DNA of 64,000 bases from Lepidurus packardi (lineage: Eukaryota > Arthropoda > Branchiopoda > Notostraca > Triopsidae). A program made the position numbers and the translations under genes. The notes under the pieces are model-generated. The model searched no databases. It was given only the letters and a program-made list of their open reading frames with translations, and was not told the DNA's origin. This document shows, piece after piece, positions 1 to 64,000 of the stretch. The first letter of the stretch is position 1, and the number at the start of each line of letters is the position of its first letter. The stretch is from assembly GCA_023053545.1 (NCBI GenBank), contig JAKZAN010000002.1, positions 4,944,375 to 5,008,374 of the forward strand, written 5' to 3'.

Positions 1-700
1 GCCGTTTATATTTATTTATATGTACTTTCTAGCCCAAAAGAAGGCAGAGAAGGAACGTACAGACCGTACAAGAGTACACGCAAAGCTTCCCCGAGCTGCT
101 GACAGCCAAGAAGCCATTTATATTTATTTATATGTACTTTTTATATGTACTTATTTATTTATATGTACTTTTTATATGTACTTATTTATTTATATGTACT
201 TTTTGACAAAAAGAAGGCAGAGAAGGAACGTACAGACCGTACGAGAGTACACGCAAAGCTTCCCCGAGCTGTTGACAGCCAAGAAGCCATTTATATTTAT
301 TTATATGTACTTATGTACTATATGTACTTATTTATTTATTTGTACTTTTTGCCAAAAAGAAGGCAGAGAAGGAACGTACAGACCGTACGAGAGTACACGC
401 AAAGCTTCCCCGAGCTGTTGACAGCCAAGAAGCCATTTATATTTTATTTATATGTACTTGTTATATGTACTTATGTACTATATGTACTCATGTAATATAT
501 ATACTAATGTACTATATGTACTCATGACTATATATACTAATGTACTATATGTACTCATGACTATATATACTCATGTACTATATGTACTCATGTACTTTTT
601 ATATGTACTTATTTATTTATATGTACTTTTTGCCAAAAAGAAAGCAGAGAAGGAACGTACAGACCGTACGAGAGTACACGCAAAGCTTGACAGCCAAGAA
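1..700. repeat. Tandem array of a ~150-280 bp unit with (TATATGTACTT) filling
   Basis: A conserved core (GCAGAGAAGGAACGTACAG, then a stretch ending near AAGCTTCCCCGAGCTG) recurs at about 44, 216, 364 and 645. The cores are separated by variable runs of TATATGTACTT/TTATTTAT, so the spacing is irregular (172, 148, 281 bp). The array runs off the left edge. Open frames here are repeat translations (YLYVL, IYMYF) and not genes. Confidence 0.9.
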
Positions 701-790
701 GGGCAAACAGCAAGAGAGCTTCAACTTTGCGCAGGAGAGAAACTTTCTGACTTACAAGGGTACACAAGAGGGGCTACAAGTAAATGAGAT

Positions 791-2042
791 AGCGTAACCA
801 ACAATGCCGAACGTGCGATTTTACTATGACGCAGAAAGTCTGGAATGTTTTTCGGGGGACGCCAGGCAAGAGTAAGGCTTTGTGGAATGCGTGGAATGCG
901 CGCAATTAAATTCTCGCCTAAGGGCTCACGAAGGTTGTAAAAATGACTACTAGATAGCATGTTCACTCTGCTTACTGTTATCCCCGCACAGGTGGAGGTG
1001 ATGATCTGCGTAACCGAGCTTGAAACGCATAATGAAAGAAGGGTACAAAAAAGAGGGGTTAGGGTGGGTTGTAAAGGGAATAAGGAAAGAAGAGAGGGGA
1101 AACAATAAGTGTCAGCGGGGGTTAGTGATGGATGGAAAGATTGCCAATTAGGGATCACTATTTAGCGTAAAGGGCAAGCTTAGTGTTGCGTTTTAGTGGT
1201 TATTGCTTAACCTTCCGCGAAAGATCATGCCGGGTACTACTTTTTCGAGCTCCCTTTTTTTAATTATTATCGGAAAGTTTAGCAAGAGGATGCAGGCAAG
1301 AAGTTCGGGGATCAATAGTTGCTTACGCACGTCTGGCAGAGAGACAAACAAGGGACCTTCACCGGTGATGCTTTCCCCTATTCCTATAACACTTTTCTAT
1401 CCGTTCAACTGATCAATTCCAAGCCGTGGAAATCCTTTATATTTACTTTCAACTCCGCCCATTGACCTTTTCTGAAGGTTCTAATGATCGTCTTCTTGAA
1501 CCGAGATGATCCTATCTTTGCCCTTCTTTGGATTTTTGAGGATTCTAGTTGTTTTCAAGATCGTTTTTTTTTATTTTCTGCGATTCTAAAGACTGCAATT
1601 CCCGAACTTTGATTCCCAGATTTTCAAATTTCTAATTATTTTTGTTTAATTTGAAAAAATTTGGAATGCAGGCAAGAAATACGAGAGAATGGAAATCTTC
1701 AGAATTCGAACTTTTTTTCTATAATTTGAAGATTTCTGGTGTTCTTGGAATTTGAAGAGCGATTGGATTTGAAGGAATTTGGAGTTCGATTTGACGATCT
1801 CTTTGATTTTCCAATTTCTAATTCTGGTTCGCTTTAATTTCCTAGATTCCAATTCTAGTTTTTGAACTTTAAAGATGCCTTCTTGCCCTCTGGATTTATT
1901 ATTATTATTATTTCGAAGATTTTCATTACGGCGACCTGAGGTTTCTAAACTCCCTTCACAGTCATACAAATGATATATCACCACGCACAACAGTGAAATA
2001 TTACTACGTACTATAAACAACAATGAAAGGAAGACACCATAG
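791..2042. other. Intergenic, no gene seen
   Basis: Open frames on both strands are short and show no domain, splice structure or codon bias. From about 1440 to 1930 the sequence is low-complexity TTTGGATTTGAAGATTCT-type text, which looks like a decayed simple repeat. Confidence 0.6.
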
Positions 2043-2972
2043 CCGCGTTCGTTTTGTACGTTCGACTTAAACTTAGACTAGCCAAACTTACGCTTATACG
2101 CGTTCGTTTTGGTTTAAGCTTTGAAAGTTTAAGGGTCGACTTTGGGAAGTCTCAAGTCCAAAACGAACGTTTGTAAGCATAAGTTTACAATTGCTCCACC
2201 CATGGGGTGGTGCTTGTCGAACATAAACAATATACGAATTGTTCGTTTTTCGAGTGTGGATTTCAATAGCAGATTATTGTTATTGTTCCGTGGGGCAGTT
2301 AATTTCGTCCATTCTTGAATCAGGTTTTAGTATTATCCGGACAATTGAAGAGGTGGCTGAGGAAGCTGTGGACGGGATAACTGTCTCTCATTGGTTGTTT
2401 GCGACTTACGCTCGTGCTTCTTGTCCCAAAATTCAGTATTTCGAGAAAAAAAATCGTTGATTGCGGATTAATATAATTACAAAAAAATGTTAAAGTAAAC
2501 CTAAACTAGCGTATTCTTGAAAAGAACGCAGTCTCTCGTCGTTCAAAGGAAATACATAAACAAAAGGAAATAATACATAAACAAAGGAAATACATAAACA
2601 AGGGGGCGGGGTTAAGTTTAAGTCTGGGCACACTAGTAGGCTACTCGTTATAGACTTGCCTGACTTGAGACCCAAACTAAAAGTCGACTTTCAAAGTCTA
2701 AGTCGACTAGCTAAGCTAACTAAAACGTTTATAAGCCCAAAGTTTACCCATCTCGAACACTTATATGTCTTGGGTACTTATAAGTCGACTACAACTTTCA
2801 TTAAAAAGAACGTCAATAGACTATAGCAAATTTCCTCGACTTACGCTTATAAGCGTTCGTTTTAGGCTAAATTTGCGTCAACTTGTCAAGTCAACTTGCG
2901 AAGTCTTGAATCCAAAACGAAAGCTTAGAAGTGCGTCTTGAAGTCGACTTAAACTCGTCAAAACGAACGCGG
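2043..2972. mobile_element. Foldback-type non-autonomous DNA element (MITE-like), ~930 bp
   Basis: The ends are inverted copies. The left end starts CCGCGTTCGTTTTG, and the right end is its exact complement for 14 bp, followed by a shared TTTAAGTCGACTT-like block. Each end also holds a nested inverted repeat: 2083-2112 pairs with 2157-2186, and 2842-2865 is related to 2915-2935. No transposase is encoded. No clear target-site duplication is visible (flanks ccatag / tttttg), so the superfamily is undetermined. A short related piece (GGCGTTCGTTTTGGGCG) lies at about 3264. Confidence 0.75.
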
Positions 2973-3645
2973 TTTTTGAATCTTGCTTGGCTGCTAGACT
3001 TTAGAAGTGAATTAACAGAATTAGAAGTTAATTCTTCTAATTCTGAAGAATCTGAATTGCGAATTCATAAAGTGTAAACGTTTCTTGTTGGTATAAAGTT
3101 TTCCGGTATACATTTTGAAGTATTATTAAAAACACTGCGGAAAGATTAGAGAAGGACACAAGCTGGCTTGTTTTGCCATGAGTATTATTCTATTCTGGAA
3201 TTGATTACTCATAAGATTCCAAGCTGCACTTTGGGGTTCCGTAGGGCGAACAAAGAGACGTCAGGCGTTCGTTTTGGGCGCGCGACGGATAGGCGTGAAA
3301 TGACGGGAGCTGTTCCGCCCATTGAGCTGCTAATGACTGTGTCGAGGCACACGTGCGCTAGAGCATTTGCATAACACACAACTGCTTCCTTGCGACTTCC
3401 TAACAGCACTATATACTATACAACCCAACAACTGAAACAGCAGCAGTGCAAACTGATTACCATCGTAAAAAAAAACTTTTCTCTTTCTTCTTAACAGTCA
3501 AATTACCACTGGAAAAATCATTAGAAAGAACAACGGCATTGTATTAACGACTTTTTTCCTTTTTTTCTTCTTTTGCTTGACAATCCAATGGATTAAAAAA
3601 GAAAAACACAATTAGAACGCCAAGAAAAGAAGTATACTGCCATCT
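2973..3645. other. Intergenic; 3' flank of FBXO42
   Basis: AT-rich, with no coding signal. The part next to 3646 would be the FBXO42 3' UTR on the minus strand. I see no clear AATAAA there. Confidence 0.5.
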
Positions 3646-5713
3646 TTAGATGACATTTTTAGGCGAAGTGATGAAATAAACCGCATTGGAAACCACATTT
3701 GGCGAAAATCCATTGCTATGAAGGTCAGAGCTCGAATTGTCGAATCCAGGCGCGAATTTCTGCACTCCGCCGAACAAAACCAGTTCGCCCCGCCCATAAA
3801 TCAGCGAGTACAACACCGCTTCTTCGGGAGCTGAAGGTACTGGATTCGCTTGAGGCGACGGAACCCATCGCACCCGCTTTTCGGTGATTACCGCGCTTAT
3901 ATCCAGTGCGTAGAGGACCATCGCGTTCTGAGGCGTGGCCACGGATGCCGAAACCACCGGACAGGCTAGGTGCGACTTGGGAGCATGATTCCGAGACGGC
4001 TTGTTAAGACTTTGGAGCCGTTCCTCCATCTTTTTCAGCATTTCTAACCGTCGTTGGCGGTTTTCGGACGCATTGGGACGTACGGAAGGCCTTGGGTAGG
4101 CTGCAGAGGGCGCGGCCATGGGCAATGCCCCTCCTCCGCGGTGGTTCTCAGACTCCGAGTCCGAGCTAGAGCTCGACGGGGCGGGGCGACGCCTTAGGAC
4201 GCCTTTCCGGCCATTTAGGTGCGGTTCTTCGCTCACCATTGGCTCTGGTTCGCTCAAACTGGTGGGAAACACGGAGAACAAGTTTAGGACTACCAAGATT
4301 CTTTGGAAGAAGTAGAACTCACTTGACTCGAGGCGATTCCACCGGAGGAACCCAAGTACCCCGTCCTCGGATAACGGCTGACATGTTTATAGGGGAATTG
4401 TAGGTCAAATGGCTGAGATTTTGAGGGTTCTTGGCTTTCGCCAAAATTACCAAGCGGTTATACACCCGACAGGCAGGCGAACACCATATCCTGACGGGGG
4501 CGTGGTCAGGCTCGTCTACGACCAACGGAATCCATTCCCAGACCGAACCTTGCATTTGCAACAGCCAAGCGTCGCTTAATACTTTATTTGGACCTCCACA
4601 ACCACCTAAATGTTAACCAATAACGTTAGTATTGGCCTAAAAACTGTGTTTTTTCTTGCCTAAGAGGAGAAGATGCTCATCATCGAGAAAAATCTGGGAC
4701 TGGCCGTACCGGCCACAAGGTTTGGGATCAGGACTAGTGATTTGCAAGTGCCAAGCGTCGTTTTCCAAGTCGTAACACCAAACATCGCTAGAAAATGTAG
4801 AAAAATTACAATTTTAGCGTTTTTGGCATGCTTTTAGGAAAGTTTTTTGTGCATTTTTGTACTTGCTAGGTGGACGATGGGGACTCCGAATGCCTCCAAC
4901 AATGACCATTACGTTCTTGTGCACCGTAGCAGAGTGGCCGGCTAAATGTGGAGGCGCTGGATGACATTCTTGTAAATTCCAACGGTTTGAGGTGACGCAA
5001 TAAATGTGAAGTTGGTTGAAAAGGTGAACTGACTAAGGAAAACACAAGTTTTGAAATTAGAATAATGGTTTTTTTCGTAGAGTTTACTTGTTGGAGTGGT
5101 GAAGAAGGAGGTTGTGTCCAACCGCCAAAGAGAATAAGCTTATCTTTGTAGACTACCATTGAAGCACAAGCTTTGGGCGAAGGGTAAGTCCCAGTGGGTA
5201 ATGGTCGGATCCATTTGCGAGACGACAAATCCAATTTCCAAAAATCATTGAATGTTGTGTTAGTGGCAGTGCAGCCGCCAAAGACATACATATAACCATC
5301 TATTACGAAAGTTTATAATTTTATGTAAGTTAAAGAAGTCGCATTAAGGAAATGATTTTGATGTTGAATGAAATACCATAGTAGCAAGCTGCATGAGAAT
5401 AACGTTTGGAAATTATAGAGCCCGGCTCTTGGAGCACATCTTTGGATAATTTGGCCCAGTATACGTAGTTGTCTTCAATTGACTTTTGTAGCGAATTCCT
5501 TGAATGATTGATTACATCTAGACAGAAGAAATTTTAAAAACTGCAAAGGAGTAAATACCTTTTTTTCAAGATTGTTAGGCTTTAGTTCGACTTACTTTGA
5601 ACTAGGAGCCTCCAATGTTTACACACTATTTTGCATGCATCTAGCTCTCTGTATGGAGGAATTAAGGAGAAGATATATTCCAAAACTTCATCGGGCAAGC
5701 AATATATGTTCAT
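3646..5713 (-). CDS. FBXO42: F-box only protein 42 (Kelch-repeat F-box protein)
   Basis: Substrate-recognition subunit of an SCF (Skp1-Cul1-F-box) ubiquitin ligase; the vertebrate protein targets p53. Seven exons, 554 codons: 5713-5596, 5517-5377, 5299-5088, 5032-4863, 4787-4660, 4605-4323, 4258-3646. Exon 1 holds the F-box ([19 protein letters not shown], then VCKHW). Exons 2-6 hold Kelch blades ([62 protein letters not shown]). The long last exon has a disordered linker and the family's C-terminal [10 protein letters not shown]...NAVYF motif. The order matches human FBXO42 with a shorter linker. The start is the first ATG after an in-frame TAG. All phases agree. The fifth intron (4606-4659, 54 bp) uses a GC donor (AG|GCAAGA). 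Divergent from Bre1. Confidence 0.95.
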
Positions 5714-6073
5714 TTTGTCGTAAACTACAAACTAGGATTGTATTTTCTTTGTTAGTGTGTATTTCCTGCTGAGTCTTTTCCTTTTCCTAAGTAAGGAGTA
5801 AGCTTTCGCCATCTATCGGCCGGAATAATGAATAAAAGCTAAAAGGATACAGCTACGACATCTATTCAAGAATAATGGACTCATTTTTGGCATTGTTTGG
5901 AGTGCAACTTTGTCTGTGATCATTGTCAAGCTGGTTTGAATGTTTTAAACGTAGAGTTTGACTTAATAAGGTAATTTGTATTCCATATAAGATCTATACC
6001 ATATATCATAGTACTCCTATATCTATATCATAGTACACCTGTATCTAAAACTGGTTTTTCTTTAGCTTCAAGG
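5714..6073. promoter_or_regulatory. Bidirectional promoter region between FBXO42 and Bre1
   Basis: The two start codons are 360 bp apart and point away from each other. A pyrimidine run and AG (TTTTTCTTTAG) ends 9 bp before the Bre1 ATG, so Bre1 probably has a non-coding first exon and the promoter lies in the left half. A CTCF-like site is at 5807-5822. Confidence 0.55.
5807..5822 (-). promoter_or_regulatory. CTCF-like motif in the divergent promoter
   Basis: On the minus strand this reads CGGCCGATAGATGGCG. It fits the conserved CTCF core (CCNSYAGRKGGCR) at most positions. Motif match only. Confidence 0.4.
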
Positions 6074-9000
6074 ATGTCTAAAAGACTGTTGGACGATGCT
6101 GGGCATCAAACTGGGGCTCCGCCGTCCAAAAAGGTTCAGTTTGAGCCTGTCAGACTGGGTCCTATTTCTTCTTTGGAGGAAATGGACATGAAAACGCTTC
6201 AGTTTCAGAACAAAAAGTTGGCGCAGCGTTTAGAACTACGTCAGCGAACTGAAGCTGAGCTACGCCAAAGGATTGAACAACTTGAAAAGCGTCAAATGCA
6301 AGATGACACTGTCCTGAACGTTATGAACCGATATTGGAACCAACTGAATGAAGATATTCGTATTCTGTTACAGCGTTTTGATGCTGAAACCGCTGACGAA
6401 AATGAGAGCAAAAGTATAAGATTACTCTTTAGATACACCGAAATTAAAACATCCTTTATACTTTTACAGATGAGAATGAGGCTACCACATCTTTCCTCGC
6501 TTTACTATCGACTTGGGATAAATCCGAGTTGGATGAGAAAATGGTCAGCCGTGTTCAAGTGTCCCAACGCGCTGTAGCGAAGCTAATTAGAGCTTTTGAC
6601 CGTCTTCAGCAGCGAAACGAGAAAATTTCCTTAGCTCTCAAAGGAGAATTAGGCGATGGTAATTAAAAAAGTATAATCTGAAGGGAATTAGAGCTCATCT
6701 AACTGTATTAGGAGAAGCTCCGAGTCTTGATGAGACTATCAAGCAAGCAAACATTGAATTAGAAGCTGAAAACCGCAATCTCCATTCCTTAAACACATCT
6801 CTTCACGAAAAACACCATCTCGCTTCGCTTAAAGTAAATTTAAACAGGAGAATCAATGCTAGGTACTACTTTTAAGTCCCATTAGATGAAGCAGTTGCAA
6901 GAGCAGGTCATGGCTAAGGAAACAGAAGCTGCAGAATTAGCTAATCGCGTAGACGACTTGGAATACGAGTTGCAAAAGACTCGCCAACGTTGCGATAAAC
7001 TAGAGCATCACTTAGCCGAAGCATTAGACAAAGCTAAAACGATGGTCACGGCTGCAGCAGTGATCCAGCCTGAAGAAACCAAATCGAGCAGCTCAGGACA
7101 CCATAAAGTATTGACTGTACCACAAAAGAAGGTAAGAATCCTCTCAGAATCTCCTCTTCTTCCATGTATGACTAATATTGGAACGTTTTAGCTGGAAGAT
7201 CTGCAAAAAGACCTGGAAGAGCAACGAGAGTTGGCTGTGAATCGTTTAGTGGAATTGGATCGATTAAGCCAGAGCCACAGAGACTCGTTACAAGAAGTGG
7301 AGCATCTCAAAATGGACGTACGTTAATCTCAAATGATTTTGTTTGTATTTTATTTCGTTTTTATCGTGCTTTCCCTTGTTTTCTAGATCCGCCAGCTTCC
7401 AGAATCGGTTGTGGTGGAAACGACCGAGTACAAATGTCTTCAATCACAGTTCTCGGTGCTTTATAACGAGTCTATGGGCTTGAAAACGCATTTGGATGAA
7501 GCCAGACAGCAGTTGCACAACATCAAGAACATCCATCTACGCCAAATTGAGACAATGGAGGTAAAAAGTCAATTTATTCAATGAAAGTTCCGTTAAAACG
7601 TTATTTTTGGCTTATTTTTGTAGGCGGAGGAGCTATTGCGGCAAAAACAGTTAAGGACGGAGGTGATTCAGCTCGAAGACATGCTCGCGCAAGTGCGAAA
7701 AGAGTATGAGATGCTGCGGATTGAGTTTGAGCAGCAATTAGCAGCCAACGAACAAACTGGGCCTATTAACAGGGAAATGCGACACTTAATAACGTCATTA
7801 CAAAACCATAACCAGCAACTCAAAGGGGAAGTCCATCGCTACAAACGGAAGTACAGAGAAACTGCCACTGATATTGCCAAAGTAATTGAATTATTCCTAT
7901 AAAAACGTGTTAAAAGCATTACAGTATGAGTATTAATGGTACTTTTTGCGGTTTTAGTTGAAAAAAGACATGGAGGAATTGCAAGCTAAGCAGCAGTTAA
8001 CGGTTGAATCCAAAGAAGCGGCTGCAGCAGAGGCCCAGAAGGAAAGTCCAGACGAAATTAGCGAAACTGGCGAGGGTGTAACCATTAAAGAAGAATCCGA
8101 GACTGAAATCAAGAAAGAACCGGAAGAAGAAGTACTGTTTACCAAGAAATAAGAGTCGAGTGTTAGAAAATGACTTAAAATGGACACTTTTTTGGTTTCA
8201 GGGCGATGAAAATAAGGAAGCTGCAAAAGAAGGCGAAGCGTCCGGCAGCTCAGCGGCCAAAGTTGTGAAAAAAGAGAAGGTGGAAATGAAAAAAGAGGTC
8301 AAAAACGAAGATTCCAAGCAGGAATTAGCCAAACGTCTCGCTGCCGAGGCTGAAATCAGGGAACTCAAAGCTCAGCTCAAGTAATTCCGCTTAAATTCCC
8401 CTTAGAACTAGGAAAAATTCATTTAATTCTTGTAATTTCGACTTTCCTTCTTTTTCTATTCTTGGTTTATTGGATTTCTTATTATTTTTTGGCAGAAAAG
8501 CGTTGAATGATCAACGTGAAATGAAGTTACTACTGGACATGTACAAAGGCGCGAGTAAAGAAACTCGCGACAAGGCCCAATTGATGGCTTCGGAACGGAA
8601 AGCTCGGTTAGAAGTGGACGATTTCAAGCAGCAGTTGAAAAAGATCCAAGAAGGCAAACGAGAAGAGCGAAAACGGCTAGCCGATGACGAAGCCATGCGC
8701 AAAATCCGTCAACTGGAGGACAGTATCCATACATTGCAAAAGCAAGTGGCTGCACAGAAACAGGTGATGAGTTTTGTAGAAACGTTTTAAAAGTTTTACC
8801 CAAAGTGTGAAAAGGTGTATTTCCAGGAAGAAGAAGCTTTGCTAAACGAGATGGAGGTGACGGGCCAAGCATTCGAGGACATGCAAGAGCAAAACTCGCG
8901 TTTGATCCAGCAATTACGCGAGAAAGATGACGCCAATTTCAAACTCATGTCCGAGCGAATCAAATCCCAGCAAGTCCATAAACTCCAGCGAGAAGAAAAG

Positions 9001-9767
9001 GATATGCTAGCGGAGCAAGTCACGACTTTAAATTTGCAAGTGGAAGCGCAAAACCAAGTCGTGCGAAAATTGGAAGAGAAAGAACGACTTTTGCAAACTT
9101 CCTTGTCCACGATGGAGAAAGAGCTGGCGTTGAGACAACAAGCTATGGAAATGCATAAACGCAAGGCTATTGAGTCTGCGCAATCAGCTGCTGATCTGAA
9201 ACTGCATTTAGGTAATTCACTTACTAAAAGTATTAAATTTAGTTAATTAAAAAAAAATCCAGATTTTAATTTTCGAATTTTTTTTTTTTTTTGATTTTTT
9301 TTTATCATAGAGAAATACCATTCACAAGTTAAAGAAGCCCAGCAAGCAGTAGGGGAGAAGACCAGTGCTGTGGAAGCGGAAGCTTATAAAACCAAACGCC
9401 TACATGTAAGTTTTAACTGCCAAACTGGTTTAGAAGTGTATTGAGTAGGTTTTAATGGATTGGGGGGGAATTTGGTGGGATTTCGTAGGAGGAATTGGCT
9501 CAAATGAAGCGAAGAGTGGAGAGGTTGAAGAAGATTGAAGCTGCTGGTACAGCGGATGAGATCCTGAGGGAGGAATTGAGGGAATATAAGGATACGTTGA
9601 CTTGTCCATCTTGTAAAGTGGCGAGGAAGGACGCGGTACTCACCAAATGCTTCCACGTGTTCTGTTTCGACTGTTTAAGGACACGTTATGAGACGAGGCA
9701 ACGTAAGTGCCCTAAATGTAATGCCGCATTTGGAGCCAATGACTATCACCGACTCTACTTGTCCTAA
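6074..9767 (+). CDS. Bre1: E3 ubiquitin-protein ligase Bre1 (RNF20/RNF40 orthologue)
   Basis: Nuclear RING E3 that, with the E2 Rad6/UBE2A, monoubiquitinates histone H2B and so promotes H3K4/K79 methylation and transcription elongation. Thirteen exons, 944 residues (human RNF20 975): 6074-6413, 6480-area start at 6470-6658, 6712-6833, 6886-7131, 7192-7317, 7387-7560, 7624-7881, 7958-8131, 8202-8380, 8496-8763, 8827-9211, 9311-9405, 9489-9767; every phase agrees. The N-terminus ([20 protein letters not shown], then [20 protein letters not shown]) is the Bre1 signature. Nearly all the middle is coiled coil with a KEE-rich acidic linker in exons 8-9. The C-terminal C3HC4 RING reads [20 protein letters not shown] then CFDC...CPKCNAAFG and ends in YLS, as in the family. 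Convergent with the receptor gene downstream. Confidence 0.97.
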
Positions 9768-10196
9768 AAGTTGCATTACTGCTTTATCTTGTCCCCCAGA
9801 CTCATTCTCTAAACGTATTCCGTTTTATATATACTAGACTGTTTACAAAAGCCTGTTCAGTTCGTGTAGGATTATGTTTTTGACTGTTGCCTGTGTATTA
9901 ATTCCCACTTATGAATACAGAGACACGTATCAGTGCACGACTAGTTATTTAATTGTCAATTTAATTTAAGCTAAAAATCTATCTAATTAATCTAAAGTTA
10001 TAAACTTGTTTACATTACGATTGTTCACATTATTATTGTTTACATTAGTATTGTTTACATTACGATTGTTTACATTAGTATTGTTTACATTCTATTGTTT
10101 ACAGTATTATTGTGTTATCTTTACACAATAAGTTATCATCGTGAAGGAAATTCTAACATGCAACATAGAAAACGAGGTTGATTTTCTTGTAAAGAT
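9768..10196. other. Intergenic between convergent Bre1 and receptor A
   Basis: Holds both 3' UTRs and an AT-rich run. The only structure seen is the TGTTTAC array at 10007-10101, listed separately. Confidence 0.6.
10007..10101 (+). repeat. 15-bp tandem repeat with six TGTTTAC cores
   Basis: The unit TTGTTTACATTAGTA / TTGTTTACATTACGA repeats with period 15. TGTTTAC starts at 10008, 10037, 10052, 10067, 10082 and 10095, and one copy at 10022 reads TGTTCAC. TGTTTAC is the forkhead-factor core, but a simple repeat could produce it without function. Confidence 0.8.
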
Positions 10197-12572
10197 CTAG
10201 GAAAGATCTGTGTTCCAAATCTCAGAGATAAAGCTTAGAATCGCTGGGATGCAACTGAACATCCAGACGAAGAAGGCTCCTTGGAGAGAACCTAAGTTTA
10301 GGATCAAATGCTCGTTCTCAGGTTGAGTTGAAGTTGTGTTGCGAAGTGAGAACGTACGGCTTTCTCTAATGGTGGTCTTGAACCAATATTGAATCATTCC
10401 GCTGGCAGCCAAGCGAGGTATTAGGTCATCCAGAGGGGTTTTCAGGGGCGAATTTTTAGGTAAGGCCAGCCCTATGTTCATGGGTAAACCGCATTCTTTC
10501 ATTAAATGTAATGTGGGTTTCCCATAGGAGTCCAAATGCTCTGTAGCAGCGGTGTACTCCAAGAACCGCTTGTTTTCAAACAAAGCCCATTTGCCGTAAG
10601 CAACGCGCTCCAAAGCTGCTGTAACGTTGTTTATGGGACGATAAGCTAAACCCACTGCTTTTCCATATGGCTCTGTAGAAGCCGCCAGGAGATTTCCAAG
10701 TTCTTCTCCCCAACCTCCCCATTCCAATTTACTAAAAGGAATGGTTAAGTAGGTGTATTGTGATCAAAATTTAACCAAAACAATATCTAACGCAATCCAC
10801 TATATCCACGCAATGAAAATTATTAACACGCAACTTGCGTGTTTATGTCAGATATGTAATTACTAAGGGTTTAATCACGGAATTTCACATATGTATGAAT
10901 TATGGGCATGCATTTTGTAGTCGTAATTATGAGCAACTATACACGCATTGAAAACCCTTCACTGTTTTGATAGGCTTGTAAATATGGTTGGTAAATTTTT
11001 GTTATTTTTATAGGATTGTTTGTACAATAAATGCCTCTAGTTTACTATGGTTTAATAGATTTAGTTAATCTCAAGACTTAATATAAACACAATTTAATAT
11101 AATTTGCAGCAAATAATCACTCACCTGAGTAGTAGTTGGTGAAGTGTGTCAATTGGCGGAGTTCTTGCAGGAAAAGAAAGAGACGCCGTCAAGGAGGCTT
11201 TATAACCCGTCGTTAACAGAAAAAACGTGGCCCAGATCAATGAAACACTGGATCGTATCGGCCATGGACTTCGGTCTTCAGTACCGGCAATACCGGTCAA
11301 TATCTGTACCGCGTAAAAGAATGCGAAGCCAATACGTCCATAAAACATACCTGCGTCTTGATTTGGAAGTACGAAACGATACACCCGCGCTTGGGTCCAT
11401 AAAAGCATTCCAGAAGCCAAGAAAATACCCAAGCTTAGGAGCCAGGTATTGACTGTAAAGGGTAAAAGCAGCGCTTGCCATTGCGGTTTGAAGGGCGGAT
11501 TTCGAGTCAGCGCCGAAATACATACAGTATTGTAAGGGTACGGCATATCCAGAACCCGCAGGTACGTACGGGTCATAAAGATGTTGGCCACGCCCATGTC
11601 AACTGTATCAGTTTGTATCAGCCCTACTAATCCGTCCCATGAACCGTTTCCCAGATCGTGGCCCCACTTTTCCAAGTTCTGCGGTTCGCGGTACACCGGT
11701 TTCAAGTTCAAAACGTTCGCTACAGTGTTTACAAGGTAAAAATCCGCTCCGCTGCTAAACTGAGCTGTTTCAGATTCGGTTTGCCGCTTTATTACGTGTG
11801 GAGGAGTATGGAAAGTGCTCACGAGAACTGTTTGTCCTTGCCAATCTTTTAAATTTTGAAGAAATAAACTCGTTTTGGGAACATCACCAGCCATCCAATT
11901 AAAACGTGATATACTGTTTGCGATTCCTCTCAGCATTACTGGGCGAGTACGTAGAGAGTTGTAGGTAAGAAAAATGTTCTTGTTTTGCCTTCCGAGATTT
12001 TCTGAAGACTTCTTTAAACGCAGATTAATTTGCCAGTGGAATAAATAGTGTAATTTTGCTAAATTTTGATTTAAAAGAATAGCGGAAGCATGGGATAACT
12101 TGGAATTAATTTCTACAAAATAGAACTGATTACGAGGCGCGAGTATTTTTTGCAGAATGCCATATTGGATTATTTCGAGGGCCAATTCGGGATCATTGTA
12201 CGAAATAATATAGAGCGGGCATTCATTTAAGATGTGTTTATTCTTCGGTAGAAGAGCCTTTAAACTTGGAAAAGTAAACTGAACAAGTGGCCAAGGGAAC
12301 CGTTGTATGATTGGTACCAGAGATGGCGTTTCGCTCAGTATTCCCACACAAGGAAAGTATTGCCTTGCTGATGATTCCGCCACAAGTCTTTCCAGTGATT
12401 GTCGAAATTCGGTTCTAATATTAGATTCTGCTCCAGGAAACCACAAGTAAGCAATCCATATCCACATAACACTAAACAGGTAACATAAAAACTTTAGTAA
12501 TTACTGAATTGTGAATTTTCATTTAGTAAGTACTTTAAGTGTTTACCTTAAGTAAAGGGATTGACGTGCCAT
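10197..12572 (-). CDS. Ionotropic receptor (divergent iGluR family), receptor A
   Basis: Ligand-gated cation channel of the chemosensory ionotropic-receptor class, expected in sensory-neuron membranes. Three exons, 635 residues: 12572-12547, 12471-11125, 10731-10197, phases consistent. Exon 1 supplies MARQSLYL and joins a hydrophobic run (VMWIWIAYLWF), making a signal peptide. The ligand-binding S1 lobe lies around VSTFHTPPHVIKRQTESETA to IDTDT-like QTDTVDMGVANIF. M1 is TWLLSLGIFLASGMLLW, then a pore region, then M2/M3 (SVSLIWATFFLLTTGYKASL) with ASLTASLS in place of the iGluR SYTANLAAF gate. S2 is in the last exon, followed by a final TM (GAFFVWMFSCIPAILSFI). The last intron falls at the same LLS/KWGG junction as in receptor B. 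Ligand unknown; I do not assign a subfamily. Confidence 0.88.
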
Positions 12573-12784
12573 GTCTAAGAGAACAACGTCTTGGACTCAC
12601 AAAAATCGACAGAAAATGACGGAATTTCTGCCCGTTTACCTTCTTTTTGTACTCTGGGGATTTCTTAACTTTGTGTTGTCGTTTATGACGCGTCACTGTA
12701 CTTCCCCTAGTATTGACATTTAGCCATATTTTAGGACAGAATAAATGAAGACGGTGTACTTTTGTCTCCCCGTTGCTTGACATA

Positions 12785-14050
12785 AAGTTTCTTATTCATT
12801 GGAAAGCTGAAAAAGTGGCCTCTAAGGGCAAATCCAGTGCTCAACAGCAAAGGGGCCAGAAACATGAGGTACAAATAGAAAGCATCCTGTAGATTATCTG
12901 AAAACTAATTAACTGTCCTCGCCGTCTGGGGCGGAAGTATTCCTTTGAACTGATGGATAACGGCGTCAGATCTTCAAAGCCTGTTGCATGCTGCACCTTG
13001 CAACCTTGCAGCAATACCAAACCTTGCTCAGCAGTAAGTTTTTGCTTTCGCGTTATTTTCTTTGATACCATGTTTCGTATGCAAAAAAAAAGAACGCTGA
13101 TCAATGAAAGATTTTACTTTTCAAATTGCTGAGACTTGGATCATTCCCACGCAGGAGCGTACGACGTGCTGCGTCAGGAGGGAAATGTCCAAAATGTAAC
13201 CATAACACCACGCAATGAAACAATATCTATCGTGATGAAACAATATGAAGCAGTATTTACCACGCAATAAAAATTATGAGCACGCAACTTGCTTGAATAT
13301 GTCAGATATGTAATTACTAAGGGTTTAATCACGGCACTTTCACATAAATATGGATTATGGGCATAAATTTTGTACTCGTAATTATGAGTAGCTACACGCA
13401 TTGAAAACCCTTAACTGTTTTAATAGGCTTGCAAATAGGGTTGTTATTTGTAGGCTTGTTTGCATAATATATGCCCATTGATTATAATTTAGCACATTTA
13501 ATTAACTTCAGGACTAATAATATGAACGCAGTTTAATAGAATGTATAGTACTATATATAATCATTCCCCTAAGCAGTAGTTGGTAAAGTGTGTCTATTGG
13601 TGGAGTTTTTGTATGCGTGGAAAGAAAAAAAATGACCAGAAATAATAATACAAAGCGGGCATTCCTTTGAGACACATTGTTTTCTTAGATCGAAGAGCCT
13701 TTAAGCTTGGAAAAGTAAACTTCTTCTTAACGTTTATAGTCGATCCACGCCATCTAATGGGTGCATTATCGACACTGGAAAAGTAAACTGTAAGTATGGG
13801 CCAAGGGAAAGGTTGTATTATTGTTACCAGAGATGGCGTTTCGCTCACTCTTCCCAAACAAGGAAAATATTGCCTTGCTGATAATTCCGCCACAATCCTT
13901 TACAGCGATTGTCAAAATTCGGTCCTAATATTATATTAAGTTCTGGTGAACAACAAGAGAGCAATCCACACCCAAGTAACACTAAACAGGTAACATTTAT
14001 TTTCTAAAAATTACCTTAAATGAAGGGATTACATGTGACATATCTAAGAG
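12785..14050 (-). pseudogene. Decayed ionotropic-receptor copy
   Basis: A broken tandem copy lies between receptors A and B. Its 5' part (about 14050-13565) parallels receptor A: a short first exon with donor AAG|GTAATT, the acceptor CTGTTTAG|TGTTA, and the block around CCAGAGATGGCGTTTCGCTC. The 3' part of exon 2 is nearly all missing. The intron (about 13560-13160) aligns closely with receptor A's intron at 11120-10740 (shared TCAGATATGTAATTACTAAG and GGGTTTAATCACGG). The last-exon remnant (about 13080-12785) is closer to receptor B. No long reading frame survives. Coordinates are approximate. Confidence 0.8.
13746..13761 (-). promoter_or_regulatory. CTCF-like motif
   Basis: Minus-strand text CCCATTAGATGGCGTG, inside the decayed receptor copy. 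Motif match only. Confidence 0.3.
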
Positions 14051-14326
14051 ATCTACGTCTTGGACTCACAAAAGTCAAACGAAAATGCTTGAGATAATAA
14101 CGTAATTCCTACAGGCTAGAACTCTGAAAGTTTCTGCAAGTTTGAACAGACTTTGGACAGGTTTTAACTTTGTTTATCGTTTATAACGCGTTACTACTTC
14201 CCCCAGTATTGACATTTAGGCATATTTTAGGGCATGACTAAAAGTTACAAGTTAAGAGACGGTTAAGAGGAAAGAATAAATGAAGATGCTCTACTTTTCT
14301 TTCCCCTTTGCTTGACATAAAGTTTG

Positions 14327-16989
14327 TTATTCATTGGAAACCCGAAATCGTGATGCCCCAGGGCAAATCCAGCGCTCAACAGCGAATGCTAGTAGTGTAG
14401 GGACCAGAAACATAAGATACAAATAAAAGGCGCCCTGTAGACTATCAGTCGAGAGAACTAATGAACTGTCGTCGCTTTGTGGAGCGGAGGTATTCTTTTG
14501 AGCTGATGTGCGGCTTTCGATAACGGCGTCCTGGATCCATTTCTGTAGCAAACCGCTTTGTAGCGTACGAAGTGTTAACGTCGTTAGAGTATGTCTGAGG
14601 GGTGAATTCTTGGGCAGACCCACGGCTACATTGTAGGGCTGTAGGCAGTCTTTTATAGGGCGCAAGGTTGGCATACCACGGTGATTCAAATTAGTCGCCA
14701 GAGCCGCATATTCCACGTAAGCTCGACCGTCGACGTACGCCATTTTTGCAGTCACGTTAACACGTGTGGAACCAGTTTGGTTCAGGATTTGGAAACCTTC
14801 GCCGATCTTACGACTCGTCGGATCCTCCGAAATGAGTAATAGCCGTTTCAACTCTCCGCTAGCTCCGCCCCATTTTAATCCACTGAGGAAGAAAAAAGGT
14901 TTAACTTTTTGTCATAAACTGACGTTATTGACCTTAAAACTTGTTAAGTTGGGCAATTTAGCGGTAAAACTAACACCAGAATCTCCTGAGAATCAAATTG
15001 TAAGAAAATCTTCCTTTTAAAAAAAATCTATTGATGTATTCTTCAACTTTTTCCGTGCCTTAAATTGTAAATTTCATTTGGAAAAAGTAAAGTATCTGGG
15101 AATGGATTCATAACAATTAAACGCCATCTAGCGCTGAAACTATAACCTTCTCTTGCATCCTTGGATAACAAACAAACGCCATATTTTAGGGGAAATTGAA
15201 CCAGAACGACAATATAAGTTAAGAAACTGTCTAGTAGACTACCTTAAAGACACTAGACTAATAGAAGTGGTGTAATAATAATATATAAGATAATAATAAG
15301 ATCAATAGAAAGATCAAGACCAATAATAAGATCAATAGAAAGTTTGTTTAAGAAATAATCTTTATAAAAAAAATCAAAAATATTAAATGGACAGAAGTAG
15401 TCGATAATGTGCCCGTTAGATGGCACAGTTTTGACTAAAAACAGTCCAACAACAACAAACGCCATAGTACTGTATTGAATTTGTCGATTTGACGGTATTC
15501 AAACAGATTTCTTTTAGTTGGAAAGCTGATACTTGGTGTTAGTGAATACCTGAGTTATTTTTACCTTTCTAAAAACTGATCCAGAGTATCTATTGGAGGT
15601 AAGCTTAAGGGCAGTGATAAAGAGGCAGTGAGGTACGCTCGGTACCCACATATGAGCAAGAAGAAAGATCCCCAAATCATGGAAACGCAGATACGAATAG
15701 GCCAAGGACTTCGATCATCAATACTCATGATTCCTGATACGATTTGAACGGTATAAAAGATCCCAAACCCTGGTTTGCGAAAAAACATGCCAGGATTCCT
15801 CTTGGGCAGATAGAAGTGATACACTTCGGCTACTGCGGTGGGTACCAAACTGGCAATAAAGAAAATACCGAAGGATGCCAGCCATAATTTTTGCTCAAAC
15901 GGTTGAACTAAAGCTCGCCAGCGTGGCACTGGCGCAGGTTTCTTAGTAAGCAGTGTAACGCAGTCTGAAAAATGCGGATACGCCATATCTATGAATGGCA
16001 AGAAGGCTCTGGTGTAATAGAGCGAAGCCACAGCTATTTGGGCCCTGCTCTGTTGTAATTCCCCGAATAGACCCGTCCAAGTACCGTTGGGGAGGGGTAA
16101 ACCCCACTTGATTCTCCCTGGCGGACTATAGAAGGCTGGGGTGAAATTCATGATTTGACCGAGCATTTGGATGTAGGAAATTTCAAAGCCACGGTAAAGT
16201 TGTTGGGATTCGTCAAATTGGGAGATGTAGGGTTCAGCGACAAAGGAGCAAACTTTAAGTGGCGAACCGTTTAAGTTTAAGAATTTACGAGGGTAAAAGG
16301 TTGCTTTTGGAGCGTGAATTAGCTCAGTTTCATTCCACACACCTATTACGCGAATTCTGGCGTTATTCTGCAAAGGGGAATGCGTGCGGACTTCCCAGAG
16401 CAGTTTCCCGCCTTTCTTGAACGGCCGGATGCAGATGGCGTGGGCAATCAGTTGCAATGGTTGAGACTCGAGGACGGCTTGGCTAAACTTGCGGTTGGGT
16501 TGAAAGGAAAGAAAGGCCAAACGAATCGGTTTTTGTAGTGAAGGATCGCGGAGGATACCGCTTACTACTTCTATGGCTTCGAGAGGATCGGCGACTAGGA
16601 TGATTTTGAATTTACAACTAATATTGATAGTGTTGCTAGTGAAATCGTAGCGAGAGCCATCTAGCGCCTCGTTTTGGTCTTGCCGAGTTTTGATAAGGAT
16701 GGGAACTTCAAAATGGGGGATGAAACTGCTGATAATTTCTTGGTGGAAATCACTACCATCGTTGATGATCATAAAGCAGTTAACGCTTATTATATCTTGA
16801 CTGGCAGCTTTAAGCAAAGGTACCAGGTCATGGCTGAGTTTGTGGGCGGTACTTTCTGGACGAGTCAGCGGTATACATTCATTGACGTCGAATAATAACC
16901 CAAATAAGATTATTACTTCCCTAAAAAAATATCACAAAAGAATGTATATATTCTTCTTTAAGCTAAAGAACTTACCCCAGAATCTTCAT
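14327..16989 (-). CDS. Ionotropic receptor (divergent iGluR family), receptor B
   Basis: Same family and exon plan as receptor A. Three exons, 641 residues: 16989-16976, 16920-15565, 14882-14327, phases consistent. The tiny first exon (MKIL plus two bases) joins GEVIILFGLLFDVNE to make a signal peptide. An extracellular N-terminal region comes first, then S1 (VCSFVAEPYISQFDESQQLY then GFEISYIQMLGQIM), M1 (LWLASFGIFFIASLVPTAVA), pore and M2/M3 (SMIWGSFFLLICGYRAYLTA, SLSLPLSLPPIDTLDQFL), S2, and a final TM (GAFYLYLMFLVPTLLAFAV). The shared junction (LPPIDTL...|KWGG) shows common descent with receptor A, though the extracellular parts have diverged widely. Ligand unknown. Confidence 0.88.
15121..15135 (-). 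promoter_or_regulatory. CTCF-like motif in receptor B intron
   Basis: Minus strand reads CAGCGCTAGATGGCGT, a good match to CCNSYAGRKGGCR. It sits about 290 bp from an opposite-facing match at 15411. Confidence 0.4.
15411..15428 (+). promoter_or_regulatory. CTCF-like motif in receptor B intron
   Basis: Plus strand reads GCCCGTTAGATGGCACAG. It faces the opposite way to the match at 15121-15135. Confidence 0.4.
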
Positions 16990-18760
16990 GGTAACTCAGT
17001 TTACAACTGTTATTATCTTAGGATAGGCAATGCATTTTATACAAAAGGTTTCACCACCGTAGATGTGGTGTTCTCATTTGTAAGGAAGTTATTCAGCTGG
17101 AACAAATGGAAATTTCTACCTGACTGAGCATTCCTTCTTCCAAACTCTGCTTATTCACTCAAAGCGAGCGTACATCAAGATTATTCGTTATATTTTCAAT
17201 GAACCCGCATTATTTATATCCTTATTTGCTCCCTAGCCTGCTTTCAAACGTCCGTTGCGACTGTTGCGTGCCATTTCGCATTTGAAATTCAAAAAACGCG
17301 GGCTATTCGTTTCCAGTCGCTGCTCCAGGCTTAGGGCTCGTTCCGGTTCTGAACCGCGATCAGGGAGTCTGTCAACGTTCCGGACTATAATGCTGTAATC
17401 AAACCTTGCATGGGTTTTATCTAGTGCGCAGATTCGAGCTTGTTTTGTGGTTTGTTTACTATCATTTCTCTCCTAATTATCTCCCGAGGATCCCAAGGTG
17501 CAAAGGTAATTATCACTGGTGTTATCATGGTGTTAATCAGATTAATCGGCTTTGTTACCCAGACAATGATCATAGCAAACTCTTAACTTCCTGTTTGGTG
17601 TGTGTTTCTGCGTTTGAACAATGAAAAACGTTTTGACTTTCGCACTAGGTTTAATCTCTACTCTATTTACCTAATGAAAAGAACCATATCCGGGTTTCAT
17701 ATTAATATGACTATGCCATTAAACTCAGTTTCCCTTTTATTTTAGGTCATTCATTTAAAACAAATTCAGTTAAAAAGGGAAACAAGTCGGTTAGTATGTA
17801 AAGCTTGTTGTGCGGGTTTCTTTCTGGTCAATGTCCTTACAGGTATGATCCTAATCGTCGGGCTTAACCTGTCTCGTGTATATTCAGGTTTTCAACGTGA
17901 AAGCTCGTTTGGATGGAACGAATAGGGCTTATTAAGTCATTTAGCCAGAGATTACTCCATTTGATGAGTGTGGAACTCGGGCAAGCAATTCAAAGTAAAA
18001 CGGCGCTTCAGATCTATACGTGGTTCCCTATATAAGGCGTGTTAGCTTTCTTAAAATGTACACTATTTTCAAGCTCTTTCTTGTTTTACAGGTTTTCAAC
18101 TTGGACAACCCTCCCTTAGGCTGTTTTATCTCAAGATTAGGGGGAGAAAAAAGCCAGGAACAGACCAAACTCGTTCAGGCTTCTTGAGTTGTCTGAAACA
18201 CGAGTCACGCTACTCTTATACTTGCTTATAATGACGGCTTTAGTCTAGATGTTACGTAACGAATGCTAGGAAAACAAGGAATGGCACTTTTGTCTCCTTT
18301 TCCTTGGCTGATAAGCTTGTCAAAGGACGTTGGACTCGAAATGAATCCTCGTATCACGTTTTTAAAACAGCGATTTAAACGCAACCGGGTTTCCGAGTTT
18401 CTCTTCTCGACTGCTCGATCTCAATAAATTTCTCGCCAGTTTTTTTTACTCTTTTTTATTAATTTGTTTATCCTGTTTTCTTTCCACCAACGTCCAGTAT
18501 AATGCGGTTTTTGACCTCGGATTTGCAAGTTTATTGTCGTAAGACTGGTTTTTCTTAATGAAATTAAGAATTGTGTCAATTTTATTGGTTTTTAGCATTT
18601 CTTAATGTAGTAAAATCTTCTTGATGTAGTTTACTCATTACGCATCTTCAGTGAGATTCCTTTCAGTATGGAAACTTTGAGCAAAATTTATTTTCTTTGA
18701 TAAGTGTCTTTAATATCTTTTTTTAAATTTCTTTAATATCTTTAATAATTCCCGAATTTT
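16990..18760. other. Intergenic between receptor B and the repeats before WDR47
   Basis: No coding frame, domain or RNA gene is visible. Composition is mixed to AT-rich. Receptor B's promoter should lie just right of 16989 on the minus strand. Confidence 0.5.
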
Positions 18761-18766
18761 TCTACA

Positions 18767-19155
18767 TTTATGAATTGTATTTAATTTTATTTATTTTGTA
18801 TATTTCACTTTATTTTTTTATTTATTGATTTGATTTTTATTTATATATTTATTGTATTTAGTGACTAATTTAAGTTAAATTTTTATATCGTGATCTTGTT
18901 TGTTTTGTTTTGAAGATCTAATTTATTTCTTTGCTTTCAAATCTTAAGTTAAATACTTATTTATGTATTGTATTTAATTTTATTTTGTATATTTCACTTT
19001 ATTTTTTTTATTTATTGATTTGATATTGATTTGATATTTATTTATATATTTATTGTATTTAGTGACTAATTTAAGTTAAATATTTATATCGTGATCTTGT
19101 TTGTTTTGTTTTGAAGATCTAGTTTATTTCTTTGCTTTTAAATCTTGAGTTAAAT
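18767..19155. repeat. Two tandem copies of a ~195-bp AT-rich unit
   Basis: The block from GTATTTAATTTTATTT through CTTTGCTTTCAAATCTTAAG is repeated almost word for word from about 18965, including the marker TATCGTGATCTTGTTTGTTT. Confidence 0.8.
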
Positions 19156-19159
19156 GTAT

Positions 19160-19485
19160 TTTTATTTCATTATATATTCAATTATCTTTCTTGGTGGGAC
19201 AAGACTGGTGAGCTGAGGTCGAAACTAAAAATGTATTTTGAATCTCTAATTTATTTCTTTGTTTTTAAATCTTGAGTTAAATGTATTTTTATTTAATTAT
19301 ATATTTAATTATCTTTCTTGGTGGGACAAGAGTGGTGAGCTGAGGTCGAAAGTAAAAACGTATGTTGAATCTCTAATTTATTTCTTTGTTTTCAAATCCT
19401 GGAATGAAATTAGTTTTATGTAACGTATAAATCTTTCTTGGGGGGACAAGAGTGGTGAGCTGAGGGCGAAACTAATGTCTATTCG
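19160..19485. repeat. Three tandem copies of a ~122-bp unit
   Basis: The marker TCTTTCTTGGTGGGACAAGA followed by TGGTGAGCTGAGG occurs at about 19187, 19311 and 19432. It is continuous with the preceding AT-rich duplication. Confidence 0.8.
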
Positions 19486-19911
19486 AGTTGTTCCTGGCTC
19501 GAAAAGACAAGTTGCCCTGTAGCTGTGTATCGTTTGCCAAGAGGCGGGATTTCTCTAGACTTGTTTCACTCGCGTTATCCTCTCCGAGGCTTCGCTTGTC
19601 TTCTCTGAAAAGAAAGATTGGCCTTTGGAGTATTTACAGTTGAAAAAGGCAGTGATCCCATCGCTCTTCGTCCATTCAGACTCCTATTGGAGTTGACAAA
19701 GGGTTTTCTTCCTCGTTTCATTGTTTCACTTGCCAAAAGTGTCTGAACTTAAGGGAAAAGTTGAATTTAATTAAAAATTCTAATAAGCTTTCGTCGTTTT
19801 TCTTCCAGTTTACCGTGACATCCTGTATTGGGAAAAACGTGTCAAAAACAACCAACAAAATCATGCAACAAGCTTCGTGATCTAACATTGAGTGATTAGT
19901 TCGGTCGCGAG

Positions 19912-34846
<14,935 letters not shown>

Positions 34847-35599
34847 GTCCAAGTTCTTTGCATAAAAGTTGGGAATCAAAGTCGGAATTTGTGCAAGGGA
34901 AATTGTTAGATTTGGACTGCCAAGTTTCAAAATAATTTGTAACTTTTTGACAAGCAGCAATCATAATCGTCAGTAATCGCGCTCTCTCTTTGCGTTAAAT
35001 GCATTCAAAATCTATACTCGACAAATTTAAGAAACAACGTTATTTTGGGATTTTCTCGACTCGGATTATAATCAAGAATTATAACTTACGGATAGATCTG
35101 TATATATAGTTTTGGCAGGGTTAGGAATTAGTTAGAGTGAAGGATGCAATCCAAAGAAGTGGTTTATTGTTGAAGTTGTACGTTAGCAGGGATTTATCAT
35201 GTTATTTACAGTTTTATTAAGCGTTTTCTTCAACCGTTTAGCCATGGTTAACTCTATAAAATGTTTGACAAGCTTTTTAGCTAAACGTTAAAAAGAAATT
35301 AATAAGCCTTATGACAAAACTTGCTGTTACCTCGTTTGCCCAGTTTTCCAAAGCAGCAGTGCAGCTACTTGATCAAATCTCGTGTCCTTAACTCTCGGTA
35401 TTATTATAACGAATTCTTTTTCCCCATCTCAATATTCTCTTTCTTTTGCATTTAACTTGGTTATACAGCTGAATAAACTTGTACAAACAACTCCATAAAA
35501 GATGCTTTATAATATCTACTAAGTCAGTTATCAACTATTTGTTAACTGGGGATGTTACGCTAAAAATTGCAGTCATTTGACATCGTTTTACACGCAAGT
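34847..35599 (+). other. WDR47 3' UTR and intergenic
   Basis: AT-rich with no frame. A canonical AATAAA lies at 35472-35477, about 625 bp past the stop, and is the best polyadenylation candidate. Confidence 0.5.
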
Positions 35600-36115
35600 T
35601 TTAGAGTAAAATTCAAATCTGGCGCCATTTCTCACTGTTACGTCTATGGATGTATACGTCACTCGGTAGATGGTGCGAGTTAGCTGTCCGACGCGTATGT
35701 CTCTCGCCAGATGCCACGGGTCGCCAAACCGCCAGTTTTAATGCCTTACGAGGTGCATAATGGCATTCTTCCCGCGGTCTGGTAGCCCGCGGCCCGTCGT
35801 TCCCACGCTGGAACCCAAGCCTCCCCCGGTCTGGACACATGCGCAGGATGCCATGGGTAACTGCGCTCAGGCCAGCTCGCTTCAGCGCCGGTTCCCATGC
35901 AGCGGGCCGTAAGCAAGCTCAGTTGAGTGACGACCGTGGTGCTGTGAGCATGTTTGTGAGTGTGTTGTCAAGTTAGCCAAACTCATGGGATGCCGTCTTT
36001 CTCTGGATTAATCGGACGCAAACTTTCGGATTATTACGTGCGTGGTTAGTGTTTTATAATTACGGGTTTTTTAAATATATATACCCCATTTCGGATACTA
36101 GTGCAGTGTCCAACC
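35600..36115 (+). promoter_or_regulatory. Notch promoter and 5' UTR, CpG-rich
   Basis: GC and CpG rise sharply against the flanks. An initiator-like TCAGTTG starts at 35919, 197 bp before the ATG. Downstream are two short upstream frames, ATGTTTGTGAGTG... at about 35949 (8 codons) and ATGGGATGCCG... at about 35985 (8 codons). They would precede the main start if transcription begins there. A CTCF-like site lies at 35663-35679. Confidence 0.45.
35663..35679 (+). promoter_or_regulatory. CTCF-like motif near Notch promoter
   Basis: CTCGGTAGATGGTGCG, a partial match to the CTCF core (GGTGC where GGCGC is usual). Confidence 0.3.
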
Positions 36116-39100
36116 ATGGGATTATATCCTCCAAGCGGGTACCTGTTGTTGGCGGCCATCTTGCTGCCCGTTTTCTTCTCCTCAGCTCAAGGTAAAACCC
36201 TCCAGACATCCAACGCGTAACAAAAGCCTTCACGATTCTCCTTAACATTATCCCTTACGTTCCAGACTCCAACATACGACGAAAAAAAAACTTTTTTTAG
36301 TATCTTTAACTCGCATGTATGGACACCCTTGATTAGAACGTTATCAGTGGAATATTGCAAGGAAAAAGGGATGATGAACGCCCATAATGCATACAAACAA
36401 ACAAAAACCAAAACGCCATGATCATTTGAAGTTTTTTCTACTTGCTCTTTTTTACTACACCAAAATTTGCATATAGACGTGATTAGTCATCTTCGCAGAA
36501 TCTCGCTCTGTCATTCCGTTTCTTCCTCCCACAATCTTAATCTTGGTTTCTTCTCAGAGTCGCTCTGCCAGGGATAAAAACAGCCAAACAAACAAAAGAT
36601 TCGCCATGTTAAAGCACTTAGCCACGCTCCTTTGCCAACGCAAGAAACGTTCGAAAATACGAAACGTTCGAAAACATTGAAAAGCGTGCTCCGTACTTAA
36701 AGCTAGTCCTAACGGTCGTTTTTCAAATTCAATGGCGTCACCCATCACATCAAGGGTTCGAGGGTGGCAAGAAGGGGGTCAGAAAGTGCAGCTGCTTATG
36801 CTTATGTGCTATACAGTATACAGTCCATGCAATAGGTTATATAGTCACCCGAGGAACCTCTAACGGACGCTTTCACCCCCTCGCCAACGGGACCAATAGT
36901 CAGTTTTTAATGCTTTTATGCAGCATCTTTGGCTAACCCTCACCTGTTGCCTCAGGGCACGTCTAGTTCTTTTTTTTTATTTTTCAATTCGCCAATTTCA
37001 ATTTTTCATTTGCATAACTGGGGCGTGGGAAAATTGACTCATTTGACTACTTTTTCTCGATTCTCGTAATCTTTCGGAATAGGTGAAAATCCTGAATGTG
37101 GTGCAAAAGTAGTCTGCTTAAACTCTTTGCTTAAGTTTTATTGTATTTTTTCAATACTAAATACAATAAAATTACATAAAATACTAAACAATAAAATTAT
37201 AGAAATTAATATTAAATGACAGTAGATGTATCGTGATTACGTTTGACAAGTCAGATTCTCTTAAGCGAAGATTCGAATCATCGGAAATATGCAGAAAATT
37301 AACAGAAGGCTACGATTAATCGGCGCGTGAAATGAATTGGTTGGTTTAAACCAAAGAAATCGTCTACTTTTGGACATTTTCCCACACGTTTCCTTTTTTC
37401 CAGATTCACTAGCCCCCCATTTGTTTCTTTCGTTATTTATTCATTTTGTTATTCGTTATTTATTTATTTTGTTATTTATTGAAAGGAGGAATTCCGGATT
37501 TAACAGACGCTTCCCTTTGTAGCCCATCTTTTAAGTTTAACTTGTCCTAAGTTTCAATGAGCTGCAACTTCTCTTTTCCAATTAAAATCAACTCTTTTCT
37601 TATTCCTCGCCATTTTATAGAACCAGACGTCTAAATCACAACTAACACTGCACCTTTGAAACCTACTTGGGTTCTCAACACGATATCGCCTCTAATTTTC
37701 CCAGTCAATTAACTGGTCATTCAATTGAATAACCTGCTTAATTGACATAGTATCGAGATTCTTCGAAATTCCTTTATTATCTCAAAGAATATCGAAGCAT
37801 GGAGCGGCAAAAGTGACGCAGACTGGGTTTTAAAGGTCGAGGAGGTGAGGAAGCGAGAAAGGGGGGTAAGGGGGTCACATATGGAATATGTAAATCCGGT
37901 GGTAATGTGAGACGCGCGATGGAGTATGTTATGCAGACCGGCACATGGCCGATGTCTGTCATCGCTGCACACTCGACTCTTTCTTGAAGCATCTAAAACA
38001 AAAAAGTCTAAATTCATGAGCTTTTTCGTTTTTTTCTTTTTTCGCTAGTTCCAAGTCCAAGTAAAAAAAAACATGATTTTTTTTCTCGTTTTTTTGGGTC
38101 GAGATCGAGGCATCTGGGAGTCGAAGTTGGCGGAATAGAGTATGTTAGAGAAGTTGGTGTGAGCCACTGGTTGCATGTCTTATCACATACGAGGCCAGAC
38201 AGCTGTATACACCCCCCACTAAAAGGGGGGTGGGGATTTTTACAATAGCGAAAACAAGGTTGGGTTCGTTTTTCCGAGTTTCACTATGCAGAAAGGGAAA
38301 GAAAGGACCTCGCTTTACTCGTAAAACTTGTAAGTAGATAGGAAAGGAGGAAGGCCTAGGAAGGATTTAGGATTGTTCAATTCTTGAGTGGTTCGAATGG
38401 CAAATGGCACTTTTTTTTAGGGTGGAGAGGGTGAATAGGAGGGTTTTATGGAGAAATTTGTTGAAAGTTGTGGGGGCAAGGCGACGATTCTTGAAGGGAA
38501 GAGGGGGTGGAGGGTTACAAAAGGAAAAGAGGAGAGGAAGGAAGACGGGTCAAGAGGTCGGGGAGGGGGGGTGACAGTTAATATGAGAAAAGAGAAAAAT
38601 GATTGGTGGGTTGAGACAGGAACAGGAACCAGAAAGGTTTGAAAATGGATTGTTTTAAGGGAAATTTTTAATTTTGGAGGATTTTTGAGTTAATGAGTGT
38701 GATGGGATTGATGATTAAGGTTCAATGTCAGTTGGGAGAGTTAAGCTAATTATAAGAATCGCTAATTGAGCTTTGTAAGGATTAGGTAAAGGATTATTTA
38801 TAGAATCTTGATTGGGGTGAGTGAAAATGGGTGTTAAGTTGCAAGATAATTGAGGCTAAATTGATGACTAATTATTTTTTGATTTTTTTTTCGTTGATTA
38901 GGTTTTAGTTCGTGTTCACCCAATCCGTGCAAAAGTGGAGGGTCTTGTATACCCAGTACGCGACATGGAGGAGAATCGTTTTGCAAGTAAGTGGAGATTT
39001 AATGCGAATTTTGGAAGGCTACTTTTGGGTTGATTTTGTGATTTTTGTCTTTTTAAATGGCCTTTTTTGTTTAATTACTTTATTTTTCAATGATTTATCT

Positions 39101-42100
39101 CTTTAAAATGTCTTAAATTATTCTAGTTAATTAGTATTGATTTTTGGTTTAATTACCTATGGATTAGAATTATTCTAATTCATTTTTGGCAATCTTCCAA
39201 TTTCGTCATTGACTTCATTGTCCAAAATGTTGGAATTATTTTTAAGTCATTCGGTTACGACAGTATTGGAAATTGGAATGAAAGAAAGTTGTCGGCCAAC
39301 GTACGAGTTGTGTTGTCCAAGAATTATCATGTTTTTCAGTCGCATCCGCTTGATTACTCCGCTTCCTTTTATTCCGGTTAAAAGCCAAACGGGAGGACAA
39401 AAGTAAAGTAAAGGGAGGGGGAGATAATAAAAAAAAAAGAGTACACACATACACATGTATACGTGTAGGACATGCCGAATAAGGGAACACGTATAAGCAT
39501 AGCGTGGGAAAGAGTAGTTTCTCAAATCCGGCCAGACCAACTTTTGTATTATGGGGAACCCAGATAAACCTCATTGTTGTGATGACCGTAGCGTTTGGCT
39601 TGTCTTGTCTTCACTTTTTTTCGAGGCCTTAAAGATTCCAGGACCAAAAAATTGCTAATTTTTTTTAACATATGTTAGGAACTAATTTGTATGCCAATTA
39701 TCTCTTTTATTTTTCGAATGTTTAATTAGGTTAATCAAATTAGGTTCCCCAGATAAGTTTGGTAGCACACAACAAGATGCGAATCATGATTTCAAGGATT
39801 CAATTAGCTTAATGAGTCAAAGATAAGAACTTATTTTCCGCCAAGATTCCTAAAACGATTCAGTAAATGAGCCAATATGTTAAAATCAGTACAAAACGTA
39901 AAACTTTTTCCATTGCATGGAAACTTAATTAAATTTCAAATTTAATTCAAACCGAAATGTCTTTAGCCGCATTCTAATTAAGCAAATATTCTTAAAATTA
40001 ATCTTAATTACGTAAATTAGACGTTTCGTAACGTTTTTAAATGAATAAGTCAGGTTAATGAACCTAAAGTAATTAAGGCAATTATCTTAGGAATTTACCT
40101 TAAGAAAGGATTCAATGGAATTTATGCAAATTAGCTAAAACCTCTTACGTTGCATAGAAACTTTTTTTTTGCGATAAAATAATTCCATTATATATTTCGA
40201 AAGGTTTAAATTGGGCATGCAAGTCATCCATACAGGCTTATATATGAATAGCTTGAGAAAAGACGGTCCACCATATGATACGTATCGTTCTGTCCCCCCC
40301 CCTCAACCCCCCTTTTTGTGCTGCTCTTTTATTTTTTTTATGGCTCGAGATTCTTTTTCAAAAGTATACGTTAAAAAGACCAGCAAAGGATCACATTACC
40401 GTCGCCATTAAGATGGCTGAGTCGGACGTTATTCGATGCCGTAGCTCATTTGCATATTATTATTATTACTCATTTTTTTTAAAAAGTATTGTTTCCGGTT
40501 TCAATTATCTTTTTTATCAAATATATTTCAAAAATAACATATATCGTATCAAAATATCCCCCCAAATGTAGAGTTTTTGCCTTGTAGGCTTTTATTTTAT
40601 TTTTTTAATATTTTTTATATCTCAAGATTTTTTTTTATTTACTTGTCATTTTTATATTTCAAGAATTTTTTACGTTTACGATGAGAAGAGTAATGGGAAG
40701 CTCTTATCTTAAGCGAATCCCAGGGATTTTTCCGTCCTTTGATGAGAATTTGATTAACTTGCGGGGGGTGGAGTCGCAGGAAACTCATATACCCCCCGTG
40801 AGGGGAAAAAAGGTGAAAAGGGGAGGTTATTTGGGGTGGCTTGTGTGGTCCCCAGGTCAGAAAAACACTGAAAATACCATTTTGAAGCGTAGAAGGCAAG
40901 ATAGAAGAACGTAAAAGACCGACAGGTGCGCGCAAAAGATGGAAACTCGTGTGTGCACCTGTCCCTGATAAGCTAAGACGGTCAAAGAACCATATAAGCA
41001 TTGGAATATACTTCTTGGCTCGATAATGCGGGTCCTTCACGAAGGTTATGTGCCTATGACTCCCGTTTTCCACATTTGGTCACGTGTCCAAATGTGTAAT
41101 CACCTCTGATGAATTTTTTTTTCTATTCTTCCGTGATTTTTCATATGGAGATTTCGATTCCAGTGAAGAATGAAGCTTAATTAGGCATTCTAGAACGTAT
41201 TTTAAAAATAATAATAAAAAATAATAATGAAGCTTAATTAGGCATTCTAAAACGTATTTTAAAAATAATACATTAAAAAAAAGAAAAAATGGAGCTAGTT
41301 AACACTGTCAGGTAATTTTAATTAGGATTTTTTTTTTAGGTTTTCACGTTTCGTTCAATTGATTTCATTGATGGAATTGCGCAATTTGTGCGGATTTGTA
41401 AAGACACATGAATGTCCCATTTTGGCAATTTTGGAGATATAACGTAAAGACTCGGGTTCTAGTTTGGGGAGCCAGCAAAACTGGTTGCGAATGATTTGGT
41501 ATATAGAACACTGGACTTGCCGAGTCTTAAGCCAAAAAAGGAAGAAAAAAAATCGAGAAAAAATAGGTTAATTGTGCTATACAAGTCCAGTTACCAGCTG
41601 CTGATAAAGAATGTTGTTTTGGTAATTCCAGAGCAAATCTGTGCTTGTGTGATTGTTGGAGAGTTTCTTGGTCACGGCGAACTTAGTCGAGTGGAACTAA
41701 CGCTTTCTGAAAGGTTTCTTAGGTCCGCCCTTCTATTCACAGTTTTTTTTGGGGGGGGGGGGGGGGGGGTGTTTGAGCTCAGATTGTTTCCTTGTCGCAA
41801 CATTGGGAGATCGAATTTGCCTCCCATATCTTTCTTTGGAAGAGGAAAAAAAAAGTTAAAGAATTGTTAGGTAATTTGAGTTTTTCGGGTTTGTATTGTC
41901 TTCAGTGCCACTTTCCGAAGGGCTTCTTTGGAGATCCTTTATCGGTAATCGTTTGAATGCGGGATTCTTAACTTTCAAGTGGCCAGAGCATCCAGGAGAT
42001 GACCAATAGAGAAAAGGAGGAGGAAGAAAAGTTTTACCACCGTGAGAAGCTTTTACCTTGACTTTTTAAGTATCGCATTTAATGTGACACTTAATCCTTT

Positions 42101-45100
42101 GATTTAAAATCCAGCTCTGGAGCCTTTAGAAGGATATAAGGATATTCACACGCGATATAGTTCGAAATATCGAATCGAATTAGCTTTCTCTTGATTCTCT
42201 CATAAGAGTTTTAATAGAATTTTAGTATTCTTAATTTGTGTAATTTTTTCATTCTGGAAACTGGATTTTTATTCCTGAATGTGGTTCCATCATTTCTGGA
42301 TGGAATTCATTTCAACCAGAACTTTGATTTCAATGTTTTAATCCAGAAATAAATCGAATTTAAATGACTTTAATGTGGATTTTAAATTTTTTGGATTTTG
42401 TTACATTTTGTGGATTTTAGATTTTTTAGTTAAGGGATGAATTCAGTTCAAGTTGGATGATTTCAGTGAATTGAAGAATGTATCAGACAATTCTTAGCTC
42501 ATTAAAGTGCAATTACTTCAAATGCAAACATTTTAAGTTCATAATAGAAGAATTTTCTTTAAATTGATCTGGTTTTTTTAATTTGAGTCGAATTCGTTTA
42601 GATTTTTATTCCATTTTTTCGAATTCAGTGATTGTGTTTGGAATTCTGAGATCCACTTGACTCAGTGGATTTCCTAATTAAGCTGATCAGTACTTTCGAT
42701 TCAATTATTTTAAACTCATTTATTTTCGTTTACTTCTGGTTTTTTAATGCATTTAAAAGCCTTATAGGGTGAGGAGTGCCCTCAGGGGATGCTGTAGAGC
42801 AAGCAGGAGTGTCTTTTTCCCATGTCAAGAACAACAATACTCTTCTATTCTTCATCTCGCACCCCAACTACTGTTGAGCCTTGAATGCTCCAGGTTTGAG
42901 TAAGCGTTTGCGCGATTTAGGTTTGCCAGGAGCTCTCTATTCAGCTAGAGAGGCTGGAAATCAAGAGATCACGTGATCTAAGCTATGCTTTTCATCCATT
43001 TTTTCCATTTGATCCATTCTCTCCCCTCAACTCTCAACGTGGGAGCTTTTCATGTTTTTTTTATCAGCTTTTTCATTGGAGGGCTATTATGGAGTAGTGA
43101 GTGAAGCGAATGGTACCCCGAAAATTGTATTATGCAAAGACCCCCCTCTGAGGGTCAGATTACATGTGTGGGCACCACGTTTTTCATAGGAGGTAGGAGA
43201 AGTGCATGTTGTGCGTCGAAAATGACCGCTTTGGGATGCGTTAGGCCGCTTTTGAGATCTTTTTAGGGCTTAAGAACGAAAAAGACGTGGCTCCCATCAT
43301 ATGTTGTAAGCGATGACCGAGGTTAACTTGGTACACGTCGCTGGAATCGTTTTTTTGGAGGGGGAGAGCTTGATTAGTAGGGATTGTCTTTCTCCTTGGA
43401 TGCACTTGGCTTGTCATGCGGAGCTTTGTAATGTACTCCCCCATTCATTGTTGGAAGCTTAGGTTTCAGTTAAACCTCGTACGGCTCTTTAGGCTAACGG
43501 AGTTGAAGTTCATTGTTGGCAGATTCACATGGAAACATTGAATACTGTAACGCCAAAGACAGGTTTCATTGGTGTTCGACATTTCATGTCTAGCAAAATG
43601 TTTTCCCACTTTTCATTGTTGCCATTTTTTTAGTAATTTCATTATTGCCTTTCTAACTCGGTGTCGAAACGATTGCTAAACCCGACATTAACTGTTGCTA
43701 GCTTATTCCAACCTAAAAATCGTTCAGCATTCTCTAGAAAAAGCATTCAATCATAATAAAAATAAATTGAAAATAAATAAACTTGAAATGTACAACAGTA
43801 TAAGTAATAGACTACTATTAGTATAACTATTTGATAACTTAAAAGATTATGGACTTGGCGTCCTTATGTCGAGGCCTACTATTAGTATAACTATTTGATA
43901 ACTTAAAAGATTATGGACTTGGCGTCCTTATGTCGAGGCCTACTATTAGTATAACTATTTGATAACTTAAAAGATTATGGACTTGGCGTCCTTATGTCGG
44001 GGCCTGACGTCCTTATGTCGGGGCCTGACGTCCTTATGTCGTGGTCTGGCGCCCTTATGTCGGGGTCCGGCGTCCTTATGTCGCGTTTTATGTCATTATT
44101 AATGGATTTCTACTTCTTCAGGTGCCCTCCGCAATTCGTGGGCGAGTATTGCCAGCACATGAACCCTTGTCACACGGGTCCGGGTCCGCGTTGTCAAAAT
44201 GGCGGTACTTGCACCGTCCAAATGTCGGCGTCCTCCGGCCCCAAGTTCTCTTGTACCTGTCCGCTGGGTTTTACCGCCTCCTTGTGCGAGATCCCCGTGG
44301 ACAACGCCTGCAATTCGTCGCCGTGTCGCAACGGCGCCAACTGCATCCTCCGAACGCTCCAAAACTACACGTGTGCCTGCTCGCCGGGCTTCCGGGGCCC
44401 TCACTGCCATGAAGTGGACCATTGCTCCCATTCGCCGTGTCGGAACGGCGCAACCTGTCAATCCTTGGAACACACGTACCAATGTCGCTGCGCTGAGGGA
44501 TTCTCGGGACCGACATGCGCCAACGACATTGACGAGTGCAAGAAGAATCCTTGCATGAAGGGACGCTGCGTCAACACCCACGGATCCTACAAGTAAGCGC
44601 CCGATGTTCATGATTCTTCCCACGTTCTCATCCACGATTTGCCTCGCGTTTTGCCTCGCGTTTTGCTCATATCCTCCTTCATAATGACACACTTTGGAAC
44701 TTTTTCCCACGCGCCAAAGCCAAGATTTGGAGGACATTCGGAAACTTGACAAAGGAAACGCTTCTTATTAAGGTTCATTAACAAACAACGCGCGATCCTA
44801 GAGATCCTTAGTGATTCTAGTCAGCAGAGGATGAAGCGTGACACAGAAATGAGAATTTCTTGAGAATTTTGTCCATTTCCATATTAATTGAATTTTTTTT
44901 TTATTAATTCAATTTTTTGTATTTTTTTATTAATTTCAGTTCTTTTATTAACCTAAACATTTTTATCTTAATTCAAAGACTTTCGGTATTAATCTAAAAA
45001 AAAATATACTAATTGAAAAATTTGATATTAATTCAAAAAAGGGTTAAAAAGTTTTATATTAATTGAAAAATTTTATATTAATTCAAAAAATTTATTAGTT

Positions 45101-48100
45101 TAATTTTTTGGTTAGTATACAATTTCTTGTTAATGTACACATGTCTTGTTTTAATTTAAACAATATTATCTTAATTCAAAGATTTTCTGTATTAATCTAA
45201 AAAAAATTCTATTAATTGAAAAATTTGATATTAATTCAAAAAATGAATTAGTTTAATTTTTTGTTAGTATACAATTTCTTGGTAATATACGCAGGTCTTG
45301 TTTTAATTTAAGCATTTTTGTATTAATTTCAAAATTGTGTGGTTAGTAAAATAATATAAATTAATACTAATTTTTATAATTTTTCTTCTTATTCTCCCAG
45401 GTGTGTGTGCAACACAGGCTACACGGGCCAACATTGCGAATCGCCGTACGTGCCCTGCTCGCCATCGCCCTGTCGTCATGGAGGCACTTGCATGCCGTTG
45501 GATGGACTACGTTATCAGTGTACCTGTCCAGCAGGTAATTTTTTTTTTTTTTTTTTTTTTTGTGGAAGTTAAGGAAGAGTCGGTGGCAAATGAGCTTCCA
45601 TCTCGAATTGGGAAGAGAGGAAATTGACAAGTCTGGATTTTTATGAAAGGGATCCGGGACGCCAATGACTGGAGCACGACTAGGGTCCAGTAAGAGAGGT
45701 TTATGGCCCCATACGGACCCAAATACCTCGATTTGAGCTGTTAAGCTTCCAAAGTATAGCACTTTGGTGTCACCGAAAAAGAAAAAATTCCCAAAAAACA
45801 TTTGAAAAAAAATAAGGAAAAATGAAATGAGAAGAAAACTGGATTTGGGAGGAGGGGAGAAGAGGAAAAAAAGACGGGTACACCTGAGATTTTTAAGAAG
45901 CCAAGCACGATTTTGAGTAATAGAGAAAGGGAGAGAAGATTATACCTCATCTTGACTCATCTTTCGGCTTTAAAAAAAAAAAATTTGGAAAACTTGTCAG
46001 ATGCCGGATCCTTTCGAGTCACATAGTCTCAGATTGCTGGGGTGATAATTTCGACATGAGAATGCCGTATTCCTTATAGGCTTGGAGACTTTGCGGTGGC
46101 GAAAAGTTAAGACCACCCATCGACTTTCCACTTTGGACTACCTTTTCGGACCCCCAGTAACTTCCTAAACCGCCAATTGTTCCACCTTTGATCAAATATT
46201 TTCCTTGCTTTTTTTTTTTTTCTCTCAATTTTCTTTATTTCTTTCTTCGTTTTGAGGTTGGTCTAGCAATTTACAATTCGTTGGACGAATTAAGTCATGC
46301 TTCTATTTACTATAATTATACTTAAGAAGCGCAGTTTGTTTCAAGAACTATTTATTAATTCCTTTTCGCAATTTTATTTTTCTTCCTTTTTTTCATTGTA
46401 AGTTTTTTAAAGGTTTTAAAGTTTTTAAAGTTTAAAGTTTTTTTTAAGTTGACGTTTTTGGCAAGTTTTTAAGCTCAAGCCTAAAATTAAACCTTTATTT
46501 GACGAATTCATTTCACGAATTTGCTTTCAAAGGGCAATTTACTTCACAATTTGGTTTTTCATTTGATTTCTGTTCATTTTTCGCTAGAACTTTCACTAGA
46601 ACTAGAAGATAATCTAGTACAGCGTTTAATAGTTAGAAATTAATTTACGAATAGATTCCAGGATTAAATTTACTTAAAATTTTTTCTATTTGGCAGGGTT
46701 TTTTTGTTTTGTTTCTATTTTTTGGTTTTTATGGATTTTTCCTCGTTTAAAAAAATGAAAGGTAGTTTAGTTTAGTATTTCGGCAGCGTTTAAGGTAGAG
46801 CAGTTAAGACGTGCTGAAATGATCCTTGGAAAACGTCAGGGTTTTACAAGAAAGGTTAAGGAAGCCCCGCCCCCTCTTGGTAGATGGCTTTGCGCTAATG
46901 ACTTCCAAATAGCTAATGACCAAGCGAAAAAGTCCAAAGCGAGAGATAGACACAAAAGCGAGTTCCTTGTGGTTGACGTAGGAGAGAGAGAAGAAGGTGA
47001 TCTTCGCGTTTGTTGCCTGGGAAAAGAAAATTCAAAGCCCAAAATGCCAGTTCCTTCAGCTTGGGAGAGCTTGGGAACATTCCCAGGCTTCGTGCAGGGG
47101 AGGGAGTGTGTGCCTTGGGCCATTGGTTTTATAATCATACCTGGAATGTTGGGTTGCGAGACTTTTAAGAGTCTTTGGAGACTTGCGAGACCTGAAAAAC
47201 GGGAAGAAAAGTGGAAAGCGAGAAGAAGAAGAGAAAGAAAACTAGGGAAAGACTGAAATGTTGAAGAAGAGGAAGAGAAGGAAAGAATGAAGAGGAGGAA
47301 GAGAAGGAAATGGACACACAAAGCTTTTATAAATGGGCGTAATCACGAAAAACTTGAGGCTTTTTGGGGTTGTGTGTTTTCTTTGTCTCATGCGTAATTT
47401 GTTTATTGTAAAAAATTTATTTACTGTTAAATTGATTGTGAAAAATCGTAAAAAATGCTGGGTTTGGTATTTTTAATGATTTTTTGAACCCGTTTTCGTT
47501 TGTAGGGTTCACGGGACCGGATTGCCAAGACAATGTCGATGATTGTCCAGGGCATTTGTGCCAAAATGGAGCGACTTGTGTGGACGGCGTCAATTCGTAC
47601 ACGTGCCAATGTCCGCCGACGTTTACGGGACCGTATTGTAGCCAAGATGTGGACGAATGTGCGTTGAGACCCTCGGTATGCAAGAATGGAGCGACGTGTA
47701 CCAACACGCCGGGCGGATACTCGTGTATTTGCGTCAATGGATGGACCGGGCCGGATTGTGCGGAAAATATCGATGATTGCGCAGGCGCCGCTTGCTTTAA
47801 TGGCGCCACATGTCACGACCGGGTTGGCAGCTTTTATTGCCAATGTGCTCCTGGCAAAACAGGTACGCTAATGACTGTTTCTGATGGAGGAATCCTTCCG
47901 AGAGCGCGACAACAAATTTAGAAATAATAAAACTAACCAAAAAAAAGGAAAGAAAATTGGTCAAGAATTGGGGTTTTTTACATGTCGTGAGGTTAAAGTT
48001 CTTGTTTGGGAATTTGAAAGTCATAAAGTTATTAGGTACAGCGAAGGGTCGTCATATAGGACAAAAATGAAAAGATCGCGAGGAGAAATAATGATGTTTT

Positions 48101-51100
48101 TCATTGTTGGGAGTTCAGAAAGAATTTTTTTTTTTTTTTTTTCATTTTTAGAGGTTTGAAACGGTTCATTGTTGATTCTTTAGTTACCACATACGTGTTT
48201 TTGGTGCTAGTTAGTATTTCATTGTTGGCTTCGAGACGACAACAAAGAAAGATTGACGAAAAAAAAGGAAAAAAATTAACTTTGGGGGGTTTTCAGTTTT
48301 GGTATTTTTGCGTTGACATTTTTAGAGGGAAAGTTCGAAGTTTCATTCTTGACAACATTGTAAGTTTCATTGTTGGCCCTTTCTAGAACAAATGACGCTG
48401 TTGTGGCTAGCTAATTTGTCACTCTTGACAGCATATAGCTTCAGACTAGGGGAAAACAAGATTTTTGTTCATTGTTGACGCAGTTCTATCATTCCAAAGT
48501 GGTTTTAGCACAGTCTTCTTGTTCATTGTTGCCAACTTTGATGATTCCATTGTTGCTTGTATTTGCTTGCATTGTTGCTTTCGTTGTTACTGGGTTATGT
48601 TTGATGGATGGTGTGGGTAAGATAACAATGGGAGTATTAACTAGTCAAAATTCAACTCGCATTGTTGCCACTACGAACGTTCTCGAAGATTCCGTGATCT
48701 GTTGTGATACTATTGAAAGTTTTCATTGTTGCAGTTCCTGGCTTTCATGGTTGCACTTTTTAACATTGCATTCTTGCATTTCTAACACGAGAACTTTGCA
48801 TTGTTGCACTTTTTTGACATTTCACTGTTTTTTTTAACATAACATGTAACAATCGCAAGATTCTCAACATTGTTGTCTTTAGCAGTTAAAAGAACAAAAT
48901 TACAGTTAAATTATTTTACTATTTTTTCCAAAACTGAGTAAAAATAATGCTAATATCCGATTTTTCATTGTTGCAGTTTTGTAACGTTTCATTGTTGATA
49001 CTTTGATTCGCAAGATTTGAAACTTTTTTTTACTGTAGCAGTAAAAAGGACATAAATATTTAAAAAAAAATAATGAGTAAAATGAATTCTAAAGTCAGAT
49101 TTCACATTGTCGAATTTTTTTTAACATTTCATTGTCAAATTTTTTTTTTTTTACATTTCATTGTTGATATTCCGGATCGCAAGATGTTAACTTTGTTGTC
49201 TGTAGCAGTTAGAATGAGAATATTTAAACAAAACATGAGTGAAACTAATTTCAAAGTCAAATTTTCATTGTTTGAATTTGTATTTTATTTTATTTTTGTA
49301 TTTATTTTAATTTTTTTTTTTTAGGTTTGCTCTGCCATTTGGATGATGCGTGCGCCTCGAACCCTTGCCACGCCGGTGCTATCTGCGACACGTCTCCGAT
49401 TGACGGGACTTACGTCTGTTCGTGTCCCAACGGTTTCAAAGGCGTCGATTGCACGGAAGATATCAACGAATGCGAAGAAGGCTTGCCTTGCGAACACGAC
49501 GGCTTGTGCGTCAACACACCCGGCTCTTTCCGCTGCAATTGCACGCGCGGGTTCACGGGCCCTCGCTGCGAAATTAACATTAACGAATGCGACTCGAACC
49601 CTTGCCAAAACGAGGGCACTTGCCTGGACGAGCGTGGAGCTTTTCGCTGCGTCTGTATGCCAGGTAAATAACCTTTTGCCTCCTATCGACTTTTGTCATT
49701 TTTGGACCCATCTCAGCGAAAGCCGAAACGAAAGAAAGAAACTTAAGAATCCCACGAAAGGGAAGGGTAAAAACATACCGCACCTCCCAAACGTATGGGA
49801 ATAAGGAGGTCAAAGAGCGTTTTGAAGCTGCGTTTGAGTACACTGAGTAAGAAAAACTGGGGAGGATTGTTTCTCAGGCCCATTTTTGACAAGTTTTGAC
49901 CTCTAACCCGGCCCCGAATTAAGCGAGTCGCTGGGAACGGAGCAGTTCTGCTCCCACGCCACGTGTTGTGTAGTGTGGCCGTGGTTTGCCAGCGTTCCAG
50001 GCTCCCAAAGCGCGGCAGATGATGGAGTGCAACATGTGTACCACACTTCGTATTTCTGCGCTGTGTTTTTCTCTGCTCTTAGATCCTTTAGAAACACTTG
50101 TGTTTGAAGGGGGGGGGGAGGTTTTTATTGCGCTGGGGATGGTAGTTTAAGCAGCCTGATTCAATTAGCTCATCGTCACGTTGAAGAGTCATTGACTAAA
50201 GCTTTTGATCTGCGTGAGATCTGTTACTCCACAGTTTTCCGAGTATTGTTGCGCAGCAAGTCATGCGCAGCGACTCGAAGGATTGCGCGGGCGGGGAGGG
50301 GGGGGGGGGAGAGAAGGATTTTTCTTCATGGCTGCACTTACACCACTTTTGGTTTTTCATTGTTGATTACAACACTTGGTTTTTTCATTGTTGACGTCAC
50401 GCTCCGTGGAGAATGACAACTACTGCAAGGCTTTTTGTAATGGAAGATAGAGTCAAAAATAGAGATAGGATTGGCTAGTAAGGCCAGCAATGGGCAGTTA
50501 TGAATGGATTTATATGTGTAAAGAGGAACAGAAGTTAGGCCAAAAAAAGGGGAAACAGGGAACGGAAGTGTACCGACAAGGAGAATCCAACAATTGGCAA
50601 AGGGCAGAGCGGATACTAGAGAACCCACAAGCTGTTGCTCCTGATGGTTTTTCTTCCATCCAAAAGAAGAATTTTGACGGGTCCTAAAGTTCCGCTTCCT
50701 TGAATTGGACACCTTTGCAGGTTAGGGTTCAGATTTTTTTTATTGGCAGGTTTTTCTTGTTAGGAATATTCATATGTCCGCCATTTTTGGAATAATGTTT
50801 GTCCTTTGTCAGCAGTTTTCAAGGAAGCTTCATTACAAGGAGCTAGGTCTAGGAATTTGACAGATTTTTAACTTGAAATCTTTTCCTTAGCTTATCAACA
50901 ACAGAAATAATAGTGGATGCAATATAGCTTATGCTTTAAAGAAGATTTTTTTCTATTAAAAGCATCCAAAATGAGATTAAGTAACGCTATGGGTGCCCTA
51001 AATAGGCAATATAAGCAAATATCAGTTGAAAAACGATACCTAATCGTTTCTGGCATCATTTTTGTACTAGTTCGTAAACATCTAGTCCAGTGTTCTGATA

Positions 51101-54100
51101 ATCGATTCTAGTTATAAAATGATTACTTGTTATCGATTATTAGTTATTGTCTGCCGGTTTAGTAAGATGATTAAGCGCTAACTACGAGCATTTGCAGCAT
51201 ATTTTTTCTTGTAATAGGCTAAAATATTTTACTTTTTGATATCACTTCGTAAACAACTAATGTTTTAATCATCGATTATAGTCATACGTTGATTCTTGTT
51301 ATCGATTATTAGTATCTGTTATTGCTTGCAAGTTTAGCAAGATGGAAGCAGTAAATACGAGCATTAGCAGCAAATTCCTTCTTTAAAAGGCTAGTATAAA
51401 GCGTAGTCAGCTTTTCCTAATGCTTTAATGTACTATTTGTTGTAGTTATCTCGTTTGTGTAGCCTCAGCAATCTCAGAAATTTCCTCAAGTAGCTTGCTT
51501 CATAGTTTCCCCCAGATCCTTCATAACTTGGTACCTTCAGAAACTCGAAAGTATTGGCAAAGTCATGTTATCCTGCTTATCCAAGCTAGTGTACGCATGA
51601 TTCATCCGCTTTTTTGCAAGTTTCGTCTCTTTTCGTTCGTTTTTGCGCCTCTAAATGCCATACATCGTTGTCCAGCTACTCCAGAATTGACTTTCTAGTC
51701 AAGAAGCTAAAAGGGACCATCGCAAAAAGGGAAAAAGCTTTTTCAAGATAAGGAGTAGACGGTAGAGCGACCCGCCAAGGAACCTAGAAACCAAGATGGC
51801 CTCCAGGGCCATTTTGTCTGAGCTTTTGGTTGCCTGTTTGTGTCGACCACCTGCCCCTTGGAGTCCGAAACTTGGTTTACTTGGTTACTTTGTAACCAAC
51901 AATAAGCGTAGGATAAAAGGGACCTTCTGAGCAGTTCGTTTCATGTCGTGTAGTGTTGGGGGCCTTGTCTTCCCTCCCTCCCCCCCCCCCCCAAACCTGT
52001 TTGCCTAAACACTCGCCCTTCTTACCCAGTGTCTGTTTTCTCAGGCCCCAACCAATTCAAACCACCCCAGAGTCCCCGAGTTTAGAAGAAACAGAAAAAA
52101 GAGGTATATATTATTGCTTAGGAGCAGAAAAAGAGGCATGCGGGCAACGACAGCCGAGAAGAACCTTCTTGAGAGAGAAAGAGAATCAGAGAACAAAGGA
52201 AACTGGCGCTTGAGAGCGTAGAGGGCGACACTGTGCAGGCATCGAGAGGTTGTGCGTCTCTTTTCGCTGGTCGCTCTTGAGGTTGCGCCTTGGGTTACAT
52301 GATCTATAGAAGAATTGTTGGTGGCAGCATAATTTTATAGCGCGTTTTTTGTTATATGATGATCACGCTGGGGTGCCCCTCCCGTATGGTCATTTTCTGG
52401 CGGCCGGAAATGCCAGAGGTTTGGGAGAGGGGCTGAGAAAAGACCTGGGAATTTGTGCAGATTCAAGTGCATACTTCCGTTAAGCTTTTTTTTAATATGT
52501 AATCTCGCCTGTATGGTTATAAAAATATGATGCAGAAAAAATGAGAAGAAATAGAGAGATAATTGAGAATTTGAAAGCGAGTTTTAATTGTATTTTTTTG
52601 AATAGGTTACACGGGAATTCATTGCGAAATAGATGTTGATGAATGCGCCCCAAATCCTTGCTTTAATTCTGGGATTTGCACGGATCTTATTAATGGATAC
52701 AAGTGTGTTTGCCCGCCTGGATTTTCGGGGAAAAGATGCCAGATTAATATCGATGATTGCGTCTCGGAACCGTGCCAAAATGGCGGACATTGTCGAGATT
52801 CCGTCGCTGGATACACGTGTAACTGCCCACCTGGATTCACGGGTAAGAAACGTCTTAAATTGATTTGTTTGGCTTGAATGATGGGGCTTGTTAAGTTGTA
52901 AAGTATTTGTGAAAATTCCAATTATTTTCCGATGAATTATTTTAGTATTTTAGAATTTATTTTGTATTTAAACTGACTTTTTTGGGGTTCATGCTTATTA
53001 AGGGTCTTGTGTTAATAAGATTTGTAGAATTTGTAAGAAGATTTTATTGATTTTTTATTGCGTTTCTTATTCATTGAATATTCAGATAAATTGTTTTACT
53101 TTTATGAGTATCGATATGAATTTATCGATATGAATATTCATTTTGATTGCGATTTTTGGCGATTTTGATTGTGAATTTTAGAATTTGATCTAGATGGAAA
53201 TGAGTATTTTTTAAAGTAATTTTCTTAATTGCGTTGCAGGTTTGAATTGCGAAACGAATATCAACGATTGCCAAAGTTCGCCTTGCTACCATGGGGACTG
53301 TATGGACGGGATTAACACGTTTTACTGCAATTGCCACTCGGGTTATACTGGCATGTTGTGTCAAACGCAGATCAACGAGTGCGAGTCGAATCCGTGCCAG
53401 TACGGGGGTACTTGCGAGGACTTGATTGGCGGGTATCAATGTCGTTGTCGGCCGGGGACTTCCGGCCCCAATTGTGAGATTAACGTCAACGAATGTTTTT
53501 CGAACCCATGCCGGAATGGCGCTACCTGCATCGACGGGATCAACCGGTACACTTGCGATTGTATCCGCGGATTTACGGGGTCGCATTGCGAGACGAACGT
53601 CAACGAATGTTCTTCGAATCCTTGCGCCAATGGGGGGAAATGCACTGACCTCATTAACGGGTTCAAGTGCGACTGTCCACGAGGCTATTATGACGCGCGA
53701 TGTTTGTCAGACGTGAACGAATGCGAGTCCAACCCCTGTTTGAACGGCGGAACCTGCGAAGACGGAGTTAATCAGTTTGTTTGCCATTGCAAACCCGGTT
53801 ATGGAGGCAAACGCTGCGAGCAAGATATTGATGAGTGCGGCTCCAATCCCTGCCAGCATGGCGGCACTTGCAAAGACGGGCTGAACACGTACACCTGCGG
53901 TTGCATGCCAGGGTACACGGGCCGGAATTGCGAGAAGAACGTGGATGATTGCAGCTCCCAGCCGTGTAGGAATGGAGGCTCTTGTATTGATTTGGTCAAC
54001 GACTATCAGTGCGTTTGCGATTTGCCCTACACAGGACGTACCTGCGAGTCAGCTTTAGATCCATGTGCACCCAACAAGTGCAAAAACGGAGCCAAATGTA

Positions 54101-57100
54101 CACCGTCGTCCAATTTCCTCGACTTTGCCTGTACGTGTGAACTGGGTTACACGGGACGCTTATGCGACAAAGACATTGACGAATGCGCGGTTTCTTCGCC
54201 TTGTCGTAATGGGGCCACGTGCTTTAATACGAATGGATCCTATACCTGTATGTGCGCCAAAGGATACGAAGGAAGAGACTGTCTGATCAACACTGATGAC
54301 TGCGCTTCTTGTAAGTATTTTCGGCTTTATTTAAGTCGTTTTTAGGTCGTTATTTAATGAGATTTTAGCTAGTTGCTTTCAATGCAGATTACGAAGAAGG
54401 GTTTTCCTTTTTCATGTGTAATTTTCCTTATAAAAAGCATTGTATTTGGCATTATTTGTTGAAAAGCCTTCTAGAACTCTAGCTTGAATCCTATTAGCTA
54501 ACCTTGACGTCATTGCAAACTGTAGTATTGACAAGTCATGAAACGCGAATAAGCCATTCACTCATTTCGCGGTTCTAGCTCGATTTTAAATACTTCCAAA
54601 CCAGTGTTTTAACGGTTTTCGCAGTGTTTTCCTTTCTTGTAAATTCTGAAAGACAGAAATAGTTTCTACTGTTGGAAGTTCAGTAAATTCAAACTATGGT
54701 TGAATTTACTGAACTTTTTGTGTAAATTTATTACTTTGGGGTACAAACGAACGTTTTGTTCCACGCCACAATGAATTCTCCATTGTAAGTGTTTCTTTCT
54801 AGAGTTTACTTATCTTCAACACTGAATATTCTAGATTGAGTTCAGTTCCACAGTAGAGACAGTTGTTTAGTTTAGCATTCGTTTATTTTGTTCTTTTGAT
54901 GCATTGCATTATATCTAAGAAGCTGTGTATGCTCATGCTACAGATTATTTAAAAGTCTGCTTGATCAGTGGAATTAAAATGTTGTTTTTTCTCCTTTAGT
55001 TCCTTGCCAAAATGGAGGGACTTGTTTGGATGGCGTTGGCGAATACACTTGTTTGTGTGTGGACGGGTTTGGAGGTGACCACTGCCAAATTGACGTTGAC
55101 GAATGCGCTTCATCTCCTTGCAAAAACGGTGCTACATGCCGAGATTACGTCAACTCGTACACTTGCACATGTCCATGGGGTTTCTCAGGAACCCATTGCC
55201 AAACCAACGACGAAGATTGCACTGCATCCTCGTGCATGAATGGCGGCTCCTGCATCGACGGCGTCAACAATTACACTTGTCTGTGTCCCCCGAGCTACAC
55301 CGGCTCCAATTGCCAATCTCGGATCAACGAATGCGATTCTGCGCCTTGCGCCAACGGCGCCACTTGCTTAGACCGCACCGGTGGTTTCACTTGCCACTGT
55401 CCTTACGGGTTCACCGGTCCCCGCTGCGAAAACTACGTTGATTGGTGCACTTTGGGTGGCCCGGGACCCGGTTTAGGCGTCCATGGAGCCCAGGGCAGTC
55501 CTTGTTTAAACGGCGCGACCTGCAAACAAATTAACCACACCTATCAGTGCACCTGCGCCCCCGGTTGGACCGGATTGCTCTGTGACGTCGAAATGGTCTC
55601 TTGCAAAGACGCTGCCATTCGTAAGGGCATCGCCGTGCCCGAACTCTGTCGCCATTCGGGAAAATGCCAAGACATTGGCAACAGCCATCGCTGCATCTGC
55701 TCAGACGGGTATTCGGGAAGTTATTGCCAGCACGAGATCAACGAGTGCGAATCGGCGCCTTGCCAGAACGGCGCTACTTGTAACGACCAAATCGGCTCGT
55801 ATTCCTGTTCCTGCGCACAAGGCTTCCAAGGCCCCAACTGCGAATTCAACGTCAACGACTGCGCCCCCAATCCTTGCCGAAACGGCGGCGTTTGCCACGA
55901 CCTAATCAACGCCTTTTCCTGCTCTTGTCCCCATGGCACGCTGGGCATCCTCTGCGAGATCAACGTCAACGAATGCTTTGAAGGGGCGTGCCACCATGGC
56001 GGCACTTGTATCGACAAAGTAGGCGGCTTTGAATGCCAATGCCCGCCCGGTTTTGTCGGTCCACGGTGCGAGGGCGACGTTAACGAATGCTTGTCCAACC
56101 CTTGCTCGGAAACGGGCACCCAAAACTGCGTCCAGTTGGTCAATAACTACCGTTGCCACTGTAAAGCAGGGTTTATGGGCCGCCATTGCGAGATCAAAGT
56201 CGATTTCTGTGAGAGTTCGCCGTGCCGGAACGGCGGAGTCTGCAACAACGGCGATAGTTCCCATCAGTGCGTTTGTCCGTCAGGTTTCACTGGTAAGAAC
56301 TGCGAATTCGCCGGATCGGAATGCGACGCCAACCCTTGCCAGAACGGAGCAACGTGCCGACCCTACGAATCGGGTTATAGTTGTACCTGTCCACCGGGTA
56401 CTTCGGGTCCGCGCTGCGAACTAGACACCCGAGATGAATGCGCTTCGCGACCGTGCCAAAACGACGGTATTTGCCATGATCTAGTAGGTCGGTTCGAATG
56501 CTCCTGTCCTCCTAGTTGGAACGGCATTCAATGCCAAGTCTATGAACCCACTTTCCCTGGTGGAATTGGCCGGCCGACTTCGCGTCAACCTACGATTTCC
56601 ATTGATCTGCAAAAGGAAAAGGAGAAGTGCGCCTTGCAGCGTTGTCATGAAAAGAAGCGGAACCGCAAATGCGACGAGGAATGCAACACCATGGCTTGCG
56701 ACTTTGACGGCGGGGATTGTAGCTTGGGTTTGAATCCGTGGGAGAACTGCACGGCGCCGGTCGCTTGCTGGGAACTGTTTATGAACGGGGAATGTAACGA
56801 GGTTTGTAACAATGCCGAGTGTTTGTTTGATGGCCGCGACTGCCAGCAGCAAGTACCGCCTTGCAACCCGCTGTACGACTCGTATTGCAAGATGCACTAC
56901 GGGAACGGACGCTGCGACCCTGGTTGTAACACCGCCGAATGCAGTTGGGATGGCCTGGATTGCGAAGCTGAACGAGAACCGGATTTGGCCCAAGGAACCA
57001 TTTCGGTTGTCATGCTCATGGATCTTGCGACGTTTAGAAACCAGAGCGTGGCTTTTGTACGCGCTATGGGGAGACAGCTGCGTACTACGGTGCGCATTAA

Positions 57101-59843
57101 GCAAGACGCCCAAGGTAATGACATGGTTTATCCCTGGGATCCTGCGGAGGATCCTAACATTGCGTTCGGGTCCGGGTCCAGCTTCCTGTATCCCGGAGCC
57201 GGTTCCAAAGGTTTGGTCGCGTACTTGGAGATGGACAACCGCAAGTGTAGCCAGAGCGACAGCTTTCAGGAGTGCTTCCAATCGGCGGAGCAAGCCGCGC
57301 ACTTTCTGGCCGCTTCAGCCACGAACCACGCCTTGGGGACGGATTTCCCTATCTATCGCGTCCAAGGCCTCAACGCCGGACCGCCGACCCCAGCTGATGG
57401 AGAGGACAGTCCTACCAGCAAGGTAACTTACATCTTGGTCGCTGGTTTACTCGTCTTACTCGGAGCGGCAGTTTTGGGAATCATGGTTAACGCCAACCGT
57501 AAGCGATCGAGGGGTATTACCTGGTTCCCGGAAGGTTTCATGCGAACCAACTCGGGCCAGCGACGGACTTCACACCGTCGAGGTCCTGATGGTCAAGAAA
57601 TGCGCAACTTGCACAAACAGCCCTCGATGAACCGATTGGACGCCATGTCGAGAGACGTTTCAGGCATGGATATGTCGGTCGACCGCGGGGTTGAAGGTTC
57701 CCAGTGGTCTGACGACGACGATTCCATGGATCGACCTCCGACCAAGCGTATTCGAGCGAACGAAGCGGGTTACGCGAGCGACCAAACGGCGGTGACCGAT
57801 TACGACGAACCCGATCCCCGGCAATGGACCCAACAACACTTGGACGCGGCTGATGTTCGACATCCTGATGTGTTACACGCGTTTACACCGTCAGGCCAAG
57901 CGTCCGCCGACGCGAACGGAGATATCGACGTTCGAGGACCGTACGGGTTCACACCCCTCATGTTAGCCGCTGGCCATCGCGGAGGATTAGACACTGGCGA
58001 GGAAGAAGAGGAAGATGTCTCTGCGGCGGTTATCCAGGACTTGCTCATGCAAGGCGCCAAGCCGAATGCGACCATGGACAAGACGGGCGAAACCTCCTTA
58101 CATTTGGCAGCGCGTTACGCGCGTGCGGACGCTGCCAAACGTCTCTTAGAAGCTGGCGCAGACGCTAACGTGCAAGACAACACGGGTCGCTCCGCGTTAC
58201 ACGCAGCCGTCGCATCGGACGCTCAAGGCGTCTTCCAGATCTTATTGCGCAACCGAGCGACCAACCTGAACGCGAGAATGCATGACGGAACCACCCCTTT
58301 GATCCTTGCAGCGCGTTTAGCCATTGAAGGCATGGTCGAAGACCTGATCAACGCCGACGTCGACATTAACGCCGCCGACGAACATGGGAAGACGGCCTTA
58401 CACTGGGCGGCCGCCGTCAACAACATCGAAGCGGTGACCATTCTCTTAACGCACGGCGCTAACAAAGACGCGCAAGACGACAAAGACGAAACGCCACTGT
58501 TCCTCGCCTGTCGGGAAGGGTCCTACGAAGCCGTAAGATCGTTGTTAGACCACCACGCAAACCGGGACATTCCCGACCATATGGACCGCCTTCCTAGGGA
58601 CGTGGCCCAAGAACGGTTACACCACGACATCGTTCAGTTATTGGACGAACACGTCGCACGGAGTCCGCACGCCTTATCTTTAAACAGTTCCAACCATAAC
58701 CTCCTCAACTCCCCGCCCAACATGGGACACTTGGGGAACATGGGCGGTGGCGCGGGCGACTCAGGTACCAAAGGCCGTTCTAAGAAACGGCCGAAATCGG
58801 CCGCCGTAGCTAAAAGTGATCCTGACGGTGCCGCGGCTTCGAGTAATACCAACGTTAATGGGAGCAAGCGGAAAACGAACGCCAGTACCCGGAAGAAGAA
58901 GGCGGAACCCACTCCGATCGGTAGTTGTAGTACGGTCCAGAGCGCGGATTCGGTCTGCACCGTTTCTTCCACTTTGTCACCCGCGACTTCTTACTCTCTC
59001 GAGTCGTCACCCATGGAAGCGACGCTGGCGTCGCCCTACAACGTCCCCACCTACGGTAGCCACCCCCACATGAGTGCGCCACCCCAGCCGCCACCTTACG
59101 ACAGCCTCAAAGCGGCTGCATCCATGCAAACCATGCACGTAGGTATGGACTACGGGTACGTTCACTATGACTACATGTCGCGACCGTTGGGCCAGACCCA
59201 TTTACCGCCTGCGCAACACCAAAGGCAAACTTCCTGCCCCGCGGCCTCCAACCCTTCCTACAGTAACAATTTGGCGATCGCGGTGTCCCCGCCCTCGCAA
59301 TACGCGTTATCGCCCCCCGCTTCCTACACCAATTCACCGCCAGTCCAGTCGCCCACCAAGGCGAGACCCATGTTACCCACTTCCCCTACTCACATGGCCG
59401 CTATGCGCGCCGCCACCCAACAAAGACACCCGGGCAGTGCAACGTCCAACTCGACCTTCGAGTTTCCCTCGCCCGTAGGCGACATGGGGTACGGCCGACC
59501 GCAGCAACAACCCCATTCTCAGCAGCAGCAGCAGCAACAACAGCAGGTTTCGCAGCAGCAACAGCAGGCGAATATGTACTATTCGCAGAATATGCAATAT
59601 CCCACGCCGCCTTCGGTGCATTCCCATATGAGTTCCGAAGCCACGCCCCAACACCTTCATCCCCCCGAGGCGTACCTCACGCCGTCTCCTGAATCACCGG
59701 GACAGTGGTCGTCGTCGTCTCCACATTCCACTTCGGATTGGTCCGAAGGACTTTCATCGCCACCAGGACCTACCATGTCCTACCATGGAGGGCCTGGAGG
59801 GCAAATGCATCCTATGCAACATCCTGAAGGCGTGTACATTTAG
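36116..59843 (+). CDS. Notch: Neurogenic locus Notch receptor, complete
   Basis: Single-pass receptor for Delta/Serrate ligands; gamma-secretase frees an intracellular domain that joins CSL/Su(H). Nine coding exons, 2537 residues: 36116-36191, 38902-38986, 44122-44592, 45401-45534, 47506-47862, 49325-49663, 52606-52842, 53240-54310, 55000-59843, all phases consistent. Signal peptide [21 protein letters not shown] count exactly 36 EGF repeats, as in fly Notch, including ligand-binding EGF11-12 ([33 protein letters not shown]). Three LNRs begin at [19 protein letters not shown] (about 1467). HD follows, then TM ([20 protein letters not shown], about 1732), RAM motif TWFPEGF, ankyrin repeats (about 1904-2140), polyQ (about 2424) and C-terminal degron [19 protein letters not shown]. 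The last exon alone encodes half the protein. No furin RxxR motif is seen in HD. Confidence 0.98.
36192..38901 (+). other. Notch intron 1
   Basis: 2.7 kb with no coding frame. A perfect G/C hairpin lies at 38210-38233 (CACCCCCC-actaaaa-GGGGGGTG). Long introns at the 5' end of Notch often hold enhancers, but I see no specific site cluster. Confidence 0.6.
38987..44121 (+). other. Notch intron 2, 5.1 kb
   Basis: No coding frame. It contains a direct duplication (AATGAAGCTTAATTAGGCAT, at about 41168 and 41226), a T8G19 run (41743-41769) that could form a G-quadruplex, several TTCATTGTTG copies (43444, 43509, 43612), and the nested repeat at its 3' end. Confidence 0.6.
43812..44085 (+). repeat. 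64-bp unit x3 passing into 21-bp units x5
   Basis: CTACTATTAGTATAACTATT ... GGCGTCCTTATGTCGAGGC starts at 43812, 43876 and 43940. From 43984 only its tail (GGCGTCCTTATGTCGGGGCC) is repeated, in 21-bp steps, up to about 36 bp before the exon acceptor at 44121. Confidence 0.9.
44593..45400 (+). other. Notch intron 3
   Basis: Right half is an AT-rich degenerate repeat (TTAATTGAAAAATTTGATAT, TAATTCAAAAAA). Nothing else seen. Confidence 0.6.
45535..47505 (+). other. Notch intron 4
   Basis: Begins with T22 right after the donor. Open frames near 46819-47256 on both strands are purine/pyrimidine-biased and lack any domain; I see no gene here. Confidence 0.5.
47863..49324 (+). repeat. Notch intron 5 with dispersed TTCATTGTTG motif
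   Basis: Ten exact copies on the plus strand: 48100, 48165, 48218, 48366, 48468, 48522, 48722, 48964, 48988, 49157. About eight one- or two-base variants lie between them (TTCATTCTTG, TCCATTGTTG, TTGCATTGTTG, CGCATTGTTG). Spacing is irregular, 24-240 bp, and the text between copies is not repeated, so this is not an ordinary tandem array. Confidence 0.85.
49664..52605 (+). other. Notch intron 6
   Basis: No coding frame. Contains the structured stretch at 49931-50000, two TTCATTGTTG copies (50356, 50385), short G and C runs, and a diverged tandem pair of about 176 bp (51071-51245 and 51247-51400; shared TTCGTAAACA, GTTATCGATTATTAGT). Confidence 0.6.
49931..50000 (+). other. Possible three-way-junction RNA element
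   Basis: Outer stem CTGGGAACG (49931-49939) pairs with CGTTCCAG (49993-50000), with one bulged G. Inside, GGAGCA-gttc-TGCTCC (49939-49954) and CCACG-CCAC / GTGG-c-CGTGG (49954-49984) form two further stems. No family recognised, and coincidence is possible. Confidence 0.3.
54311..54999 (+). other. Notch intron 8
   Basis: No coding frame or repeat seen. Confidence 0.5.
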
Positions 59844-60925
59844 ATTGAATGTGGTACTATGGTACGTTAAAGACGTTCAAATATCCTTTTTTGAGGATGG
59901 GAATCTTTTAAACAGAAAATACATGAAAGAGTTGGTTATACGGCAAAGAAAGTGCCTGTGAAGTGTGTATATAATGTTGACTTCGACTAAGTTGACAATG
60001 ACTCCGTTGTGACTTGTAACCTTGGGCGAGTAGCGAATGGTTGAACTGCAAAAAAGGAGAGGATCGTGTTAGTTTGCGTGTTGGAAACTGGATTCTGATC
60101 TCTCTGAATTCCCCTTTTATTGTTTTTTTTTTCAAAACGTGTCCAGTTGGTGCCTTGGTTATGCGGATTTCCGGGAAGAAAAGCAGAAGATGGAAAAAAG
60201 TGTCTTTCGTGTGTAGTGGGGTGCTGATTCAACGTTTGAACCTATTTACTCTATTTTTTTAATATCCAAGTACTTGAAACAAAAAAGGGACCATGGCAGA
60301 TGCAAGGAATGTTTGGACTAGAGCTAATGGTTGTACATGCTCAATGTGTACTCGTAATGGCCAATTTTTTATAACAAACTTCACTAGTGTCTTGTTTGGA
60401 TTACGAAGATATTGTTTTTTTACAAACCTGCGACAAAAAGGCGAAGATTACGAAACGATCAAACATGACTTTTAAGATTTTTTTTTTCACTGTATTAACC
60501 GTTGGTCCGAGGACCCAGAACACTTTGGTTGATTCCTGGCTTTGTATTATATGGTACGCTCCCCATTATTTTTAGCATAATTTACCAATACAAGCGCGTT
60601 TTTATGACAAAATTTGGTGTTGGAATTCATTTTTCAACTTCAGCTTACTTTCCCTGAGCTCCCCTGATCTTTTTTTTTATTGTGCGATTTTTAATTTGTG
60701 AAATAAAAGGATTTTTTTAGAGATTTCAAATAAGCCGCTGTAAAGGGTGTGGCCTATCCGAAATGGACGAATCCTATTGGGGAACGAGACCAAGAAGAGT
60801 GCGTGTCTCCTTTTCGAGCTGGGAAAGCGTTTTCGGGGCTTTTTTCCATAAGGAATAATGCTGTATCAAGGGGGTTCCCTTAAAAAAGTTAATCATAAGA
60901 AAAATGTATTTTAGACAATTCCATC
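59844..60925 (+). other. Notch 3' UTR and downstream
   Basis: An AATAAA at 60702-60707 would give a 3' UTR of about 880 bp. No other coding signal seen. Confidence 0.5.
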
Positions 60926-60960
60926 GAATTTGAATAACGCGCGTTACGCTATTCAAATTC
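60926..60960. repeat. Perfect 11-bp inverted repeat
   Basis: GAATTTGAATA (60926-60936) is mirrored by TATTCAAATTC (60950-60960) around ACGCGCGTTACGC. GTTACGCT recurs 30 bp further on. It could mark an element end upstream of the YqaJ gene; no partner was found at the right side. Confidence 0.6.
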
Positions 60961-61812
60961 AATAGCTCGTTACGCTAACGGCCGCAACCGGCGCTTTGTC
61001 CAACTTGCAGCCTCAGTCGCGCTCGCAAAGTCGAACAAGTTACGTGTTCAGAAAGAAACTATTGTTATGCATAACTTTATATATAGAATAGTTGTGTTTT
61101 TAGCTGAATTTACGTAACTTAATTTGTCTGCAGTTACGAACAACATTCCTGTTAATTTATAAGCATTAATTTAGCTTCATTTGTGGATTTTTTGCGTGTT
61201 TTCAGTGCGAAGTTTCATTCAAACGTTTGGGCGTGTAGGCCTTTTATAACGTCTAAAACGGACGATTTTGTGAAATTTGGGGTCGACAAGCTCAAACAAG
61301 ATGCCGCTGGGTTATTCTTTTTCATCTTTTGCCTGCTCCAGTTGGTAATTATCATTTGAATTTGTTAGGAGAGACATCGTGTTATTTCTTCGCCTGTTAT
61401 TCAAATGAAGCTGAGTGAAAACATAGCATGCCACGTGGGAGAGTTATGTGTGAGATTAAGGAAAGATATTTTAAAATGTATTTAGCAGTTTAATTTAATG
61501 AAATAGATCAGTAATAATAAAAGGAATAAAATAGGTCCGTCCCCTTTGCGTCGCAGCTTTCGTTCTTATGAATTCGGCTTATTAGTTAGTTATTTATACA
61601 TGGAAACGAATGTTTATATTATAGGGCTTATTCCACGAGCAGTTTCCTGGGTTAATCCACCAGATGCGACACTGTAGAAACCGTACGGCGGTGGCTACCG
61701 TGAGAACTAGGGAAAAACAGCCATTTCTTGAGAGTTTATATTTACGTTCGCCACTGTCACTAGAGTACCAGTGGCGGGAATTCACTATTTACCCATTTAG
61801 TCTGTGATACAC
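60961..61812 (+). other. 5' flank of the SWIM-YqaJ gene
   Basis: An acceptor-like AG before the coding start (ACCCATTTAG at about 61791-61800) hints at an upstream exon. One weak candidate is the open stretch at about 61207-61363 (FHSNVWACRPFITSKTDDF), which ends at TTG|GTAATT in phase 0. Unproven. Confidence 0.25.
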
Positions 61813-63614
61813 ATGAAAGAGACCCAGTGCGATTCATTCTGTGTTGTTATTTTTTGTAATATGGAACTAAATAAAAATTCAGATTGGACAACTTGCCTGA
61901 CTTACGTTCCTTTTCTTAGTGAGAGTGTAATTAAGGACTACTTTAATCGGTCCACTGAAGGAAAAAGGCATTATAGGAGAAGCGAAACATTCCAAAAAGA
62001 ACAGTATATTAGTAAGGTCGAAACTTCGCAGACAGAAGATAACTGTATTCAGGTACGAGCTAAATGCTTTCGAAGTTTCCGAAAGAATGAGAAGCCTCAC
62101 GATGTTATGCTATTTTTAAAAACCGCATTGGCCATACAAACATGGCAAGACGTAATAAAGAAAGTCTCATGTACTTGTGCTGTAGGTATTAGTGGTTACT
62201 GTAACCATATTATTGCAACTTTGAAGGTGCTAAGTTCCTACAAATGCTCTGGGTTTGAGGAAGTTCCCCCAGAGATAACATGCACTAGTCGTCCCCAGCA
62301 ATGGGGTGTAATCCGTTCCAGAGAACAATTTTATTTTCGCTTAAGCGATAATAGTCACACGCGTTCCCTCATTTTTCGTCCTTCTGTGAAAACTTTCTCC
62401 ACTGCTGAACAACACGAAGCCCTAGATAAACTGGCGGAAAGCTTTCAATCAAGAAAGAATGTCATGGCCGAATTTTTGCGAGACACTTCGTCCACGTCTG
62501 TACCCTTACAATATACACGAATCGGAGATGTTCGTGAGGATTGCACTTTATATTACCAACTTCGTAGTAATGCCTCAGATTACTCGGTATGATTCGTTAC
62601 TACTCTAAACAAAGAATTGTTACAAATTTTAGGTGATTTGAATTAATAGGTTGTCACGAACATTGACCCTTGTCAAATCTCGACTCGCACACAATTTCAA
62701 AGCTCCGGTTGGGACGGCTTTTCATTACCGGTCCGTGGAAACTCTCTACTAGAGCGTTTCAGGGAAGGTTTCCTCAGTCTTATTAGAGTATCAGCTGCTG
62801 AGTCGCGAGAAATCGAGAAGAATAGTAGGGCACAATCCGACAGTCATACATGGAAAATTTCACGAAAGCTGAGGCAAAAAAACGCCAATAGTAAAAAGCT
62901 TAATTTTAAAACCCTCTTCTATTCATATTTAGGCTGACAGCGAGTAAATTTGGACTGGTAGTCAACCGGGTTGCACCATGGACAGAGACAGGAGTAAAGA
63001 ACGTCCTGCTGTCAAAGAATCTTAACGGAATTAGAGCCGTTAGTTTTGGCAAGAAAAATGAGTCCGTAGCAGCAAAACGCTATCAGGCAGAGCTAACACG
63101 TTTGGGCCATTACGTAGAAGTTGACTATGTTGGTCTCGTCGTGAACCCGCAAACGCCCTGGCTTGCTGCTAGTCCAGACAGGCGGGTCTATGATTCCGCA
63201 GAACTGTCCCCACATGGAATTATTGAAATAAAATGTCCTTATTCACTCAGGACAAAAAAGCCCCAAGAGTGCCTTTCTTGCAAAGATTTCTACGTTAGCC
63301 TAGTCGACGAGAAACCTAAACTCAAAAGAAACCATGATTATTATTACCAAGTATTAGGACAAATGGCCTTGTCAGGTGCCGACTGGTGTGATTTTGTAGT
63401 TTACACGTACAAAGGTCTTATAATCGAAAGAATTCATTTCGACCAAGACAAGTGGAACGAAATCAGTATAAAATTGACTGACTTCTATTCTATGTGCAAT
63501 ACGCAATTCCGTTTTATTCAAACCAAAGAGAGTCTGAACAAAATCTCTCGAAGTCACCTGAACTCTGACTCAAACAAATTTCAAATATACAAGTTACCCA
63601 GTGTTATATCCTAG
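61813..63614 (+). CDS. SWIM zinc finger plus YqaJ-type nuclease protein
   Basis: Three exons, about 559 residues: 61813-62586, 62650-62873, 62933-63614. A SWIM finger (CTCAVGISGYCNH, C-x-C-x8-C-x-H) is at about residues 120-132. The YqaJ exonuclease fold begins at RLTASKFG (about 333) preceded by W-x3-R-x2. It has PD at LAASPDRRV (about 414) followed by GIIEIKCPYSL (the E-x-K) and the downstream YYYQVLGQMALSG, so the PD-(D/E)xK residues are all present. The second intron (59 bp) uses a GC donor (AG|GCAAAA); splicing there restores the canonical LR|LTASKFG join. The reading frame looks whole. Such SWIM-YqaJ proteins occur in many invertebrates, often in multi-copy families, and YqaJ nucleases accompany some cut-and-paste transposons (ISL2EU type); that link is inference here. 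An ATG at 61861 is an alternative start. Confidence 0.75.
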
Positions 63615-63752
63615 TGTTACCAACACTGTTAAAAAACTTCTGCGATTTGTGGAGAAAAACGTCCACGAAAAACGGGTAAACGAAAGTGCAGTGTTTTCTT
63701 CTCACTTTTTTCCGACTGCAGCACCCTCCCAATAACAGCAGTTTCCGAACTG

Positions 63753-63925
63753 CACTTTTAGAAGTCGTCGAGCTTCTAAAAGTGAACCTTCGAATCTGCA
63801 GTTTTAGAAGCAGTCTGGCTTCTAAAATTGCAGTTTGAAATCTTCACTTTTTGAAGTCATTGGGCTTTTAAAAGTGCACTTCGGAAACTCCACTTCTAGA
63901 AGTACTCGGGCTTCAATAACGTAAA
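63753..63925. repeat. Row of four related hairpins, ~47-bp period
   Basis: CACTTTTAGAAG-tcgtcgag-CTTCTAAAAGTG (63753-63784) is a perfect 12-bp hairpin. Degenerate relatives follow at about 63799-63831 (GCAGTTTTAGAAGC ... GCTTCTAAAATTGC), 63842-63880 and 63890-63915. Each keeps the GAAG...CTTC core with changing loop text. Confidence 0.85.
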
Positions 63926-64000
63926 CCTTAATGTGCAGTAAGGGAAATTCATTTATTTCTTTTTTTGTCATTTTGTGTTGCAAACAACAAAACAAAAAAC

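Follow-up and report, generated by a model that had tools for sequence, protein, structure and literature searches.

A sharp ten-base word present in thousands of copies in the genome of Lepidurus packardi, often in same-strand clusters, suggests a recognition site possibly read in RNA

The genome of the notostracan Lepidurus packardi holds one exact ten-base word, TTCATTGTTG, in thousands of places, mostly in unrelated sequence and often in clusters whose copies share a strand; this combination suggests a recognition site, possibly one that is read in RNA. Across the 344 contigs that we searched (108,557,554 bases), the word has 3704 exact copies in 108.6 Mb compared to 310 for the reversed word, which served as the control. 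Genome-wide, the copies divide between the strands of the assembly as 1892 forward and 1812 reverse, and those of the reversed word as 140 and 170. The decamer is a sharp, sequence-exact word: with up to one mismatch allowed there are 21,244 places genome-wide against 9,999 for the control, and the thirty single-mismatch words together show a 1.8-fold excess, compared with 12-fold for the exact word.

The local picture comes from a window of 64 kb, by which we mean the whole stretch of 64,000 nucleotides that was analysed. An exact word search recovered 21 matches there, 19 on the plus strand and 2 on the minus strand, whereas 100 dinucleotide-preserving shuffles average 0.25 and never exceed 2. 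A first-pass annotation of the window had counted the same 19 plus and 2 minus copies, ten of them at 48100-49157, and had held that chance could not account for them, and both statements stand (21 copies vs 0.25 expected); the positions that it listed agree with ours except for the last plus-strand copy, which starts at 50384 and not at 50385. Two genes of the same strand enclose the plus-strand copies within their spans: WDR47, called from an exon at 19903-21378 with a match to Pfam WDR47_COR, and Notch, called from an exon at 55002-59837 with matches to Pfam Notch, NOD, NODP and EGF; the other exons of both genes were recognised by codon score. A single Notch intron (about 47866-49324) contains ten exact copies on the plus strand (48100, 48165, 48218, 48366, 48468, 48522, 48722, 48964, 48988 and 49157; together 48100..49166), and the Notch intron after it contains two more, at 50356 and 50384 (plus strand, 50356..50393). 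Three further plus-strand copies, at 43444, 43509 and 43612 (43444..43621), are upstream of the first recognised Notch exon. The WDR47 span has plus-strand copies at 23421..23430 and 27384..27393, as well as a pair at 31055 and 31192 (31055..31201) whose upstream flanks are 90% alike and which we therefore regard as a local duplicate. All plus-strand copies had been described as intronic; their placement within the two genes holds, but those at 43444-43612 are presumptively intronic, because they precede the first recognisable Notch exon (44145). On the minus strand, the copy at 26931..26940 is antisense inside the WDR47 span, and the copy at 2018..2027 is placed in a small dispersed repeat because a near-identical copy occurs at C2:4939622. 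No Rfam families were found in the window at gathering thresholds.

We then considered the word in a sample of 283,713 bases from 36 sources, picked because they hold it. The near-matches that had been called many do exist, but each is far less frequent than the exact word: in this word-selected sample the commonest single-mismatch variant has 9 copies on the majority strand and 4 on the other, compared with 124 and 7 for the exact word. The palindrome TGACGTCA, a CRE-like word of DNA type, is also in excess in the sample (31 copies vs 3.8 expected). As a partner of the decamer it was rejected, with 6 of its 31 copies within 200 nt of a decamer vs ~3.4 expected and no clear association.

Clustering is polar throughout the genome. 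Pairs with 10-40 nt between copies comprise 151 on the same strand vs 20 on opposite strands (10 per arrangement), where, by arithmetic from the counts, chance would account for about 2 on the same strand and 1 in each opposite arrangement; by our own reading, about 65 among 100 listed same-strand pairs at this distance are distinct. Pairs 400-430 nt apart number 62 same-strand vs 8 opposite (2 + 6), and 39 vs 7 once 23 same-strand rows taken for arrays or for the satellite at locus L017 are excluded together with one opposite row from L017. The strand bias within clusters reported by the first-pass annotation is thus confirmed at both distances. In 18 loci, which are those left of 30 close-pair loci after repeats, overlaps and the window's own loci were dropped, the 1.4 kb around the pair for which a locus was selected held 14 additional same-strand copies and 1 opposite. 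In the comparison of neighbouring copies within 400 nt described below, six neighbours are on opposite strands, five of them in L017. Most fetched loci had been selected because they held same-strand pairs or clusters; counts made within their clusters are biased accordingly, and the genome-wide pair counts are therefore the cleaner evidence. Among the first 100 matches on C1, with close same-strand copies collapsed, neighbours agree in strand in 48 of 82 cases (p 0.06), which counts against the RNA-level reading set out below. Several same-strand copies within a few hundred bases, as a homotypic RNA-binding site requires, are what we observe, and part of this pattern is duplication.

Outside the word, the sequences around its copies have little in common. 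All that 122 non-redundant contexts have in common is a preceding T (77/122) and a scarcity of T as the next base (19/122), and no fixed-offset partner within 250 nt of the decamer was significant among them; the earlier description of copies embedded in unrelated text holds for most of the copies sampled. A satellite or one mobile-element family would bring shared sequence beyond the word, and apart from the one base on each side none is found across the 122 contexts. The copies belong to no single satellite family, as the first-pass annotation had argued in setting aside a tandem satellite, and those in arrays or repeats are a minority.

Local duplication explains part of the pattern but not all of it: among 75 neighbouring same-strand pairs up to 400 nt apart, 24 have related flanks, meaning flanks more alike than those of 95% of random pairs, and the other 51 have unrelated flanks. 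Spacing between neighbouring copies is not fixed in this comparison, and the idea of a short mobile or expanding unit is partly right to the extent of those 24 pairs. In the ten-copy Notch intron, of which 48000-49320 is unique in a genome-wide comparison, the copies at 48988 and 49157 are related by an old duplication of ~170 nt (73% identical), and the remaining neighbour pairs have mostly unlike flanks. Such observations are what neutral or selfish spread would produce, whereby local duplication keeps orientation, flanks decay past recognition and the word has little or no function; the related flanks, the Notch duplication and the many different tandem units that carry the decamer all speak for it. 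So does the behaviour of diverged duplicates, which at first look seemed to point to strong selection. Against a control from other decamers in the same alignments, retention of the word came down to 40 of 47 vs about 26 expected; without repeat families the excess is weak, 12 of 18 vs about 7.4 expected, and among the most diverged duplicates the word is kept in 0 of 4. We nevertheless judge this explanation unlikely. It leaves the prominence of one exact decamer unexplained, given that TTCATTGTTG occurs in 111 unrelated contexts in the sample and no other non-overlapping decamer in more than 14 (the highest, TGTGACGTCA, in 14), in a comparison of decamers with at least 12 copies from which low complexity was excluded and words overlapping TTCATTGTTG or its one-mismatch variant were set aside; moreover, polarity is still present at 400-430 nt.

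The copies in repeats are of several kinds. Several different tandem arrays carry the word, a 33-nt unit with the decamer encodes NNEFSDVERDV repeats in a retroelement-like ORF (recognised by eye), L017 is a palindromic satellite carrying it, and L001, L002, L003 and L005 are one larger repeat. One may postulate that the excess is simply a sum of ordinary sources of this sort, namely retroelement coding sequence, satellites, dispersed repeats and start codons (CAACAATGAA). The likeness to a start-codon context, raised in the first-pass annotation, does apply to one signal-peptide gene family that begins CAACAATGAAATTC, but this family accounts for 4 of 95 sense matches adjacent to splice donors (by eye) and explains little. 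Given 122 non-redundant contexts in the sampled loci, and with about two-thirds of the listed close pairs distinct as counted above, a sum of ordinary sources appears quite improbable.

The orientation of the decamer relative to its host genes is less uniform than its orientation within clusters, and sense orientation is a tendency that is not proven. The clearest case beyond the window is the Hox cluster, which is intact and whose eight homeobox exons (C1:1,556,756-1,838,017) are all on the minus strand; among the matches listed, 25 decamers lie between these exons, 23 on the minus strand (sense) and 2 on the plus strand, and four of the 23 form one array with 86-nt spacing. Elsewhere the gene strand was assigned where an exon scored above the Pfam cut-off, with 18 further loci uncalled and repeat loci left out; in all, 13 of 17 loci are sense-majority and 4 antisense-majority (one-sided binomial about 0.025). 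The sense-majority loci are WDR47, Notch, Hox, a spondin (L049), a patched-like sterol-sensing gene (L057), BCAS3 beside a tyrosine kinase (L052), a Fic gene (L027), an innexin (L032), PDCD10 (L026), an SMC gene (L053), a thioredoxin-domain gene (L024), a DUF938 gene (L029) and a pyridoxal-dependent decarboxylase (L035). The antisense-majority loci are an EGF gene (L051), a kinase (L044, 4 of 6 copies), an MH1-domain gene (L042) and an ADAMTS-like gene (L056), the last identified by eye only, without a Pfam match. At L027, L029, L035, L053 and L040 the decamer is outside recognised exons, which is not the same as being in a proven intron. Base skew on the motif strand leaned only slightly towards sense, with T>A in 24 of 36 loci and G>C in 19, and was set aside as too weak a strand marker.

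A genome-wide count of sense and antisense copies, which the first-pass annotation had proposed as a check on its claim of sense copies in introns, was made beside GTRAGT donors and did not support that claim: decamers 11-71 nt from a donor number 95 in sense and 85 in antisense (78 without one 7-row tandem array), which is equal within error. By rough arithmetic, a model in which all copies are intronic and sense would yield ~75 extra sense matches, and a milder bias would be missed. The claim therefore survives for the window and for the Hox cluster (23 of 25 listed), where copies are mostly sense, but not as a general rule, and a majority sense orientation is borne out in part. As the gene-strand evidence is mixed, with the Hox cluster and 13 of 17 loci set against flat donors and weak skew, we regard cluster polarity as established and sense orientation as an unproven tendency.

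These results bear directly on a different scenario, in which the decamer is a polar DNA element, that is, one-way site clusters for a directional DNA-binding protein of enhancer, boundary or fork-barrier type, with no RNA step. Polar clusters fully antisense to genes (L051, L042) together with the flat donor test bring this scenario close behind the RNA reading, and the excess of TGACGTCA indicates that enriched binding words are present in the genome. Ordinary DNA sites do not need a common orientation, however, and the spacing here is not fixed; the gene strand is also followed in the Hox region and in 13 of 17 loci. We consider a polar DNA element possible, if on balance doubtful.

Being dispersed in thousands of copies, many of them intronic and in both gene orientations, the decamer also recalls the piRNA loci of the nematode Pristionchus pacificus, which are intronic, follow a short motif and occur about as often in one gene orientation as in the other (PMC6436959). 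An upstream small-RNA promoter motif acting like the nematode Ruby motif would be dispersed in introns on both gene strands, as the decamer is. The Ruby core is given as GTTTC (PMC6436959), and inspection found no such core in the decamer or its complement; the same-strand clusters and the arthropod host are further differences. A Ruby-like start signal at a fixed distance was not found: a YRNT peak at +47 across all 122 contexts (20 vs a mean of 10) vanished in the 58 isolated contexts without a second downstream copy, a subset of low power in which T at +50 has a frequency of 0.47 and other positions are equally high. The decamer likewise has no fixed-offset partner in the 122 contexts, and we regard a promoter of this kind as very improbable.

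The reading that we tentatively favour is that TTCATTGTTG is a putative homotypic binding site acting at the RNA level. A sharp word with mostly unrelated flanks, arranged in polar clusters without fixed spacing, is better fitted by a single-stranded reader than by an ordinary DNA-binding factor. The element would be better written TTTCATTGTTG, with a next base that is seldom T; it is found in thousands of places, often as same-strand clusters in non-coding DNA. Transcripts, including long introns, UTRs and possibly non-coding RNAs, would then present several copies of UUUCAUUGUUG, onto which a sequence-specific RNA-binding factor may load. From this arrangement of the sequence we infer that RNA is the molecule read and a protein the reader, together with any consequence for splicing or for the fate of the transcript. 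A more far-reaching form of the idea, to which we give rather little credence, is a genome-wide polar decamer code: thousands of exact UUUCAUUGUUG sites in same-strand clusters, some of them in long genes of development such as Notch, Hox, the patched-like gene and spondin, would be recognised in nascent RNA by a single factor of high specificity and would constitute a pre-mRNA marking system of which we have met no description.

Homotypic clusters of RNA-binding-protein sites in introns are exemplified by the YCAY clusters of Nova. The decamer resembles these in that one short word recurs several times within a small stretch of one strand, both in introns and elsewhere and with no fixed spacing, and it differs in being ten bases long and nearly invariant and in that sense orientation is not universal. 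The sites of Brat-type NHL-domain proteins contain UUGUU and are generally reported from mRNAs, not from introns; UUGUUG, which forms the 3′ portion of the decamer, is similar, but the UUCA of its 5′ portion is fixed as well. Sox HMG-box proteins bind DNA sites of the form CATTGTT or CTTTGTT, both of which are tolerated and neither of which needs a common orientation. The decamer contains CATTGTT, and Sox sites were rejected as its identity on finding that the CTTTGTT form TTCTTTGTTG is not enriched in the sample (4 same-strand and 3 opposite copies vs 124 and 7 for the exact word). The microRNA miR-181d contains UUCAUUGUUG, but the flanks of the decamer do not match the miR-181d sequence, and we therefore treat this likeness as coincidence. 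A literature search on the word, its parts and like systems turned up no such motif among the titles listed.

The decamer is a real and unusual feature of this genome, and we know of few animal genomes in which one exact ten-base word recurs in thousands of mostly unrelated, polar-clustered places. Should it be a polar DNA element, it would represent a new orientation-dependent site; should it be an RNA mark, it would offer a simple handle on the recognition of long introns or of transcripts on the scale of the Hox genes.

The CRE/ATF-type palindrome TGACGTCA was found approximately 8-fold more often than expected in the 283,713 sampled bases, which were drawn from 36 sources picked because they hold the decamer; 31 copies were present, compared with 3.8 expected from base composition. 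Eight copies fall within the window (at 19962, 20112, 23933, 25294, 32021, 34489, 50392 and 54505), and no clear association between the decamer and this palindrome was identified across the window and the sampled loci. In three loci (L012, L015 and L019; about 1468-1632), we found that the decamer is the antisense reading of NNEFSDVERDV repeats, which vary in number and lie inside an ORF that appeared retroelement-like by eye.

Directly preceding the first recognised Notch exon, units of 64 nt and of 21 nt are repeated in tandem arrays (window 43812-44083), and the two kinds of unit have GTCCTTATGTCG in common. Elsewhere in the window, open frames judged by eye resembled tandem ionotropic-receptor genes on the minus strand (10197-16931) and, on the plus strand, a mobile-derived recombinase gene of the SWIM-finger/YqaJ type (61801-63614).

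Outside the window, eight consecutive homeobox exons were observed on a single strand (C1:1556756-1838017); with Hox identity assigned by eye, these apparently represent an intact Hox cluster of ~280 kb.
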